Part shown: positions 1 to 64,000 of the stretch, in pieces
Layout: each line of letters starts with the position of its first letter
Numbering within the stretch: the stretch's first letter is position 1
NCBI GenBank assembly: GCA_017553505.1
Contig: JAFZLD010000009.1
Span: 84,254 to 148,253 of the forward strand
Length of the DNA: 64,000 nucleotides
Reading direction: 5' to 3'
Origin: Lachnospiraceae bacterium
GTDB taxonomy: Bacteria > Bacillota > Clostridia > Lachnospirales > Lachnospiraceae
Made by a program: the position numbers and the translations under genes
The notes under the pieces: generated by a model
The model's input: the letters and a program-made list of their open reading frames with translations, nothing else
Database searches by the model: none
What the model was told of the DNA's origin: nothing

Positions 1-55
1 TAACCAACCAAATAATTACACTACCCATACGTTTACCTCTTATTTACCTTAGTTG

Positions 56-724
56 CTAAACGTGGAATCGCTTCTGGAACTCCGCTATTACGGCCTTTCC
101 CTTAAATATAAGTGCTCCCGCAAACAGCACAACACTTATCATCGTGCATATGGACCACGCAAGCGGCATGGAATCTCTTACAAAGAACTGTATCACGCTC
201 GGCACCACTCCAAGGAACAGCGCCGAAAGAAGGTACGACATGGTGTTACCGTTTTTGTCTATCATAACAAGTATGAAATTGGTTATGATGACTGCTGCCA
301 GGGCGCTTGGAACCGCTATATCAAGCGTAACCTGCATGAACCCGAAGTAGTAGGCGGTAACGCACCACAATGCGATGGTAAAAAGCGTAAGCGTCGTTAC
401 CTTGCCCGCGGAACCGGTGCCCGGTTTAAACTGGCGCATAATGCCGAATTCAAAGGTCACAAGCCACATGGCAAGAAGCACACTCCAGTGAAGGGTCGGA
501 TACGACGGAAGTCTTATGCCTACCATGAAGTCAAGACCGATTCCGACAATCAGTACTACCCACACAAAGAATAACTGAAGCTTATATATTATCGACCGCT
601 TCTTCTGAGCCTCTAACTTGGGAAAATAAGGTTCTTCCACGGTTCCCATTAACTTGCTTTGGCATAAGGGGCATTTATAGAGGTCGCCCGTGATTTCAAC
701 TTTACAATAAGGGCATCGTCTCAT
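56..724 (-). CDS. Zinc-ribbon plus six-TM membrane protein (DUF6320-like)
   Basis: This 222-residue protein starts with a zinc ribbon: Cys4-x2-Cys7 and Cys18-x2-Cys21 lie in the first 21 residues. About six hydrophobic segments follow (roughly 48-66, 78-96, 109-130, 133-155, 161-181 and 188-208), so it is an integral membrane protein with a small cytosolic metal-binding head. The start overlaps the stop of the upstream acyltransferase-like gene by 4 nt, so the two are translationally coupled. The domain order matches the Lachnospiraceae family annotated DUF6320, which often sits beside condensation-type acetyltransferases. The biochemical role is unknown. A link to lipid or acyl-group chemistry is inferred only from its neighbours. 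Confidence 0.75.
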   Translation of the reverse strand: MRRCPYCKVEITGDLYKCPLCQSKLMGTVEEPYFPKLEAQKKRSIIYKLQLFFVWVVLIVGIGLDFMVGIRLPSYPTLHWSVLLAMWLVTFEFGIMRQFKPGTGSAGKVTTLTLFTIALWCVTAYYFGFMQVTLDIAVPSALAAVIITNFILVMIDKNGNTMSYLLSALFLGVVPSVIQFFVRDSMPLAWSICTMISVVLFAGALIFKGKAVIAEFQKRFHV

Positions 725-1971
725 TTGATCACCTCCGTTGCGCTTACCGTAATGTCCACTCCCGACTCTGATAAGTATCTTACAAAGTTCTTCACAACTC
801 CGGTATTGATATAAGCGTAGGAAACGCCCAAAGTAAGCTTGTCGCCGTAACTGAACATAGTTGAAAATACTGTGTTTGTACTGCAGAAGCCGCTGTAATT
901 ATCAACCCTTTCGGCAACTTCAGCCGGCGGTCTCTGCACACCCATGTTGGAAAATGTCAATGACACCTTCTTGGCAGCTTTCCGAGCAAAGAATCTGACC
1001 ACGCGCTGCTTGATAATAAGCGGAACCACTCTTACTGGTGCAACATATTCCATGGTCTCAAAGTTGTCCATCTGCTTCTTAACGTTTTCTTCAGTAAGCT
1101 TACTCTTAAACTCAGCATCAAACTCAGCCGCAAGTTCTTCAAGCGTAATATCGCTGTCAAAGACATGCGTTACCGTCACGCTGTTAAAGAAATTTCTTGC
1201 GGTCTTCGACGGATAATAGTTACGAAGATTAACGGGAAGCGAAATTGTCACCGGCATATTTCTCCGGCGCGGAGGCATCTCGTCACGAATTGCAAGCATC
1301 CAAAGCGCTCCCAGGTAACTGGTCAAAGAAACCTTAATCTCCTTGGCCCTCGGAAGCACCTGAGAGGTCGGAAACATTATTTCAAAAAACTGCAACTGAT
1401 TGTACGGAAGCTTAATTCCGCCGGGATGATATGCCACCTTATTATCGGAACTTCCCGATAAATTCTTGCTTCCGAAAAACTGCCTGTAGCTGTCCTGATT
1501 AAGCTCTCCGTCAGATGCCCCGGAATGAACGGTTATATCCGTAAACTTACCGGGATACTTAAGCCTTAAATAATCAAGCACTATGATGTTAAGAAACTCC
1601 ATCGCACCCGTTCCGTCGGTGAGCACATGAAAAATGTCCAGATTGATTCTACGACCGAAGTACGTCACCTGATAGTGAAGCATAGTCTTCGACGGAGTAT
1701 AAAGAAGGGGGCAAATCCTGTCGTCCTCTTCTCTCACCGTAGGAAGAATACTCGTATCCTCCATATAGTGCCAGAAAAGGCCGCGACGAATCCTCACCTG
1801 CATCTGCGGGCGATCTTCGATTGCGGAAAGAACCGCCTGCTTAAGAAGCTCAGGGTCGACCTCCTCCTTAAGCGTGCAGGTTACACGCATCGCTCTTGTG
1901 TCTCTCTTATCAACCGTGGCAAGAAATACCTTGGCCACGTTATCGATTTTGTACCAGTTAGTGCTTTCCAT
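721..1971 (-). CDS. Condensation-fold acyltransferase-like protein (alcohol acetyltransferase family)
   Basis: A protein of about 416 residues related to the CoA-dependent acyltransferase/condensation superfamily. The hallmark HxxxDG motif is present (His-Val-Leu-Thr-Asp-Gly, about residue 115 from the chosen start), which would deprotonate the acceptor hydroxyl or amine. No carrier or adenylation domain is attached, so it is a stand-alone transferase. An in-frame codon at 1998 gives a longer form. I prefer the ATG at 1971 because family members begin near the WYKxDNxAK motif, but the choice is not certain. The gene overlaps the end of the upstream esterase gene and is coupled to the zinc-ribbon membrane gene downstream. 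The substrate is unknown; acyl transfer in lipid or secondary metabolism is inference. Confidence 0.7.
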   Translation of the reverse strand: MESTNWYKIDNVAKVFLATVDKRDTRAMRVTCTLKEEVDPELLKQAVLSAIEDRPQMQVRIRRGLFWHYMEDTSILPTVREEDDRICPLLYTPSKTMLHYQVTYFGRRINLDIFHVLTDGTGAMEFLNIIVLDYLRLKYPGKFTDITVHSGASDGELNQDSYRQFFGSKNLSGSSDNKVAYHPGGIKLPYNQLQFFEIMFPTSQVLPRAKEIKVSLTSYLGALWMLAIRDEMPPRRRNMPVTISLPVNLRNYYPSKTARNFFNSVTVTHVFDSDITLEELAAEFDAEFKSKLTEENVKKQMDNFETMEYVAPVRVVPLIIKQRVVRFFARKAAKKVSLTFSNMGVQRPPAEVAERVDNYSGFCSTNTVFSTMFSYGDKLTLGVSYAYINTGVVKNFVRYLSESGVDITVSATEVIK

Positions 1972-2857
1972 ATATCTCGTCTGAAACATGTGAGGCAAGA
2001 CGCTTCATGGCCTCGCGGGCCATTGCAATAGGCATCTGCTGATATACATGCCATCCTTTCTCCTCTATGTCAATGAGAGCCGTTCCGCCCTCTTCATCAA
2101 TCTTCTCCTTAAGTCTGATACTGTCATCTAACAGTATCCCGTTTCTCCCCGCCATAATGTACACGTGCGGAAAGCCCTTAAAGCTTCCGAACAGCGGGCT
2201 GTATACCGGATCCTCGGGGTCGCCCTCACCCATATACGCACGAGCTGACTCTATTACGAATTCTTCGTTAAGAATCGGGTCTATATCCTTATTGGCTTCA
2301 TAGCTCGGAGCCGTTCCCGTCATATCGGTCCAGGGACTGAACAAAAGAAGCGCCCTCGGCACAGCCTTCCCTGCTGCTATCAGCCTCTGCGTAAGGCACA
2401 ATGCCATATTGGCGCCCGCCGAGTCCCCCGCAAGCAGCACATGGTCCGCTTCCGCAACATTCTCTGTAATATACTGCCACATAGCATCCGCGTCCTCAGC
2501 CGCCGCCGGATAAGGATGCTCCGGAGCCAGTCTGTATGCAAAAGAATATGTCGTGAAGCCCGTAGCAAGAGCCAGCTTCACCGCAAGGTTACCCGCGTAG
2601 TCGAGACCTCCGCTTACATATCCGCCACCGTGACAATAAATAATAACATAGCAGGGATTGTGCGCAAAGCAAGGCGTAATCTCCTCACAACGCATCTTTC
2701 CTATCTTAAACTTACGTTTCTCAACATCTCCCTTAGGCGTAGCCAGATGCCCCGCCCACTCCGCAAGCTTACGGTGTCTCTTAAGCTCAGCATCCGTGGC
2801 GGTCTTGCCCGACATGAAATTCACAGCCTTCAAGGCTTTTGTCAATGAATTGCTCAT
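1958..2857 (-). CDS. Alpha/beta hydrolase, hormone-sensitive-lipase family esterase
   Basis: A 299-residue hydrolase with the oxyanion motif HGGG at 76-79 and the nucleophile elbow Gly-Asp-Ser-Ala-Gly with Ser146. An acidic residue near 244-245 and His270 complete a plausible catalytic triad. This is the HSL (class IV) carboxylesterase pattern, acting on short acyl esters or lactones. No signal peptide is visible, so it is cytosolic. GGGGAG lies about six bases before the ATG and supports the start. It is the first gene of a three-gene operon with the acyltransferase-like and zinc-ribbon membrane proteins, which suggests linked acyl attachment and removal. The natural substrate cannot be read from the sequence. 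Confidence 0.85.
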   Translation of the reverse strand: MSNSLTKALKAVNFMSGKTATDAELKRHRKLAEWAGHLATPKGDVEKRKFKIGKMRCEEITPCFAHNPCYVIIYCHGGGYVSGGLDYAGNLAVKLALATGFTTYSFAYRLAPEHPYPAAAEDADAMWQYITENVAEADHVLLAGDSAGANMALCLTQRLIAAGKAVPRALLLFSPWTDMTGTAPSYEANKDIDPILNEEFVIESARAYMGEGDPEDPVYSPLFGSFKGFPHVYIMAGRNGILLDDSIRLKEKIDEEGGTALIDIEEKGWHVYQQMPIAMAREAMKRLASHVSDEIYGKH

Positions 2858-2940
2858 TACGTCTCCCCGTTACCGTTCTGTTTGGTCACATCTTAAGACC
2901 ACATAGATGATTATACTTCAAGACACCTAAATTGCCAATA

Positions 2941-2959
2941 AACACGTTAATAACGTGTT
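2941..2959. promoter_or_regulatory. 19-bp perfect palindrome upstream of the chemoreceptor gene
   Basis: AACACGTTA-a-TAACGTGTT is a perfect inverted repeat in the divergent gap between the esterase and chemoreceptor genes. It ends about 13 bp before a TATAAT box, so it would overlap the -35 region and could be an operator. No regulator can be assigned. Confidence 0.45.
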
Positions 2960-2972
2960 ATAACGAGCTCTC

Positions 2973-2978
2973 TATAAT
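2973..2978 (+). promoter_or_regulatory. Probable -10 box of the chemoreceptor gene
   Basis: TATAAT lies 77 bp before the start of the chemoreceptor gene. No good -35 hexamer is present at 17 bp; that position falls in the AACACGTTA palindrome, which would fit a regulated promoter. Confidence 0.4.
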
Positions 2979-3054
2979 ATATAACTAGAGTTATTTAATT
3001 TTTCTGAAAAAGAAGAGTCTTAGTACCCTTACATAAAAGGAGGAGTAATACTCT

Positions 3055-5127
3055 ATGAGAAAGATAAACAGTCTCAGAATCAAACTGACAGCATTCTTCC
3101 TGATTCCCGTAATCTTCATTGTAATAGTAGGCGTAACCGCCTATTCCATTGCATCTCAGGGAACACAGGAAACGTACCAAAGCAATGCCATCACTGCCCT
3201 CGAGCAGGTGGCCAAGTACTACGAGCTTACTTTCTCTATTGTAGAAAGCAAGACCGATCAGCTTGCAAGTCTTTCGGAGCTTAAGAACCTCTACGGAGGT
3301 GCTTACAGTGACAGCGACGAGTTAAGAAGCGCGCTCTCCAGTATCTACAGAAGCGCCAAGAACCTTGCAGAGTCGGACCGTATCGTTGAGGACTTATCAA
3401 TCCTCGCCTTCAAGCAGACTTCTTTCTCGGTAGCAAACGGTAACTATCTTATGGCCGATTATATCGGCTCGTCTACCGCTGCCGAATTTGAAAAAACAAG
3501 CGACTACAGTCTCATGAGCGGTGGTGATACCGGCACATGGATGGGCGTAAGAACATTTATCGATTCTTACGAAGCTTCCAAGGGCATCGCGACCCAGCCT
3601 TACTGTGCTGTTTATGTTAAGCCTTTCTATAACTCGCTTAACGAAAAACTCGGATATATCACCATGAATGTTAAGCTCGATATTTCCCTTGATGCTTTGG
3701 GCAGTATCGATCTCGGAAGCGGAAGTTCTTTTGCCTTCATTACTCCCGACGGTGTAGAGACTACCAGAGACGGTAAGAGCGAAGTCAATCAGACAATCTT
3801 CTCTTACACAACATTCTATGATGATTTAAAGGCATCGTCACAGTCTTCCGGTTACGAATGGATGCAGGATGCTTCAGACGGAAAAGTATACCTGTACGCT
3901 TACGCGAAAATCGGTGAGTCGGGCGCGGTTATCTGCGGTCGTATACCCGAAAGCGTAATCAGCGCCAGCGTTAACACCATAAGAACCACCTCCATCATCG
4001 TGGTTATTATTGCGGCAGTTGTATCTTCACTCGTAGGTGTTTTCGTATCAACCAGTATGGGTCGCGCCGTTAAGGGTATTTCAAACGGCTTCGAGCAGGC
4101 AGCCAAGGGCGACCTTACCGTTTCCATCAATACCAAGCGTAAAGACGAATTCGGTGCACTTTCGGCTTCTGCCAATAAGATGATTGAGAACACCAAGCGT
4201 CTGCTTCTTAAGGTATCTTCCACTGCAGAATCGCTTAAGCAGTCTTCGGATGATATCGGCAGCGCATCAGATGCTTTGGTAGATGCATCTACGAATATTA
4301 CAACTTCAGTTAACGAAATCAGACAGGGTCTTGATACTCAGGCTCAGGATGCGGCTTCATGTCTCATGGCTGCCGATCAGTTAACCGAGAAGATCGAAGT
4401 TGTAAGAGAAAACGTTAAAGTTATCGACAGCATGGCAGCCGACGCCGACTCTTCAGTTAAGAGCGGTATCAGCGCAGTTGAAAATCTTAAAGTTAAGGCC
4501 AACGAAACCAGTGATGTTACCAAGGGCGTAATCGTAGACATCGAGGCTCTTGCCCGCGAAACATCCACTATCGAAAACATCGTTGCCACCATTAATGATA
4601 TTGCAAGCCAGACCAATCTTCTTTCACTCAATGCTTCCATCGAGGCTGCAAGAGCCGGTGAAGCGGGCCGCGGATTTGCGGTAGTTGCGGAAGAAATCAG
4701 AAAGCTTGCCGAGCAGAGTGCGGTTTCGGCCGGTGAAATCGGAGACATTATTTCTCTTATTACATCCAAGACCGAAAAGACCGCAACTGCAGCCAAGCAC
4801 GCCGAAGAAATCGTTAAGCAGCAGGAAGATGCGGTTTCCACAACGCTTACAGAATTCAATGTTATCAGTGAAAACGTCAATACTATTGCCAGCCACCTTA
4901 AGGACATCGGCCTTCAGGTTGCCGAAATGGAAAAGGCAAAAGTCAATACACTTTCAGCCGTTGAAGGCATTTCCGCGGTTTCGGAAGAGACAGCGGCATC
5001 CTCTGCGGAGGTTGAGAACACAGCTCTTACCTCTCAGAACGCAGCGAAGGATCTTAATGATGTCACCAAGAACCTTCAGAGCGCAGCCGACTCCCTTACC
5101 ACAGAGCTCAAAGGCTTCAAGTTATGA
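3055..5127 (+). CDS. Methyl-accepting chemotaxis protein, dCache-type
   Basis: A 690-residue chemoreceptor. A membrane anchor at about residues 13-33 is followed by an extracellular sensing domain of about 270 residues (Cache-like by size and position), a second membrane segment at about 310-331, a HAMP linker, and a long cytoplasmic coiled coil. The highly conserved receptor tip ([20 protein letters not shown]) begins near residue 516. AAGGAGGAG sits just upstream of the ATG. It should signal to CheA/CheW, but no che genes are in this window. The gene directly downstream encodes an extracellular solute-binding lipoprotein 40 bp away, so the pair may sense the same class of ligand. The ligand itself is unknown. 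Confidence 0.95.
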
Positions 5128-5167
5128 TTTGACATCTAAGCATGTACTTACAAGGAGGATTTCGCAC

Positions 5168-7228
5168 ATGAAGAAAAAACTGATGGCGCTGTCTGTTGCA
5201 GTGGTTATGGTTTTATCTGTATCGGGCTGTGGCAATAGCAAGAATATAAAATTAAACCAGAGAACTCAGACATTTGACGTAACAACCACCACTCAGACAA
5301 CTACAGCAAGTTCCGGTACTGCTACTGCTACCGTTGCACCCAAATCGGTGGATGTAAGCACGCTTTCTTTTGCAGAGGCACCTATGCTTTCGGCTTTGGT
5401 AAAAGCAGGAACCCTTCCCTCTGTTGAAAACAGAATTCCAAAGAGAGACAGCGTTTTCGTAGCTACGGCAGATGCTCTCGGAAACGGCCTTGAAATAGGC
5501 GAATACGGCGGAAGCTACAATATGGGCGGAGGTGGCGGTTCCTGGGGAATCGCTAGACCCGTGCTTGAAAGTATCATCCGTTACAACAACGACGGTACTT
5601 ACTACCCCAACGTAATTAAGAGCTATGAATATAACAGCGATTATACCGTCTGGACCTTCCACTTAAGAGAAGGCATGAAGTGGTCCGACGGCGATGATTT
5701 TAATGCAGATGACGTTACATTCTGGTACTACATGGCTCATATCAATAACTTTGATACCAAGGCCAGCTGGGATGCGCTTAAAGATGTTAAGACCGGCGAA
5801 TTTGCAACACTTAAGAAGGTAGACGATTACACCGTTACCTGGACGTTTGAAAATCCCAAGAAGCCGGGTGCTTTTATCGAAAGCGGTGACTTTAAGTGGT
5901 GCTGGGCTCCTTCCCACATCTTAAAGGACATTATTCCCGCATCGATTTACGTAGAGAACGAATACTGGGAAAACACCGGTCTTTCTGACGATCAGGCACT
6001 TGCCAATGCGGCAGAAAAAGGCTTTTCATATGATTCAGTTAAGGATCTTGGCAAGAACTTATGCTACTACTTCTGGAATGTATCGGGACTTCCGACCGTG
6101 AATTCATTTGTTCTTTCGACTGAAGAAGGACATAACTCCAAGGATTCAGAGGTATGTATCCTTGAAAGAAATCCTTATTACTGGAAGGTAGATGCAGAAG
6201 GAAATCAGTTGCCTTATTTTGACAGCATCAACATGAAGGCTAACATCGAAGATCAGACTGCGGCACTCATAAAGGGTGACCTTGACCGAATCGATATCGG
6301 AATGGAGCAGGTTTCATCACTCCTTGCCGAATATGGCGATGCCGTAACACTTAAGACTATCCTCGGTTCCAACTGGGGCTCTTATCAGATAACATTTAAC
6401 TATACGAATGCAAACAAGAAATATGCCGAGCTCTTCGCCAACAGCGACTTCCGTCAGGCAATGTCGCTGTGCGTAGACCGTCAGGAAGTATCACTTCGTA
6501 CTTCGGAAGGCTTCTTAAGCCCCGGACAGTGCGCTCCTACGGCCGGTAACTTCGGTTACGATGAAGAATGGTCCAAGAAATGGACAGACTACGATGTAGC
6601 CGCATCGCAGAAGCTTCTTGAAGGCTGCGGCCTGAAGCTGGGCGCCGACGGATATTATGACTTTTCAGACGGTTCCGACTTCACGCTTGACTTTATGACT
6701 ATCGACGGAAGTGGCGATTACTTCTACGGCATCGTAAAGAGATATTATGAGTCGGTTCACATTAAGACTACTCTTACAAGCTATGATTCAACCACTTACG
6801 ACCAGTTGGTTGATGACAATAACTGGGTAGCGGTTATGTGTCCTCACATGTCGGCCGGCGGCTTGTCGTTAAAAGAAAGAGCAGCTTCTTTCGTACCTTG
6901 TGCTCAGGCAGCCGAGTGGTACGGCGACTACGGTACTTACTATACCGACCACACCCTTGGTGTTGCTCCTACCGGCGATATGGCTAAGCTTGTTGAGTAT
7001 TACGAACAATGGATTGATACCGCGGACAACTCCGAAAGAGACGCAATTGAGCTTAAGATTTACGAGCTTCACAAGAACAATCTTTGGTCAATTGCTTACC
7101 TTGAAGGTGCCAACTCCTACAGTCTTGTGAACCCCGCGCTTCACAACTATTCGGACAAGCTGATAAGTAACGACCTTTATCAGTACAACAATATTTACCA
7201 TTTCGAGACATTGTTCAAAAAACAGTAA
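5168..7228 (+). CDS. Family-5 extracellular solute-binding lipoprotein (peptide type)
   Basis: A 686-residue ABC-type binding protein. A lipoprotein signal peptide ends in the lipobox Val-Ser-Gly-Cys21, followed by a Thr/Ser-rich linker. The SBP_bac_5 signature is clear in the region with LREGMKWSDGDDF and ADDVTFW. The start at 5168 is chosen because AAGGAGG lies about ten bases upstream and the signal peptide starts there; the open frame before it is a shadow of the chemoreceptor gene. The substrate is probably an oligopeptide or similar ligand. No permease or ATPase gene is adjacent. The protein therefore either shares a remote transporter or works with the chemoreceptor encoded just upstream. 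Confidence 0.92.
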   Translation: MKKKLMALSVAVVMVLSVSGCGNSKNIKLNQRTQTFDVTTTTQTTTASSGTATATVAPKSVDVSTLSFAEAPMLSALVKAGTLPSVENRIPKRDSVFVATADALGNGLEIGEYGGSYNMGGGGGSWGIARPVLESIIRYNNDGTYYPNVIKSYEYNSDYTVWTFHLREGMKWSDGDDFNADDVTFWYYMAHINNFDTKASWDALKDVKTGEFATLKKVDDYTVTWTFENPKKPGAFIESGDFKWCWAPSHILKDIIPASIYVENEYWENTGLSDDQALANAAEKGFSYDSVKDLGKNLCYYFWNVSGLPTVNSFVLSTEEGHNSKDSEVCILERNPYYWKVDAEGNQLPYFDSINMKANIEDQTAALIKGDLDRIDIGMEQVSSLLAEYGDAVTLKTILGSNWGSYQITFNYTNANKKYAELFANSDFRQAMSLCVDRQEVSLRTSEGFLSPGQCAPTAGNFGYDEEWSKKWTDYDVAASQKLLEGCGLKLGADGYYDFSDGSDFTLDFMTIDGSGDYFYGIVKRYYESVHIKTTLTSYDSTTYDQLVDDNNWVAVMCPHMSAGGLSLKERAASFVPCAQAAEWYGDYGTYYTDHTLGVAPTGDMAKLVEYYEQWIDTADNSERDAIELKIYELHKNNLWSIAYLEGANSYSLVNPALHNYSDKLISNDLYQYNNIYHFETLFKKQ

Positions 7229-7248
7229 TATAACTCATTAGATACAAC

Positions 7249-7285
7249 AACTGCCCGGAAGTGAAATGCTCCCGGGCAGTTTTAT
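7249..7285. terminator. Rho-independent terminator after the solute-binding protein gene
   Basis: AACTGCCCGG and CCCGGGCAGTT form a GC-rich stem around a 12-nt loop, followed by TTTTATTATT. It lies between two convergent genes, and the short A-run on the other side may let it work in both directions. Confidence 0.85.
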
Positions 7286-7305
7286 TATTGTGTCGCTATG
7301 TTATG

Positions 7306-7851
7306 TTAACCTTTATAGTTACTTCCGAGCCAGATTCTTGCAATCAGGTCTATCATGAAAAGTGCCGTGATTATAATAAAACCTATGTTGTGAGGCTTGG
7401 AATCCCTGAACTTGTTCTGAAGCTTCTTAAGTCCCGGCTGAATCAGGCACATCGCCACGAATATCATAAGGCCGAACATTAAGTCGGGCACCAGCGCTAT
7501 TCTTCCCTCAAAGTTTAAGAAGTAACCTGTGTAGTCCCACATACGCTCCCCGATAGTCGCCTCTATGATATAACTTGCAATCAGTTCCGCAAGCGTCGCA
7601 ACCACCGTTCCGACTACAAATACCCATACGGGCTTCTTGACCTTAAGAAGCGTAAATATTCCCAGTATTACAAAGAAACCGACTCCGTATATCGGAAGCC
7701 ACGGTCCGAACAGATATCCTCTGTTGATGAATCCTCTGTGGTGGTATATCATGCAGCACCACACCGATTCATATACCCATCCGATTATCGCATATACCAG
7801 GAAATACTCCATGTAATCCCTGAAAATGTTCCATAACTTCTTACCGTTCAT
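7306..7851 (-). CDS. PF06541 membrane protein (putative ABC transporter permease, COG4905)
   Basis: A 181-residue polytopic membrane protein with about four to five hydrophobic segments. The motifs YAIIGWVYESVWC and NRGYLFGPWLPIYGVG are typical of the PF06541 family annotated as putative ABC transporter permeases. The true activity of the family is not established, and no ATPase gene is adjacent. A longer paralogue is encoded at 50118-51044, with the matching motifs FFGWIIESTW and NRGFLRGPFIPIYGCG. It is the last gene before a convergent terminator. Confidence 0.8.
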   Translation of the reverse strand: MNGKKLWNIFRDYMEYFLVYAIIGWVYESVWCCMIYHHRGFINRGYLFGPWLPIYGVGFFVILGIFTLLKVKKPVWVFVVGTVVATLAELIASYIIEATIGERMWDYTGYFLNFEGRIALVPDLMFGLMIFVAMCLIQPGLKKLQNKFRDSKPHNIGFIIITALFMIDLIARIWLGSNYKG

Positions 7852-7874
7852 TTTGTTACCCCCTGCCTGTGTAC

Positions 7875-8150
7875 CTATCTCTCGCTATTTCTTTGGCCGA
7901 TGATTGCCAAAGCTATCCTCGGAATGAGACCGATTGCAAATGTAATCAGACCGACCTTGAACAATTCGTCGCCGATGCCCATGTTGATAGCATATTTAAG
8001 GCGCAGCTCTTCCGTCGGGTCCTGATACGGTATTCCCGCCTTTATAATCCAGTAGTATAAGCCTACGCCAAGGATAATGATTCCGGCGATTATTAGACCG
8101 TTTAAGGCGTTCTTACAAAATCTCAAATCGCGTGTTTCTTTGTGTTCCAT
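7875..8150 (-). CDS. Small two-TM membrane protein of unknown function
   Basis: A 91-residue protein with two hydrophobic segments (about residues 18-38 and 65-85) joined by a polar loop. The ATG at 8150 is chosen because AAGGAG lies about seven bases before it; an upstream in-frame ATG would run into the neighbouring methyltransferase gene. No family is recognised. It lies 24 bp before the PF06541 gene in the same direction and may be co-transcribed with it. Confidence 0.65.
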   Translation of the reverse strand: MEHKETRDLRFCKNALNGLIIAGIIILGVGLYYWIIKAGIPYQDPTEELRLKYAINMGIGDELFKVGLITFAIGLIPRIALAIIGQRNSER

Positions 8151-8176
8151 GTGTACTCTCCTTTGCTTAAGGAAAT

Positions 8177-8794
8177 TTATTTGGAAATCTTCAAAATTCC
8201 TGAGCAAAATGTTACCTTCTCAAAGCTTAAGCCCGGGAATGCCTGCCTTAATTCATCGGCAACACAATAGATTTCTTCGTCGTCCCATTCGTCACCGCTT
8301 ATCTTTCGGCATTTGTTAAGTTCGTCGCGATTTTCAAAAGCAACATCTCCGATTATAATCATGCCGCCTTCTTTGACATGCTCAAGCAAATCCTTTAAGA
8401 ATCTTACCTTTTGTTCATCCGTCAAATGATGTATGGAATAAGTCGCAACTATAAAATCATAAGAGTTCTCTCTAAGCGGCTCCACCAATCCTTGCGAAAA
8501 ATCTCCCTGATACAGATGCGCACCGGGCATCTTTTCGGAAGCGAGCTCAATCATTCTTGACGAAAAATCCTGCCCGTAAACAGTGCACCCGTTCTCATAC
8601 AGTTTCGTAGTCAGTGTAGCCGTTCCAAAGCCTATATCCAGCACTGTTGCGTTCGGCTTATTCATTATCAATTCATAAATACTTCCCAGTATTTTCTTGT
8701 ATCCTGCAAACGGATAAGTGTCATCTTCATCAGATAAACCCACTGATTCATCATATCCGTCTGCCCATAAATCAAATCCTTTGTTGTCTAACAT
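8177..8794 (-). CDS. Class I SAM-dependent methyltransferase
   Basis: A 205-residue methyltransferase. The SAM-binding motif I is VLDIGFGTATLT near residue 53, with an acidic residue at the end of the next strand (YGQDFS) and the post-II segment YDFIVATYSIHHLTDEQ. The layout matches the Methyltransf_11/25 type of small-molecule or cofactor methyltransferases. No signal peptide or extra domain is present. It belongs to a run of small same-strand genes with no obvious shared pathway. The acceptor is unknown. Confidence 0.85.
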   Translation of the reverse strand: MLDNKGFDLWADGYDESVGLSDEDDTYPFAGYKKILGSIYELIMNKPNATVLDIGFGTATLTTKLYENGCTVYGQDFSSRMIELASEKMPGAHLYQGDFSQGLVEPLRENSYDFIVATYSIHHLTDEQKVRFLKDLLEHVKEGGMIIIGDVAFENRDELNKCRKISGDEWDDEEIYCVADELRQAFPGLSFEKVTFCSGILKISK

Positions 8795-8823
8795 ATATAC
8801 CTCTTTAAATTTTTCTTATGCAA

Positions 8824-9009
8824 TTATTTATTCAATACAGCTAAGTCAGATTTCTCATAGCGATTATGCCAGATTCTCTTGCATGTTTCTAAATGAGAAA
8901 GCTTATAGCCCCGCTCGCCAAGCTCATTAACGCCTTCATACATTGATTCAAAATCTATTACGTCTTCTTTGGCCGGTTCCTTTTTCTTTAACCAAGATAA
9001 TAATCCCAT
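8824..9009 (-). CDS. Small hypothetical protein
   Basis: A 61-residue basic and charged protein that begins GLLSWLKKKEP. The ATG at 9009 has GGAG about five bases upstream and is preferred to a TTG further out. No domain is recognised. The N-terminus has the look of a membrane-associating amphipathic helix, but this is only an impression. The gene sits between the methyltransferase gene and the ABM-like gene with short gaps. Confidence 0.5.
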   Translation of the reverse strand: MGLLSWLKKKEPAKEDVIDFESMYEGVNELGERGYKLSHLETCKRIWHNRYEKSDLAVLNK

Positions 9010-9026
9010 TATTGTCTCCAATCATC

Positions 9027-9371
9027 TCAAATCGAATATCCTAAATTAATATCAAACGGTGCAATCAGAAGTTTTTGTAATTCCTTATTATAGCTGTCAA
9101 AGAAAGCTTTAATAGCCTTGCCATAGTTTTCTTTGGTATCAAACTCCCAGTATGAATAGTATTTAACGCACTTTACTATCTTGGTTAACTCTCTCGGAGG
9201 TTCTCCAAGTTCGATTCCGTCTATAGTGTAAAAGCGTTTGAAATACTTAAGCGATATACAACCTTCGCATTTCAACTGACTAGCAGTCATTTCCTCAATC
9301 TTTGCTTCAAATTGTTCAAGTTTATCAGGCTTTACCTGAAAGAGTTTCATTTCAATAAAAGTCTTTTCCAT
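9027..9371 (-). CDS. Putative ABM/dimeric alpha-beta barrel protein
   Basis: A 114-residue protein whose N-terminal pattern (strand, PDKLEQFEAKIEEM helix, then CEGCISLKYFKRF strand) resembles the antibiotic-biosynthesis-monooxygenase/dimeric ferredoxin-like fold. The later YSYWEFDTKENYGKAIKAFF helix also fits that fold. Family members oxidise quinols or degrade haem without metal cofactors, but many have no known activity and no catalytic residue can be assigned here. The call rests on pattern only. Confidence 0.5.
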   Translation of the reverse strand: MEKTFIEMKLFQVKPDKLEQFEAKIEEMTASQLKCEGCISLKYFKRFYTIDGIELGEPPRELTKIVKCVKYYSYWEFDTKENYGKAIKAFFDSYNKELQKLLIAPFDINLGYSI

Positions 9372-9396
9372 TATGCATCCCCCATATAGTTCACGA

Positions 9397-9810
9397 CTAT
9401 CTCCCTATAGACCCTTGATTCATCTTTTCATTTAGCAACTCTATATAATTATTGATATCTTCATCCTTGCAATTCATCTTTGGTTTGAGAAACAGCAAAG
9501 CTTTCTCAATTGTTTTAATCCAGAATGATTCTTTTTCCTTTTCATCCATACCGCTATAGCTATCAAAGTCAAACGGAATTACTATTTCCGGATAACCGGG
9601 CGACAGTTCCGAATAGACGCGTATATTTTGAGCGGAGTCGGAACATTTTATATTCAGCTGTTTCAAATATGCATTATCGATATACTTCAACTTTTGGGCA
9701 AATACAAAATCCAAGAAATTAGAATCTGCTCTTAATTGTCCTGTTCTTTCTCTTGTTTTTTCTGTGTCACCTAAGTAATCAGAATACACGTTTATACTTT
9801 TTAATCTCAT
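9397..9810 (-). CDS. Hypothetical protein
   Basis: A 137-residue soluble protein, mostly polar, with a strand-rich centre (YSELSPGYPEIVIPFDFDSY) and a helical, charged C-terminal third. No conserved domain, signal peptide or membrane segment is recognised. It could be an immunity-type or small enzyme-associated protein, but nothing in the sequence decides this. It is flanked by similarly AT-rich genes on the same strand. Confidence 0.5.
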   Translation of the reverse strand: MRLKSINVYSDYLGDTEKTRERTGQLRADSNFLDFVFAQKLKYIDNAYLKQLNIKCSDSAQNIRVYSELSPGYPEIVIPFDFDSYSGMDEKEKESFWIKTIEKALLFLKPKMNCKDEDINNYIELLNEKMNQGSIGR

Positions 9811-9837
9811 ATTTAGTTACAAGCTCCGATTTGCCTA

Positions 9838-10290
9838 TTAAAAATAATGCTCCATCAAACGATCAACCCATTCCGGAACTGAAGCATCTTTCCTGTCATA
9901 TACAGGGTAATATGGCTTTATATCTAAAACAGGAGTGCCATCTACAGCATCAAGTCCTCTAACAATAAGTGTATCTTCAGAAACAGAGATCACTTTAACG
10001 GAAGTCATTCCGATACGGTTGGGTCTGTCTTTTCCACGTTGGGAAAAAATACCGACTAATGGCATATCATCTCTATTCTGAGGTCTCCTTTGAAGGTGCT
10101 TTTCCTTTTCATACTTTGCTTTATCAAGATGATAAATAATAGTCACATGAGAAAAATCTTCAAGTCCCTTCAAACCTGAAATATACTCTTCATTCAAAAC
10201 TATAGAAGAAATATCTTCTCCCCAGGAAACATCTTTTCTGTCCTTTACTTCATTTCTGACATAGCCAATTGGTTCCATTTCGATTTTCAT
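9838..10290 (-). CDS. trmO: TrmO-like tRNA (t6A37) N6-methyltransferase (TsaA/UPF0066)
   Basis: A 150-residue protein of the TrmO/YaeB family, which methylates N6-threonylcarbamoyladenosine at tRNA position 37 using SAM. The N-terminal EPIGYVRNEV and central VGIFSQRGKDRPNRIG segments match the family signatures, including the R-x-x-RPN-x-IG loop at the SAM site. The C-terminal LDIKPYYPVYD is also typical. The ATG at 10290 is chosen because AGGAGA lies eight bases upstream; the frame extends further but without a better site. Some Clostridia homologues are annotated only as TsaA-like, so the substrate is probable rather than certain. Confidence 0.82.
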   Translation of the reverse strand: MKIEMEPIGYVRNEVKDRKDVSWGEDISSIVLNEEYISGLKGLEDFSHVTIIYHLDKAKYEKEKHLQRRPQNRDDMPLVGIFSQRGKDRPNRIGMTSVKVISVSEDTLIVRGLDAVDGTPVLDIKPYYPVYDRKDASVPEWVDRLMEHYF

Positions 10291-10358
10291 GACCATTCTC
10301 CTCATATCTGGATTTGCCTTAGCTATTTATCCGGCAAGTTAATCATTATCCCCAACAC

Positions 10359-11561
10359 CTAAACCATCACGTTCTCGATCAGTCTGACTGCTTCACCAAG
10401 CCCATCCTCTTCTCTGATCTTGTCAGATAAAGACTTAGCAATTTCTTTCTTGTTGTCATAGGTGCGATTCATTTCCTCGATTGCAGATATGATTGCTTCC
10501 TCAGACAGATTCTTTGATTTAATATGTTTTACTGCGGTTCCGGTTTTTTCAAGCTGCATTGCAAAACCAAGCTGATCCAGCACATGAGGAACCGGTATGG
10601 ATGGGATTCCATAAGCAAGTGTTGCTGAAGATGTTCCGAATCCGCAATGATGGATTACAAACTTACCTTGCCTGAAAAGCCAGCTGTGAGGCACGCTTCC
10701 GCATGCAATCATAGTACCGGGCAACTCGTAATCAGCAAGTGTCTTCTGAAATCCCTGAATAATGGCTCTGCATCCGGTCTTCTGAAACGCCTTTACAAAC
10801 ATATCAAGTTTTTCCTTTTCGGATTCTGCTTCAAAAGACATGGCACCAAGAGCCAGGATAGCGGGCCTTTCACCGTCTTCAAGAAATTCTGTAAGTTTAT
10901 CATTGGGAGTATAGTTTTCTTCTTCATCAAACCAATACCCTGTCAGAACATTCTTCTCTTCCCAATAAGGATTTCTCGCAATTACATATTTGCTGATGGG
11001 AATAAGATTCAATTTATCTGACATGATTTCTTCTGCGGACTTGATCGGTTTTAACCCATATACTTTTCTAATCTTGTTATAAGGTCCGGCAGCAAAGTGC
11101 GATATCATTCCGCCAATCAGTTTCTCAGTAAACTTTTTATCTTTCAGTTTTTCTCCGATCATTTCTGTTTGAAGAGTAACATTTACAGTCGGTATACCAA
11201 GAACTCCGGCTTCTACGGCCCCCATTTGACTGTGAGTAACGATTATAAGATCTTTACCCTTACATATCTTATAAACTTCTTGCGTAGAGCCCTGAATTAT
11301 CTTCATAATAAAGTTCATACATTTTATTATGCTGATGGCAGGGTTAGAAGTTTTCCCCCGTATTATGGCAGCTTCTTTCTCTATATCAATATCCGGCCCG
11401 ACGGGCACGAAAACAATACCGGCATCCTCAACAAGCTTTCTCCAGCAAGGATGCGACCCAAGCGTAACTTCATGTCCTCTTCCCATCAAAGCTTTGGATA
11501 AATAAATATAGGGCTGAACATCTCCGCGAGTGCCCATTGTAAACATTGCTATCTTCTTCAT
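10359..11561 (-). CDS. UDP-glycosyltransferase-like GT1 enzyme
   Basis: A 400-residue GT-B glycosyltransferase. The N-terminal domain starts with the acceptor-binding pattern TMGTRGDVQPYIYLSKAL. The C-terminal domain has the nucleotide-sugar motif HHCGFGTSSATLAYGIPSIP followed by DQLGFA, typical of macrolide, sterol and flavonoid glycosyltransferases (YjiC/MGT group). Such bacterial enzymes often glycosylate and inactivate small hydrophobic compounds. The ATG at 11561 overlaps the stop of the upstream methyltransferase by one base, so the two are coupled and may modify the same molecule. The substrate is unknown. Confidence 0.85.
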   Translation of the reverse strand: MKKIAMFTMGTRGDVQPYIYLSKALMGRGHEVTLGSHPCWRKLVEDAGIVFVPVGPDIDIEKEAAIIRGKTSNPAISIIKCMNFIMKIIQGSTQEVYKICKGKDLIIVTHSQMGAVEAGVLGIPTVNVTLQTEMIGEKLKDKKFTEKLIGGMISHFAAGPYNKIRKVYGLKPIKSAEEIMSDKLNLIPISKYVIARNPYWEEKNVLTGYWFDEEENYTPNDKLTEFLEDGERPAILALGAMSFEAESEKEKLDMFVKAFQKTGCRAIIQGFQKTLADYELPGTMIACGSVPHSWLFRQGKFVIHHCGFGTSSATLAYGIPSIPVPHVLDQLGFAMQLEKTGTAVKHIKSKNLSEEAIISAIEEMNRTYDNKKEIAKSLSDKIREEDGLGEAVRLIENVMV

Positions 11562-12346
11562 CACGGTTTAATACCATTCACTTTCCTTGCTTTTATGCAA
11601 AAAGAAATCGGCAACATTTGGGCCTTTCTTGTCTTAAGATCCGTTTTATCTGCCGCTTCCTCTGAATCGGTGTCGCTCTCTTCAATAAACTGCTCTATGA
11701 CAAATCCGGCCTTAGCCAATGCATTTATGTAGGTGGAAATTTTACGATTGCACAGTATAATTTCGCTGTCGTGAACCGGCATCTTAAAGTATGATTCGTC
11801 AAAGTAGCTTCTTGTCATAACAAGCTTATCGTCTTCTATGACATCTTCTCCGTCCTCACAAGAGCGCGCTATGCAGTAGTTCAGCGTATGGTGCCAGCTG
11901 AAAATGAATATTCCGTCTTTTTTCAGATACGATGCTATTTTATCAAACGTCCCCTGCAAGTCTGTAGTCCAGCCTATACCATAGATAGAATACGCATAGT
12001 CGAAATATTCGTGAGGAACATCCAGCGTGTCCTCCATTCTGGCGCATTGCAGGTGTGCTGAGTAACCGTTTTCTTTTAACAGCTTAGATGCATTCTCAAG
12101 CTGTTTCTCGGAGAGGTCTATTCCCCATAGCTCTCCGGCGCCTCTTTGCGCGTTATAGAGTAGAGAATGACCGCTGCCACAGCATATTTCCAGCATCTTC
12201 TTACCGGTTACGTCCCCAAACAGATGCAAGTCGTCTTCCGTAGGAAAGCGAACGCCGTACTTCGGAAGTGCAGTCGTCCCGAACCACAGGTCGGCGTGGT
12301 CATTCCAGTAATTTTTATTGATTTCAATTATTTCCTCGTTACCCAT
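11561..12346 (-). CDS. Class I SAM-dependent methyltransferase
   Basis: A 261-residue methyltransferase with motif I MLEICCGSGHSLLYNA and the acidic residue in WGIDLSEKQ. The motif YDYAYSIYGIGWTTDL and the FIFSWHH strand complete a Rossmann methyltransferase core. The ATG at 12346 is selected because AAAGGA stands about six bases before it. The frame extends upstream, but that part overlaps a separate small reading frame and has no family resemblance. It is coupled to the GT1 gene downstream by a 1-nt overlap. The acceptor is unknown. Confidence 0.85.
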   Translation of the reverse strand: MGNEEIIEINKNYWNDHADLWFGTTALPKYGVRFPTEDDLHLFGDVTGKKMLEICCGSGHSLLYNAQRGAGELWGIDLSEKQLENASKLLKENGYSAHLQCARMEDTLDVPHEYFDYAYSIYGIGWTTDLQGTFDKIASYLKKDGIFIFSWHHTLNYCIARSCEDGEDVIEDDKLVMTRSYFDESYFKMPVHDSEIILCNRKISTYINALAKAGFVIEQFIEESDTDSEEAADKTDLKTRKAQMLPISFCIKARKVNGIKP

Positions 12347-12378
12347 ATGAATTCCTTTCAATCGTCCGAAGATATATT

Positions 12379-12471
12379 CTATCGTTTGGAAAACCCTGAT
12401 ATAAACGCCACTAATATCAAAACAAAGAATAAAGCCGCGCTTATCCATAGCGGGCTGAATACCCAGAGCAT
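12379..12471 (-). CDS. Possible 30-residue single-span membrane peptide
   Basis: Between the phosphotransferase and methyltransferase genes lies a short frame that reads as one clear membrane span (LWVFSPLWISAALFFVLILV) followed by a polar, basic end. A run of five G directly abuts the ATG, so ribosome-site spacing is poor. It could be a small membrane peptide or the remnant of a larger gene. Low confidence. Confidence 0.25.
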   Translation of the reverse strand: MLWVFSPLWISAALFFVLILVAFISGFSKR

Positions 12472-12507
12472 CCCCCTTGTCGGTACTTGGAAAAGTTATC
12501 CTCAGCG

Positions 12508-13437
12508 TTATCTCTTCCAACATTCCCTATAATCCGACACCATCTTGTCGAATATTCCGCGTACTCTTTCGGTATCGTTACCGTGTAAAAAATTGTGCCA
12601 GAATCTGAAAGAAGTAATTACATTCGCAGCTTTGATGTGTCGCTCCAATTCGCTCGGATCTACAGTCTCGCCGGTTAATCTGTTGTATTCAGACGCATAC
12701 CAAGACAGAAACTGAAGACTGTCAACGGATATTCCATCCGCACCCAGCCTGCTCATAAAGAAACTTAAATCCTCCGATGCGCCACGCACTCCGACTCCCT
12801 GCCAGTCGCATACTATTAGCTCGCCGGCATCACCCGTTAAAATGTTGTCCCAGTGGAAGTCACCGTGAGAAAGGATTCTTTTTTCAGAATCTTGCCAGCC
12901 GATGATATCGTTTATATCTTGTGAAATCTTATCAATCACAGAATCGTCGAATGCCCCGGGATGCTCATCCAGGACGCTCTGCCAGCCTTTTGCGCAACCG
13001 GCGATATCGTCTTGCGACAGTAGGTTGGTGCGGGCGTCGTTATCAGTCAAGAACTCGGGAACAGATTCGGAATGAATGCAAGCCAATACTCCGGCGATTT
13101 TCTTTAGCAAATCTTCGCTAAAATCAGCTCTGTTCAGACTATTGTACTTCTTCATTACAATGATTATTTCATCGGGAAGTATCTCAAGATTATCCACTTT
13201 GGGAAGAAATGTCCCCGGGCATTTTGCTTGATAAAACAAAGCTTCTTTGACATAGGTATCGAACATCCCGTTATCGATTTTGTCGCGAATAACATGCTTC
13301 AAAATCCGGGTGCCGTCCAATTCATATACGATAGCGCCGCTTTGTCCCAGATTGATTTCTTTAATAGTGTTGTTTTTCTTTCCTTCTTTTATCATTTCAG
13401 CCAAAGAAGGAGCCATGCTTGTACCATTCAAATTCAT
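12508..13437 (-). CDS. Aminoglycoside/choline phosphotransferase-fold kinase (APH family)
   Basis: A 309-residue protein kinase-like small-molecule kinase. The Brenner motif LSHGDFHWDNILTG supplies the catalytic Asp and the following Asn, and VCDWQGVG carries the metal-binding Asp of the DFG-like motif. The N-lobe begins with a glycine-containing strand (LGQSGAIVYEL) and a lysine in RILKHV. The APH family phosphorylates hydroxyls of aminoglycosides, choline, homoserine or sugars. The substrate cannot be told, and no resistance phenotype should be assumed. The gene sits in the same-strand accessory run. Confidence 0.82.
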   Translation of the reverse strand: MNLNGTSMAPSLAEMIKEGKKNNTIKEINLGQSGAIVYELDGTRILKHVIRDKIDNGMFDTYVKEALFYQAKCPGTFLPKVDNLEILPDEIIIVMKKYNSLNRADFSEDLLKKIAGVLACIHSESVPEFLTDNDARTNLLSQDDIAGCAKGWQSVLDEHPGAFDDSVIDKISQDINDIIGWQDSEKRILSHGDFHWDNILTGDAGELIVCDWQGVGVRGASEDLSFFMSRLGADGISVDSLQFLSWYASEYNRLTGETVDPSELERHIKAANVITSFRFWHNFLHGNDTERVRGIFDKMVSDYRECWKR

Positions 13438-13546
13438 AACAGACCCCCATTATTCGTTAATGTACATATTCTCTCCCCGAAATCCAAATTATACAATCAA
13501 CTGTCGGTATAGTACGCTACCGGATTGTTCGTCCAAACGTGCTCTT

Positions 13547-14056
13547 CTATATTATTTTCTGCATTACTACAGCGTCTTTAAACACACCGTTTACATAGAA
13601 ATAGTCTTTATATATTCCTATATCGACAAAGCCCATTTTATGGTACAAATTGATGCCTCTTGTATTTTCAGAGATTACTTCAAGCTCTATAACTCTAAGC
13701 TTCATCTCCCTTGCTTGCTCGATAATTTCTTTTAACATTTCTGTTCCTATTCCACGATTCCAGCAGTCCTTTCTTACCGAAATCGAGAACCGGGCTCTGT
13801 GGCGAATTCTTGCCGGATAATATCCGTCTAATTCTGCCCTCGCAATAATCTGCCCGTCTTCAAGAGCTATCAGAATAATGCTGTTCTCCGACTCTTTAGT
13901 CATAGCCAGTTTCCGCTTTACGCCTTCAATCGGAACAGTGAATTCATCTTTTCCATATAACATGTTGTCGGATTCGCCATTTACCTGATTCAGATATGAA
14001 ATCATTTTCTCGGCATCATCCGGAACAGCCTCTCTGATTATATATGAGTTATCCAT
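13547..14056 (-). CDS. GNAT family N-acetyltransferase
   Basis: A 169-residue Gcn5-related acetyltransferase. The acetyl-CoA pyrophosphate loop is visible in FSISVRKDCWNRGIGTEML (pattern R/Q-x-x-G-x-G), and the C-terminal LYHKMGFVDIG segment is the usual motif B/C. The layout resembles the RimI/RimJ-like and amino-acid acetyltransferase groups. The substrate is unknown. It is separated from the upstream PNPOx-fold gene by only 33 bp. Confidence 0.85.
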   Translation of the reverse strand: MDNSYIIREAVPDDAEKMISYLNQVNGESDNMLYGKDEFTVPIEGVKRKLAMTKESENSIILIALEDGQIIARAELDGYYPARIRHRARFSISVRKDCWNRGIGTEMLKEIIEQAREMKLRVIELEVISENTRGINLYHKMGFVDIGIYKDYFYVNGVFKDAVVMQKII

Positions 14057-14089
14057 CTGATTCCTTAACCCTCCTATAACTGCACATAT

Positions 14090-14569
14090 TTATTCAATGC
14101 TTTGGTTAGCAGCGTCGTATCCGTTCTCAAACTCTCTGCCTTTATCGTATGCCTCAATCTCGGATGCCGACAAATCGCCTTTCCCGTCGTAACGATAAAA
14201 ACGTCCGCCGTCGGCTACAAACTCTAATATGCAGTAGTCTTCATCTTCTACACCCTTCGGGTAGTACTTTTCATCGCCTTCATTCCAAAGAAGCTCTCTA
14301 TACTCCTTCTCAAAATGAACCACAAATTTACCAAACAGACAGAGCCCCTCAAACGTCGAATCGTCAGCGAAATAAAGACAGGCATTATCGTTCTTTTGCA
14401 GACTTTGAACGTGAGCTGAGCTTGTATTTGTTGAAATCAAGTGTCTGCCGAGTCCCTTGTGCCATACGCAGAATACTCTTCGCACATTCTGCCTGCCGGC
14501 TTCATCGGTATAGCCAATCGTTGCGCAAAGAGAACGATTGACGAGATTCATTAATTCTTCTTTTGTCAT
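14090..14569 (-). CDS. Pyridoxamine 5'-phosphate oxidase-fold flavoprotein
   Basis: A 159-residue split-barrel protein of the PNPOx-like group. The pattern SLCATIGYTDEAGRQNVRRVF followed by ISTNTSSAHVQSLQKNDNACLYF is characteristic: the second segment is the FMN-phosphate contact and strand region. These small proteins bind FMN or F420 and reduce diverse substrates, and many are stress-related. The ATG at 14569 is preferred because a GGGGGT site precedes it. It is adjacent to a metallo-beta-lactamase-fold gene upstream. Confidence 0.75.
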   Translation of the reverse strand: MTKEELMNLVNRSLCATIGYTDEAGRQNVRRVFCVWHKGLGRHLISTNTSSAHVQSLQKNDNACLYFADDSTFEGLCLFGKFVVHFEKEYRELLWNEGDEKYYPKGVEDEDYCILEFVADGGRFYRYDGKGDLSASEIEAYDKGREFENGYDAANQSIE

Positions 14570-14598
14570 ATTTACCCCCATAAGTTTTATATAGTTTA

Positions 14599-15363
14599 TC
14601 ATAGATGAATCAGAAACCCTTCGAATTCAAAAACACCTTCGCCCTGTTTTAATCTGCCATTCTTATCCAATGTCTCGAACCCTGACTTTATTTTATCAAT
14701 GAGTGAAGTATCGATGTTTAACTCATGATGTCCGGGATATATATTGTCTATTACGTATTTATCGAGTTTTTGTATTGACCTATAGTAAGCTTGCGGATCT
14801 GTAGTAGGATAAAATGCATCAAGACAGCCTTTATAAATCAGATCTCCTGAATACAGTCTTTTCTTATCAGATTCGTAAAAGCAGCAGTGGCCGGGTGAAT
14901 GGCCCGGAGTGTGTACCACTTCAAGAGAACGTCCACCTATATCCAGAATATCTCCGTCGCGAAAAAGCCTATACGGTTCACCCTGAAATAGCTGATAATC
15001 GTTTATGTTGAACTCTGTAGGAAATTCACAGGTTTTCTCCGTTAAGTTCTTCTTCACGGCTTGCAGTGGTAACGGAAATTTAGTTGTAATCCATTCTTTT
15101 TCCAGTTCATGAACTGTAAATTTATCAAATAACCTGTGTCCGCCGATATGGTCCCAGTGGACGTGAGTCGTTAAAACCGTCACAGGCAAAGAAGTCAACT
15201 TATCGACAACTTTCCGAATGTCGGAAACACCCAAACCGCTATCTATAAGCAAAGCTTCTTCGGCTCCGCACAACAAATAGCAATGGGTTTCTTCCCAATG
15301 TTTGTATTCACTGATTATAAATGTTTGCGAATCTATCTTTTCAATAGTAAACCAATCATTCAT
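14599..15363 (-). CDS. MBL-fold metallohydrolase
   Basis: A 254-residue metallo-beta-lactamase superfamily hydrolase. The zinc motif HVHWDHIGGH (H-x-H-x-D-H) is intact. The downstream ligands are seen in HTPGHSPGH, in the Asp of YSGDLIYKG and in the late His of YPGHHELN. The architecture fits glyoxalase II-like or general thioester/lactone hydrolases rather than true beta-lactamases. The ATG at 15363 has GGTGG just upstream and is preferred over the GTG at 15372. No signal peptide is present, so it is cytosolic. The substrate is unknown. Confidence 0.87.
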   Translation of the reverse strand: MNDWFTIEKIDSQTFIISEYKHWEETHCYLLCGAEEALLIDSGLGVSDIRKVVDKLTSLPVTVLTTHVHWDHIGGHRLFDKFTVHELEKEWITTKFPLPLQAVKKNLTEKTCEFPTEFNINDYQLFQGEPYRLFRDGDILDIGGRSLEVVHTPGHSPGHCCFYESDKKRLYSGDLIYKGCLDAFYPTTDPQAYYRSIQKLDKYVIDNIYPGHHELNIDTSLIDKIKSGFETLDKNGRLKQGEGVFEFEGFLIHL

Positions 15364-15445
15364 ACTATCCACCGATTATCTTGTGTTCCTCAGCCATCAA
15401 TATCATCAGCAAACAAATCCGGCACACCTTGCTCCTTCAATGAAA

Positions 15446-15462
15446 AGCAGCCTGCTTTTTAC
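15446..15462 (-). terminator. Weak terminator after the tautomerase gene
   Basis: AAAAGC-agcct-GCTTTT forms a short A/T-rich hairpin just downstream of the tautomerase stop on the minus strand. The stem is weak, so the call is tentative. Confidence 0.35.
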
Positions 15463-15473
15463 CTATACTCTAA

Positions 15474-15704
15474 TTAATCGCAAGAGTATCCGGGTTCTTT
15501 GTACAGGTTTTCTTTGTCAGGAACAATCTTTTTGTCCCAGACTGATTCTTTCCAGTCGTCTTCGGCTATTTCTTTAATGGCTACCGAAACGCTTGATGTC
15601 TTGCAGCCAAGAGTTTCTGCTATTACATCAGCTATTTTCTCGGCACAAGCCTTCTTTTGTTCATCACTCCTGCCCGGAAAGCAGTTGATCTCAACATGTG
15701 GCAT
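15474..15704 (-). CDS. 4-oxalocrotonate tautomerase-family protein
   Basis: A 76-residue protein beginning Met-Pro-His-Val-Glu. After Met removal, Pro1 would be the catalytic base that defines the tautomerase superfamily. The helix SDEQKKACAEKIADVIAETL and the strand SVSVAIKEI follow in the order expected for 4-OT monomers, and the length is slightly above the usual 60-65. The start at 15704 is chosen for the Pro1 and for AAGGAGG six bases upstream; a longer frame exists but would bury Pro1. The substrate is unknown. Its upstream region is array U, a mirror-symmetric set of inverted repeats. Confidence 0.85.
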   Translation of the reverse strand: MPHVEINCFPGRSDEQKKACAEKIADVIAETLGCKTSSVSVAIKEIAEDDWKESVWDKKIVPDKENLYKEPGYSCD

Positions 15705-16120
15705 GGGCGCCTCCTTTATAAATTTGAAGTTGTTCTCTTTGACATGCGAATCTGATATTGAGTCAAATTTGCGTGTCCACATCTGCGTGACCAAAAAGTT
15801 AAAAGCATGCGAATTTCGTGCCTATTCTTTTCCTCATGTATGTATCTATTACATATTCGAAACGCGAACATGCGAATAATGATTCATGATGTTTTTGCAT
15901 GTATTACCTTACATGCTTATTCTGCTCGAGGGTCACTTCGCATGTATTCATTTGCAACCAATCCCAAATATGAACATGCGTATTTAGCTTCGTTGAGATC
16001 TCGCATGTCTTAACCAATAATCATGTAAAAATCCATACACGTATATTCCAACCACTTGTCTGCTCGCATGTAATAATATCCATAAACAGGATATCGGCCG
16101 TACAAATCTCGATTTCTGTA
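15705..16120. other. Non-coding region carrying array U
   Basis: This 416-bp gap separates the 2H-phosphoesterase stop from the tautomerase start, both on the minus strand. No convincing gene is present. The repeat array at 15742-16071 fills most of it and stops short of both coding regions. No clear promoter was found for the tautomerase gene. Confidence 0.8.
15742..16071. repeat. Array U: six phased 35-bp inverted-repeat units, mirror-symmetric
   Basis: Six 35-bp units lie at 15742-15776, 15805-15839, 15868-15902, 15911-15945, 15974-16008 and 16037-16071. Each unit is flanked by inverted copies of TTCGCATGT (ACATGCGAA on the left, TTCGCATGT on the right) around a variable 17-bp interior. 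Gaps between units are 28, 28, 8, 28 and 28 bp, so the period is 63 bp except at the centre. The twelve CATG-like cores are spaced 29/34/29/34/29/14/29/34/29/34/29 and are exactly mirrored about 15906.5. The best arms are in units 3 and 5; the weakest are the left arm of unit 6 and the right arm of unit 2. The function is unknown. Phased binding sites for a DNA-binding protein, or a string of RNA hairpins, are the two main options. Confidence 0.85.
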
Positions 16121-16627
16121 TCATCCTTTGAGTTGCACCGACATAATATGCCTGGTAGGCCAGAACTCATATAGGTGGAGCGTGGTAACTGTTCCGGTTG
16201 GAATCGGCAGTTCGCTTAATACTATCTGTGTGGCCTCGGCTATTACGTCGGGCTTGTCTATTATCATTGTAGTGTGGGCCGACCAGCCAAATGGGTCTTC
16301 GCTGTCCATGAATTCGTCCTTCAAAAGAAGCATTTCTTTGCTCACTTCGGGTGCCACAAAAAGAACATCGTTCGCAGGCAGTCGGAAAAGGCCTACGTGG
16401 TTAAACTCCGCCCGGAAAGGCTTGTGAGTGTCGGATATTCGGCGAAGGCGCTCCTTGAGTTCTTCTTCTTTGGCTGTGTTGTAGGAGCCCATGGTGAAAT
16501 GCATGGGGATGTCCTTGGTCTGAACGCCGCTAAAGCCTTTTTCGTATAATTTGTTCTGTATTCCGGACAGGAGTTTCTCCGTGTCGTCATCATATCCCGC
16601 AAGGACGTATAAAGCCTTGTCTGCCAT
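16121..16627 (-). CDS. 2'-5' RNA ligase superfamily (2H phosphoesterase) protein
   Basis: A 168-residue 2H phosphoesterase. The two catalytic H-x-T/S-x repeats are visible as His-Phe-Thr-Met near residue 43 and His-Thr-Thr-Met near residue 121. Together they act as acid and base on cyclic 2',3'-phosphates or 2',5'-linkages. Bacterial members include ThpR/LigT-type cyclic phosphodiesterases, but the cellular role is often unknown. It follows the GNAT gene by 22 bp on the same strand and is the last gene before array U. Confidence 0.82.
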   Translation of the reverse strand: MADKALYVLAGYDDDTEKLLSGIQNKLYEKGFSGVQTKDIPMHFTMGSYNTAKEEELKERLRRISDTHKPFRAEFNHVGLFRLPANDVLFVAPEVSKEMLLLKDEFMDSEDPFGWSAHTTMIIDKPDVIAEATQIVLSELPIPTGTVTTLHLYEFWPTRHIMSVQLKG

Positions 16628-16649
16628 GGTATTATCTCTCCTGATTCAT

Positions 16650-17120
16650 TCAATATTTGTAGCGCATGTCGCGGTATCTGTGTTCTTGGTCCTTAAAGCC
16701 GACCTTGGCGTAGATCGGGTAGCCTGCGTCGGTAGCTGAGAGGTCGATGCGGCCCAGACCTCTTCTTTTGCCATATTCGACAAGGTTCTTCATAAGCTGG
16801 GTGCATATTCCCTGCCCGCGATAAGCAGGCTCTGTGTAGACGCTCAGGACGTCGGCGTACAGGCCGTTTAAGAGGATGGAATTAGCGGGCATTTCGATGA
16901 TGTGCAGGTATGCAACGGACACGATTCTGTCGCCTTCCTTGGCCACAAAAGCAATCAGCTCGGTGCCGAGCTTGCGATTGAAATAGTCAGGGAGCTGTGC
17001 TTCCATGCCTTTACGCTCTTCGTCGGTAACCGACCCAAAATCATCTATCATATATTCGATACGCATGCGTATCAGTTCGTTAATGTCTTCCCTGGTAGCT
17101 TCACTGTATACAATACTCAT
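16650..17120 (-). CDS. GNAT family N-acetyltransferase
   Basis: A 156-residue acetyltransferase. The acetyl-CoA loop is VYTEPAYRGQGICTQLMKNL, and the C-terminal LSATDAGYPIYAKVGFKDQ matches motif B/C of the family. The N-terminal region (YSEATREDINELIRMRIEYM) is typical of GNATs annotated for small molecules or proteins. The substrate is unknown. It is 18 bp downstream of a small coiled-coil gene. Confidence 0.87.
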   Translation of the reverse strand: MSIVYSEATREDINELIRMRIEYMIDDFGSVTDEERKGMEAQLPDYFNRKLGTELIAFVAKEGDRIVSVAYLHIIEMPANSILLNGLYADVLSVYTEPAYRGQGICTQLMKNLVEYGKRRGLGRIDLSATDAGYPIYAKVGFKDQEHRYRDMRYKY

Positions 17121-17138
17121 GTTTATTCTTCTGCCTGC

Positions 17139-17390
17139 CTAGTGCCAGTATGGCTTCTGGTCCTTGTGACGGAACTCTTTCATTTTTTCTTTGTATATGC
17201 CCACAATCGAGTCGTACTTCTCTATCACCGCCGCCTTCGCGTTACCGGTGCTCTTCATCTCTTCGAGGGCTTCCTCAAGCTCCTTGAGGTTGTCCTGCGC
17301 ATTATCTTTATAATTGTTCGACATGTTTATCTGCAGCCGCAGGATGATGCTGTCGAGTTGCTTTTCTGCTTTGGATTTAAATAGGCCCAT
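17139..17390 (-). CDS. Small coiled-coil hypothetical protein
   Basis: An 83-residue, highly charged protein that is almost all predicted helix; the heptad-like stretch NLKELEEALEEMK suggests a coiled coil. There is no signal peptide, metal motif or known domain. The length and charge resemble small cytosolic helical proteins of unknown function common in Lachnospiraceae. It lies between FliB-like and GNAT genes with short gaps. Confidence 0.6.
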   Translation of the reverse strand: MGLFKSKAEKQLDSIILRLQINMSNNYKDNAQDNLKELEEALEEMKSTGNAKAAVIEKYDSIVGIYKEKMKEFRHKDQKPYWH

Positions 17391-17405
17391 GGTAGTCCTC
17401 CCGTT

Positions 17406-18494
17406 TTACATCCTTATAATCGGGTGCTCGTCCATGTACCTTTCGGTTGCAAGGACATTGGGCACCGAGTGTTCCAGTTCTCTTGCGTATAAGTAAGTGA
17501 AGTAAATTACATCTTCGGTACTGATGGCGCCGTGCGTCTTGAAGTGCGCCATGGCAAAATCTTTTATGTGAAGGCAGGCGGCCACGGCGAGCTGGGCCTG
17601 GCCGTAATAGTACTCGTCGTAGGCGGAGCCGCAGAAATAGATGTAGAGGAAATAGTGAAGGATTTGCTCGGTCACAATGTCCCAGTCCATGCCTTGAGAA
17701 GAAAAGGAAGCCCGCATTTCACTGTCCAGGGTAGCCTCATCCTGCCGGCGATCTTTGTACAGTGCTTTCTCGGTCAGCTTAAGCACTTCTTTAAACTCGT
17801 CGCCGGTGTATTCCCACTTTTTCATGACTTTGAAGAGCTCGTAACGGAGGTCGGGAGTGATTTCCAAAGGCTTATAGTCTGCTGCTATTGCGCCTTCAAC
17901 ATCCACTGATTCTATGTCGCCGTCACTCATTAAAACGTCATCGGTTTGATTCTGGAATTCTCTTGCGATTGCAAGAATCCTTCCTGCTTTCGTGGCAAAA
18001 GAAAGCGTCCTGTTAAGCACGATTTTAAAGAATTCTTCACGAAGCGAATACAACTTTATGTAAACCAGCTGCTCTTCACTGTCATACTCTTCCGTATCAG
18101 TTTCTCTATCTTCAACCGTTCTATACGTCACGGGTTCTTTGCGTTTAAGAAGGTACTGAGCAACTTCCGGGCAGGAAATGCTGAGGGAATACTCGCGCAC
18201 ATTTTCAAATTCCTCGATGTGGCGCGGGAAAAGCCTGCACGTGTTGCATAAGATATCTTCGCCATGCGCCAGAATCAACTTGCAAAGCCCTTTTTCGTTA
18301 AGGTTTTTACAGCGTTTTTCTTTGTCCTGATAAAAGCATTCGTGTTTAAAATCAACAGTCTCAATCTTCTTGTCTCGATACCGCTTTAATGCGTCTGTAT
18401 CAATTTCTATCTGCCAGCCGGCGCAGCAGGTCTGCGGACATTTGTCGGCTATGCACACAAAATCATCGTAGTAATCGGGGTAGGTACGTTTCAT
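17406..18494 (-). CDS. fliB: FliB-like lysine-N-methylase (Cys-rich)
   Basis: A 362-residue protein matching the flagellin lysine-N-methylase family. The N-terminus carries the Cys motif DKCPQTCCAGW, and further Cys pairs occur in RCKNLNEKGLCKL and ILCNTCRLFPR, probably binding an iron-sulphur centre as in the related YkgJ group. The remaining two thirds is helical. In Salmonella, FliB methylates flagellin lysines, but many Clostridia homologues lie away from flagellar genes and may have other targets. No flagellar gene is in this window, so the protein target is uncertain. Confidence 0.8.
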   Translation of the reverse strand: MKRTYPDYYDDFVCIADKCPQTCCAGWQIEIDTDALKRYRDKKIETVDFKHECFYQDKEKRCKNLNEKGLCKLILAHGEDILCNTCRLFPRHIEEFENVREYSLSISCPEVAQYLLKRKEPVTYRTVEDRETDTEEYDSEEQLVYIKLYSLREEFFKIVLNRTLSFATKAGRILAIAREFQNQTDDVLMSDGDIESVDVEGAIAADYKPLEITPDLRYELFKVMKKWEYTGDEFKEVLKLTEKALYKDRRQDEATLDSEMRASFSSQGMDWDIVTEQILHYFLYIYFCGSAYDEYYYGQAQLAVAACLHIKDFAMAHFKTHGAISTEDVIYFTYLYARELEHSVPNVLATERYMDEHPIIRM

Positions 18495-18515
18495 ATGTTA
18501 AATTCTCCTATGCGG

Positions 18516-18521
18516 ATTATA
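18516..18521 (-). promoter_or_regulatory. -10 box of the FliB-like gene
   Basis: On the minus strand TATAAT occurs 22 bp before the start codon. No consensus -35 hexamer is seen at 17 bp, so promoter strength is unclear. Confidence 0.45.
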
Positions 18522-18565
18522 CCATAAGTGCCGCGCAGCTAGTGGGTATTTCTTATTTTTTTAAG

Positions 18566-18606
18566 ACAAAAAAATACCTCCACCACATTTCTGCAGTGAA
18601 GGTATT
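18566..18606 (-). terminator. Terminator after the second chemoreceptor gene
   Basis: On the minus strand a stem forms between ATACCTTCAC and GGTGGAGGTAT, followed by TTTTTTT. It lies 19 bp past the chemoreceptor stop. Confidence 0.8.
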
Positions 18607-18624
18607 AATCTTTGTAAACAATTA

Positions 18625-20094
18625 TTACTTGTTTCCGCTTCTGCTGATTTCCAGAATCTTATTGAGAATATCCTTAGTGGCAGCCATGTCCTTCTTGCAG
18701 TCTTCGCTAATCTCGATGGCGGACTGGGAAGATGCCGCAACTTCTTCGGATGTGGCTGATAGGTTGCTGATGGCGTCCATGACTGCGGTGTTGGCTGTTA
18801 CACAGGCATCAACGTTGTCGGAGATTTTGGACGCTCTGGTGGTGAGGTCGGAGACCTTTTCGAGGATGACTTCGAACTTCTCACCGGTGCGGGCGATGAT
18901 TTCGCCTTGTTCGTTGGCGGATTCAACGCTTCGCTCCATGTTCTTGGAGGCGGTGTTGACCTTATCGAGAAGGTCATCGATGGTGGAAGCGATTTGCTCG
19001 GCGGATTGCTTGGTGTGCTCGGAGAGTTCTCGTATTTCGTCCGCAACGACCGCAAAGCCTTTTCCTGCTTCTCCCGCTCTGGCCGCTTCGATGGAGGCGT
19101 TTAAAGCAAGGAGGTTGGTCTGTCCCGATATAGAAAGAATTGCGGCTACGATATCTTTTACCGTTCCCGCGGACTTCTGAAGGTTTGTGGTCATTTCAGC
19201 GGTCTCTTGGTTGATGACGGAAGCTTCCTGAGCCTTAGTTGTGAGTTCTTTTACTAAAGTGTTGCCGTCTTTAATGTTGTCGGTAACTTCGTCTGCGTTG
19301 CTACGCATTTCGGTTGACTGATGGGCTATGTCCTCAAGCGATTCCGTGATGTTGGCATTCATTTCGGTCTGAGTCTGGATAGCCTCGGCAGTTAACGTCA
19401 CGGATTGTGATATTTCCTCGGAAGCGTCGGCACTGGATGTAACCTTCAAAGAAAGTGACTCCATAGCTTCGTTGGCTTCTTCAAGCTTCTCGCCGATTTG
19501 GATGCCTATGGACTTAATGACCTCGGCATCTTCTTTTTGCTGCCTTGCGGCTTCCTGAATCTCGTCAATGGTCTCGGCGTTTTGTCTGTTGCTTAACCGC
19601 ACATAAAATACTGCCATCAAAGCCAGCAACAAAGCATAAACCACGTCGGTGAAAACCATGTTCTTTCTTTCGGAAGGATCCGCAGCCAGTGATAAATACA
19701 GCACTGCAAACAGCAAATTGATGGCCACTACGGAGCATGCCGTAATAATTGTCAGCTTGGGGTCTTTGTAGAGCAGCACCAAAATCAGCAGTCCGGGTCC
19801 GAACGCCCACAGATAAGGCACGTGCACGATGCCCAGTATTACCACCAGGTAGTTAGCTATCATGCAACCCATAATCAGATATTTGCCCTTCTCGTCGTGG
19901 CTAAACTTTATGTAGCTGAAGATAAAAAGCGCCAGCACAATGAATTGCAATACCAACATTGCAGTTGTGTTCAAAACGCCCACTCTGTCGGCTCTGTAGA
20001 CGATGGTGGAAAGAATTTCAAAGACATTTATGATGCAGGCCAGTTTGAAGGCCAGCAGGTTGCTTTCGTAGATTTGCTTTTCTTGCAGAGTCAT
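18625..20094 (-). CDS. Methyl-accepting chemotaxis protein with polytopic membrane sensor
   Basis: A 489-residue chemoreceptor. Instead of an extracellular Cache domain, the first 190 residues form about six hydrophobic segments, so sensing probably occurs in or at the membrane. A coiled-coil signalling domain follows, with the conserved tip [20 protein letters not shown] and [13 protein letters not shown]. No HAMP domain is obvious. The ATG at 20094 precedes [10 protein letters not shown] and is a better start than an earlier ATG at 20130, although ribosome-site spacing is long. No che genes are adjacent. The stimulus is unknown. Confidence 0.87.
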
Positions 20095-20174
20095 ATTTTT
20101 CACCGATCCTTTCATAAAATACAGTAGCATGCAATGATTAAACTACCGCTAACTCGGTGCTTTCGGGGCAAAAG

Positions 20175-20212
20175 AAAACCCTCACTTCATTTCTGAAATG
20201 AGGGCTGTTTTC
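20175..20212 (-). terminator. Terminator after the three-TM protein gene
   Basis: CCCTCA and TGAGGG form the base of a stem with the inner pair TTCA/TGAA, and the minus strand then runs TTTTC-TTTTG. It is located just past the stop at 20220. The same CCCTC/GAGGG stem type closes the ppdK gene about 1 kb away. Confidence 0.75.
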
Positions 20213-20219
20213 AAAACTC

Positions 20220-20954
20220 TTATTCGGCGTCGAGCCACTTGTTCACAAAAATGTCCGGTTCGTCCTTATGGCTAAACTTCACAATCAGCGTGTCGGTAGC
20301 GGAATCGTAAGTCCATTGCTCCATGGTAGTCTTATAGTTCTTGCCATCCTTCTTTCCGTCCGGCGTCCACATCTTACTGTAGCACAATGTTTCGGACTCC
20401 AAATCCTTCATCAACACCGGAATCGCCTGATCCACTATGGCTTTTCTTTGTTTTTGATCCATGTTGTATTTATATTTCTGCGGCCAAAGATCGTATACCA
20501 CATCGTAAATAATGTACCCGTATGCGTAAATGGCAGTGTCGCCGTCAGAGGTTACGCGCTTGTAACGCTCTTTCTTTTGCATCACTTCCTCGATGTAAAC
20601 TTCGGGCGTGTAGGCTTCTCTCGCCTTATCAACCTTCGCGGAATAAACCATCTTTAAAATAGCGTCCAATGCGAGGGGGATAAGCGGCAAAAGAATAATC
20701 CATTTGGGCATGTCCAGCCTGAATACGCGGACAATGCTGTATATCCAGAGCGCGGCGTAAGCTATATATCCTATGATTGCGAATATCTTGATGAAGATTC
20801 CGGTCAGTAAAGCCGCTCCTACTCCATCGATGCCGTGCCCGTGCCTGTTGGCGGATACATCCGCGATGAGCTTCGCAAATAACGCTATCAGGAAGGGAAG
20901 CGCCACGCATATTGCCAAAAGAATGTAGGTGATTGTTCTGCTTGATTTGTCCAT
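20220..20954 (-). CDS. Hypothetical membrane protein with C-terminal soluble domain
   Basis: A 244-residue protein. Three hydrophobic segments fill the first 110 residues (about 9-31, 45-70 and 80-108), followed by a soluble, charged domain rich in Tyr and Lys, including YGYIIYDVVYDLWPQKYKYNM. No catalytic motif or known family is recognised. It has its own terminator and lies between a chemoreceptor gene and ppdK with no clear operon partner. Confidence 0.65.
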   Translation of the reverse strand: MDKSSRTITYILLAICVALPFLIALFAKLIADVSANRHGHGIDGVGAALLTGIFIKIFAIIGYIAYAALWIYSIVRVFRLDMPKWIILLPLIPLALDAILKMVYSAKVDKAREAYTPEVYIEEVMQKKERYKRVTSDGDTAIYAYGYIIYDVVYDLWPQKYKYNMDQKQRKAIVDQAIPVLMKDLESETLCYSKMWTPDGKKDGKNYKTTMEQWTYDSATDTLIVKFSHKDEPDIFVNKWLDAE

Positions 20955-21094
20955 ATTTTATCTGCCTTTACTATTCATATTGAATTCCCGGTTTTCCGTT
21001 CATAAGTAAATTGTACACCCTTCGAGGAGTTTTCTCCATGAACAGATTGGCAAGATAATGGGGGGTATTTTGCCGGAATCGGTGCATTTCTGAG

Positions 21095-21220
21095 TTACTT
21101 CTTAGCATTTGCAATAACCACATTCATAGGCTCAACTTCAATCTTTTCCCAAACCTTTTCTATAACGTAAGGTTCGTTGGCAAGGTAATCGTCAAGTTGT
21201 GCGCTTGGCTTTTCCGGACA
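21095..21220 (-). pseudogene. Possible gene remnant downstream of ppdK
   Basis: Immediately after the ppdK terminator the minus strand reads an open, protein-like stretch (DDYLANEPYVIEKVWEKIEV then EPMNVVIANAKK and a TAA stop at 21095). Codon use looks natural, but no start codon with a ribosome site can be found; the frame runs back into the terminator hairpin. It looks like the 3' end of a gene whose 5' part was lost. The family is not recognised. Confidence 0.4.
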
Positions 21221-21258
21221 AAAAAAGACCCTCGCTTCATTGCTGAAATGAGGGTCTT
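21219..21258 (-). terminator. ppdK terminator
   Basis: On the minus strand AAGACCCTC pairs with GAGGGTCTT and a run of seven T follows. The hairpin starts about 17 bp past the stop of ppdK. Confidence 0.85.
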
Positions 21259-21274
21259 GATCTGCTATAACTTA

Positions 21275-23899
21275 TTATTTGTTATTGATAGCAGCCTGTG
21301 CTGCTGCAAGTCTTGCAATCGGAACACGGTAAGGTGAGCAGCTTACGTAGTCGAGGCCAATCTTGTGGCAGAACTCTACGGAAGTGGGGTCGCCGCCGTG
21401 CTCACCGCAGATACCGCAGTGAAGGTTAGGTCTCTGAGACTTACCTTTCTCGATAGCGATTTCCATGAGCTGGCCTACACCGCTCTGGTCAAGCTTAGCG
21501 AAGGGATCGTTCTCGAAAATCTTAGCCTTGTAGTAAGCTTCAAGGAACTTACCTGCGTCATCACGGGAGAAGCCGTAGGTCATCTGGGTTAAGTCGTTAG
21601 TACCGAAGCAGAAGAATTCAGCTTCCTTGGCGATTTCATCGGCAGTAAGAGCTGCACGAGGGATTTCGATCATGGTACCTACTTCGTACTTGAGGGCTAC
21701 GCCGGAAGCTTTGATTTCAGCTTCTGCGGTCTCGTTAACGGTCTTCTTAACGTATGTGAACTCCTTAACGTCGCCGGTAAGGGGAATCATAATCTCGGGC
21801 TCAACCTTCCAGTCAGCATGTGCCTTCTGAACGTTGATGGCTGCACGGATGATAGCCTTGGTCTGCATAACTGCGATTTCAGGATAAGTTACGGTCAAAC
21901 GGCATCCTCTGTGACCCATCATAGGGTTGAATTCCTTAAGGTTCTCGATGATAGCCTTAATCTGTTCTACGGTCTTACCCTTAGCCTTAGCAAGCTTCTC
22001 GATGTCTTCAGCTGCTGTGGGTACGAACTCGTGAAGCGGGGGATCAAGGAAACGGATGGTAACGGGGTTACCTTCCATAGCGAGGAACAACTTCTCGAAG
22101 TCGCCCTGCTGAAGAGGAAGAATCTTCTCAAGAGCTTCTTCACGCTCTTCCTTGGTATCGGAACAGATCATCTCACGGAATGCATCGATACGGTTCTCTT
22201 CGAAGAACATGTGCTCGGTACGGCAAAGACCGATACCTTCTGCACCGAGTTCACGAGCCTTCTGAGCATCACGAGGAGTGTCTGCGTTAGTACGAACTTT
22301 AAGCTTACGGTACTTGTCAGCCCAAGCCATGATGCGGCCGAACTCACCTGCGATGGTAGCGTCAACGGTTCTGATAGCGCCATCGTAGATAAGACCTGTG
22401 GTACCGTCAAAAGAAATCATATCGCCTTCGGTGTAGGTCTTACCGCCGAGGGTGAATGTCTTAGCTTCTTCATTCATGATGATATCGGAGCAACCGGATA
22501 CACAGCAGGTACCCATACCACGAGCAACAACTGCTGCGTGAGAGGTCATACCGCCGCGAACGGTGAGGATACCCTGAGCGGCCTTCATACCTTCGATATC
22601 TTCGGGGCTGGTCTCAAGACGAACAAGAACTACCTTCTCGCCTCTTGCTGCCCAATCCTTGGCATCGTCTGCAGTAAATACGATCTTACCGCAAGCAGCA
22701 CCGGGTGCTGCGCCGAGGGCCTTACCGATAACCTTAGCTGTAGCAACTGCATCCTTGTCAAACTGAGGATGAAGAAGGGTGTCAAGGTTACGGGGATCGA
22801 TCATTGCAACTGCTTCTTCTTCGGTTCTCATGCCTTCATCTACAAGGTCGCAAGCAATCTTGAGTGCAGCCTGAGCGGTTCTCTTACCGTTACGTGTCTG
22901 AAGCATGTAGAGCTTACCGTGTTCAACGGTGAACTCCATATCCTGCATATCTCTGTAATGGTTCTCTAAGTTCTGGCAAACTTTCTTGAACTGCTCGAAA
23001 GCTTCGGGGAACTTCTGCTCCATTTCAGTAATCTTCATAGGTGTACGAACACCTGCAACTACGTCTTCACCCTGTGCATTGGTAAGGAACTCTCCGAAAA
23101 GTCCCTTCTCACCTGTAGCGGGGTTACGGGTAAATGCTACACCGGTACCACAGTCATCACCCATGTTACCGAATGCCATGCTCTGTACGTTAACAGCGGT
23201 ACCCCATGAATAAGGGATATCGTTGTCGCGGCGGTAAACGTTAGCACGGGGATTGTCCCATGAACGGAATACTGCCTTTATAGCTTCTTCAAGCTGAACT
23301 CTGGGATCGGTGGGGAAGTCCTCACCAAGCTTAGCCTTGTATTCAGCCTTGAATTGATTAGCGAGTTCTTTAAGATCTTCGGCTGTAAGTTCAACGTCCT
23401 GAGTAACGCCCTTACGAGCCTTCATCTGATCGATTAATTCTTCAAAGTACTTCTTGCCGACTTCCATAACAACGTCGGAGAACATCTGAATGAATCTTCT
23501 GTAGCAGTCCCATGCCCAGCGAGGATTGCCGGACTTCTCTGCCAATGTATTAACAACGTCTTCATTCAATCCAAGGTTAAGGATTGTGTCCATCATACCG
23601 GGCATGGACGCACGTGCGCCGGAACGTACGGATACAAGAAGAGGATTCTCCTTGTCGCCGAATTTCTTACCTGTCATTGCTTCAAGTTTAAGCACATACT
23701 CATCAATCTGTGCCTGAATTTCGGAATTGATCTTCTTTCCGTCTTCGTAGTACTGGGTACAAGCTTCTGTAGTGATTGTGAATCCCTGGGGTACAGGCAT
23801 GCCGATGTTGGTCATCTCTGCAAGGTTAGCGCCCTTACCGCCAAGAAGATTACGCATGTCAGCTGAACCTTCCTCAAAAAGGTAAACCCATTTTGTCAT
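21275..23899 (-). CDS. ppdK: Pyruvate, phosphate dikinase
   Basis: An 874-residue enzyme that interconverts pyruvate, ATP and Pi with PEP, AMP and PPi. In anaerobes it often works in glycolysis in place of, or beside, pyruvate kinase. The N-terminal ATP-grasp domain begins WVYLFEEGSADMRNLLGGKG. The central phospho-carrier His lies in GGMTSHAAVVARGMGTCCVSG near residue 454. The C-terminal PEP-binding barrel carries the Cys motif HCGICGEHGGDP near residue 830. The length is the normal 870-880. It is a single-gene unit with its own promoter (TTGCAT-17-TATAAT), a palindrome in the leader, and a terminator. Confidence 0.98.
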   Translation of the reverse strand: MTKWVYLFEEGSADMRNLLGGKGANLAEMTNIGMPVPQGFTITTEACTQYYEDGKKINSEIQAQIDEYVLKLEAMTGKKFGDKENPLLVSVRSGARASMPGMMDTILNLGLNEDVVNTLAEKSGNPRWAWDCYRRFIQMFSDVVMEVGKKYFEELIDQMKARKGVTQDVELTAEDLKELANQFKAEYKAKLGEDFPTDPRVQLEEAIKAVFRSWDNPRANVYRRDNDIPYSWGTAVNVQSMAFGNMGDDCGTGVAFTRNPATGEKGLFGEFLTNAQGEDVVAGVRTPMKITEMEQKFPEAFEQFKKVCQNLENHYRDMQDMEFTVEHGKLYMLQTRNGKRTAQAALKIACDLVDEGMRTEEEAVAMIDPRNLDTLLHPQFDKDAVATAKVIGKALGAAPGAACGKIVFTADDAKDWAARGEKVVLVRLETSPEDIEGMKAAQGILTVRGGMTSHAAVVARGMGTCCVSGCSDIIMNEEAKTFTLGGKTYTEGDMISFDGTTGLIYDGAIRTVDATIAGEFGRIMAWADKYRKLKVRTNADTPRDAQKARELGAEGIGLCRTEHMFFEENRIDAFREMICSDTKEEREEALEKILPLQQGDFEKLFLAMEGNPVTIRFLDPPLHEFVPTAAEDIEKLAKAKGKTVEQIKAIIENLKEFNPMMGHRGCRLTVTYPEIAVMQTKAIIRAAINVQKAHADWKVEPEIMIPLTGDVKEFTYVKKTVNETAEAEIKASGVALKYEVGTMIEIPRAALTADEIAKEAEFFCFGTNDLTQMTYGFSRDDAGKFLEAYYKAKIFENDPFAKLDQSGVGQLMEIAIEKGKSQRPNLHCGICGEHGGDPTSVEFCHKIGLDYVSCSPYRVPIARLAAAQAAINNK

Positions 23900-23944
23900 A
23901 TTCTTTTTCTCCCTCTATGAAAATTGCCGATGCGTAGAAAACAA

Positions 23945-23962
23945 CCTGTACATGTGTACAGG
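23945..23962. promoter_or_regulatory. Palindromic operator candidate in the ppdK leader
   Basis: CCTGTACA-tg-TGTACAGG is an 8-bp perfect inverted repeat with a 2-bp centre. It lies 18-40 bp downstream of the -10 box on the ppdK strand, within the transcribed leader, where a repressor could block elongation or initiation. The cognate regulator is unknown. Confidence 0.5.
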
Positions 23963-23979
23963 ATGCTCGCACAGAACAT

Positions 23980-24008
23980 ATTATATCACAAGAATGTCCG
24001 CCATGCAA
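23980..24008 (-). promoter_or_regulatory. ppdK promoter
   Basis: On the minus strand, TTGCAT (24003-24008) and TATAAT (23980-23985) are separated by 17 bp, matching a sigma-70/SigA promoter about 80 bp before the ppdK start. Confidence 0.75.
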
Positions 24009-24085
24009 GAACATGGCTCTTGACAAAAAAACGAATTGAATTGTCGCTTTTGTATCTCGTATCGTCAAAAGTTCCAAAAATTTTA

Positions 24086-25093
24086 TCAATTCGAAAAATT
24101 TGAGACACCTTTAACCGAGTCGCGAATGATTATCTCTCCGCTTATGACTCTGCGTATACGGTCGGTGTTCGGGTTCTTAATCTTCTCTTCCATAAGACCC
24201 ACGGCCGCGCGGCTCATTTCACGCATGTCTACGCTGAAAGTGGTAAGCTTCGGGTCGCAGAAAGTGGCGAATATATAGTCGTCAAAGCCCACAACTGAGG
24301 CATCTTCGGGGATGCGGAGCCCTTTCTTTTGCAGATATTTCACAAGGTGGTAGGCGGTCTCGTCGCAGTTGCAGACAAAAGAATCCGGCATGTCTTCCGG
24401 GAGTTTGAACTCGTCGGTTAAGATGCCTTCGGCGTCGCGGTCGGGGATGAGGTAATCCTCGCGGGTCGCGATTCCGTGCTGCATGAGAGCCTTCACGTAG
24501 CCTAAATATCTGTCGGTGATGGAGTTAGTCGCGCTCACGGTGCCGACAAAAGCAATCTTGCGGTGACCTTTGTTAATAAGATAAGTGGTGAGCATGTGGG
24601 AGCCGTAGACATTGTCGCCGACTACGCAGTCGATGATGTCTTCGGGGGTGTAATTGTCCACAAATACCACGGGAAGGTCGAGGTGAAGGACCTTGTCCAT
24701 GCAGGACTTGATGATGGGGCCTAAGACTATGGCGCCGTCAACCTTGCCGGAGGTGATTGCGCCGGGCAGATTGCCGCTTGTCTCGGCCTTGTGGCTTAAT
24801 ATCTCGAGGGTGCAGTCGTGGCCCCGCTTCATAAATTCGGAGGCGATGCACCCAAAAAGTCTTGAATAAAAGGAATTCTCTGAGAAATATGTCTCGGATA
24901 CCATGACGCGGATGCTTAAGGATTTGTCGGGGGACTTGGGGGCGTAGTTGTAGCCCAGTTCGTCGGCAATCTTAAGAATCTCGGCGCGAAGGCTGTCGCT
25001 GACGCCTTCGTGGCCGCTTATGGCCTTGGATACCGATACGGCACTGATATTCATTTTCTTCGCAATGTCGCGCATCGTAACGTTCTTGCTCAT
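24086..25093 (-). CDS. LacI-family transcriptional regulator of the mannan locus
   Basis: A 335-residue LacI/GalR regulator. The N-terminal helix-turn-helix is in TMRDIAKKMNISAVSVSKAI (about 6-25), followed by the hinge LGYNYAPKSP. The C-terminal periplasmic-binding-protein fold with VVGFDDYIFATFCDPKLTTF is the effector domain. It is the last gene of a GH130-manA-lacI operon (16-bp gap after manA), so its effector is most likely a mannose-containing oligosaccharide or sugar phosphate. A likely operator is the AAACGTTT palindrome in the CE2-like promoter (31718-31725). The TTAAGTTAC repeats before GH130 are another candidate. Confidence 0.92.
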   Translation of the reverse strand: MSKNVTMRDIAKKMNISAVSVSKAISGHEGVSDSLRAEILKIADELGYNYAPKSPDKSLSIRVMVSETYFSENSFYSRLFGCIASEFMKRGHDCTLEILSHKAETSGNLPGAITSGKVDGAIVLGPIIKSCMDKVLHLDLPVVFVDNYTPEDIIDCVVGDNVYGSHMLTTYLINKGHRKIAFVGTVSATNSITDRYLGYVKALMQHGIATREDYLIPDRDAEGILTDEFKLPEDMPDSFVCNCDETAYHLVKYLQKKGLRIPEDASVVGFDDYIFATFCDPKLTTFSVDMREMSRAAVGLMEEKIKNPNTDRIRRVISGEIIIRDSVKGVSNFSN

Positions 25094-25109
25094 GATGGTC
25101 GTGCCTCTG

Positions 25110-26063
25110 TTATGCCTCTCTTCCGGGAGTGGCTGCGATAATTGTCATGTTACCTGTAAGTGTAAGGGGCGCCTGCCCTGCGGTTAAGAGGAAGCTGTCG
25201 CCTTTCTTAATGGAGATTCCGTCTGCGGTACCTTCGCCTTCGGTGACAAAGAATGTAGTGAAGGTGTCGCCTGCTTCGAAGGTCTCGGTGCCGGCTACGT
25301 TGATACGGAATTCGTCAAAGTACCTGCAGGATGCTATCTTGTGGGTTCCGGGAGCGTCGGGTGTTGATACTGCCTTGCAGTCGTCGCCTTCGACGTTGAT
25401 GGTGGCCTTGGCCTTCTCGGTGTGGAGCTCGCGTTTCTTACCGTCGCGGATGCGGTCGTAGTCGTAAATTCTGTAAGTAATGTCGGAATTCTGCTGGAGC
25501 TCTAAGAGCATCACGCCGCCTTTGATGGAATGCACGGTGCCTGCCTTAATAAAGAGGCAGTCGCCGGGATTGACCTTGACGGTGCGGATGAGCTCGCAGG
25601 TACGACCTTCGTCGATGAGCCTGTTAATCTCCTCCCTGGAGTGAGCGTTGTGGCCTGCGATGAGTTCTGAGTCGGGTTCGCAGTCGAGGACGTACCAGCA
25701 TTCGGTCTTGCCTGAAGCGCCGTTCTCATGATCTCTGGCGTACTCGTCGGTGGGGTGAACCTGTACGGACAAGTTGTCCTTGGCGTCGATTACCTTGAGG
25801 AGTAAGGGGAACTCACCAGTGGCGTTGCTCTTGCTTTGGCCCTTGGTGAAAAGTTCGGGGTGCTCGAGCCAGAGTTCGGAAAGCTTCTTACCCTTGTAAT
25901 CGCCGGTGATGCAGGTGCAGTCGCCGTGGGGGTGGGCGCTTATCTCCCAGCACTCTCCTGTCGTGGATGAGGGGATTGGATAGCCGTATTCTTTTGCCAA
26001 TTTATCGCCGCCCCAGATGAGGTCTTTAAATACCGGGGCGAAGAAAAGAATGTTATTGTTCAT
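25110..26063 (-). CDS. manA: Mannose-6-phosphate isomerase, class I
   Basis: A 317-residue type I phosphomannose isomerase that converts mannose-6-P to fructose-6-P. The zinc-binding cupin core is visible: LSVQVHPTDEYA contributes Gln and His, KTECWYVL the Glu, and IKAGTVHSIKGG a later His. The N-terminal LIWGGDKLAKEYGY is the family signature. It sits 27 bp after GH130 and 16 bp before the LacI gene. It would channel mannose released from mannan into glycolysis. Confidence 0.95.
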   Translation of the reverse strand: MNNNILFFAPVFKDLIWGGDKLAKEYGYPIPSSTTGECWEISAHPHGDCTCITGDYKGKKLSELWLEHPELFTKGQSKSNATGEFPLLLKVIDAKDNLSVQVHPTDEYARDHENGASGKTECWYVLDCEPDSELIAGHNAHSREEINRLIDEGRTCELIRTVKVNPGDCLFIKAGTVHSIKGGVMLLELQQNSDITYRIYDYDRIRDGKKRELHTEKAKATINVEGDDCKAVSTPDAPGTHKIASCRYFDEFRINVAGTETFEAGDTFTTFFVTEGEGTADGISIKKGDSFLLTAGQAPLTLTGNMTIIAATPGREA

Positions 26064-26090
26064 TGTGTTCAGAGTATATCCTTTGGGTCG

Positions 26091-27116
26091 TTACTGGAGG
26101 CCGAGGCTTGTGTCTACAGCGTTGGTAACGGAATTTTTCTTAATGTAGTCTACGACTTCGTCGACCTTGGTGAATGCGAGGCCTACGTAGGAGTCGGCGC
26201 AACCGTAGTAAAGGGCGATGCGGCCGGTCTCTGAGTCGTGGATGGTGGCGCAAGGGAAGCATACGTTGGGTACGAATCCGCGCTCTTCATATTCCTCTTC
26301 GGGAGTGAGGAGGAAGTTGGTACAACGATACTTAACAATCGAAGGGTTGTCAATGTCTAAGATGGCGCCGCCGATGGAATATACGTAACCGCTGCAGGTT
26401 CCGCATACACCGTGGTAGAAAAGGAGCCAGCCTTCGGTGGTCTCGATGGGAGCTGCGCCGCCGCCGATCTTAAGTGATTCCCACCACTCGCTTCCGCGGC
26501 TCATAACGTGACGATGATGTCCCCAGTATTCCATGTCGGGGCTTTCGCTTACGAAGATGTCGCCGAAAGGTGTGTGTCCGGAATCGGAAGGTCTGGAAAG
26601 CAACATGAACTTGCCGTTTATCTTACGAGGGAACAGCACTGCGTTTCTGTTAAAAGGAATGAAAGGATTCTCGATTCTGGTGAAGGTCTTGAAATCCTGA
26701 GTCTTAGCCATTCCGATTGATGCTCCGAAGAAATCGCCGCACCAGATAATATAATATGTATCTTCAACTTTAACAAGTCTGGGATCGTATGCGTAATTGG
26801 GCATGAAGGGCTCGCCTTTTTCATTGACGAACTGAACCTTCTCGGGCTCGAACTCCCAATGAATGGCATCCTTGGATCGTCCTAAATATACATAAGGGAT
26901 ACCGTTGGTCTGCTCGCCTCTGAATACGCCGATGAAGCCGTCTTCGTAAGGAGCTACCGCGCTGTTAAAGATACGTGCTACGCCTTCGATAGGGTTTCTC
27001 TTTATAATTGGATTCTCGCTGTATCTCCAGACAGGAGCATTCTTAAGTCCTGCGGGCTTGTCCTGCCAGGGCATGTTCTTAACTGCGGGGCTGTTTAAAA
27101 TCTTAACTTCACTCAT
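26091..27116 (-). CDS. GH130 beta-mannooligosaccharide phosphorylase
   Basis: A 341-residue five-bladed beta-propeller phosphorylase of family GH130. These enzymes cleave beta-1,4-mannosyl linkages with phosphate to give mannose-1-phosphate. The segments ARIFNSAVAPYEDGFIGVFR and YAYDPRLVKVEDTYYIIWCG hold the conserved active-site region and the propeller Asp residues. The ATG at 27116 is chosen because GAGAGGA lies nine bases upstream; a GTG at 27134 would overlap that site. Whether it prefers mannosyl-glucose or longer mannooligosaccharides cannot be told. It is the first gene of the manA-lacI operon. Confidence 0.9.
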   Translation of the reverse strand: MSEVKILNSPAVKNMPWQDKPAGLKNAPVWRYSENPIIKRNPIEGVARIFNSAVAPYEDGFIGVFRGEQTNGIPYVYLGRSKDAIHWEFEPEKVQFVNEKGEPFMPNYAYDPRLVKVEDTYYIIWCGDFFGASIGMAKTQDFKTFTRIENPFIPFNRNAVLFPRKINGKFMLLSRPSDSGHTPFGDIFVSESPDMEYWGHHRHVMSRGSEWWESLKIGGGAAPIETTEGWLLFYHGVCGTCSGYVYSIGGAILDIDNPSIVKYRCTNFLLTPEEEYEERGFVPNVCFPCATIHDSETGRIALYYGCADSYVGLAFTKVDEVVDYIKKNSVTNAVDTSLGLQ

Positions 27117-27171
27117 ATTGCATAATCCTCTCACATTTTGTTGTATTTGTCTTGTGTTGAATTCTTAATAA

Positions 27172-27362
27172 TAACTTAATTTAAGTTACAGTCAGAATTT
27201 GTTAGGTTTTTGTAACTTAACAAATCTCTTCCTATATCACAGTACTATCTTATCGGCGCAATTGCAAGTGTTTTCGGGAAAGTTTGTCAGAATGTGGCAA
27301 TGAGATTTTGTCGGGATTGTAGAGAATTGACAGAGGATTTGGTTTTTGTTAAGTTACAAAAA
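27172..27362. promoter_or_regulatory. GH130 promoter region with TTAAGTTAC repeats
   Basis: A perfect 17-bp palindrome, TAACTTAA-t-TTAAGTTA, lies at 27172-27188 between plausible -35 (CTGACT) and -10 (TATTAT) boxes on the minus strand. The 18-mer TTTGTTAAGTTACAAAAA occurs exactly at 27345-27362 on the plus strand and inverted at 27207-27224. Such paired sites could be bound by one regulator with DNA looping; the locus LacI protein is a candidate but the sites lack the usual central CG. Confidence 0.5.
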
Positions 27363-27452
27363 TTTATTGGTGGCGGGGTGGCGAAATTTGGGCGGTGCGG
27401 GCGTTTTACGGTACGCGGTCGGACGGGTTGAGGCACGTGAGGAGGTTCTTTT

Positions 27453-27806
27453 CCCACCTTATGGTAGTTTTTCTGCGCAAGGTGTGAAAGGTTAGGTTTA
27501 CATAACTTTGTCATTTCGCACCTTTTGTTGATTTTGGCTTCTGAGGTGGGAATCTTAGGACTTCTTCAATGGTATGAATTCACACCTTTTTGTCGATTTA
27601 AGTCATAAGGTGTGAATTGTAGCTGTTGTGTTGAGCTTTCTTTTCCCACCTTTTGACGGATATGGGGCTTAAGGTGTGAAATATGATTGGGGTAATGCTT
27701 ACTATTTTCCCACCTTATGATAGAAACCTGCTCCGAGGTGCGATTTACGTAAAAAAGGAAGTTTCCTGCTGTCCCACCTTATCCATAAAAGTAGCTTGGA
27801 GGTGGG
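27453..27806. repeat. Array V: six 34-bp inverted-repeat units at an exact 64-bp period
   Basis: Units are at 27453-27486, 27517-27550, 27581-27614, 27645-27678, 27709-27742 and 27773-27806. Starts are exactly 64 bp apart five times in a row. Each unit has a left arm C-N-CACCTT and a right arm RAGGTG-N-G around an 18-bp variable interior. The arms extend outward into TTT/AAA, giving a half-site TTTCNCACCTT repeated twelve times. The 30-bp separators between units share no sequence beyond the flanking AA and TT. At the second arm position the two arms of a unit fail to pair in four of six units, which argues against selection for an RNA stem. It lies in non-coding DNA between the mannan genes. 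Function unknown. Confidence 0.88.
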
Positions 27807-27832
27807 ATTTTCATCTTTGAATGAAGAATAAT

Positions 27833-28116
27833 CCCATCCATATTTGATGGAAATTGCCATGGAAGGGGGCGACGCGGATGCTAAATGTTAGGTTTTACCC
27901 TTCCATATAGCTAACTTTGGCATGTAGATGGGGTTTCGATGAAGCCATGATAGAAAATACCCCCCTCCATATGAGCATTATTGGCTCCGTGGTAGGGGGA
28001 ATATTTCTTTTCCGCCCCTGCCATTTCTTTGTTTAATGCAACATGGATGGGGTGGCTGACGAAATGATATACGAAAATGCCCCATCCATATATGTAATTC
28101 TGTCAATTTGGTAGGG
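27833..28116. repeat. Array W: five 35-36 bp inverted-repeat units, about 65-bp period
   Basis: Units are at about 27833-27867, 27898-27932, 27962-27997, 28016-28051 and 28081-28116. The half-site is CCCWNCCAT (right arms read ATGGNWGGG), with 17-18 bp interiors. Successive right arms are 65, 65, 54 and 65 bp apart, so one central gap is 11 bp short. The fourth arm position differs between left and right arms in all five units. The arm resembles the array V arm (CCCACCTTATG against CCCATCCATAT), so the two adjacent arrays may share an origin. Function unknown. Confidence 0.75.
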
Positions 28117-28133
28117 TTCGCAGACTTTTTGAG

Positions 28134-28181
28134 GCAAAAGAAGCCCCTTCCTTTAAGGTCAAACAGGCAAAAAGGAAGGGG
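28134..28181 (-). terminator. GH36 terminator
   Basis: CCCCTTCCTTT and AAAGGAAGGGG form an 11-bp stem around a 16-nt loop, followed on the minus strand by CTTCTTTT. It lies 25 bp past the GH36 stop and starts 63 bp from the last array W unit. Confidence 0.8.
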
Positions 28182-28205
28182 TATGCGTTATATATATGTG
28201 ATTAT

Positions 28206-30398
28206 CTAGACTTCTTCAAGATGGATCAGCGTGGACTTGAAGTCGCCCCAGCTGCGGGGGATGGGGAGGCCGGCGTACATTAGGGTGTCGGCGCCGTAGT
28301 TGCGGCCGGATTCGCAGTCGCGGTAGGTCTTCTGCGGGTCGAGGCCTTGGAGGCAGAGGGTGCGCGACTTGAAGTTCGGGTGGTTGAGCACCTGAACGAA
28401 GGTCACGAGAATCTCGCGCTCGTCCTGCGACTTCACCATCCAGGCGTCGTATTCGCCGTTGTCGGCCAAAGAAGCCAGACGGTAATAGTCACCTTCGCGA
28501 ACGAGGTCATTGTACTTGTGATACTGCGCCACTTGAATCGGTATCTGGGCGCGGTCTTCCACCGAAATCTTGGTGATGTCGAGTTCGTAGCCGAAGGTGC
28601 CTGCGAGGGCGACGTGGCCGCGGGTCTTGAAAGGTGTGACGCGACCGACTGCGTGGTTGGGGCAATCGGAGACGTGGGCGCCCATTGTGGAAAGCGGATA
28701 AATCAGCGCTGTTCCTTCCTGAATGGAGAGGCGCTCGATGGCGTCGGTATCGTCGGAAGTCCAAATCTGCGGGCTGTAATAAAGCATGCCGGGATCGAAG
28801 CGAGCGCCGCCGCCGGAACAATTCTCTATCAATAAATCAGGAAACGTAGTAACCAGCTTCTCCTGCAGGCGATAAACTGCAAGCACATATCGATGATAAA
28901 GCTCGCCCTGTCTGTCGGCGGGAAGGCCTGCGCTGTAAAGGTCCGCAAGCTGGCGATTCATGTCCCACTTGAGGTATTCAATGTTGGCGCTCTTAAGAAC
29001 TGTCTCGATGCTATGCCAGGTATGCTCCCACACTTCGGGGCGGGTTAAGTCAAGCACGAGCTGGTTGCGCGAAAGTCCGGGCGCGCGCCCGGGTATCTGA
29101 ATCGCCCAGTCAGGGTGCGCTCTGTAAAGGTCTGAATCCGGGCTCACCATCTCGGGCTCCATCCAAATGCCGAACTTAAGGCCGAGCTTGTTAACTTCGT
29201 CCACGAGGTACTTTAGCCCGCCCGGCAACTTTTCTTCGTTGACCGTCCAGTCGCCGAGAGCCCTGTTGTCGTCGTAACGATTGCCGAACCAGCCGTCGTC
29301 CATAACGAGCATCTCGATGCCGAGTGCCGCCGCGTCTCTTGCTATAGAAAGAAGCTTCTCCGTATCAAAATTAAAGTAAGTCGCTTCCCAGTTATTAATA
29401 AGAATGGGGCGCTTTTTATGTAAGAATTTGCTTCTGATTAAGTGATTTCTGTACAGATTATGGAAGCTTCGTGTCATCGCTCCTAGGCCTTCAGCCGAGT
29501 ACGTCATTACTGCTTCGGGAGTGGCAAAAGAATCTCCCGCTTCAAGCTTCCACTTAAAGTTATAGGGGTTAATGCCCATCTCTGCATGAATAAAATTAAA
29601 CTGATCGAGGTCGGCCTGCGCTACGAAGTTACCTGAATAAATAAAATTGAAGCCGTAAACTTCGCCTTGCGTCTCCGTCAGGTTCTTGTCGGTAATGGCC
29701 ATAAAGGGATGTTCCTGGTGACTTGACTCGCCACGTCTTGAAGAAACTCCCTGGAAGCCGTGGGCAATCTTTCTAAACTCTTTGTGACGCTCTCGCGCCC
29801 ATGAGCCGTGAAGTGTAAGCAGATTATAATCTTTGTTCTCGAGGTTTAATGTGGTTGACATAACTCGAGTAATAAATACCGGGCTGGCACCGTCATTTAT
29901 AATCCGTGCGCTGCGTGTAATACAATCGGTATCGGCGAAAACTGAGTATGAAAGAATGACTGTGAGCTTAATAATAGGATCTCGTAAAGTCACTTCCAAC
30001 GTCTCAACCGACTTCTCGTCACCAAAAGTTGCGGGTAATCCCTCGAGCGGATTCTTGCCCTTATAAATCTTATGGTTTACATATTGAAGCTCGGTGGCAG
30101 TTGTCCCGTCGGCAAGTTCAATCTCAAGCGCGTGACTCCTGTAATCGCCGATTCCGCCCGTAGAATACTCAAAAGGAGCAAAATCAAGAAAGCTGTTCTT
30201 GTCCTTAGTATTGACTCCCGGAAGGATATCGCCGTCGTAGAGCCTTGACACATAACGTGCGTTATCTATATCATTTCTAATCTTGTGGCCGTAGTAATAA
30301 TGAATCAGATAGCCGAAGTCATCGTCTATTCCGAATATATAGCTGGTATGAGGAGTGTCTAACTTAAAGATTCTTTCTGCGTCGTTGTAAGTAATCAT
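28206..30398 (-). CDS. GH36 alpha-galactosidase
   Basis: A 730-residue alpha-galactosidase of family GH36, the long form of four-domain clostridial and Bifidobacterium enzymes. The N-terminal beta-supersandwich is followed by a (beta/alpha)8 barrel. The nucleophile Asp lies in YLKWDMNR near residue 480 and the acid/base Asp in WTSDDTDAIERL near residue 546. The MVMDDGWFGNRYDD and LKFGIWMEPEMVSPDSDL segments are family signatures. It would remove alpha-1,6-galactose from galacto(gluco)mannan oligosaccharides. No signal peptide is present, so it acts in the cytosol. It is probably co-transcribed with the CE2-like esterase gene upstream. Confidence 0.95.
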   Translation of the reverse strand: MITYNDAERIFKLDTPHTSYIFGIDDDFGYLIHYYYGHKIRNDIDNARYVSRLYDGDILPGVNTKDKNSFLDFAPFEYSTGGIGDYRSHALEIELADGTTATELQYVNHKIYKGKNPLEGLPATFGDEKSVETLEVTLRDPIIKLTVILSYSVFADTDCITRSARIINDGASPVFITRVMSTTLNLENKDYNLLTLHGSWARERHKEFRKIAHGFQGVSSRRGESSHQEHPFMAITDKNLTETQGEVYGFNFIYSGNFVAQADLDQFNFIHAEMGINPYNFKWKLEAGDSFATPEAVMTYSAEGLGAMTRSFHNLYRNHLIRSKFLHKKRPILINNWEATYFNFDTEKLLSIARDAAALGIEMLVMDDGWFGNRYDDNRALGDWTVNEEKLPGGLKYLVDEVNKLGLKFGIWMEPEMVSPDSDLYRAHPDWAIQIPGRAPGLSRNQLVLDLTRPEVWEHTWHSIETVLKSANIEYLKWDMNRQLADLYSAGLPADRQGELYHRYVLAVYRLQEKLVTTFPDLLIENCSGGGARFDPGMLYYSPQIWTSDDTDAIERLSIQEGTALIYPLSTMGAHVSDCPNHAVGRVTPFKTRGHVALAGTFGYELDITKISVEDRAQIPIQVAQYHKYNDLVREGDYYRLASLADNGEYDAWMVKSQDEREILVTFVQVLNHPNFKSRTLCLQGLDPQKTYRDCESGRNYGADTLMYAGLPIPRSWGDFKSTLIHLEEV

Positions 30399-30520
30399 GT
30401 GAGTGTCCTCTTATTTTGTTATGTAAACCATTATGAACTGCGGTCCACTTTGTTATGTAAACCACACGCTCACCATAGTTATGTTAACTATATTCCATGT
30501 TATGTTAACTAGTCTTCTTT
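30399..30520. promoter_or_regulatory. Four direct copies of GTTATGTWAAC upstream of GH36
   Basis: The 122-bp gap between the CE2-like stop and the GH36 start holds GTTATGTAAAC at about 30418 and 30452 and GTTATGTTAAC at about 30478 and 30499. The spacing shrinks (34, 26, 21 bp). GTTATGTTAAC also occurs at 7300-7310, and related TTATGTAAA words before the His-rich GTPase gene. They may be regulator sites, but the word also turns up inside genes. Confidence 0.4.
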
Positions 30521-31657
30521 TTACAGATTTCCTTCCGGCTCCCTGTACTCCCTGCCGAACTTCTGCGACAGGTACTCTCCCAGCACTCGCGCCGACTCAA
30601 TATGCGACTTATAGCCGGGGTGGCTGTGTGAGCCGACGGTCACTTCATCGATATTGGGAAGGTCAAGAAATGCTACGTTGTCATCGCCGGTGTCTGCACG
30701 GAACTTGTCCATGGCTTCAAGAATCGCGGGCTTCATTTCGTTGCCCAGCATTCCGTAAGCCCACAGAATGTGGCTCGTAGGATTCAAGCGACGAAGCAGC
30801 AAAAGAAAGTCATACACCGCATCGATAAACTTCTGCAAATCTTCCCTTACAAACGACTCGTCGGGATTGCGACGATTCTTAAACGTTCCCATGCCCGGAA
30901 TCTCGAGCGGGGGCGTGTTAAAAGAAGAATTGTCGTTGGTGCCGAGGTTAACGATTATAGCATCGGGTTTCCAAGCTTCGTAATCGTTAGCTCTGCCGGC
31001 GCCTAGTTTTTCGTTAATCGGGCCCCAGGAAAGTCCGCAAATCGGTTCATACACTTTCGGTATCTGATGTCGCACATCGTTGTCCCAGCCTGAGTATACG
31101 CCCCAACCGCCCTGCGAAATAATGCGTACGTCAGCCTTCATAGCCTTTTCGATGATATTGGCGTAGTGACGGCTCGAGCTCATGTACATTGCAAGCCAGT
31201 CAGTGTCTCCGTTGGCGCCGTAAGTGCCTTCGCCGGAAGTTACGCTGTCGCCGATGAACTCGAGTTTAAAATCATTCTCGGGTACCGGAAAGAAGTTGCC
31301 GTCGGTGCGAAAGCCCTTAACCAGCACATGGCACAAATCGTCCTCGCTCATGGCCTGGAGCTCCCGGTAGAACTTAACGTTCTTGACAACTCCCGGAGTC
31401 ATGGAGCGGAAAAGGCAGACCGACCTGTCTTCTTTGAGCAACATGCGACGGCTCATGAGGGCACCGTTTAACTCTATAGCAATCCAGGGCTCGTGGAAGC
31501 CGTGGTCCACCTCTAAATCTATCCATAGTTCGGAACCGTCACAGTTCACCTCAACGCCGGAATGGTTCCAAAAAAGCGGAAGCGGCGATGCGTCCTGCAC
31601 CGTGCGGCCGTGAATCTTTTTATTTGCAATTTCCCGAATATCGTATGCTTTAAGCAC
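30521..31657 (-). CDS. CE2-like SGNH acetyl esterase (probable mannan-oligosaccharide deacetylase)
   Basis: A 378-residue esterase with the CE2 layout: an N-terminal jelly-roll of about 125 residues and a C-terminal SGNH hydrolase domain. The nucleophile motif is FIGDSVTSGEG with Ser138, block III is VNLGTND near 245-251, and the catalytic His is in SHSHPGYKSH near 351. CE2 enzymes remove 6-O-acetyl groups, and in Roseburia they act with CE17 on acetylated mannan oligosaccharides. No signal peptide is present. Its promoter region contains an AAACGTTT palindrome that fits LacI-family control. Co-location with GH36, GH130 and ManA supports a mannan role. Confidence 0.85.
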   Translation of the reverse strand: MLKAYDIREIANKKIHGRTVQDASPLPLFWNHSGVEVNCDGSELWIDLEVDHGFHEPWIAIELNGALMSRRMLLKEDRSVCLFRSMTPGVVKNVKFYRELQAMSEDDLCHVLVKGFRTDGNFFPVPENDFKLEFIGDSVTSGEGTYGANGDTDWLAMYMSSSRHYANIIEKAMKADVRIISQGGWGVYSGWDNDVRHQIPKVYEPICGLSWGPINEKLGAGRANDYEAWKPDAIIVNLGTNDNSSFNTPPLEIPGMGTFKNRRNPDESFVREDLQKFIDAVYDFLLLLRRLNPTSHILWAYGMLGNEMKPAILEAMDKFRADTGDDNVAFLDLPNIDEVTVGSHSHPGYKSHIESARVLGEYLSQKFGREYREPEGNL

Positions 31658-31706
31658 TTGTAACCTCCCACGCCCTGAGAAAGGGCTTCTTTTACTGACA
31701 ATTCTG

Positions 31707-31725
31707 ATTATATCAAAAAACGTTT
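31707..31725 (-). promoter_or_regulatory. CE2-like gene promoter with LacI-type operator candidate
   Basis: On the minus strand TATAAT (31707-31712) lies about 50 bp before the gene. Just upstream, GTGAAACGTTTTTTG contains the palindrome AAACGTTT (31718-31725) with a central CG, as is usual for LacI-family operators. It sits in the spacer between -35 and -10. Confidence 0.5.
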
Positions 31726-31817
31726 CACTTTCTACAGGGGACTTGCAAAAATCACGATTTTCTGTAAAATAAAAAAGGTTAAACGTTAATTGTATTATTT
31801 ATAAGAAAGGTTTTTAC

Positions 31818-33455
31818 ATGATTGCAGCTAATAATGTAACCTTCAGAGTGGGCAAGAAAGCCCTTTTTGAAGACGTAAATATCAAATTTACCGAGGGAAA
31901 CTGCTACGGTCTTATCGGTGCCAACGGTGCCGGCAAGTCCACATTCCTTAAGATTCTCTCCGGTGCGCTTGAGACCACTTCCGGCGATATCACCATCACC
32001 CCCGGCCAGCGTCTCTCCGTCCTTGAGCAGGACCACTTTAAGTACGATGCTTTCCCCGTTATGGATACGGTTATCATGGGTAACAAGCGTCTCTACGATA
32101 TTATGAAAGAGAAAGACGCAATTTATGCCAAAGAAGACTTCTCTGACGAGGACGGTATCCGCGCTTCCGAGCTTGAAGCTGAGTTTGCAGAGCTTGACGG
32201 TTGGGAGGCTGAGTCCAATGCGGCTATGCTTCTTAACGGTCTTGGTATCGAGACAGAGCTTCACTACTCCATGGTCGGCGACCTTGACGGTAACCAGAAG
32301 GTGAAGGTGCTCCTTGCGAAGGCGCTTTTCGGTAACCCCGACATTCTTCTTCTCGACGAGCCCACTAACCACTTGGACCTCGACGCTATCGCATGGCTTG
32401 AAGAGTTCCTTATTAATTTTGAGAACACCGTTATCGTAGTCAGCCACGACAGATACTTCCTTAACAAGGTCTGCACACACACCGCAGACATCGACTACGG
32501 CAAGATTCAGCTCTACGCCGGCAACTACGACTTCTGGTACGAGTCTTCACAGCTTCTCATCAAGCAGATGAAAGAAGCCAATAAAAAGAAAGAAGAAAAG
32601 ATCAAAGAGTTACAGGAATTCATCTCCCGTTTCTCCGCCAACGCTTCCAAGTCCAAGCAGGCTACTTCACGTAAGCGTGCTCTTGAGAAGATTGAGCTTG
32701 ACGAGATTAAGCCTTCTTCACGTAAATATCCTTACATCGATTTCAGACCCGAGCGTGAAATCGGTAACGAAGTCCTTACTGTTGAGGGCCTTACCAAGAC
32801 TATCAACGGTGAAAAGGTTCTTGATAATGTGTCATTTATCCTTGGTCACGACGACAAGGTTGCTTTTGTCGGTTCCAATGAGCTTGCCAAGACTACTCTT
32901 TTCAAGATCTTAGCCGGCGAGATGGAGCCCGATGCGGGAACATTTAAGTGGGGCGTAACGACTTCTTTGGCCTACTTCCCCAAGGATCCCGGCGATGAGT
33001 TCAACAACGACTACACCATCGTTGACTGGCTTACAGGCTACTCTCCCATCAAGGACGTAACTTATGTGCGTGGTTATCTCGGTCGTATGCTTTTTGCGGG
33101 CGAGGACGGTGTTAAGAAGGTTAAGGTTCTCTCCGGTGGTGAGAAGGTGCGTTGCCTTCTTTCCAAGATGATGATTTCCGGTGCGAACTGCCTTATCTTC
33201 GATGAGCCTACCAACCACCTTGACATGGAATCCATCACCGCTCTTAACAACGGTATGATTAAGTTCCCGGGTGTTGAGCTGTTCTCCTGTCACGACCACC
33301 AGGTTGTGGAGACCACCGCTAACCGCATCATCGAATTTCTTCCTAACGGAACCATCATCGACAAGGTTACCACCTACGACGAATACCTTGCCAACGACGA
33401 AATGGCCAGAAAGAGAACCGTCTTTGTGGCTAACCGCGAGGATGACGAAGAATAA
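31818..33455 (+). CDS. ABC-F family ATP-binding protein (YbiT-like)
   Basis: A 545-residue soluble protein with two tandem ABC ATPase domains and no membrane segment. Domain one has Walker A GANGAGKST, a signature region and Walker B ILLLDEPTNHLDLDAI. A charged helical linker follows at about 245-300. Domain two has LSGGEKVR and CLIFDEPTNHLDMESI, but its Walker A reads GSNELAKTT, where the Gly before Lys is Ala. ABC-F proteins act on the ribosome as translation or antibiotic-protection factors. A promoter (TTGCAA-16-TAAAAT) and a strong terminator frame it as a single gene. Confidence 0.93.
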   Translation: MIAANNVTFRVGKKALFEDVNIKFTEGNCYGLIGANGAGKSTFLKILSGALETTSGDITITPGQRLSVLEQDHFKYDAFPVMDTVIMGNKRLYDIMKEKDAIYAKEDFSDEDGIRASELEAEFAELDGWEAESNAAMLLNGLGIETELHYSMVGDLDGNQKVKVLLAKALFGNPDILLLDEPTNHLDLDAIAWLEEFLINFENTVIVVSHDRYFLNKVCTHTADIDYGKIQLYAGNYDFWYESSQLLIKQMKEANKKKEEKIKELQEFISRFSANASKSKQATSRKRALEKIELDEIKPSSRKYPYIDFRPEREIGNEVLTVEGLTKTINGEKVLDNVSFILGHDDKVAFVGSNELAKTTLFKILAGEMEPDAGTFKWGVTTSLAYFPKDPGDEFNNDYTIVDWLTGYSPIKDVTYVRGYLGRMLFAGEDGVKKVKVLSGGEKVRCLLSKMMISGANCLIFDEPTNHLDMESITALNNGMIKFPGVELFSCHDHQVVETTANRIIEFLPNGTIIDKVTTYDEYLANDEMARKRTVFVANREDDEE

Positions 33456-33461
33456 TAATTT

Positions 33462-33490
33462 AAAGGGAAGCTTGCGCTTCCCTTTATTTC
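33462..33490 (+). terminator. ABC-F gene terminator
   Basis: AAAGGGAAGC-ttgc-GCTTCCCTTT is a perfect 10-bp stem followed by ATTTC, just after the ABC-F stop. The T-run is short. Confidence 0.75.
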
Positions 33491-33538
33491 TAGCCAAGTT
33501 TATCGATAGGGTCCGAAATAATAAAGGGAGGTCAGCTT

Positions 33539-35197
33539 ATGGTTGACTTACATGTACATTCAACTAAATCAGACGGAACATATACACCGACAGAATTAGT
33601 TGACTACGCAATTGAAAAAGGGTTATCTGCATTTGCTCTTACTGACCATGATTGTATAGATGGTCTTGATGAGACTATCAAATATGCGGAGAAACTTCGC
33701 GCTGCCGGTAAGAATGCGCCCGAGGTTATACCGGCGATTGAAGTGTCGACGGATTATGAGGGTACCGAGGTTCATATCGTCGGATTGTATATTAATCACA
33801 AGAGTGATGCGTTCCGTAAGTATCTCGTAGAATTTGCAGAGTCCCGTGAGAACAGGAATCGTACGATGTGCCGGAAGTTTACCGAAAACGGTATGCCTAT
33901 GGATTTCGATGAGTTATGTAAACTTTCTCCTAATTCGGCGGTTATTACTCGTGCGCATTTTGCGAGGTATCTGTTTGAGCATGGGTATGTTAAGAGTATG
34001 AAGGAGGCGTTCGACCGCTATATCGGTAACGGTAAGCCTTTTTATATTCCACGCGAGAAGGTTACACCCGAAAAAGCTATTGAACTGATTCTCGCTGCAG
34101 ACGGAATTCCGGTACTGGCACATCCTATGCTCTACGCTATCAGTAAGGATAGACTCGATGCACTGGTAGGTCAGTTAAAAGAAGCCGGCCTCTGCGCCAT
34201 TGAAGGAATCTACAGTACTTACACTACTGCCGATGAACGCTTTGTACGAGAGCTTGCTGATAAATATCACCTGTTATTGTCAGGTGGGAGTGATTTCCAC
34301 GGAGCCAATAAGGTTGGTATAGATTTGGGTGTGGGATACGGCAAATTATATATTCACGATTCAATCCTTGAGAATATTAAGAAGCTTCGTAAGAATGTTC
34401 TTTTTACAGATATGGATGGTACTCTCCTGCTTAAGGACAGTACAGTCAGCGCCGATATGAAGGCTGCGCTTGATAGAGCGGTCGCTTCCGGACACAGATT
34501 GGTGCTTACCAGCGGAAGACCTTTGCCCAGTATTAGAGAACGCATTATTAAATTAGGATTTAATTACCCCGATACATACATTATCGCTTTCGGCGGTGCT
34601 CTTATATATGACCTCGAAGCCGGTAAAGTGATTCATTCTTATAAGGTTCCGCAGGTGGCCATTCGTGGCATTGCGGCGCTTTGTGAGGAAGCGGGTATCT
34701 ATATTCAGGGATATACCGATGAAGAGATTATTCTTACCGCCGCTACCGAGGAGACCGATTACTACAGGCAGCGAGTCAACATGCCTTATCGCGAGGTTCC
34801 TGATCTTGCTGACTATCTGACAGACGGTTCTTCCAAGCTTCAGATAATTCATCTTACCGACCACGAGAAGCTTGAAGCTCTCCGCGCTAAGATTGTGGCT
34901 CAGTACGGCGAATATGTGGACACTTTCTTTTCCAGCCCCCGCTATCTTGAGATTCTGCCTAAGGGTGTGAGCAAGGGTGTGGCTGTGAAGTTCATGACTT
35001 CGTATCTTTCGGTTCCTGTGTCGCATACTTTTGCCGCGGGTGACGAGGATAACGATATTTCGATGCTTAAGATTGCCGGTCACGGAGTTGCCATGGCCAA
35101 TGCATCCGAGCAAGTAAAAGCCGCCGCAGATATTATCACGGTGAATGACAATAACCACGACGGTCTCATAGAAATTCTTAACAAGTATTTTAATTAA
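33539..35197 (+). CDS. PHP phosphoesterase - Cof-type HAD phosphatase fusion
   Basis: A 552-residue two-enzyme fusion. Residues 1 to about 280 are a PHP domain: DLHVHSTKSDGTYTP at the N-terminus (HxH metal ligands), LTDHDCIDG, VLAHPML and SGGSDFHGAN. This matches the TrpH/YciV group that hydrolyses nucleoside 3',5'-bisphosphates. Residues from about 283 are a HAD-IIB (Cof) phosphatase: motif I FTDMDGTLL, motif II LTSGRPL, and motif IV AAGDEDNDISML. HAD-IIB proteins act on sugar or cofactor phosphates. The ATG follows GGGAGG by about eight bases. The gene ends one base before a convergent gene. Confidence 0.92.
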   Translation: MVDLHVHSTKSDGTYTPTELVDYAIEKGLSAFALTDHDCIDGLDETIKYAEKLRAAGKNAPEVIPAIEVSTDYEGTEVHIVGLYINHKSDAFRKYLVEFAESRENRNRTMCRKFTENGMPMDFDELCKLSPNSAVITRAHFARYLFEHGYVKSMKEAFDRYIGNGKPFYIPREKVTPEKAIELILAADGIPVLAHPMLYAISKDRLDALVGQLKEAGLCAIEGIYSTYTTADERFVRELADKYHLLLSGGSDFHGANKVGIDLGVGYGKLYIHDSILENIKKLRKNVLFTDMDGTLLLKDSTVSADMKAALDRAVASGHRLVLTSGRPLPSIRERIIKLGFNYPDTYIIAFGGALIYDLEAGKVIHSYKVPQVAIRGIAALCEEAGIYIQGYTDEEIILTAATEETDYYRQRVNMPYREVPDLADYLTDGSSKLQIIHLTDHEKLEALRAKIVAQYGEYVDTFFSSPRYLEILPKGVSKGVAVKFMTSYLSVPVSHTFAAGDEDNDISMLKIAGHGVAMANASEQVKAAADIITVNDNNHDGLIEILNKYFN

Positions 35198-35198
35198 A

Positions 35199-35447
35199 TT
35201 ATGCTTCAATCACCAGGAATCTTCCGTCCCCGATGTCGAATACTTCGTCTGCGTCGAGGACGGTTTTTTTGTCATAATCGATGCCCTCTTCTTCAAAGTA
35301 GTCTATAACTTCCTGCTTGCCGTTTAACACCTGAGCGAAGCACTCCTCCAGAAACTCTGCCGCCTCTTCGTGAGTGGTGGCAACGGGCTTGGGAAAGAGC
35401 TTAAGCTGGTTGTCGATAAAGCACTGAGTTACTTTCTTGTCAAACAT
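35199..35447 (-). CDS. Small acidic hypothetical protein
   Basis: An 82-residue acidic soluble protein with a helical N-terminal part and a short strand-like end (FDIGDGRFLVIEA). No known domain, signal peptide or metal motif is visible. It is the last gene of a minus-strand group after maf, with about 29 bp between them and a purine-rich ribosome site, and it converges with the PHP-HAD gene. The function is unknown. Confidence 0.6.
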   Translation of the reverse strand: MFDKKVTQCFIDNQLKLFPKPVATTHEEAAEFLEECFAQVLNGKQEVIDYFEEEGIDYDKKTVLDADEVFDIGDGRFLVIEA

Positions 35448-35476
35448 TTGTAATCCCCCTTTGATTAAATCCTGAT

Positions 35477-36088
35477 TTACGCGCGGCCCAAAGCTTCCTT
35501 GCAGCCGAGCTTTTTAATCTCGTGATAGAGTCTTGCGATGGGAAGTCCCACAACGTTGGCGTATTCGCCGTTGATTCCCTTGATGTATTTGCCAAAGAAA
35601 CCCTGGATGGCATAAGCGCCAGCCTTGTCCATGGGCTCACCTGTTGCTATGTAAGCCTCGATTTCCTCGTCTGTTAAATCGTATACGGATACTTCAGTCT
35701 TCTCGAAGAAGCGAACCTGTTTCTTTTGCCCTTGGTTAACATAAGTCAGTGTAACGCCTGTTATTACGTCGTGGACATCGCCGGAAAGTTCCTTAATCAT
35801 GCGGAAGGCGTCAGCCTTGTCCTTGGGCTTGCCGAGGCGCTCATCCTTGAAGAATACGAGGGTGTCGGCGGAGATGATAAGAGTCTCGCCGGTCTTGTCG
35901 ATGCGGCCTTCGCGCTCCAGTCTTTCGTATACGTCCTCGCCCTTGCGCTGTGAAAGCTCCATAACGATTTCCGCGGGAACGGTCTTGGTAGGTGTCTCGT
36001 CGGCATCCGAAGTGATAACTTCGAAGGCGATTCCTGCCTGAGTCAAAAGTTCTTTTCTACGGGGCGAACCCGATGCTAATATTACCAT
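35477..36088 (-). CDS. maf: Maf-family nucleotide pyrophosphatase
   Basis: A 203-residue Maf protein, a house-cleaning nucleoside triphosphate pyrophosphatase that removes dTTP/UTP analogues or modified nucleotides. The start carries the signature ILASGSPRRKELLTQAG, and SADTLVFF and KDKADAFRMIKELSGDVHDV follow as expected. AYAIQGFFGKYIKGINGEYANVVGLP is the C-terminal signature. It follows the DUF815 ATPase gene by 14 bp. Confidence 0.93.
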   Translation of the reverse strand: MVILASGSPRRKELLTQAGIAFEVITSDADETPTKTVPAEIVMELSQRKGEDVYERLEREGRIDKTGETLIISADTLVFFKDERLGKPKDKADAFRMIKELSGDVHDVITGVTLTYVNQGQKKQVRFFEKTEVSVYDLTDEEIEAYIATGEPMDKAGAYAIQGFFGKYIKGINGEYANVVGLPIARLYHEIKKLGCKEALGRA

Positions 36089-36102
36089 TTCTAAACCTCT
36101 CT

Positions 36103-37392
36103 TTATCTGTTACCCAGTAAGTACTGGATGAATTGCTGTGCACATCTGCCGGAGGGACCGCCATGGGTAATCTCCCACTGATTGGCCTTAAGGAGTAACT
36201 CGTCCTCGGGCATCATAATCTCGTTACGCTTCGCAAGCTCCGTCACGATATGATTGAATTCCTTGTGGCTCGGTGACTCAAAGAAAATCGTCACGCCGAA
36301 ACGATTGTAAAGCGATAACTTCTCCTGCATGGTATCTCTGAAGTGTACCTCATCGTCCGCATTGCCGCGCTCCGAGAATTTCTCATTAATTAAGTGGCGG
36401 CGGTTCGATGTTGCATAGATTAACACATTCTTCGGTTTCTTTTCAAGGCCGCCCTCGATGACAGCCTTAAGATACTTGTACTCTATCTCGAAATCTTCGA
36501 AACTCAAATCGTCCATATAAAGAATGAACTTGTAATTTCTGTTCTTAATCTGCGCAATTACGTCGTTAAGATCCGAGAACTGGTGCTTATAAATCTCTAT
36601 GATGCGAAGGCCTTCCTCGTAGTACATGTTGGCAATCGCTTTAATGCTCGAGCTCTTACCGGTGCCGGCATCACCAAAAAGAAGGCAATTGTTGCAGGGC
36701 TTACCCTTCACAAAAGCAGAAGTATTGTCGGTAAGCTTCTTCTTGGCGCTTTCGTAACCTACCAGGTCGTCAAGCTTCACATGCGCGATATTGGTAATCG
36801 GCACAATCTCAGCGCCGTTGTCCGTATGCTGAACTCTGAAAGCCTTGTGCAGACCGAACTTGCCTACACCGTAGTCGCGGTAGAACTCGGTAAGCACACG
36901 CTTCATCTCAATAGGCGTCGCAGCTTTATTGAATCTGTCGGCGAGCTCAACAATTCTCTTGCAGATACGGGTATTGTAAACCTTACTCTCGCGCGTCGAG
37001 CAACTATAATTGAGTGCCAGTTCGAAATCATGTATTCCGAGCGCATTCACCATGTCGGAGAAATCATAGTCATAGAGTTCCTTGAGGATTACGATGTCGT
37101 GAAGCACCGCTTCATTAATGGTACCCTCAATCTCGCCTACCACCTCACAAGCCATGGAGTAGCTGTTCTCATTGTTAACAAGAAGGTTAGACAGATAGCA
37201 GTGCCAGAGATTGCCATAGAAGCCGTACTGTCCCGCAAGCTCAAGCAATTTATGGAAGCACTCATAAAATAACGTCTGTAATTCAAGTGTATCACGGTCA
37301 TTCTTTTTGTAATTCTCGATTAAATAAACCATGTCCTTAAGCAGAGCGCCGTCTTCGAAGTCTCTGTATACTATCAGTTCCTGTTCTCTCAT
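36103..37392 (-). CDS. DUF815-family AAA ATPase
   Basis: A 429-residue ATPase. A helical N-terminal region of about 220 residues is followed by an AAA domain with Walker A FGDAGTGKSSS and Walker B FILYMDDLSFE. A sensor-like segment (VLIYATSNRRHL) and NADDEVHFRDTMQEKLSLYNRFG match the DUF815/COG2607 family. The family is widespread in Clostridia and its target is unknown. It is the first gene of the group with maf and the small acidic protein. Confidence 0.88.
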   Translation of the reverse strand: MREQELIVYRDFEDGALLKDMVYLIENYKKNDRDTLELQTLFYECFHKLLELAGQYGFYGNLWHCYLSNLLVNNENSYSMACEVVGEIEGTINEAVLHDIVILKELYDYDFSDMVNALGIHDFELALNYSCSTRESKVYNTRICKRIVELADRFNKAATPIEMKRVLTEFYRDYGVGKFGLHKAFRVQHTDNGAEIVPITNIAHVKLDDLVGYESAKKKLTDNTSAFVKGKPCNNCLLFGDAGTGKSSSIKAIANMYYEEGLRIIEIYKHQFSDLNDVIAQIKNRNYKFILYMDDLSFEDFEIEYKYLKAVIEGGLEKKPKNVLIYATSNRRHLINEKFSERGNADDEVHFRDTMQEKLSLYNRFGVTIFFESPSHKEFNHIVTELAKRNEIMMPEDELLLKANQWEITHGGPSGRCAQQFIQYLLGNR

Positions 37393-37509
37393 GGAAATCT
37401 CCTTTTTTGCAAAAGAACTTCTTTCGCAGATATCTAATTCTACATCTTTTAAAACTTGATAGCAAGCGCCACTAAGGGGTATAATCTAATTAAGAAAGGG
37501 GGTATAGTT

Positions 37510-38553
37510 ATGTCGAGTCTTTCCAAGAAAATAATCGCAATAGCCGGCGCACTTCTGCTGATTGCTTTTACCGTATTCTACATAATTCGTACTACCCACA
37601 AAGTCGACATTCCTCCGGGAACCGTGGGTGCCACTGCAGGTAACCTCTATAACGACGGATTGTTCTGTGAGGAAGGCGGCAAGGTTTATTTTGCCAATTC
37701 TTACGACGATGGATGTCTGTACGTTATGAACCCCGACCATACCGAGATGAAAAAGCTCTACAATCTCGAGTCTAAGTTCATAAATGTGGGCGGAAATTTC
37801 GTGTTCTTTTACGGTAAAGTCATTTCACAGAGTCAGGGCCTCGGTTCCGTAGTGTCCAAGCCCGGTATGTACATGATTAACAAGAACGGCAAGAACCTTC
37901 TGGCGCTTACCAAGGACAAGTCCCAGTGTATGCTCCTCGTGGACGACTACATTTATTATCAGCACTACACGCAGAAGGGCGGCGCGGACTTCGAGCGCAT
38001 CAACCTTCACAAGCGCGAAAGTGAGCCGTGTCTTGATTATTTCATCACCCCGGCCAGCTACTATAACAGCAATATCTACTTTAACGGTCAGTACGATGAC
38101 CACCATTTATACACCTACAATGTAGCTACCGGCGAGGTCACCGATGTCTGGGGCGGCGATATTTGGAACCCCATCTGCACCGGCGATTACGTCTACTACA
38201 TGGATGTCCGGCATAACTACAGGCTCTGCCGCTACTCGATGTCCTCCAATACCATCGAGATTCTTACTAAGGACCGCATCGATTTCTTCAACGTATACGG
38301 CAACATTATCTACTACCAGAAGTCATCGACCACCGACCCCGGCCTTCACCGCATGAACATCGACGGCAGCAACAACGAACTCATCGCCGAGGGCGTATAT
38401 AACAGCATCAACATCACTTCTTTGTACACGTACTTTAAGGAATTCGGCAACGACGTGACCACTTACTACACTCCCACCGTCGGCCTCGTAGATGTTAGGG
38501 AATTCACCGCTGCCAGAGACGCAGCTATCGAGAACATTAAGAAGAATAAGTAA
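37510..38553 (+). CDS. DUF5050-type beta-propeller protein with N-terminal membrane anchor
   Basis: A 347-residue protein. An N-terminal hydrophobic segment (about 5-25) anchors it or acts as a signal peptide. The remainder consists of repeated units with Tyr-rich strands such as GDYVYYMDVRHNYRLCRYS and GNIIYYQKS, the pattern of DUF5050 propellers. The start at 37510 is chosen for the GAAAGGGGG site just upstream. Such proteins are probably surface-exposed binding proteins, but the ligand is not known. It has its own terminator shared with the convergent fol operon. Confidence 0.78.
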   Translation: MSSLSKKIIAIAGALLLIAFTVFYIIRTTHKVDIPPGTVGATAGNLYNDGLFCEEGGKVYFANSYDDGCLYVMNPDHTEMKKLYNLESKFINVGGNFVFFYGKVISQSQGLGSVVSKPGMYMINKNGKNLLALTKDKSQCMLLVDDYIYYQHYTQKGGADFERINLHKRESEPCLDYFITPASYYNSNIYFNGQYDDHHLYTYNVATGEVTDVWGGDIWNPICTGDYVYYMDVRHNYRLCRYSMSSNTIEILTKDRIDFFNVYGNIIYYQKSSTTDPGLHRMNIDGSNNELIAEGVYNSINITSLYTYFKEFGNDVTTYYTPTVGLVDVREFTAARDAAIENIKKNK

Positions 38554-38561
38554 CATACGTA

Positions 38562-38595
38562 AAAAGAAGCCGCTCCGCAAGAAGCGACTTCTTTT
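38562..38595. terminator. Bidirectional terminator between DUF5050 gene and folBK
   Basis: AAAAGAAG-c-CGCT and AGCG-a-CTTCTTTT form the stem, with A and T runs on both sides, so it can serve both convergent transcripts. Confidence 0.75.
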
Positions 38596-38606
38596 GTATT
38601 GCAATT

Positions 38607-39434
38607 TTATTTCTGAAGTTTCGCAAGCATTTCGCCTGCTCTTAAGCCCATTATCGGATGTCTTACGTACGGATCTACCTCAGCCAGAGGCTTAAGCACG
38701 AACTCGCGGTTAGCCATGTCGACGTGCGGTATCGTGAGTCTCTCTGTATCTATCACAAGATCGTCGTAATAAATAATATCGAGATCGATGGTACGCGGTC
38801 CCCAGTGAATTACGCGCTCGCGACCGAGTCTATGCTCTATCTCGTTAAGCTTCTTAAGAAGGTCATCCGGCGGAAGAAGCGTCGAAATCTTCCAAAGTCC
38901 GTTGATGAAATCGGGCTGGTCGGTTACGCCATAAGGCTTAGTCTCGATAAGCGCCGATTCAGCCAGCAGTTCATTGCCCTCTACCTTGAGGAGCATCTCC
39001 TGCGCCGTCTTGATGGTGTCTTCGCTCTCTCCGAGATTGGAGCCTACAGCTATGTAAGCCGTGTGGCGAGCCCGAGTTATGTAAACCGACACATTCTCAA
39101 AGTCAAGCGGAATAGGCGCATGAGGCTTGAACACTTCAACGTCCACACGGTCCAGTAACGAATACTTAAGTAACAGTGCGGCGGCCACTTCCTCGGCAGC
39201 GGTCTCTATAAGATTGTAGGCATACTTGGTAAATACTTCGTGGGCAAGCTCGCACGCTTCGGAATAATTGACAGTCTTCTCCAGATTGTCGGTTATCCCT
39301 GCCGGCGTAAGATTAAGGTGAAGCGTGATATCAAGAGTGAACTCCTGACCCTTCGTACGCTCCTCCTCAAGGCAGCCGTGGTAAGCATATACCTTAAGCC
39401 CTTTTATATTGATTCTGTCGCCATAATCAAGCAT
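38607..39434 (-). CDS. folBK: FolB-FolK fusion (dihydroneopterin aldolase / HPPK)
   Basis: A 275-residue bifunctional folate enzyme. Residues 1 to about 120 are dihydroneopterin aldolase (INIKGLKVYAYHGCLEEERT). From about 125 a 6-hydroxymethyl-7,8-dihydropterin pyrophosphokinase begins (AYIAVGSNLGESEDTIKTA), with HWGPRTIDLDIIYYDD as the signature. It makes 6-hydroxymethyl-dihydropterin and pyrophosphorylates it for FolP. The start overlaps the folP stop by 8 bp and it is the last gene of the folC-folE-folP-folBK operon. Confidence 0.95.
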   Translation of the reverse strand: MLDYGDRINIKGLKVYAYHGCLEEERTKGQEFTLDITLHLNLTPAGITDNLEKTVNYSEACELAHEVFTKYAYNLIETAAEEVAAALLLKYSLLDRVDVEVFKPHAPIPLDFENVSVYITRARHTAYIAVGSNLGESEDTIKTAQEMLLKVEGNELLAESALIETKPYGVTDQPDFINGLWKISTLLPPDDLLKKLNEIEHRLGRERVIHWGPRTIDLDIIYYDDLVIDTERLTIPHVDMANREFVLKPLAEVDPYVRHPIMGLRAGEMLAKLQK

Positions 39435-40233
39435 TCTTTATAGCCTCCATCATGGTGATAAAGCGTTTGTTTTCTTTGACATCGTGCACGCGGACAAAAG
39501 AAGCCTTATTAAGCACTCCCAGCGCCGTCGTCGCAAGCGTACCTTCCAGACGCTCATCCGTAGGAAGATCGAGTGTCTTACCGATTACGCTCTTGCGGCT
39601 GGTACCGAGAAGCCACGGGCATCCGTAACCGTTCATGACTTCCAGATGATTAAGCACATAAAGATTGTCCTCATAAGTCTTGGCAAATCCGATGCCTGGA
39701 TCGAGAATAATCTTATCCTTGCCGATACCCGCTTCGATTGCGGCGTTATAAATCGCCTGCAGATCAGTCACGAATTCTTCTTTGAAATTCTTGTAATTGT
39801 ACTCAGCCCTGTTGTGAGTAAGGCAGCATACGCACTCGGCATCCGCGATAACCTTAAGCATTGCAGGCCAGTCGCAGATATTCTTAACATCATTGACGAT
39901 GTCCGCTCCCGCTCTCAATGCCGCAGCCGCAGTCTCCGGCTTGTATGTGTCTATAGATACAGGGATGTTAAATTCTGATTTAATTCTCTCAATTATCGGT
40001 GTGGTTCGCTCAATTTCCTCGGGCGCCGTAACCTCGATAAATCCGGGTCTTGTGGACTCTCCGCCCACATCGATAATGTCCGCGCCTTCATTAATCATCT
40101 TCTCCGCATGCTTAAGCGCCGCATCCAGAGTATTGTGCATGCCCCCGTCGGAAAAAGAATCCGGCGTGACATTCAAAATCCCCATAATATATGTGTGATT
40201 ACTTAAATCAAACTTCTTGTTCCCAATAATCAT
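39427..40233 (-). CDS. folP: Dihydropteroate synthase
   Basis: A 268-residue TIM-barrel enzyme that joins p-aminobenzoate to the pterin pyrophosphate. The two family signatures are YIMGILNVTPDSFSDGG and IIDVGGESTRPG. The second half has ILDPGIGFAKT and LLGTSRKSVIG as expected. Length and motifs are normal. The folE gene ends 8 bp upstream and folBK overlaps its 3' end. Confidence 0.96.
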   Translation of the reverse strand: MIIGNKKFDLSNHTYIMGILNVTPDSFSDGGMHNTLDAALKHAEKMINEGADIIDVGGESTRPGFIEVTAPEEIERTTPIIERIKSEFNIPVSIDTYKPETAAAALRAGADIVNDVKNICDWPAMLKVIADAECVCCLTHNRAEYNYKNFKEEFVTDLQAIYNAAIEAGIGKDKIILDPGIGFAKTYEDNLYVLNHLEVMNGYGCPWLLGTSRKSVIGKTLDLPTDERLEGTLATTALGVLNKASFVRVHDVKENKRFITMMEAIKNA

Positions 40234-40241
40234 CGTACCGA

Positions 40242-40799
40242 TCAGTCCTTAATCATATCGAAGAATTGTCTTCTTAAATTCTCGCTGTCCTTAAACTCGC
40301 CGCGAGTTGCGATTGTCTGAGTCTTGCTTCCGGGCTTCTTGATGCCGCGCATAGTCATACACATATGCTCAGCCTCGGCCAGTACCATAACTCCCTTCGG
40401 ATGCAGATTATCCATAAGCGCATCCGCAATCTGAGCAGTCATCTGCTCCTGAATCTGAGGACGCTTCGCATAAACTTCCACCAATCGTGCAAGCTTGCTT
40501 AAGCCCACAACCTCGCCGTCAGGAATATACGCTATATGAATCTTCCCGTAAAAAGGAAGAAGGTGATGCTCGCAGGTGGAATAAAAAGTAATATCCTTCT
40601 CAAGCACTATCTCACTGCCCGTCACCTTAAAACGCTTCTTAAGAATCTCCGCGGGATCCATATCGTATCCGCCGTAGATTTCCTCATACATCGCAGCTAT
40701 ACGCTTGGGGGTCTCCGCAAGTCCCTCGCGGGTCACATCCTCGCCGATTCCCTCGAGCAATAATTCAATTGCCTTTTCAACTTTACTCTTGTCTATCAT
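40242..40799 (-). CDS. folE: GTP cyclohydrolase I
   Basis: A 185-residue type I GTP cyclohydrolase, the first step of pterin synthesis. The zinc ligands and core are seen in [13 protein letters not shown] and [13 protein letters not shown] (Cys and His). [17 protein letters not shown] is the family signature. The ATG at 40799 overlaps the folC stop by 4 nt (ATGA), which decides the start. The operon supplies the whole pterin branch except the pABA genes and DHFR. Confidence 0.96.
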
Positions 40800-42085
40800 C
40801 GCTTCGCTCCGTGACAATCTATTTTAAATGATTTTCTGTTATCAACCGTTTCCTTGATACGCTTAAGATGTGACAGCGACCCGAATGCCAGAATCACCGT
40901 GTCCTTGTCCTGCGACGCCATCATGAAAGCCATCTCGACGGCTTCCTCAATCGAGTCTACGCTTGTAACCATCGGGTTAAACTCCCTCACAACGTCCGCA
41001 AGTTCATACGCCGAAAGTGTCCTCGCCGCATTGGGTGTCGCAACCGTGAATACGCACTCCGCCAGGTCGACGGTGTTCCTAATCACGCTCGTAACATCTT
41101 TATCACGTAACATTCCCATTATATAAATAATTTTCTTCTTTGTAAAATAAGTTTTAATACATTCCCTAAGCGCAATCGACGCCGGTTCATTGTGCGCTCC
41201 GTCGATATAGAAAAGCGGCTTGTCGCATATCTTCTCGAACCTTCCCGACTCTCTTGCTTCCGTGAGCCCCTTACTTACAGCCTTCTCAGCCAAAGAAACC
41301 GCCCCGGCCACCTCCACCGCAACACAAGCATTCACAACCTGGAACTGCCCGCGAAGGTTTATCTCAAGCCCCGAAAACTTCTTATAAGCGAAGCTTGTTT
41401 TGTTTAAGCCTAATTTAACTTTGCTCACAGCATTACTGTCTGCCGCAACACACTCAGCCCCAACTTCCGCCGCTTTAGCCCTGATAACCTCCATAGCTTC
41501 AGGCACTTGCGGTGCCGTCACCACTACACAACCGGGCTTAATAACACCTGCTTTCTGCTTGGCTATCTCAGCTACAGTCTCTCCAAGGTAATCTCTGTGG
41601 TCCATGCCGATAGGAGTTATCACCGCCGCCACTGTATCGGTCACAACATTGGTGGCATCCATAAGTCCTCCCATACCTGCTTCAATAACCGCTATATCGC
41701 AGCCCCGCTCCTTGAAGTACGCAAAAGCCATAGCCGTCTCAACTTCGAACCTCGTGCACCCAAAGGTATTGGCCTCGCACACCGTCGCGACTAACCTAGC
41801 GTAATCAGCCTTGGAAATCGCACGACCGTTTATCTTAATAATCTCACGATCATCAAATACCGCCGGTGACGAATAAAGTCCGCAACGCTTTCCCGAAGCC
41901 TTAAGCATCTCGGAAATAAACAGCGCCGTCGAACCCTTGCCGTTGGTACCCACTACATGCACCACCTTGAGCCCCGATTCGGGATTACCCAATGCTGCAA
42001 GCAGCTTCTTAATCCCTTCAAGCCCGGGATGGATACCTCTTTTATTCAGTTGAGTAAGTGCTTCAAGCGCCTCGTCAAACTTCAT
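40796..42085 (-). CDS. folC: Folylpolyglutamate synthase / dihydrofolate synthase
   Basis: A 429-residue Mur-ligase-fold enzyme that adds glutamate to dihydropteroate and folates. The P-loop is [14 protein letters not shown], and [14 protein letters not shown] and [13 protein letters not shown] are the family signatures. The start at 42085 is chosen because GAAGGAG lies about eight bases upstream; the longer frame adds a hydrophobic tail not found in the family. It is the first gene of the folate operon. Confidence 0.95.
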
Positions 42086-42209
42086 AGAAACTCCTTCTTT
42101 TGCGTACACTAATATAACAACAAACAACCACTCAAAATGCAAGTAAAATTTACACAAAATCCGCGAAAATTCACACTATAAACTTATCAAATAATCGTCC
42201 AATTTTAAG

Positions 42210-42238
42210 TTGAACAAAGCCCTTTTTTGTGATATCAT
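42210..42238 (+). promoter_or_regulatory. Nitroreductase promoter
   Basis: TTGAAC (42210-42215) and TATCAT (42233-42238) are 17 bp apart, 43 bp before the start codon. A GGCTTAAGCC palindrome follows near +10. Confidence 0.7.
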
Positions 42239-42280
42239 TTCTAAAAATAGGGCTTAAGCCTGTACACAAGGAGGGGCTAC

Positions 42281-42823
42281 ATGGACGCTTTAGAATGCAT
42301 TAAAGGCAGACGTTCTGTCAGAGAGTTTAAAGATACACCCGTTTCCAAGGAAGTTTTGGAATCAGTAATTGATACAGCCCGCTTCGCTCCCAGCTGGAAG
42401 AACACTCAGATTTCCAGATATGTGGCGCTTACCGGAGACAGTAAGAAGGCTCTTGCCGACACCGCTTTTGGAGCGTGGATCGGTAATGCCAACATCGTTA
42501 ACAACGCTCCCATGGTAATTGTTCAGACTTTTGTTAAAAATCGTTCCGGTTTCGAGCGTGACGGTTCTTTTTCCACTTCCAAGGAAGACCGTTGGCAGAA
42601 TTACGATTGCGGTATCGCAGCCGAAGCTTTCTGCCTCGCAGCTTATGAGAAGGGTCTTGGTTCCGTAATCATGGGCATCTTCGATGAAGACAAGGTTGCC
42701 AAGGTTCTTAACCTATCCGACGATCAGGGCGTAGCAGCCATTATCGCCATCGGTTATCCCGTTGCCGACGCTACCGCACCTAAGAGAAAAGAAGTAGCGG
42801 ATTTACTTACATATCTTAATTAA
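42281..42823 (+). CDS. Nitroreductase-family flavoprotein
   Basis: A 180-residue FMN-dependent oxidoreductase. The N-terminal [19 protein letters not shown] and [11 protein letters not shown] match the FMN-binding start of the family, and [13 protein letters not shown] and AIGYPV the C-terminal part. Such enzymes reduce nitro compounds, quinones or flavins with NAD(P)H; the natural substrate is unknown. It is a single-gene unit with a promoter, an AAGGAGG site and its own terminator. Confidence 0.9.
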
Positions 42824-42828
42824 AAATA

Positions 42829-42854
42829 AGAGAAGGCTCAGCCTTCTCTTTTTA
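42829..42854 (+). terminator. Nitroreductase gene terminator
   Basis: AGAGAAGGC-tca-GCCTTCTCT is a perfect 9-bp stem followed by TTTTTA, directly after the stop. Confidence 0.85.
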
Positions 42855-42924
42855 TAGGCCCGGCCGCCCTAAAAGCCCTCTTTCATTAACGAAATACAGA
42901 GATATTCCAATAAGGAGAAGATTT

Positions 42925-43851
42925 ATGAGACATTTGATGAGTCCTTTGGACTTCAGTGTTAAGGAGCTTGACACGCTCTTTAACCTCGCAAGCGACATTG
43001 AGAAGCACCCGGACAAGTACGCCCACGTATGTGACGGCAAGAAGCTTGCCACCTGCTTCTACGAGCCCAGCACACGCACCAGGCTCAGCTTTGAAGCCGC
43101 CATGCTTAATTTAGGCGGCAGCGTATTAGGCTTTTCCGAAGCCTCCAGCTCTTCCGCCGCCAAGGGCGAGAGCGTTTCCGACACCATCCGCGTTATCTCC
43201 TGTTACGCAGATATCTGTGCCATCCGCCATCCCAAGGAAGGTGCTCCCATGGTAGCAGCCTCCAAGTCTTTAATCCCAGTCATCAACGCAGGCGACGGCG
43301 GTCACCAGCACCCCACCCAGACTTTAACCGACCTTCTTACCATCCGCTCGCTCCACGGTAACTTAAACGGCTTTACCATCGGCCTCTGCGGTGACCTTAA
43401 GTTCGGTCGTACCGTGCACTCTCTCATCAGAGCGCTCCTTCGATACAACAACATTCACTTCGTATTCATCTCCCCCGAGGAACTTCGCATCCCCGACTAC
43501 ATCATCGACGAATTAAACGAGCAGAACGCCACCTACGAAGAAGTCATCAAGTTAGACGACGTAATCGGCAAGCTCGACATCCTCTACATGACCAGAGTTC
43601 AGCGCGAACGCTTCTTTAACGAAGAAGACTACGTGAGACTCAAAGATTTCTACATCTTAACCAAAGAAAAAATGGACATGGCCAAGAAATCCTGCATCGT
43701 CCTCCACCCTCTTCCGAGAGTCAACGAAATCTCCGTCGAGGTAGACGACGACCCCAGAGCCTGCTACTTCAAACAAGCCCGGTACGGCGTATACGTGCGC
43801 ATGGCTCTCATCATGACATTGTTAGGACTGGAGGGTAAAAAGAATGCTTAA
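42925..43851 (+). CDS. pyrB: Aspartate carbamoyltransferase catalytic subunit
   Basis: A 308-residue ATCase catalytic chain that joins carbamoyl phosphate and aspartate in pyrimidine synthesis. The carbamoyl-phosphate motif is [12 protein letters not shown], with HPTQTLTDL and [11 protein letters not shown] also present. It overlaps the regulatory gene by 8 bp. No PyrR attenuator or anti-terminator was seen in the 70-bp leader, so control may act by UTP-dependent feedback through PyrI. Confidence 0.97.
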
Positions 43852-44275
43852 CATAGGACAAATCGAAGAAGGCTTCGTGCTCGACCACATCCGCGCCGGC
43901 GAAAGCCTCGACATATACTATAAGCTCGGTCTTGATAAAATTGACAACACCGTAGCCATCATCAAGAACGTACGAAGCGACAAGATGGGCAAGAAAGACA
44001 TTCTCAAGGTAGAATGTGACGTAGAAATGCTCGACCTTGACGTTCTCGGCTTCATCGACCACAACATCACCGTCAACGTAGTTAAAGGCGGCAAGATTGT
44101 GGAGAAAAAACGCTTAACGCTTCCCAAAGAAATCGTGAACGTAATTAAGTGTAAGAACCCCCGCTGCATCACTTCCATCGAGCAGGAGCTTCCTCACATC
44201 TTTGTGCTCACCGATCCCAAGCACGAAGTCTACAGATGCAAGTACTGCGAAGAGAAAGCAGTTAAGAGAATCTGA
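43844..44275 (+). CDS. pyrI: Aspartate carbamoyltransferase regulatory subunit
   Basis: A 143-residue regulatory chain. The N-terminal allosteric domain binds nucleotides, and the C-terminal zinc domain is marked by CKNPRC and CKYC (four Cys). It assembles with PyrB into the dodecameric holoenzyme. Length is slightly under the E. coli protein. A terminator follows within 40 bp. Confidence 0.95.
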
Positions 44276-44306
44276 CGCGACAACCGCGCAGCGTAAACAG
44301 AAACAT

Positions 44307-44345
44307 AAAAGCGACCCGGTCCAATCACCGAGTCGCTTTCTTTGG
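44307..44345. terminator. Terminator between pyrI and the EpsG-like gene
   Basis: AAAAGCGACcCGGT and ACCGaGTCGCTTT form the stem, followed by CTTTGG. A-run and T-run on opposite sides may allow use by both convergent genes. Confidence 0.75.
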
Positions 44346-44373
44346 CTCAAATTCAGTTTCGTCGCCGACCGGA

Positions 44374-45474
44374 TTACGTAAATAACCACGTAAGGTACGG
44401 CAAGAACATAATATAATCCCTGTATCCGCGCACCAGAAATACCAGATAATACCCCACATACGCCGTCGACACAAGCGCCGTCCAGATAATCCGCTTCTTC
44501 TTATCCTCGATGTTCATAAGCACCATTGGAATCAGGAACACGTGCCCGAGCACCATATAATAGCAGATTCGCGAAAGCTCCGGGATATACGTTCCGAAGC
44601 AATACAGCACCAGCGCGAACAGGTTCAGGTTAAAGAGCATATACGCTTTTTTATTGCTCTTAACATACTTAAAGAATATAAGGCACAACACCAGCACCGC
44701 GCCGCACTTGGCCATGTTCATGTACGACACCGAACCTGTATCCAGTATCGCATCACCCTCATAGAAGGGGTAGAACTTAAACAGCAGCCATCTTATAGGC
44801 TTCTCGCCAAAGAAAAGCGCCGCCACAGCCGTGGGAATCATCCAAAGGGTCTTCTTATTCCAACGCAGATAATAAGCGATGATGTACGCCGGAATTACTA
44901 TCAGCGCAGTCTTATGGAACAGTGCTGCGAAGCACACCCACAGTGCAAAGGCCCAGTATTTCTTGTTAAATACATACTTTATGGCATACAGCATAATCGC
45001 GAACACGAAATAATAACGCACGTTACTAAAGCTCATAAAGTAGAATCCGTTTGTAAAGAACACAAACAGCGAGTAAAAGAACCAGTCCGAATTGTCGTAA
45101 AGTCCCTTTATAAAGAACAGGCACGTAAGAAAAGAAAACAGCGCAAACGTAGTCCTGTAATTATCAAGTCCGAAGAGCTTCTGCATGAGTAGGACCGTAT
45201 ACCTGAAGCCTATCTCGTAAGATACCTTGGTCTTACCGCCCGCAATGGCCAGGAACCCGTTTCGGTACTCCCAGTAGTCGTTACCGATACCGATTCTGAG
45301 CGCCGAGAGCGCGAACATTATCATAAAAATCGCGCACACAAGCACACGGTTTAAATACTCCTGCCTCGAAAGCGTTACCGTGGAAGGTCTTCCCATATTC
45401 TTTTTACAAAGGGAGGTATTCACGTACCGGCCCATAAACAGCACCACCGCTGTTATAAAAAGATATAAAACCAT
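44374..45474 (-). CDS. EpsG-family membrane protein (polysaccharide polymerase-like)
   Basis: A 366-residue polytopic membrane protein with about ten hydrophobic segments. The pattern RIGIGNDYWEYRNGF followed by YEIGFRYTVLLMQKLFG is the hallmark of the EpsG group of Wzy-like polymerases and related membrane proteins. It is the last gene of the polysaccharide operon, 7 bp after the Wzz-like gene. The role is probably repeat-unit polymerisation of an exopolysaccharide or capsule. Confidence 0.85.
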   Translation of the reverse strand: MVLYLFITAVVLFMGRYVNTSLCKKNMGRPSTVTLSRQEYLNRVLVCAIFMIMFALSALRIGIGNDYWEYRNGFLAIAGGKTKVSYEIGFRYTVLLMQKLFGLDNYRTTFALFSFLTCLFFIKGLYDNSDWFFYSLFVFFTNGFYFMSFSNVRYYFVFAIMLYAIKYVFNKKYWAFALWVCFAALFHKTALIVIPAYIIAYYLRWNKKTLWMIPTAVAALFFGEKPIRWLLFKFYPFYEGDAILDTGSVSYMNMAKCGAVLVLCLIFFKYVKSNKKAYMLFNLNLFALVLYCFGTYIPELSRICYYMVLGHVFLIPMVLMNIEDKKKRIIWTALVSTAYVGYYLVFLVRGYRDYIMFLPYLTWLFT

Positions 45475-45481
45475 GCCACAC

Positions 45482-46480
45482 CTATTTGCTGTAATACTTC
45501 TTTATAAGCTTCGCATCCTCGTCCACAAGCACGAAAGCTGCCACATGGGCATTGATGCGACCGAGCTCTTCCAATGTTCTCTCAAGTCTCTTACCGTTAT
45601 GCGCGCCGGCCTTAACAGCCACCACAACGCACTCTGCGTCCTTAAGCATTTCAATCTCTCTGGGATCAACTATCGGATTGGCACAAGGTATGGCCGCGGG
45701 ATTGGCATAAACCTTCACTTCCGAAGCATCTATGCTCTCGTCACCGGGCACAACACACACCCTCGAAAAGCCTCCGAGAATCGCCTTACAATTAGCCTCA
45801 TACTCATTCATCGAAGCCGCACCGAGCGCAGGCACATGGTATCTCTTCTCAAGTGTAGCGGGCACGTAAATCGACGTATCAACCGTCTCACGCACCAAAA
45901 GAACAACAACCGCCGCAAAAAGCCCTACGCAAGCCCCCAGAATTGCCGCAGTCAAAAGCCTGATATTCGAAACGTCCTTGGCCTCTGTCGCCGCCTTTAT
46001 CACCGTTATGGAATTGAATTCCTTCTGTGCTTCGCCGTAAGCCACAACAGCTTCTTCCAACAGTTTATCGCCCTTCAAAGCCTGCTCACGGTCTCGCGAC
46101 TTATACCTTGTATAGAGATATCTTACGTCGGACTCAACACCGGCATAAGAAGCCTCCATAATCGCCTCGCGTGACACAGTGCCGCCGAAGCCCTCTTCAA
46201 GGTAACCCACGAAGAAATCGGTCTTTACCACCTCGCCCCAGGTATACTGGTTAAGGTAGGTGTAATCTCCCGCCGAATCAAGCGTGAAGTCAATATAATA
46301 CATAGTCTCGGCCTGATATGTACGACCATTGCCAAAGCAGAGCTTAGACATATAGTACACCGCACCAATCAACACAAAGCCCGCAAGCGCACTCACCGGA
46401 AGAATCCATATCTTCTTAAGCATTTTAAGCCAAAACAATCTGTAATCCACAGGCTCTCTTGCGTAATCACATTCCCACAT
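45482..46480 (-). CDS. Wzz-like polysaccharide chain-length protein with kinase-like remnant
   Basis: A 332-residue protein with two membrane segments (about 26-46 and 172-192) flanking an extracellular domain of about 125 residues, the Wzz/CpsC layout. The C-terminal region of about 115 residues (DAECVVVAVKAGAHNGK, then HVAAFVLVDEDAKLI) resembles the end of a bacterial tyrosine-kinase Rossmann domain. However, no Walker A motif is present. It probably controls chain length, with a degenerate, non-catalytic kinase fold attached. Upstream and downstream neighbours are polysaccharide genes. Confidence 0.78.
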   Translation of the reverse strand: MWECDYAREPVDYRLFWLKMLKKIWILPVSALAGFVLIGAVYYMSKLCFGNGRTYQAETMYYIDFTLDSAGDYTYLNQYTWGEVVKTDFFVGYLEEGFGGTVSREAIMEASYAGVESDVRYLYTRYKSRDREQALKGDKLLEEAVVAYGEAQKEFNSITVIKAATEAKDVSNIRLLTAAILGACVGLFAAVVVLLVRETVDTSIYVPATLEKRYHVPALGAASMNEYEANCKAILGGFSRVCVVPGDESIDASEVKVYANPAAIPCANPIVDPREIEMLKDAECVVVAVKAGAHNGKRLERTLEELGRINAHVAAFVLVDEDAKLIKKYYSK

Positions 46481-46505
46481 AAAAGTCCCTCATACAAGAA
46501 TTAAT

Positions 46506-47717
46506 CTAATTAAGTGTCTCGAAAAGTTCCATCGCACGCTCTACCGTTCTGTCCGAATTGTAGTGCTCGTGCTCGCCCCAGCGACCGAGGCCGTAAATAC
46601 CCTTATCCTTCATGTATCCGAGAAGACGCGCCATAACCTCGGGCTTGTCCACGGTATTAAGGGGGTATGTATATTCGTTCTTATAGGATACGCCGGGAAC
46701 CGACTCATCCACTCTGTTAAGATTTGTCTCAAGCCAGTAACCCTTGGAATTCGGGCAGAAATTGTGACGCACCAGAATTCTGTGATATGACTTGTTTTTG
46801 TCAGGATAGTAAATCCAGTGAGCCGCCGTATCAAGGTTCTCGCCCACATATTTAATCTCCGTACCCGTATGCTTAAGCTTGGCTACATCGCCCGCCACCC
46901 ACGACTCGGCATTCTTAATAACAGAAATCGCCGTCCAGGGAATAGTCGTTACGATACAATCAGCCGCATATTCAGTGCCGTCAGAACACTTCACGGTCTT
47001 AGCCTCAACATCAAGCTCAGTCACGCTCTTGCCGCACAGGCACTTGTCTCCCAGTGCCTTGCCCATGCGCTCCCACAGCTCGCCGTAGCCGTATTTCTTG
47101 GGATAATAGAACTCCGCATGACCCGGCTGCGTGCCGTAAGGTTTCTTGTTAAGGCAGCTAAGCAGCGTCTCCTCAAAAGAAACATTCGGAAGCTTATCAA
47201 GCCAGTACGTACCAAGCGAATCAAGCTCGCCACCAAACATCTTGGAATTGTAAGGAAGCATATACTCGGAAGCCACCATATCGCCAAGCTTCCATGTAAT
47301 CCAGTCCACAAATCTCTCGGGCTTAGGAGTACCCAAATTGCAACCCGCAAGCGCAATCGACTTAAGATACTTAACCTGCTCCTCCACCGGCATCTGCCAG
47401 ATATTGGCCTCGAAAGGATGTCCGATTTCGTAAGTACCCATATCGATTCGCGAGTCTCTCTTATACTTGTCCCACTCTTCCTCGGGCATGAACGTAAAAA
47501 GAAACTCATTGACCTTAGGTCTTCTCACATCAAGGAAATGTCCGCCCGCAATATCAAGCGGTGCACCGTCCACGTCTTCGCTTCGGCACAGGCCACCCGT
47601 CACGGATTCTTTCTCCAGTAATAAAAAACTTGTCTCGGGGCACTTTCTCTTCAGTAAATTGGCAAATGTGAGTCCCGCAGGACCGCCGCCCAGTATCAGA
47701 TACTTAACCTTCTCCAT
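46506..47717 (-). CDS. FAD-dependent oxidoreductase in polysaccharide operon
   Basis: A 403-residue flavoprotein of the amine-oxidase/UDP-galactopyranose-mutase-like group. The N-terminal dinucleotide fold is YLILGGGPAGLTFANLL followed by the acidic residue in LLLEKE and GGLCRS. A second FAD segment lies in DGTEYAADCIVTTIPW. The start ATG overlaps the GT2 stop by 1 nt. It could be a sugar mutase or a protoporphyrinogen-oxidase-like protein acting on a lipid-linked sugar; the length is close to that of UGM. Substrate unknown. Confidence 0.75.
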   Translation of the reverse strand: MEKVKYLILGGGPAGLTFANLLKRKCPETSFLLLEKESVTGGLCRSEDVDGAPLDIAGGHFLDVRRPKVNEFLFTFMPEEEWDKYKRDSRIDMGTYEIGHPFEANIWQMPVEEQVKYLKSIALAGCNLGTPKPERFVDWITWKLGDMVASEYMLPYNSKMFGGELDSLGTYWLDKLPNVSFEETLLSCLNKKPYGTQPGHAEFYYPKKYGYGELWERMGKALGDKCLCGKSVTELDVEAKTVKCSDGTEYAADCIVTTIPWTAISVIKNAESWVAGDVAKLKHTGTEIKYVGENLDTAAHWIYYPDKNKSYHRILVRHNFCPNSKGYWLETNLNRVDESVPGVSYKNEYTYPLNTVDKPEVMARLLGYMKDKGIYGLGRWGEHEHYNSDRTVERAMELFETLN

Positions 47718-48406
47718 CAGGCTTTTCCTCTCTTAATCTCGAACATCATGTATTTAAGAAGCTTCTTACCGGTGGCAAAAGCCTTAAAGTGGCTCTCGCC
47801 CGCGAGTCTCGGAAGCTCTGTGGTCGGGAATTCGATTCTCTTTAATTTAAGCTTGTAGCTGCGGCATACCATCTCTATATCCACCGAAGGGCTCATGTCG
47901 GAAATGTCGCAACGCTTGAACGCATCCACCGTCATACCGCGAAATCCGTGAAGTGTATCCCACACGGTATTGCCCTCACGCTTGAATAAAATCTTAGCAA
48001 GAAGTCCGAGACCGATTACGAACCATTTACGGGGCTTAAAGAACTTATCGTCCTCCTCATTGTGAGCGCCCTTCATCATGCGGGAGCCTACCACAAACTG
48101 ATAGCCCTCTTCGTAGTATTCTCTGAACTTGTAAGTGTCCTCAACAGGAATGGTTCCCTTCGGATGATAGAACACAAACGCATCGCAGGTGCAGTGATCG
48201 CAACCGTCCTTGCACGCCTGATTAAGACCCTTGGCACTCTGAGGATATACAGTTATGCCCTGCTCCTTCAGATACTCAACAGTGCCGTCGGTACTGCCGC
48301 CGTCTATGCAGAAAATCTCGTCAAATTTGGATCTGTCAATAAGCGGTACATCATGCTTACAGCCTTCAAGCTCATTCCATGTGATTAAAATCAATGCTAC
48401 AGTCAT
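47717..48406 (-). CDS. GT2 family glycosyltransferase
   Basis: A 229-residue GT-A enzyme of the dolichol-phosphate-mannose-synthase-like group. The N-terminal VALILITWNELEGC and EIFCIDGGSTDGTVEYL are the nucleotide-sugar binding segments. The start at 48406 lies 2 nt from the stop of the membrane gene upstream (TGATATG), and a longer frame overlapping that gene is not favoured. It probably transfers a sugar to a polyprenyl phosphate for the membrane protein encoded upstream. Confidence 0.85.
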   Translation of the reverse strand: MTVALILITWNELEGCKHDVPLIDRSKFDEIFCIDGGSTDGTVEYLKEQGITVYPQSAKGLNQACKDGCDHCTCDAFVFYHPKGTIPVEDTYKFREYYEEGYQFVVGSRMMKGAHNEEDDKFFKPRKWFVIGLGLLAKILFKREGNTVWDTLHGFRGMTVDAFKRCDISDMSPSVDIEMVCRSYKLKLKRIEFPTTELPRLAGESHFKAFATGKKLLKYMMFEIKRGKA

Positions 48407-48407
48407 A

Positions 48408-50099
48408 TCAAGCTCTCTTTTCTTTCTTAGTAATTGCAAGCTTGATAATGTACACAAGCTCGGTTATAAACATCGAATAATACGTGGCGTGGAAGTACAC
48501 CTGCATGCCCGCCGGCATTACAAGCACAATTGCCGCATACTGAACCAGCAATATCAGTAAGAACACGCCAATCGCGGTATTCTCGCGTTTTTTCTTAAAG
48601 TACAACACGGCTTCTTTGACCATGAATATCACAGCCATGAGCGTAATGGCAATCATCATCAGGCTGCGCACATAGAACTTCTTAAGGAACCCGTCACCGT
48701 ACTTCGTGATTGCATTCTCAACAAATCCGGCCACGGTCTTTCTGAAGGTATTATCCTTCCAGATACGCACGCCCGCGTCCGCAATGCATTCAGCCTTTCC
48801 ACTGTCCCAAAGCGGCATAGACATAGACGGAAGCGAATCAATCTCCTCAACTCCCACCGGCGCCACATAATACGGCCACTCCTTTAAATAAAGTGACTGC
48901 ATCCACATGGAGTACTGCGTCTTTAAATAAATCGTCTTGTTATTAAGCACAAGATTGTAAAATCCCTTAACATAAGCGGAAGCCGCCTCATCCGTAGCAT
49001 ACGACTGATTGATATCGGCGCGACCCTTGGAAATATTGTATCGACGATACCCTTCCATTCCATAAAGCCTTACCACATCAATCGGCACAACATCGTCAAT
49101 CGCCTTAAGCGACACATCCGCGCCGGGATAATTAATATTATGATCCTCCGCGTTTAAGATATTCGTAAGAGAAGGGAAAGAATTGATTATAGTATAATCC
49201 TTGCCGTAATACTTCTCATCTCCCGCCTTCTGGGGCCAAAGAATGAGCACGAAAGCCACACACGCTACCAAAGAATACAGCATAACCTTCTTAAAAGAAA
49301 GCTTGTATCCCCAGATTAGCATCGCTATAAACCCGCCGAGTCCGAAGATGATGCCTTCGCTTCTCATAACGCCTATAAAGCCCGCCAGCACAGCGAAAGC
49401 CACATAGAACAACGGCTTACGAACCGTTCCGTCCACAGCATCCATAACCAGCGTGATAGTGAAAAGCATGCATATAATAGCGTAAAGCTCGGTTCTGTAA
49501 GGATCCACAATCATTATATAAGTATTGGGAAGTACAAGAAACAGAAGTGCAAGCCATGCACCTCTGCCTTTAAGCACGGAACTCTTCTTAATCCTATCAA
49601 AAAGATATCCTGCGACAAAGCTTATACCAATCCACTGCACCACGGAAATCGTAATGGGGCTTGGGAAAATCATAAGACATGCCGCATAAATTATGCTAAG
49701 ATACGCCGAATGCCAGTACTCGGGCCACATACGCTTCGCATACGCATACGTAATGTAGTTATCCTCCGAGCGCATCAGCACGTCCGGGTATAAGAACAAT
49801 CCGAACACAATAAGAAGTATAAGAAACAGCACAATACCGCATCTTACGGCACTGCTCTTATTCAAATTCTCAAAAATATTAAACAAAAGCTTCCAAAGCA
49901 GGAAAATCAAAATCGCCGCGAAAATCTTGGCAAGCACATAAAACACGATATGCTCCGCCTTATCGCTGTATGCCGTGCTTCTGGGAATAGCAAGCCTGGT
50001 CGCACTCGTATCGTTGAAAATCAGGATACTTCTTTCAAATATGAACGTTAAAAGAAAATGTATGGCGGGCGGTATTAACCTAATCTGCTTTTTTCCCAT
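48408..50099 (-). CDS. Polytopic membrane protein, GT-C-like
   Basis: A 563-residue protein with about 11-13 hydrophobic segments and one large soluble loop (about 295-430) facing outside. Size and layout suggest a GT-C glycosyltransferase or a polysaccharide-assembly membrane protein, but no family-specific motif was recognised. It is the first gene of the polysaccharide operon and is coupled to the GT2 gene, which fits use of polyprenyl-phosphate sugars as donors. Confidence 0.65.
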   Translation of the reverse strand: MGKKQIRLIPPAIHFLLTFIFERSILIFNDTSATRLAIPRSTAYSDKAEHIVFYVLAKIFAAILIFLLWKLLFNIFENLNKSSAVRCGIVLFLILLIVFGLFLYPDVLMRSEDNYITYAYAKRMWPEYWHSAYLSIIYAACLMIFPSPITISVVQWIGISFVAGYLFDRIKKSSVLKGRGAWLALLFLVLPNTYIMIVDPYRTELYAIICMLFTITLVMDAVDGTVRKPLFYVAFAVLAGFIGVMRSEGIIFGLGGFIAMLIWGYKLSFKKVMLYSLVACVAFVLILWPQKAGDEKYYGKDYTIINSFPSLTNILNAEDHNINYPGADVSLKAIDDVVPIDVVRLYGMEGYRRYNISKGRADINQSYATDEAASAYVKGFYNLVLNNKTIYLKTQYSMWMQSLYLKEWPYYVAPVGVEEIDSLPSMSMPLWDSGKAECIADAGVRIWKDNTFRKTVAGFVENAITKYGDGFLKKFYVRSLMMIAITLMAVIFMVKEAVLYFKKKRENTAIGVFLLILLVQYAAIVLVMPAGMQVYFHATYYSMFITELVYIIKLAITKKEKRA

Positions 50100-50117
50100 A
50101 ACTCTCCTGCTTTAAGC

Positions 50118-51044
50118 TTATTTTTTGTTCTTTTTATTACGACGGCTGTATACGTAAGCCTTCAAATCTTCAAATGCATCCGAAAACATCACGGACTTCA
50201 TGGAAGGGTTGCCAAAGAAAAGGCCTCTCTTAAAGAAATCGCTCGCAGCCTGGTCTTCAAGCTTGTCCCCTCGGTTGACGATAAACTTATCCCTAAGTTC
50301 GGAAAGCTCTTCCTTAATGCTGTCTGCGAACTTGGCGGGAGTCTCTTCCATAGCCTTCTTAACCGCTCTGAATCTAGCATCGATGCTGTCGCCGAGATTG
50401 CCGACCTTCTCGATAGCGTCGTCAATAAACGCATCCTTGTCCGCATCTGCATAGGCGAGGATAACATCCAGTCGCTTCTTTAAGAGGCGTAACTCTTCCT
50501 GAGCCTTCTCCATCTTGATGATGATGGAGCGCAGGTCGAATGCAGCCTTGAAGGACAGTGTAGCGTCTACGATGAAATACACCGAAACAACCGTAACTAT
50601 CAGCACGAGTTCTTTGTACGTCATGTGTTTGGAAAGCGCCGTAATCGGTTCCTGAATCACATAGTCCACAAGGAGCGACAAACCGCCCCAACACACGCTT
50701 GTAAACGCGCATATATGGCCGTTCAGATTCAAAGGCTTGTCCGAGTAATCCCAGTAACGCACCTTGAAAATCGCTTCCATCGCCGCACCCGTGAAATACT
50801 CAAGGATGCTTGCGGATATCATTCCGCCGAAGAAAACTGCCACCGGCCACTTAAGTAACGGCGTACCCACGAGCAACAACGTCATGGCACCGCAACCGTA
50901 AATCGGTATGAACGGTCCTCTTAAGAACCCGCGGTTAACGAATCTCTTCTGATGAAGCGACACCCAAGTGGACTCGATAATCCAGCCGAAAAAACAATAT
51001 GTAAAAAAGAAAAACATTAACTGAAGTGGTGAATAAGGTATCAT
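50118..51044 (-). CDS. PF06541 membrane protein with long C-terminal helical region
   Basis: A 308-residue relative of the protein at 7306-7851. The first 170 residues form about five hydrophobic segments with the family motifs FFGWIIESTW and NRGFLRGPFIPIYGCG. A charged C-terminal region of about 130 residues then forms long helices (KMEKAQEELRLLKKRL, VKKAMEETPAKFADS) and is absent from the shorter paralogue. It starts 11 bp after the GTPase gene at 51056, so it may act with the two GTPases. Function unknown. Confidence 0.78.
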   Translation of the reverse strand: MIPYSPLQLMFFFFTYCFFGWIIESTWVSLHQKRFVNRGFLRGPFIPIYGCGAMTLLLVGTPLLKWPVAVFFGGMISASILEYFTGAAMEAIFKVRYWDYSDKPLNLNGHICAFTSVCWGGLSLLVDYVIQEPITALSKHMTYKELVLIVTVVSVYFIVDATLSFKAAFDLRSIIIKMEKAQEELRLLKKRLDVILAYADADKDAFIDDAIEKVGNLGDSIDARFRAVKKAMEETPAKFADSIKEELSELRDKFIVNRGDKLEDQAASDFFKRGLFFGNPSMKSVMFSDAFEDLKAYVYSRRNKKNKK

Positions 51045-51055
51045 TTCAAATCCTT

Positions 51056-51982
51056 TTAGTTAAAGCTTAGAACCTCATTCTTGGGCTTCTTGGCAGGTGT
51101 TACGCTTACAGCCGTAAGCATGGGGCCTTCGCCCTGATAGCCCGCAAAATATTCCTTGCCAAACTTCGCGGTAATATTGATCCACGTATGGTCTTCAATC
51201 TTTTCGTTGTATTTGCAAGGGAATCCCAGGAACTGAATATCCTCGGCACAGCAAGTCATAACTGCACGACCGGGCACGATAAGACCCTTGGCAAAATTGC
51301 CGGGCACCAATGCACAAGCGGTGAAGCTGATATTCTTGCCGATATATCTGTCCACATTGTCAAGCGCGTCGAGGTACCAGATACCGTAAGTATCATCGGT
51401 AAGTTCGATGGTGTCCTTGGTAACATCGTAAGGAAGCTCTTCCTCGAGAGTCGCGTTAACCTCGCCGTCCTTGTCTTCAAAGACGATTTCAGCGGTCTGA
51501 TTAAGTGCCTTAACGTTACGCTTAAAGCCGGGAAGCTTATCGTAGATACCGTCGCATCTGTTGAAAATAATAAGCTCCGACTTACGCATCATCTCTGCAA
51601 GCAGTGAGCGCATATTTGTGTAGTAAAGTTCAAAAGAAGACGCATCGATAGTGGTAATCTGCTGCTCAAACTTCCAGAAAAGCGGGAGCTTGAAGTTCTT
51701 GTAGTTCCACATACCGTTGTACTCGATGATAACTCTTGCGGGCTTGTATTTCTTGTCAAGCTCGGTAAGGGCTTCAACGGATATTCCGCTCTCATCTTCT
51801 ACGTTAACAAGGATTGTGTTCGTAGCCGATAAGACTCTCTCATCATATTCTTCTTCGCCTTCCTCGCACACTATTAAAAGCGTGGTGCCCTTGGTGCGAA
51901 AGTAAGGCTGTGCCAGCGTGTAATTAATAAACTGGGTCTTTCCGCTGTCCAAAAACCCGTTTATAACAAATACTGATTTCAT
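51056..51982 (-). CDS. COG0523/CobW-type GTPase
   Basis: A 308-residue GTPase related to CobW metallochaperones. The P-loop is NGFLDSGKTQF, an acidic Walker B-like strand is ARVIIEYNGMW, and IFNRCDG is the NKxD-like guanine motif (here Asn-Arg-Cys-Asp). The C-terminal domain (AVMTCCAEDIQFLGFPC) carries Cys residues. It lacks the His-rich tail of the gene upstream, 20 bp away. A partner role in metal insertion or redistribution is inference. Confidence 0.78.
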   Translation of the reverse strand: MKSVFVINGFLDSGKTQFINYTLAQPYFRTKGTTLLIVCEEGEEEYDERVLSATNTILVNVEDESGISVEALTELDKKYKPARVIIEYNGMWNYKNFKLPLFWKFEQQITTIDASSFELYYTNMRSLLAEMMRKSELIIFNRCDGIYDKLPGFKRNVKALNQTAEIVFEDKDGEVNATLEEELPYDVTKDTIELTDDTYGIWYLDALDNVDRYIGKNISFTACALVPGNFAKGLIVPGRAVMTCCAEDIQFLGFPCKYNEKIEDHTWINITAKFGKEYFAGYQGEGPMLTAVSVTPAKKPKNEVLSFN

Positions 51983-52002
51983 GATAAATCCTGCAATCTC
52001 TA

Positions 52003-53151
52003 TTATTTAAGAATCAATTCTTTGATAGCGTCTTCTTTGAGCTCGGAACCGATTACGCAAATCTTACCTGTGTACTCGGGTGCGCCGGGACGAACGTTAA
52101 TCTCGCCGGGAGTGTAGTCAAAGTATACCCACTCAGCGCCTTCGGAAGGAACCATGCCCTTTGCACGAAGCACGTAACCGTACTTGGAGTCGTCCTCAAG
52201 AGCGGTAAGGAATGCTTCAACGGATTCCTTGCTGAATTTCTTGGCAGTCTCCATTCCGATGCTTGTGAATACTTCGTCGGCGTGATGGTGATGATGGTGG
52301 TCGTGATCGTGGCAACCGCAGGAGCACTCTTCGCCGTGGTCATGGTCATGATGATGGTGCTCATGTTCATGTTCATGCTCGTGATCGTGGTCGTGGTGAT
52401 GATGTCCGCATCCGCACTCATCGCCATCATCGTCGTCATCGTCATGATGGTGGTGGTGACCGTGACAGCAACACTCGTCATCGTCGTCATCATCGTGGTG
52501 ATGGTGATGCTCATGCTCTTCCTTGAACTCAGCCATAAGCTCTTCCTCAAAAGAAGAAACCGACTCAAAAGTTTCAAGAATATACTTACCTGTAAGCTCA
52601 TCCCAAGGAGTGGTAACAATCTTCGCATCCTTATTGTGTTCACGAATCATCTCTACTACTTTTTCAAGCTTAGCCTCATCCATGTTCTGGGTACGGCTTA
52701 AAATAATGGTGCCTGCGTGCTCAATCTGGTCGATAAAGAACTCACCGAAGTTCTTCATGTAAATCTTGCATTTGGAAGCATCTACAACAGCTACGGAAGA
52801 ACCGGGCTTAACGCCTGCGCTCTCGCTTGCTTCGATAACTGCTCTCTGAACATCGGAAAGCTTACCTACACCTGAGGGCTCGATAAGGATTCTTTCGGGA
52901 GCGTACTTCTCGATAACTTCAGCAAGAGAAGTTCTGAAGTCACCTACAAGCGAACAGCAGATACATCCCTGATTCATCTCTTTGATTTCAATGCCTGCGT
53001 CCTTAAGAAATCCGCCGTCTACGCCGATTTCGCCGAACTCGTTCTCAATCAATACTACCTTGGTACCCTTAAGGGCCTCGGCCAAAAGCTTCTTGATAAG
53101 AGTAGTCTTACCTGCTCCTAAGAAGCCGGAAATAACATCAATCTGTGTCAT
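52003..53151 (-). CDS. CobW/COG0523 GTPase with very His/Asp-rich metal-binding region
   Basis: A 382-residue G3E-family GTPase. The P-loop is GFLGAGKTTLI, followed by the metal motif CICC (CxCC) in MNQGCICCSLVGDF, and ILIEPSGVGKL near residue 95. Between about residues 213 and 290 lies a stretch that is mostly His and Asp with interspersed Cys, and could bind many Zn, Ni or Cu ions. The C-terminal CobW_C domain is intact. Such proteins are metallochaperones or metal stores. It is first in a group with a second GTPase and a PF06541 protein. TTATGTAAA repeats lie in its upstream gap (53177-53200). Confidence 0.9.
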   Translation of the reverse strand: MTQIDVISGFLGAGKTTLIKKLLAEALKGTKVVLIENEFGEIGVDGGFLKDAGIEIKEMNQGCICCSLVGDFRTSLAEVIEKYAPERILIEPSGVGKLSDVQRAVIEASESAGVKPGSSVAVVDASKCKIYMKNFGEFFIDQIEHAGTIILSRTQNMDEAKLEKVVEMIREHNKDAKIVTTPWDELTGKYILETFESVSSFEEELMAEFKEEHEHHHHHDDDDDDECCCHGHHHHHDDDDDDGDECGCGHHHHDHDHEHEHEHEHHHHDHDHGEECSCGCHDHDHHHHHHADEVFTSIGMETAKKFSKESVEAFLTALEDDSKYGYVLRAKGMVPSEGAEWVYFDYTPGEINVRPGAPEYTGKICVIGSELKEDAIKELILK

Positions 53152-53232
53152 AATACTTAAAAACCTCCTATATGTGTAACTTATGTAAACTATTTATGTA
53201 AAGCAGTACAAAATTGCATGCGCTGTTTTCTT

Positions 53233-53907
53233 TTACCGCTCAAGGCTGTCAAGAGCCTTTAAAATATCGGGAAGCTCGATGACAACCGTCTCCGAATTGT
53301 CGCTTCCGCCCGCCACAAGGCCTAAGAACTTGCCTTCCGTCGTATATACCCCCGCACCGCTCATCCCCGGGAAAGAATCACAGTAGAGGTATAAGAGATA
53401 CTGGTCGAACTCGGGCACGTAGTAGTCCTTCTCCTTGAAGGTGCCTTTCGTAACGTTAGCCGCAACATCTACCGCCGAGCCTACCACATAGACCGTATCA
53501 TCCGTAGCAAGCGCGTCATACGCAGCCTCGTCGCACACTACCGTCGCAAGAGAATCTGCAAACTCTACATCCATATCGCTTCTCTTAATAGTCAGCAACG
53601 TAATGTCGGACTTCTCGTCGCAATATGCTACATCCGCGAAGCCCGCATGGCCGTCGGCGAATCTGATGATACCCTGCTCGTAACCGTTAAGTAAGTGTGT
53701 AACCGACGCAAGCACAATACCGTTATCGTCATTTCTAATGATAACCCCGCTTGCATGCGATGAACCGACCGTTATCATAACCGTCGGCTTCTGGAGTACA
53801 TTGATTAATTCTTCTTCGCTAAACGCAGATTTTGTGCCACAAGCAGGAAAAACGCTCAGGCACAAAAGCATAATCACGTAAAGCTTAATAAATTTTAATA
53901 CCCTCAT
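53233..53907 (-). CDS. Trypsin-like (S1) serine protease lipoprotein
   Basis: A protein of about 224 residues. A signal peptide with a lipobox-like end (CLSVFPACG) suggests membrane anchoring outside the cell. A trypsin-like fold follows: His in ASVTHLLNG, Asp in EKSDITLLTI, and Ser in FPGMSGAGV where classic proteases have GNSGG. The order and spacing fit the S1C-type, so activity is plausible. The ATG at 53907 is chosen, although AAAGG is very close to it; a TTG at 53922 would overlap the RNase P RNA end. Substrate unknown. Confidence 0.75.
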   Translation of the reverse strand: MRVLKFIKLYVIMLLCLSVFPACGTKSAFSEEELINVLQKPTVMITVGSSHASGVIIRNDDNGIVLASVTHLLNGYEQGIIRFADGHAGFADVAYCDEKSDITLLTIKRSDMDVEFADSLATVVCDEAAYDALATDDTVYVVGSAVDVAANVTKGTFKEKDYYVPEFDQYLLYLYCDSFPGMSGAGVYTTEGKFLGLVAGGSDNSETVVIELPDILKALDSLER

Positions 53908-53929
53908 ACCTTTATAAAACAAATGTGAG

Positions 53930-54284
53930 TAAGACGATAAGCCGGGTTATGTCGTGGATGATCATCTTTCTAGGAACGTCGTTACCGACGAGCTCAAGCG
54001 ACCTACCGGAAAACAGATCGGGCAAATCTATGGTTTTCCTGCCAAAAGGCATTCTTGGTCTTGCTTCGGATGGGGTTTACATGGCTACTTGTGTTACCAC
54101 AAGCACGGTAGTCTCTTACACTGCCTTTCCACCCTTACCTCACAAGGCGAACCTCGTAAGGCGGTTTATTTCTGTTGCACTGGCCTGGGAGTCACCTCCA
54201 CCGGACGTTATCCGGCATCCTGCCCTATGAAGCCCGGACTTTCCTCACCTGCTAAAAGCAGCCGCGATCATCTGTCCTACTCAC
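53930..54284 (-). ncRNA. rnpB: RNase P RNA (bacterial class A)
   Basis: On the minus strand the conserved core GAGGAAAGTCCGGGCT (P4 5' side) occurs about 40 nt from the 5' end. It is followed by AAGGGTGGAAAGG with AGAGACTACCG, and near the 3' end by GACATAACCCGGCTTATCG. Length and order fit RNase P RNA that matures tRNA 5' ends. Ends are estimated to within about 10 nt. The gene starts 7 bp past the stop of the nucleoside kinase gene, so its promoter must lie inside that gene or it is read through. Confidence 0.93.
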
Positions 54285-54290
54285 TAAATG

Positions 54291-55946
54291 TTACACGTTA
54301 AAATAGCTTCCGCCGATGAATTCCCTACAAATGGAGTTGTTGGGAACGACCTTGGGATCGAGAGCTACGAAATACTCAAGGAACTTAAGAAGTCTCTTGG
54401 CTTCGTAATACTCGGGCTCTTCGGGTCCGATATCAAAGAGCAGCGGCTCGGCGTAAGTCTTAAATGCCGCAAGCTCATACAATAATATGGAGTTAAACAT
54501 CGTATCCGCATATTCCTGGAAGGGGAAGATGTTCTCTTCCTCACCGCGACGTACGCTCGGCCACATCTTGATGGTGTTCTGGGCGCTGGTGCCACGGGTT
54601 CTTGCGTCACGCACCATGCGGCGAAGAAGTCTGCCATCGGTGGTAGGGATACGGTTGTGTTCATCAATGTTAATGCTGGTAAGAGCACTGATATAGATGC
54701 GATACTTGCTTTCGTCGGGAAGGCTGTAAGACATCTTGGGGTTAAGTCCGTGGATACCCTCGATTACGAGAACATCGTCGGGGCCCAGCTGCTTAAAGTT
54801 ACCCTTGTACTCTCTGCGACCGGTCTTGAAATTAAAGGAGGGAAGTTCCACACGCTCGCCTCTTAAGAGAGCGGTCATATCTTTATTAAACTGCTCAACA
54901 TCGATTGCTTCAAGGCACTCGAAGTTGTAGTTGCCGTCTTTGTCCTTGGGAGTCTGCTCACGATTTACAAAGTAATCGTCCACTCCGATGGGATGGGGCT
55001 TAAGTCCGTAAGTACGAAGCTCAACCGAAAGTCTGTGTGAAAAAGTGGTCTTACCGGAAGAAGAAGGACCCGCAATCATAACAAACTTAACGCCGCCGCG
55101 CTTTACGATATCTGCCGCAATCTCACCTATCTTACGCTCCTGAAGCGCTTCCTGCACGAGAATCAAATCGTTAATCTCGCCTTTGCAGATAGCATCATTT
55201 AACTGACCTACAGTTGCGATACCAAGGGTCTCGCTCCAGCGGGAAGTCTCGTTAATAGTCTTAAAGAGCGTAGGCCTGTCGTCAAAAGGCGCAACCTCCG
55301 TAGGCGCATTGGTCTCGGGGATAGTAAGCATAAATCCCTTATCGTAAGGAATAAGGTCAAACCACTTCACATAGCCCGTGGAAGGAACCATGTATCCGTA
55401 GTAATAATCATAATAATCATCAAGACGATATACGTTGACGGAGGAGCTTCTTCTGTACTTAAAGAGGCTTACCTTGTCTTCGAAATTGTACTTGGTAAAG
55501 AGTGCAATCGCTTCGTCTCTGGAGATAGACTTCTTCATGTAAGGAATGTTTTCCTGTACCAGCTCCAGCATTCTTTCTTTGATTGCTTTAATCTTGTCGG
55601 AAGTAAGCACCATGCTTCCCTGGGGGCTGCAGTAGTAACCGTTGCCGATTACGAACTCAACCTTCACACGCGCGTTACAGTCCTTGCCGAATACGTCGTA
55701 AGCTGCCTTAACCATCAGCATGATGGCACTGCGCGCATAAGTCTTGTGACCTATAGAATCGTCAAGAGTGATGAATTCAACGTTCGAATCGCCCTTAACT
55801 GTCTTAAATAACTCTTTAATCTTTCCGTTATCCTTCACGAGTGCGATGGTGTTGCGATACTCGTGCTGATATTTCTTGGCTACCTCTTCAAAAGGTGTTC
55901 CTTCCGGAACTTCGCAAGTCTGACCGTTAATGTTAAGTACTGCCAT
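54291..55946 (-). CDS. TGS-domain nucleoside (uridine-type) kinase
   Basis: A 551-residue fusion typical of Clostridia. The N-terminal 60 residues are TGS-like (AVLNINGQTCEVPEGTPFEE), followed by a threonyl-tRNA-synthetase-like segment up to about 200. From about 285 comes a uridine-kinase/phosphoribulokinase domain with the P-loop MIAGPSSSGKTTFSHRL, then LPSFNFKTGRREY and VLVIEGIHGLNP. It probably phosphorylates uridine or cytidine. It follows trmK by 16 bp. Confidence 0.92.
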   Translation of the reverse strand: MAVLNINGQTCEVPEGTPFEEVAKKYQHEYRNTIALVKDNGKIKELFKTVKGDSNVEFITLDDSIGHKTYARSAIMLMVKAAYDVFGKDCNARVKVEFVIGNGYYCSPQGSMVLTSDKIKAIKERMLELVQENIPYMKKSISRDEAIALFTKYNFEDKVSLFKYRRSSSVNVYRLDDYYDYYYGYMVPSTGYVKWFDLIPYDKGFMLTIPETNAPTEVAPFDDRPTLFKTINETSRWSETLGIATVGQLNDAICKGEINDLILVQEALQERKIGEIAADIVKRGGVKFVMIAGPSSSGKTTFSHRLSVELRTYGLKPHPIGVDDYFVNREQTPKDKDGNYNFECLEAIDVEQFNKDMTALLRGERVELPSFNFKTGRREYKGNFKQLGPDDVLVIEGIHGLNPKMSYSLPDESKYRIYISALTSINIDEHNRIPTTDGRLLRRMVRDARTRGTSAQNTIKMWPSVRRGEEENIFPFQEYADTMFNSILLYELAAFKTYAEPLLFDIGPEEPEYYEAKRLLKFLEYFVALDPKVVPNNSICREFIGGSYFNV

Positions 55947-55962
55947 GGGTATTCCTCCTAGG

Positions 55963-56649
55963 TTACTCTGTCATTAAAAGTGCTTTCTTCAGTAATTCCG
56001 TCTTGTGTAATAATTCGCCCCTCTTCTCCTCGGGCATGCCCTTAAGATACGTCTCGTTGTTCTTAATGCCTTTTTTAAGGTACTCGCGATATAACGGATC
56101 CTTACTCTGCAAAAGAAACTCTGAGAACTCATCGTAAAAAGCATATTCTTCCTCGGTATGGGAAGGGCTCTTACCGGGGCGGACATCCATTACGAAATAA
56201 TACTTGCCCGCGTCGCGTAAAAAGCACTCTTTCAGGATATTATAGCCATTACTCCTTAACCATTTTCTAACAATAAAGAGCTCCGACTGAGGCTGCAACA
56301 CCAGCTGTGACACTGATTTAAGTACATCTGCCGCCTCGGATAATATCTTGATCGTAAGTGCTCCTCCCATACCCGCAATGATTACGGTGTCGGGCGCGTC
56401 TTCCGGCGTAACTTTATGTAAACCATCTGATAATCTGGTCTCAATAGCCTCCGACAATCCAACCGCAGCAATATTGTCCGCAGCGGCCTGTAAAGGACCT
56501 TTGTTAATGTCGCAGGCTATCATATGTTTCGCTATACCTTCCTGCACCAAAGCTATGGACACAAAACCGTGGTCACAGCCCACATCGCAAGCGGTATTGC
56601 AAGGATTAACGGTGTTCTTCACCGTTTCCATTCTTAAAGATAATTTCAT
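55963..56649 (-). CDS. trmK: tRNA (adenine-22-N1) methyltransferase
   Basis: A 228-residue class I methyltransferase of the TrmK/YqfN family. The SAM motif is ACDVGCDHGFVSIAL, with VIIAGMGGALTIKIL and LVLQPQSELFIVRKWL as further signatures. It methylates A22 of tRNA. The start overlaps the rpoD stop by 1 nt, a gene order well conserved in Firmicutes (dnaG-rpoD-trmK). Confidence 0.93.
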   Translation of the reverse strand: MKLSLRMETVKNTVNPCNTACDVGCDHGFVSIALVQEGIAKHMIACDINKGPLQAAADNIAAVGLSEAIETRLSDGLHKVTPEDAPDTVIIAGMGGALTIKILSEAADVLKSVSQLVLQPQSELFIVRKWLRSNGYNILKECFLRDAGKYYFVMDVRPGKSPSHTEEEYAFYDEFSEFLLQSKDPLYREYLKKGIKNNETYLKGMPEEKRGELLHKTELLKKALLMTE

Positions 56650-57764
56650 CAGTCGAGGTAATCCTTAAGCTTTCTGGAGCGGCTGGGATGACGAAGCTTT
56701 CTTAAAGCCTTAGCTTCAATCTGTCTGATACGCTCACGGGTTACGTTAAATTCCTTACCTACTTCTTCAAGGGTACGAGCTCTTCCGTCATCAAGACCGA
56801 AACGGAGTCTCAAAACCTTCTGCTCTCTGTCTGTAAGAGTTCCGAGTACTTCAACGAGCTGCTCCTTAAGAAGGGTAAATGCTGCGGCATCGGCAGGAAC
56901 CGGTACCTGATCGTCGGGAATGAAATCGCCAAGATGTGAGTCTTCCTCTTCACCGATAGGGGTTTCAAGAGAAACGGGCTCCTGAGAAATCTTAAGAATT
57001 TCTCTTACGCGGTCAACGGACATGTCCATTTCCTCAGCGATTTCTTCAGGGGTAGGTTCACGACCTAACTCCTGTAACAACTGTCTTGAAACTCTGATGA
57101 GTTTGTTGATGGTTTCAACCATATGTACAGGGATTCTGATGGTACGGGCCTGGTCCGCGATAGCACGGGTAATGGCCTGACGAATCCACCATGTTGCGTA
57201 TGTGGAGAACTTATAGCCCTTGCGGTAATCAAACTTCTCAACCGCCTTAATAAGACCTAAGTTACCTTCCTGAATAAGGTCAAGGAACAACATTCCTCTG
57301 CCTACATATCTCTTCGCAATGGATACAACAAGACGAAGGTTAGCTTCCGCAAGACGCTTCTTGGCATCTTCGTCGCCCTTCTCCATCTTCTTGGCAAGTT
57401 CGATTTCCTCTTCAGCACTAAGAAGCGGAACCTTACCGATTTCCTTAAGGTACATGCGGACGGGGTCCTCAATGCTTACACCTTCGGGAACGGATAAGTC
57501 GATGTTCTCAACGTCAACGTCTTCAAGAAGTTCATCATCGGGGATGAAATCGTCGTCAACTTCTTCTTCCTCGGGAAGCTGCATAATGTCTACGCCTGCT
57601 GCCTCGAGTGCATCCATAACCTTATCATACTGCTCTTCTTCAAGATTAAGGTCCGCAAAGAAATCGGTAATCTCGCGGTACTCAATCATGTTTTTCTTTT
57701 TGCGGCAGTGAGCGAGGAATTCTTTAATCCTCTCTTCAAATTTCGCTACCATATTCTCGTCCAT
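56649..57764 (-). CDS. rpoD: Primary sigma factor RpoD/SigA
   Basis: A 371-residue housekeeping sigma factor. Region 1.1-like sequence is followed by a short acidic linker and region 1.2 ([15 protein letters not shown]). Region 2 has [20 protein letters not shown] and [15 protein letters not shown]. Region 3 and region 4 ([20 protein letters not shown]) complete it. All -35/-10 contact regions are present. It lies 15 bp after dnaG and overlaps trmK. Confidence 0.98.
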
Positions 57765-57779
57765 GGGTTAACTTCCTTT

Positions 57780-59555
57780 CTAGCTATCCAGATGAAACTC
57801 GATTTTACGAAGTTTCTCGAGGGCTTTCTTGTTCTCAATGTCTTTCATCATGTCTTCCATTGTCTGGCCCGGCCTTGCTGCCGCTTGATCCACACTGTTC
57901 TTCTTGACATTGTACACAAGATCTTTAAGTGCCTTTTCTCGGGAACTCTTATCGGTTACTTCTGTAAGATTCGAATTAAAAATCTTGGCTACTATCGCCT
58001 GCTCTTCTTCGTCCTCAAACATGCTTACTATCGCCGCGGGATTCATCACACCGCCGTCTAAGTCCGCAAAAAGCTTGGTGGCAACCGCCTTATACAAATC
58101 ATCGGTGAAATCGTCGGGAGTAATGTACTCTTTCACAATCTTATAAACGTCCGGCTCATCGGATAACCATGTCAAAAGAAGGCATTGCACTCTCTTGATA
58201 TTGGCATCGGGCTCGGGCTTGTGTATGCCTGACTTGGGTCGCTCGATGGGCTTAAACTCACCGCCGTTTTGAGCCGCAAGTGAAGCCACGAGTTTTTTCA
58301 GGCTGTCCACACCGATGTTGTATTTATCGCAAACCGCGCTTAAGTAATTGTCCCGCTCAATTTCGTCGGGGAAATTCATAAGCTTGGCACCGATTTCCCT
58401 GGTAAATTTGGTACGCTCGTCCGGGTCCTTAAGATTGTAGCCCGATTCAAGCTGCCTTATTTCGAAAAAGAAACTGTTCTCGGCTTCCTTGATACGCTCC
58501 TCAAAAGCCTCCGCTCCGAGATTCTTGATGAATTCGTCGGGGTCCTTGTAAGGCTTCATATTGATAACCTTACCGGTCATACCCACATCACGAAGGATGC
58601 CTATGGCACGAAGTGCCGCCGCAGTTCCCGCGCCGTCCGAATCGTATGCAAGATACACCGAATCCGTATAGCGCTTAAGTATATTCGCCTGTCCCGAAGT
58701 GAACGCTGTACCAAGCGATGCAACCGCTTCCGTGAAGCCCGCCTGATGCATGGCGATTACGTCCATGTAGCCCTCACACAAGATAAAATGATTCTTGCGG
58801 GAAGTACGCGCAAAGTTAAGCCCGTAAAGGTTACGGCTCTTGTCGAACACAGGCGTCTCGGGAGAGTTTAAGTACTTGGGCTTCGCATCCGACATAACTC
58901 GTCCGCCGAAACCGATAACTCTGTGATTGATGTCCTGAATCGGGTACATGACTCTGTTCCAGAACTTATCCTGCATTCCGTATTTTTCGTCAAAAGAAGC
59001 AAGCCCGGCCTCTCTGATGATGTCATCATCAAAGCCCTTCGACTCAAGGTATTTAACTAAGTCATTGCTCGTAACGTTGGAGAATCCGAGACCGAACTTA
59101 TTAAGCGTCTCGTCTGTGAGCCCTCGCCCCGTCAAGTACCGATAACCCGCTTCACCCTGCTTGTGCCGCAATTGATAATAGAAGTAGGCAGCCGCTTCTC
59201 TGTTGGCCTCTAAAAGCCGCACACGGCGTGCTTCCTTGGCCCGCTGCTCCTGTGTATATTCAATCTCCGGAAGCTTGATGCCCGCGCGGTCCGCAAGGTA
59301 CTTAACCGCTTCCTGGAAAGTGAAATTCTCATAATTCATTACAAAGGAAATAACATTTCCTCCCGCTCCGCAACCGAAGCAGTAATACATCTGCTTATGG
59401 GGAGAGACAGAAAAAGAAGGCGACTTCTCACTGTGAAACGGGCACAGACCAAAGTATGAAGACCCTTTTTTCTGGATCTTCACACAGCTTCCTACCACGT
59501 CCACTATGTCGTTGCGAAGTCTGACTTCTTCAATCAGTTCCTCGGGATACCTCAT
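57780..59555 (-). CDS. dnaG: DNA primase
   Basis: A 591-residue primase. The CHC2 zinc domain contains LCPFHSEKSPSFSVSP and YCFGCGAGG (Cys-x2-His ... Cys-x2-Cys). The TOPRIM core has ILCEGYMDVIAMHQAGF and LAYDSDGAGT. The C-terminal part is less conserved and would bind the helicase. It is the first gene of the dnaG-rpoD-trmK-nucleoside kinase group, about 50 bp after dgt. Confidence 0.98.
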   Translation of the reverse strand: MRYPEELIEEVRLRNDIVDVVGSCVKIQKKGSSYFGLCPFHSEKSPSFSVSPHKQMYYCFGCGAGGNVISFVMNYENFTFQEAVKYLADRAGIKLPEIEYTQEQRAKEARRVRLLEANREAAAYFYYQLRHKQGEAGYRYLTGRGLTDETLNKFGLGFSNVTSNDLVKYLESKGFDDDIIREAGLASFDEKYGMQDKFWNRVMYPIQDINHRVIGFGGRVMSDAKPKYLNSPETPVFDKSRNLYGLNFARTSRKNHFILCEGYMDVIAMHQAGFTEAVASLGTAFTSGQANILKRYTDSVYLAYDSDGAGTAAALRAIGILRDVGMTGKVINMKPYKDPDEFIKNLGAEAFEERIKEAENSFFFEIRQLESGYNLKDPDERTKFTREIGAKLMNFPDEIERDNYLSAVCDKYNIGVDSLKKLVASLAAQNGGEFKPIERPKSGIHKPEPDANIKRVQCLLLTWLSDEPDVYKIVKEYITPDDFTDDLYKAVATKLFADLDGGVMNPAAIVSMFEDEEEQAIVAKIFNSNLTEVTDKSSREKALKDLVYNVKKNSVDQAAARPGQTMEDMMKDIENKKALEKLRKIEFHLDS

Positions 59556-59605
59556 CGCCCCTCCGTATATTAAACGGCTCTCGCCGCACTTGTAAGCTAA
59601 ACTCT

Positions 59606-60610
59606 CTACCAGCGCCAGGTCTTGGGAATGAAAATCTCTTCATAGACCGCAATCGCATATCTGTCGGTCATGGCGCCTACGTAGTCACATACAATCTGTT
59701 CCTTGGGATCGCCCTTATCAAAAAGCGCCTTCAGATCCGCGGGAAGCAGATGGAAATTGGTCATATAATAATTGTACAAAGTCTCCGTGAGAGCTTCGGC
59801 CTTGCCTTCCTCGCTCTTAGCCTCCGGGTTCTTGTACACGCGTTCAAACATGAACTCGCGAATAGCCTTCATAGCCTTCTCCACAGGCTCGCTCATCAGA
59901 ATATCGTTCTTGTTCTGACTGTTCATTACGATATCGTGGATAAAGCAATCGAGACGCTCACCGGTGGTATAACCGATAACATCACCGATCTCTGCCGGAA
60001 CATCGCCTTCCTTAAGAATGCCGGCGCGGATGGCGTCATCCATATCGTGATGAATATAAGCTATCTTATCGGCGAATCTTACAATCTTACCTTCAAGCGT
60101 AGCAGGCATTCCCGCAGTCTGATGATTTCTGATGCCGTCACGCACTTCATACGTTAAGTTAAGACCCTGACCGCCCTTTTCAAGCACTTCGACGGTTCTC
60201 ACACTCTGCGCCGCATGATCGAATCCGAAAGGACACACTCTGTTAAGAGCTCTCTCCCCCGCATGACCAAAAGGCGTGTGACCGAGGTCGTGACCAAGCG
60301 CAATCGCCTCCACCAAATCCTCGTTAAGCTTCAAAGCCTTAGCCATCGTACGAGCCGTCTGAGACACTTCAAGCGTATGTGTAAGTCTGGTCCTGTAATG
60401 ATCACCTTCCGGTGAAAGAAAGACCTGTGTCTTATCCTTAAGTCTTCTAAACGCCTTGGAATGTATGATACGGTCACGGTCGCGCTGGAAACAAGGGCGA
60501 ATGTCGCAAGGCTCTTCGTCGCGCTCACGACCCTTAGACTTGCTGCTCCTCGTCGCATACTTGCTTAAGTATTCGTCTTCCATCTTTTCAAGACTCTTAC
60601 GTATCAACAT
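59606..60610 (-). CDS. dgt: dGTP triphosphohydrolase-like HD protein
   Basis: A 334-residue HD-domain enzyme that cleaves dNTPs to nucleoside and triphosphate. The metal motif is RLTHTLEVSQTARTMA plus ALGHDLGHTPFGHAGE (H...HD...D). FRRLKDKTQVFLSPEGDHYR and FADKIAYIHHDMDDA are family signatures. The start at 60610 is chosen for a GGAGGTGGG site upstream; a longer in-frame start at 60634 is possible. It sits just upstream of dnaG. Confidence 0.93.
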   Translation of the reverse strand: MLIRKSLEKMEDEYLSKYATRSSKSKGRERDEEPCDIRPCFQRDRDRIIHSKAFRRLKDKTQVFLSPEGDHYRTRLTHTLEVSQTARTMAKALKLNEDLVEAIALGHDLGHTPFGHAGERALNRVCPFGFDHAAQSVRTVEVLEKGGQGLNLTYEVRDGIRNHQTAGMPATLEGKIVRFADKIAYIHHDMDDAIRAGILKEGDVPAEIGDVIGYTTGERLDCFIHDIVMNSQNKNDILMSEPVEKAMKAIREFMFERVYKNPEAKSEEGKAEALTETLYNYYMTNFHLLPADLKALFDKGDPKEQIVCDYVGAMTDRYAIAVYEEIFIPKTWRW

Positions 60611-60729
60611 TACCGCCCACCTCCGTGGCATCAAAAATGTCTCTGTTAGTAATATTCTGTGCTTAAATCAAATTTCCTTTTTTATTTTTCCGACTTTTTA
60701 AAAAATTTCTATAATTATGTTCCGGCGTC

Positions 60730-62448
60730 CTACCAGCCTACAACTCCGAGAGTCGCATCGTTTAAAACGTACACGGGAATAATGTAATCATATCCCGCAT
60801 CAGCAGACGCAAGAACCGCTATAAGCTTGTATCCTTCGGGAATCGGGTCCACAATTCCGTAATTGATGGGGTCGCCCTCCACAGGGTTAACCGCACCGTT
60901 TTCCGCCTTGTAAGAACCCTTGAAATATGTATCGGGATGCTCGTTTAACAGCGCAATCGAAGTCATATCTCCGTTCTCGTATCCGTCCTTGTACTCACCG
61001 AAAGTAACACGTCTGTATGCCGCAAGTGAAGTGTACGAATACATATCGCACTCAAAGCTTGCACCGAATCCGTTGGGAAGGTCATTCTTCCACTCGCCCT
61101 CGAATGCCATATAAGAAGAAACGTCCGCCTTGATGAAAATCATGCCGTATCCGTCTCTCACACCATTCTTGTACTCACCGAAGTAGAAGTAATATCCGGT
61201 GCCCTCGGTTCCGTCCTCGCGGGTAAATCTGTCGCCGTAAGGATAAAGTCCGCAGCCCACGCCCGTGAATCCTTCCTTAAAGCCTTCGGGCGCATAAGTA
61301 TACGCATCCGCGGCAAAAGAAAATGCCAGCGTATCAGCCTTCTCCGAACCGTCTATCATAAGCATCTTCTCCCAGTTCTCGGCAATCATACCAAAGAGTG
61401 GGGTGTCTTCCTTAACTCTTTCTTTTAACGGGGTGCCCTTAACGGACTCATAATAGGGGCTGAATGCTGCGTAAACTTCGCTTAAGAGCTCAACCTTGAT
61501 TCCGTAAAGTGCCTCCGCCTCTGCAATGCCGGTCTTAACCGCTTCGGCATCGTTTATTACAGACGCATATCTGTTCAAAACTTCGTAGGCCTTGTCGTAC
61601 TCATCCGCAGTCTTGAGGCTCTCGATGATACCGAGTACCTGCTCATTAACCTGCGCCTTGTAAGTCTCCGCATTATCGGAAAAAGCAAGTGCCTTGTCAA
61701 AGCTGTCGCAGGCTTCGGTGTAATTCTCCGCGGTTACCGCCTCGCCCCACTCATAATAAGCGTTGGCAAGTGCCGGCTTTAATTCGGAAGGATTGTTAAG
61801 CATTTCGTAACCCTTCTCAAGTATCTCCGCATCTTCCCGGCCGTTAAAAATCTCGGGAGACATAAGGAAGAAATCCGTCCATGCGGGAATGCTCTCATCC
61901 GCTATCACAAGCTCGCCTTTACGCTCTTTGTAGTCTTCAAGGCCGGAGATGACTTTCTTTAAGTCTTCGCCTTCCTCACCGTTAGAAGCCGCCATGTCAG
62001 CGCTGATTAAGCTCTTGGCCGCAAAAGGATTGAGGACGTCGGTAAGAACCGCCTTCTCGTAGTACTTGCAAGCATCTTCGTACTTCTCAACCGCATAGGC
62101 TTCGTTACCCTTCTTAATCAATCGCTTAACACGATTGACCGGCAGGAAATAAATCATCACGCCTACAATTATCATAAGAACAAGCGCAATCAGAATGATG
62201 TTGTTCCATCTGTCGCTGACTACGACTTCTCTGTTATATACCAAAGGTGTTTTTTCTTTTTTCGGCTTAGATTTCTTGGTCTTCTTAGGCTTCTCGGGCT
62301 TTTCGTCTTCAACGGGTGCCACAGCTTCCTCTGCCGTCTCTGTGGCGGATTCAGTCACCTCTTGCGCAACCGCCTCTGCTTCTGCCTCGACCGCTTTATT
62401 TTCCTCCATAACCTCTTCGGTTATATCGTTACCATTCACGTCTGTCAT
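60730..62448 (-). CDS. Single-TM protein with TPR-like and MORN-repeat regions
   Basis: A 572-residue protein. The first 75 residues are acidic (Glu-Ala rich) then Lys-rich, followed by one membrane segment at about 84-106. An extracellular helical region with TPR-like units comes next (VEKYEDACKYYEKAVL, NYTEACDSFDKALAFS). The last 190 residues contain MORN repeats such as FGEYKNGVRDGYGMIF and FEGEWKNDLPNGFG, and FGEYKDGYENGD. MORN repeats usually mediate membrane or protein contacts. It may be a cell-envelope organising protein. Exact role unknown. Confidence 0.75.
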   Translation of the reverse strand: MTDVNGNDITEEVMEENKAVEAEAEAVAQEVTESATETAEEAVAPVEDEKPEKPKKTKKSKPKKEKTPLVYNREVVVSDRWNNIILIALVLMIIVGVMIYFLPVNRVKRLIKKGNEAYAVEKYEDACKYYEKAVLTDVLNPFAAKSLISADMAASNGEEGEDLKKVISGLEDYKERKGELVIADESIPAWTDFFLMSPEIFNGREDAEILEKGYEMLNNPSELKPALANAYYEWGEAVTAENYTEACDSFDKALAFSDNAETYKAQVNEQVLGIIESLKTADEYDKAYEVLNRYASVINDAEAVKTGIAEAEALYGIKVELLSEVYAAFSPYYESVKGTPLKERVKEDTPLFGMIAENWEKMLMIDGSEKADTLAFSFAADAYTYAPEGFKEGFTGVGCGLYPYGDRFTREDGTEGTGYYFYFGEYKNGVRDGYGMIFIKADVSSYMAFEGEWKNDLPNGFGASFECDMYSYTSLAAYRRVTFGEYKDGYENGDMTSIALLNEHPDTYFKGSYKAENGAVNPVEGDPINYGIVDPIPEGYKLIAVLASADAGYDYIIPVYVLNDATLGVVGW

Positions 62449-62464
62449 TGAAAATGACCCCCTA

Positions 62465-63163
62465 TTATAAGAATTTCACGGCAATCGGTACCACAACTAC
62501 CGTAAGAATGCCGGTTACGACAATCGCAAGAGAACTCATGGCGCCCTGAATCTCGCCAAGCTCCATGGCCTTAGATGTGCCCACCGCGTGGGAAGCCGTT
62601 CCCAGCGCAAGTCCCTGAGCCACAGGCTCCTTAATCTTAAATATCTTAAGAATCGTAGGACCTAACACCGCACCGGTCATGCCCGCAACCGTAACGCCCA
62701 CGATAGTAACCGCAGGGATACCGCCGAGCTTCTCGGTAAGCGCCATTGCAATAGCCGTAGTAACGCTCTTAGACATAACGGAATAAGAAAGAATCTTGCT
62801 CATCTTAACCGCCGTCGCAATCACCACCATCACAAGCGCATGTCCGATGCATCCGCAGATAATGGAAATCATGATAGCCACAATGTTTTCCTTTAACTCC
62901 TGTATCCGTCTGTAAAGCGGAATCGCGAGGCAGATCGTCACCGGTGTAAGCCAGTAAGTCACTACGCCCGCACTACTATTGTACACTTCGTAGTCAATCT
63001 TGGTCACTGTCAGAAAAAGAATAATCACCACCGACGACCACAGAAGCGGGTTAAACAGCGGATTCTTAATCTTGAACTTAACCTTGATAAGCTGGAAGAA
63101 CATGTACACGACAAAAGAAAGCGTAATTCCGAAGAAAGAACTTGAAACGATGAAGTCAAACAT
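62465..63163 (-). CDS. lrgB: LrgB/CidB-family membrane protein
   Basis: A 232-residue polytopic membrane protein of the LrgB family, with about six to seven hydrophobic segments. The segments VMSKSVTTAIAMALTEKLGG and GLALGTASHAVGTSKAMELG are family signatures. With LrgA it forms a holin-antiholin-like or pyruvate-transport system. The gene overlaps lrgA by 8 bp. Confidence 0.9.
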   Translation of the reverse strand: MFDFIVSSSFFGITLSFVVYMFFQLIKVKFKIKNPLFNPLLWSSVVIILFLTVTKIDYEVYNSSAGVVTYWLTPVTICLAIPLYRRIQELKENIVAIMISIICGCIGHALVMVVIATAVKMSKILSYSVMSKSVTTAIAMALTEKLGGIPAVTIVGVTVAGMTGAVLGPTILKIFKIKEPVAQGLALGTASHAVGTSKAMELGEIQGAMSSLAIVVTGILTVVVVPIAVKFL

Positions 63164-63524
63164 CTTTCTTGCCCCCTTTCTTCCTAAGTCTTATGATAAG
63201 TTGCGCAACGGCACCCGTCACCGCAATGGTAACAACCGTCGACACAAAGCACATAAGCACCAGCCACAAGACATTGCCCTTAATGGCATCAAAGCTCGTC
63301 ATAAGCCCAACCGTCGGTGCCACGAAGAAGAAAGGCATAATCTGTAAAAAGAAATCTGCCACATTTTCCACATGCTCAAGCTTCACAACCTTCGTCCAAA
63401 GAAGCAGGAACATAATCACAAGACCGTAGACGCTTGCCGGCACCGGAAGGGGGATGAAGTATCCGAGGGCTTCCGACACGAGGCTTACCGCAAGTATAAT
63501 TGTCAGTTGATAAAGATATTTCAT
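63156..63524 (-). CDS. lrgA: CidA/LrgA-family membrane protein
   Basis: A 122-residue protein with four hydrophobic segments. The motif PLPVPASVYGLVIMFLLL is the CidA/LrgA signature. It is the first gene of the pair. The family was named for murein hydrolase control; in Bacillus relatives it transports pyruvate. In a fermenting anaerobe either role is possible. Confidence 0.88.
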   Translation of the reverse strand: MKYLYQLTIILAVSLVSEALGYFIPLPVPASVYGLVIMFLLLWTKVVKLEHVENVADFFLQIMPFFFVAPTVGLMTSFDAIKGNVLWLVLMCFVSTVVTIAVTGAVAQLIIRLRKKGGKKDV

Positions 63525-63549
63525 AAGTTGTCTCCGCCACTGTGTCCTG

Positions 63550-63588
63550 AAAGAACAAACGGCGGCATAAGGACACCTTAGCCGCCGG
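63550..63588 (-). terminator. Terminator of tRNA-Leu(CAG)
   Basis: On the minus strand CGGCGGCTAAGG-tg-TCCTTATGCCGCCG forms a long GC-rich stem followed by TTTGTTCTTTC, ten bases past the tRNA 3' end. Confidence 0.8.
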
Positions 63589-63597
63589 AATGAATAG

Positions 63598-63680
63598 TGC
63601 AGGAAATGGGACTTGAACCCACATGAATTTTACTTCACACGGACCTGAACCGTGCGCGTCTGCCATTCCGCCATTCCTGC
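63598..63680 (-). tRNA. tRNA-Leu (anticodon CAG)
   Basis: An 83-nt minus-strand tRNA with acceptor stem GCAGGAA/TTCCTGC, discriminator A and T-arm GTGGGTTCAAGTCCCA. The anticodon arm CACGG-TTCAGGT-CCGTG gives anticodon CAG. The long variable arm fits leucine tRNAs. CCA is not encoded. Confidence 0.93.
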
Positions 63681-63691
63681 ATGCAAATGTT

Positions 63692-63720
63692 ATTTTACTG
63701 TCTGATTGGTACAATGTCAA
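63692..63720 (-). promoter_or_regulatory. Promoter of tRNA-Leu(CAG)
   Basis: On the minus strand TTGACA (63715-63720) and TAAAAT (63692-63697) are 17 bp apart, ending 12 bp before the tRNA. Confidence 0.85.
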
Positions 63721-63835
63721 CCTAAACGCGCCCCCGAATTATTAAAATTCTATGTCCTGATTAAGGCAAAATCAGGCTTCCTATATACCCCAAAAATAAT
63801 TGTTCAAAAAAATAAAAAAATTTTAAAATTACTTA

Positions 63836-63864
63836 TTGACATACCCCACTTCTGATGATATTAT
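63836..63864 (+). promoter_or_regulatory. Promoter of tRNA-Leu(AAG)
   Basis: TTGACA (63836-63841) and TATTAT (63859-63864) are 17 bp apart, about 40 bp before the tRNA. Confidence 0.8.
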
Positions 63865-63904
63865 CTTTCTTGCGTGTTGAACAACTAAACAACATAAGCG
63901 GTTC

Positions 63905-63989
63905 GCGGAAGTGTCGGAACTGGCAGACGAGCAAGACTAAGGATCTTGTGATTATTGCAATCGTGTGGGTTCAAGTCCCATCTTCCGCA
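63905..63989 (+). tRNA. tRNA-Leu (anticodon AAG)
   Basis: An 85-nt tRNA with acceptor stem GCGGAAG/CTTCCGC, discriminator A and T-arm GTGGGTTCAAGTCCCA. The anticodon arm CAAGA-CTAAGGA-TCTTG gives anticodon AAG, which needs A34-to-inosine editing to read more than one codon. The variable arm is long. CCA is not encoded. Confidence 0.92.
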
Positions 63990-64000
63990 CTAGGGTTGAA

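Follow-up and report, generated by a model that had tools for sequence, protein, structure and literature searches.

The genes of an unnamed family of nuclease-like proteins and arrays of evenly spaced, inverted half-sites are linked, and the arrays, judging from their sequence and that of the proteins, are probably DNA platforms for this family, whose members combine a helical N-terminal domain with a PD-(D/E)XK-like C-terminal domain. The presence of evenly spaced arrays next to genes suggests an undescribed way in which proteins mark or control DNA. Three such arrays, here called U, V, and W, lie in the window, by which we mean the whole 64,000-nucleotide stretch of the Lachnospiraceae bacterium contig JAFZLD010000009.1 that was analysed.

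Array U (15742..16071; arrays are given without strand) consists of six 35-bp units with the half-site ACATGCGAA, which start at positions 15742, 15805, 15868, 15911, 15974, and 16037 and thus follow one another at lags of 63, 63, 43, 63, and 63 bp. The unit at 16037 has a degenerate left arm, was missed by the scanner, and was identified by eye. Array V (27452..27807) consists of six 36-bp units with the half-site TCCCACCTT at an exact period of 64 bp (starts at 27452, 27516, 27580, 27644, 27708, and 27772; all lags, 64 bp), and array W (27833..28180) consists of six units of 35 to 36 bp with the half-site CCCWWCCAT (starts at 27833, 27898, 27962, 28016, 28081, and 28145; lags, 65, 64, 54, 65, and 64 bp). 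V and W form a single run in which the lag from one array to the other is 61 bp. Inverted half-sites of 8 to 9 bp each keep a fixed spacing in all three arrays while interiors and separators have drifted, such that pairwise identity within the three families was 0.78 to 0.88 in the arms versus 0.29 to 0.35 in the interiors. The chain scores in the window were 31, 15, and 15, and the best score among 60 dinucleotide shuffles of the window was 6. Tandem Repeats Finder at its default score returned no entry for the window, and a search of the arrays against Rfam returned no family at gathering score. The first-pass annotation had described one architecture with different sequences for U, V, and W, and that description was confirmed: units of 35 to 36 bp, inverted arms, fixed spacing, and differing half-sites. 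Likewise confirmed were its two shortened gaps, which lose 20 bp (lag of 43 in U) and about 11 bp (lag of 54 in W).

The shortened gaps had been read as preserving helical phase, and spacing across arrays was indeed quantised in helical turns. Periods cluster near 53, 63 to 64, 74 to 75, and 84 to 86 bp, equal to five to eight turns, even inside one genome. Individual lags fall mainly at 51 to 54, 62 to 64, 70 to 75, and 83 to 86 bp, with exceptions at 38 (twice), 57, and 111 bp, and the best lag period was 10.7 bp (r = 0.68) over 56 distinct values that are not independent. The largest arrays reach 16 units of alternating inverted half-sites. Further arrays, as expected if U, V, and W represent a class, were found in the present genome and in related genomes.

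All nine copies of the family gene found in the present genome have an adjoining array, and the nine paralogs use eight half-site words, one closely related pair sharing a word. At one of these loci (L196), the array is a two-unit chain 285 bp away plus six GCATCTA half-sites. In other genomes, where a qualifying array had to lie within 500 bp of the gene, 27 of 37 loci were array linked (21/29 and 6/8), and no qualifying array was present at the remaining 8/29 and 2/8; four of these ten loci have less than 220 bp of 5′ contig, and one has an array 794 bp off. Of 191 control genes taken from relatives, 2 had an array beside them under the identical rule. The control in the present genome gave 14 of 237 genes by an array, two of which are family genes and most others of which are near arrays already listed. 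The array was located 5′ of the gene in 30 cases, 3′ in 5, and on both sides in 1. In the clade of the present genome, the genes with the word TTATC (L191, L193, and L210) carry their array on the 3′ side, an arrangement that is an ill fit with simple autoregulation. We conclude that gene and array are linked.

Pairing of protein and word was also apparent among paralogs. In one genome (G298), six paralogs had six words, with periods of about 52, 53, 63, 64, 74, and 75 bp. All six protein pairs with N-terminal identity of at least 0.57 had 7 to 9 of 10 arm bases in common, three of the six falling within the TTATC trio; the mean for all pairs was 4.8. Across all 36 proteins, the correlation between N-terminal similarity and arm similarity was not significant (rho = 0.06, P = 0.15). 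A gene family co-occurring with the arrays had been anticipated, and nearly every copy of this one does have a word of its own. The related idea that each array is read by its own binder was supported in part: there is a linked family with its own words, and the words of U and W are among the eight paralog words of the present genome, but no cognate family gene has so far been found for array V.

Family members are about 260 to 300 amino acids long, and four that were run against Pfam and NCBIfam gave no match. The family occurs in 91 of the 394 genomes searched, the present genome included, with a patchy distribution, and is carried by many bacteria of the gut and rumen. K148, E150, D180, E195, and H196 (P0001 numbering) are invariant in all 46 proteins examined, and the predicted secondary structure of residues 176 to 279 contains the alpha-beta-beta-beta-alpha-beta core of PD-(D/E)XK proteins (pLDDT mostly 88 to 94). 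E150, D180, and E195 are putative E, D, and E metal ligands of the PD-(D/E)XK type. The lysine of the canonical E-x-K is absent, the sequence being E195-H196-x-G in 46/46, and the invariant K148 might stand in for it. Foldseek returned no PDB match below an E value of 0.001; its weak matches of the restriction-endonuclease fold, to 3ijm, 1d02, 1y88, and the R2 and arenavirus endonucleases, were mixed with unrelated folds. In PADLOC, the end of PDC-S68 matched the C-terminal domain in 9 of 9 members scanned (best E values, 9.5e-19 to 3.5e-29), and HEAT_CxxC_PDDEXK matched it in 5 of 9 (E values, 0.005 to 1.5e-7). PHROGs, searched with nine members, gave weak endonuclease and resolvase matches. 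No transposase match appeared in Pfam and NCBIfam (four members) or in PHROGs and PADLOC (nine members).

The family probably uses the arrays in the following way. A pair of protomers would occupy the two inverted half-sites within a unit of about 35 bp. Successive units, being integer turns apart, would then stack along the same helical face and build a regular nucleoprotein array, each protein binding its own array in phase. Where an array is linked to a family gene, in most cases immediately 5′ of it, the array would also control expression of that gene, and the same protein would have further targets in dispersed arrays, U and W among them. Growth and shrinkage of arrays would occur in steps of full periods or full turns, with the interiors drifting meanwhile. 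The most likely outcome of binding would be regulation or marking of neighbouring DNA. A bolder version, which we regard as possible but doubtful, is that the proteins are active nucleases with private DNA addresses: each paralog would evolve its half-site word along with the adjoining array, take up positions on that array at a fixed integer number of turns, and employ dispersed copies of it to control, protect, or cut chosen places in the chromosome, a DNA-encoded, paralog-specific marking system.

Dispersal was seen for some words only, namely U, W, TTATC, ATGSATAA, and GCATCTAA. The U word, searched as an exact pattern in the whole genome, occurred at four loci, of which one adjoins the family gene at G000:C19:63204, and the control pattern occurred at none. 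The W word was also found beside a family gene (L195, G000:C5:98439) and at two more loci (L059 and L023). Similarity queries retrieved, for U, itself and one 67 per cent match; for V, itself and 19 bp; and for W, itself only. A TTATC array (L054) had no match in phages and plasmids, and a contig of Bacillus inaquosorum contained TTATCCC-type words. Among arbitrarily chosen stretches of relatives, one set (L069 to L088) gave one weak chain with a score of 5 (L073, G017), another (L070 to L088 and L104 to L123) gave one chain with uneven lags (L119, G002), and a scan for wider units gave chains in 3 of 157 chunks. The sequence GGTTTACATAA was tried as a common mark of arrays and rejected: it is in several arrays, yet also occurs 5′ of the melibiase gene and within further coding-looking stretches.

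Annotated neighbours of dispersed arrays are ordinary genes. Array U lies 38 bp from a tautomerase gene (15474..15704, minus strand; ATG start at 15704; Pfam PF01361) and faces the 3′ end of a LigT/2′-5′ RNA ligase-like gene (16121..16627, minus strand; PF13563 and PF02834). The V/W run faces, at 318 bp, the 5′ side of a GH130 mannooligosaccharide phosphorylase gene (26091..27134, minus strand; PF04041), and W faces the 3′ end of a GH36 melibiase gene (28206..30398, minus strand; PF02065). The last W unit (28145..28180, no strand) coincides with a terminator-like hairpin that lies 3′ of the melibiase gene; a similar hairpin is retained in the sister genome G013, which lacks the rest. The stretch missing from G013 (27402..28109, no strand) has flanks that are 97.6 and 94.9 per cent identical and ends that are ambiguous by 2 bp; the V/W array is missing from G002 as well. 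Three array sites of the present genome are array-less at the corresponding G013 sites, and reading these sites by eye gave no clear target-site duplication, V/W sharing only GG. Recent insertion was rejected as the account of V/W; because a portion of the final right arm persists in G013 and no clear duplication is present, loss is at least as likely as insertion.

Half-sites could in principle act as RNA or as DNA. If the units were hairpins of a structured RNA in a transcribed leader, the position of many arrays, either separating co-directional genes or immediately 5′ of a gene, would follow, and two of the nine arrays or families tested did have some, weak covariation between left and right arms (L219, P = 0.01; L227, P = 0.04). 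Covariation was, however, absent in U (P = 0.90; 20 units, without the degenerate unit at 16037), W (P = 0.83; 14 units, excluding the unit at 28145, the L195 units, and the arm-less L023 unit), and V (P = 0.68; six units), unit starts being entered by hand, and in ATGSATAA (P = 0.61), CCTAC (P = 1.0), L229 (P = 1.0), and L235 (P = 0.17). Together with the quantisation of spacing by the DNA helix and the lack of an Rfam family at gathering score, this makes an RNA element highly improbable and bears out the earlier reading of uncompensated arm mismatches as a sign of DNA recognition. In pooled orthologous arrays, arms had changed at 31 of 550 sites versus 226 of 1,433 other array sites; in the U array alone, arms were no more conserved than the rest (1/70 versus 3/260). 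Since U, V, and W lack covariation and half-sites as a whole evolve more slowly than the intervening DNA, we infer that the half-sites are read as DNA. The regular period would also fit a functionless CRISPR-like or simple tandem repeat, and the higher interior identity of some arrays (L235, 0.69; L229, 0.62) suggests that these may have grown by tandem duplication. Such a repeat is nonetheless a very poor candidate, since own-genome families conserve the half-sites rather than the whole repeat, pooled arms evolve more slowly than interiors, and no cas gene was among the array neighbours run through Pfam.

Two further explanations involve the protein. The nuclease-like gene and its array could be an autonomous or domesticated element of the REP/RAYT kind, with dispersed arrays as non-autonomous derivatives spread through cutting and repair. 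The same word in gene-linked and dispersed copies, the patchiness of the gene, and the three sites that are array-less in G013 are all consistent with this, but target-site duplication was not clear at those sites, the queried dispersed arrays U, V, and W are not recent copies of each other, and arms are conserved overall at fixed sites, and we consider it unlikely. Alternatively, in a defence or addiction device, the array would keep the nuclease inactive or aim it, and the nuclease would attack phage or foreign DNA that either has no such array or interferes with it. The PADLOC matches point in this direction, as do multiple paralogs per genome and their patchy distribution. PDC-S68 is itself a candidate system, however, the match is confined to the C-terminal part, no partner gene is known, and annotated dispersed arrays neighbour ordinary genes; we regard such a device as improbable. 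We favour DNA platforms bound by the family.

Platforms of this kind resemble several known systems in part. Iteron and operator arrays of autoregulated DNA-binding proteins place repeated binding words in helical phase beside the binder gene, as the present arrays do beside the gene of the presumed binder; they differ from the present system, in which arrays have up to 16 units of alternating inverted half-sites and copies dispersed among unrelated genes, the protein has a conserved nuclease-like domain, and one genome has nine paralogs with eight words. In BIMEs, REPs follow one another at regular intervals and alternate in orientation (PMC2817692), and REP/BIME and RAYT (TnpA-REP) systems share with ours intergenic palindromic units, several repeat-flanked paralogous genes per genome, and repeats dispersed elsewhere. 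Here, too, a gene lies beside its own repeat and, for some words, repeats are dispersed. Unlike RAYTs, the present family is PD-(D/E)XK-like without a match to Y1 HUH transposases, only half-sites are conserved, helical-turn spacing is fixed, arrays are multi-unit, and U, V, and W lack left-right covariation, whereas the RAYT paper mentions selection for complementary mutations (PMC2817692). The SPbeta repressor MrpR has a tyrosine-recombinase fold, and its site, SPBRE, is a 15-bp motif in promoter regions (PMC10516654); like MrpR, our family would be an enzyme-fold protein that binds repeated sites, but phased arrays are not mentioned in the available part of that paper. PDC-S68, a PADLOC candidate phage-defence system, has a homologous C-terminal domain, but its models are 1,202 to 1,273 positions long. 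In eight relatives on viral contigs, long proteins end in the shared domain, and no chain above a score of 5 was found beside these. The arrays are unlike CRISPR in that whole repeats are not identical in own-genome families, only the arms being conserved, and unlike transposons or MITEs in that the three absent sites in G013 lack a clear target-site duplication.

A literature search of open-licence PMC papers, as far as their text was available, found no paper on the gene-array pair. The pairing ties an unnamed nuclease-like family to a testable DNA code of protein-word matching and whole-turn periods, and dozens of matched protein-site pairs could allow DNA recognition by a PD-(D/E)XK-like fold to be decoded. 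It may also account for a type of seemingly meaningless intergenic sequence in gut Lachnospiraceae.

Other genes were also seen with locus sets or arrays. Two other open reading frame clusters spanned five locus sets, their present-genome members lying kilobases from its array. ATPase_2 (PF01637) was tried as a general binder and rejected, as the single present-genome ATPase_2 gene over the cutoff has no array. At four Bacteroidales loci (L124, L149, L153, and L172), TTATCGCA arrays lie 55 to 59 bp 5′ of a 481-amino-acid gene, which Pfam, run on three of the four, assigned to ATPase_2.

The window arrays of inverted half-sites, U (15742..16071), V (27452..27807) and W (27833..28180), were rebuilt from the sequence and by a chain scanner, which seeks hairpin-like units with 8-bp arms, at most two mismatches and arms recurring at a given lag. 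Each array contains six units, the last of which in U has a weak left arm and was read by eye. V has a period of exactly 64 bp, and V and W form a single block joined by a 61-bp lag. Chains in the window scored 31, 15 and 15; when its sequence was dinucleotide-shuffled 60 times, the top chain score was 6. The architecture first described for the three arrays, a shared geometry with different arm sequences, was thus recovered with small corrections only.

The first-pass annotation also proposed that such arrays form a wider class, and a genome sample and half-site pattern scans bore this out for the window's genome and related genomes. Further arrays with other half-site words were present in the sample of the window's genome. 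The exact pattern TTATCSCAA/TTGSGATAA gave 32 units in the window's genome, 38 in its sister genome G013 and 23 in a further close genome, G002, and none in the 191 other genomes searched. TTATC arrays of this clade mostly have four units with lags near 71-51-71. A three-half-site scan for the TTATC type in 84,980 genomes (genome_contigs collection) returned 61 stretches, some of which appear to be chance matches or other repeats. These included Lachnospiraceae YSD2013 and RGIG6987 of this clade; a Saccharofermentans MAG, another Clostridia MAG and a Ruminococcaceae MAG with a period near 52 bp; and Bacteroidales and Treponema stretches of different geometry.

Comparison of open reading frames beside arrays indicated one protein family. 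Five of the seven locus sets, including those of this clade and its two sisters, have a member near the array. One member, at L017, adjoins an array whose word, TGACCC, is quite different. Members are approximately 260 to 300 amino acids long, and no Pfam or NCBIfam family was found in the four that were run. The better of two AlphaFold2 models, built with 11 sequences (mean pLDDT, 85), predicted an N terminus of long helix, beta hairpin and long helix and a C-terminal domain of alpha-beta-beta-beta-alpha-beta order. Foldseek gave no match with an E value below 0.001; its weak matches included several restriction-endonuclease-fold proteins alongside unrelated ones. Residues K148, E150, D180, E195 and H196 (numbered by member P0001) were invariant in all 46 proteins. 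The C-terminal domain matches the end of PADLOC PDC-S68 in 9/9 members scanned and the HEAT_CxxC_PDDEXK profile in five of those nine. It recurs at the end of long proteins on eight viral contigs and within plasmid genes annotated as AAA family ATPase. The family was present in 91 of 394 genomes at an E value of 1e-30, the window's genome counted. In a phylum sample it was found in 6 of 398 genomes, one by the C-terminal domain only, and five of the six, the window's genome among them, belong to the window's own taxonomic family. We conclude that the proteins occur mainly in Lachnospiraceae and some neighbours. A relative on L208 (MT839528.1, a phage-labelled human faecal contig) is followed by repeated GCAAC/GTTGC words when read by eye; the scanner yielded no more than a chain of two units there, scoring 6.

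A profile search found nine family genes in the window's genome, most paralogs being 23 to 30 per cent identical to P0001 and the close relative at L193 79 per cent. The words beside them were ACATGCGA, the U word (L199); CCCATCCAT, the W word (L195); GCATCTAAA (L196, six half-sites plus a two-unit chain); ATGCATAA (L198); CCTACTAAA (L194); TGGCGAAGT (L197); TGACCC (L192); and TTATCGCA (L191 and L193), there being eight words for nine genes because two closely related genes share the last. The gene family that had been suggested to accompany the arrays was therefore found, with an array beside 9/9 members here and, under a rule of a chain scoring at least 8 within 500 bp of the gene, at 21 of 29 loci from other genomes. 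In four of the eight remaining loci the contig extends less than 220 bp 5′ of the gene, which would fit an assembly that ended at the array. The contigs of L230, L231, L233 and L234 end 134 to 218 bp 5′ of the family gene, so that arrays may interrupt assemblies. Six of eight further phylum-sample loci followed the rule, and a seventh had an array at 794 bp. Ordinary genes of 200 to 400 amino acids, taken as controls under the same rule, gave 2/191 in relatives and 14/237 in the window's genome, where two of the 14 were family genes and most others adjoin dispersed arrays already listed. Chunk controls gave 1/157 (30- to 42-bp units) and 3/157 (28- to 46-bp units) in relatives and 12/214 in the window's genome. 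The array lay 5′ of the family gene in 30 of 36 cases, 3′ in 5 and on both sides in 1.

Array spacing was counted in helical turns. In a scan of 853 kb of the window's genome plus L002 with lags of 40 to 129 bp allowed, chains scoring at least 8 had lags of 43, 51 to 54, 61 to 65, 70 to 74, 84, 96, 99, 119 and 126 bp and none at 44 to 50, 55 to 60, 66 to 69 or 75 to 83 bp; in three shuffles of the full sample, no chain reached 6.5. Lags of gene-linked arrays were mainly 51 to 54, 62 to 64, 70 to 75, 83 to 86, 94 to 95 and 106 to 108 bp, the exceptions being 57 and 111 once each and 38 twice, the latter in a separate short repeat in L223. Their best common period, calculated from 56 distinct but non-independent array-lag values, was 10.7 bp (r = 0.68). 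Units left free at 20 to 60 bp were most frequently 29 to 40 bp long, and with units restricted to 31 to 38 bp, separators changed in steps of about one turn. Another genome, G298, carries at least six paralogs; the six found have six different words, and their arrays, one of which lies 794 bp from its gene, have periods of approximately 52, 53, 63, 64, 74 and 75 bp. We conclude that the period is a property of the array and not of the species.

The units could act as DNA sites or as RNA stems, and the first-pass annotation favored DNA. Covariation was tested by permutation in nine arrays or families, including 20 U, 14 W and 6 V units and omitting the degenerate U unit at 16037, the W unit at 28145, the L195 units and an arm-less L023 unit. 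Left and right arms varied independently in U, W, V, the ATGSATAA family, CCTAC and L229 (P = 0.61 to 1.0), and L235 gave a P value of 0.17. Thus, the DNA reading held for U, V and W, but two of the nine sets, L227 (P = 0.04) and L219 (P = 0.01), showed some joint arm change, which may be due to chance, given nine tests, or to gene conversion between the two arms. In families of this clade, pairwise base identity was 0.78 to 0.88 in arms and 0.29 to 0.35, near random, in interiors. Moreover, nine comparisons of orthologous arrays (eight TTATC, one U) between the window's genome and G013 or G002 gave pooled differences at 31/550 arm sites, 226/1433 other array sites and 283/2428 sites in 150-bp flanks, with no gaps inside arms; the pooled Fisher value of 2e-10 is only a guide because comparisons share loci. 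U alone had no arm contrast (1/70 arm sites versus 3/260 other array sites), and the array as a whole was more alike than its flanks (21/300).

Arrays also occur dispersed. The exact U word was found at four loci genome-wide, namely window U, the gene-linked array and two on contig C22, and the three dispersed arrays end 38, approximately 15 and 34 bp from the next gene's likely start codon. Window U is also in G013, and several TTATC arrays are common to all three genomes. G013 has no array at three of the sites occupied here, namely those of V/W, of the GCATCTAA array (C22:189715) and of the U array at C22:206803; at two of the three the array is absent from G002 as well. No clear duplication was seen by eye at the array-less junctions.

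Each protein probably reads its own array, which would account most simply for the linkage and the helical counting. Arms agreed at 7 to 9 of 10 bases in the six pairs of proteins whose N termini are at least 0.57 identical, three of these pairs being inside the TTATC trio; the mean of all pairs was 4.8. Across all 36 proteins the correlation of N-terminal with arm similarity was not significant. Fast-changing specificity would give such a pattern, which falls short of proving binding. The putative binding might serve regulation, then REP-like dispersal, then defence, in that order, regulation being ranked first because the dispersed U arrays, and the majority of gene-linked arrays, are located immediately 5′ of genes. 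No publication on the gene-array pair was found in the literature searched, which omits most subscription journals, and no named system is known to us that combines these features.

A second gene family has a similar kind of array: in Bacteroidales loci L124, L149, L153 and L172, TTATCGCA/TGCGATAA half-site arrays lie 55 to 59 bp 5′ of a 481-amino-acid gene that is ATPase_2 (PF01637) in the three scanned. Several TTATCCC/GGGATAA elements in Bacillus inaquosorum (L140) resemble the SPbeta repeat bound by MrpR, presumably SPBRE, and a direct array in Moraxella (L179), with an approximately 60-bp period and whole repeats conserved, looks like a CRISPR array. The word GGTTTACATAA(C) occurs inside or close to several arrays belonging to different families (window 27495, plus strand; L027; separators of L054 and L056; L024:1193) and, together with GTTAACATAAC, is repeated upstream of the melibiase gene (window 30429-30463, minus strand). 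Inverted repeats TTAAGTTACA/TGTAACTTAA upstream of the GH130 gene (window 27181-27220 and 27345-27362) are perhaps candidate operators of the LacI-type gene at 24086-25093. A wide-unit scan flagged a chain scoring at least 8 within 500 bp of a gene near 51056-51982, and a class A RNase P RNA lies at 53922-54283.
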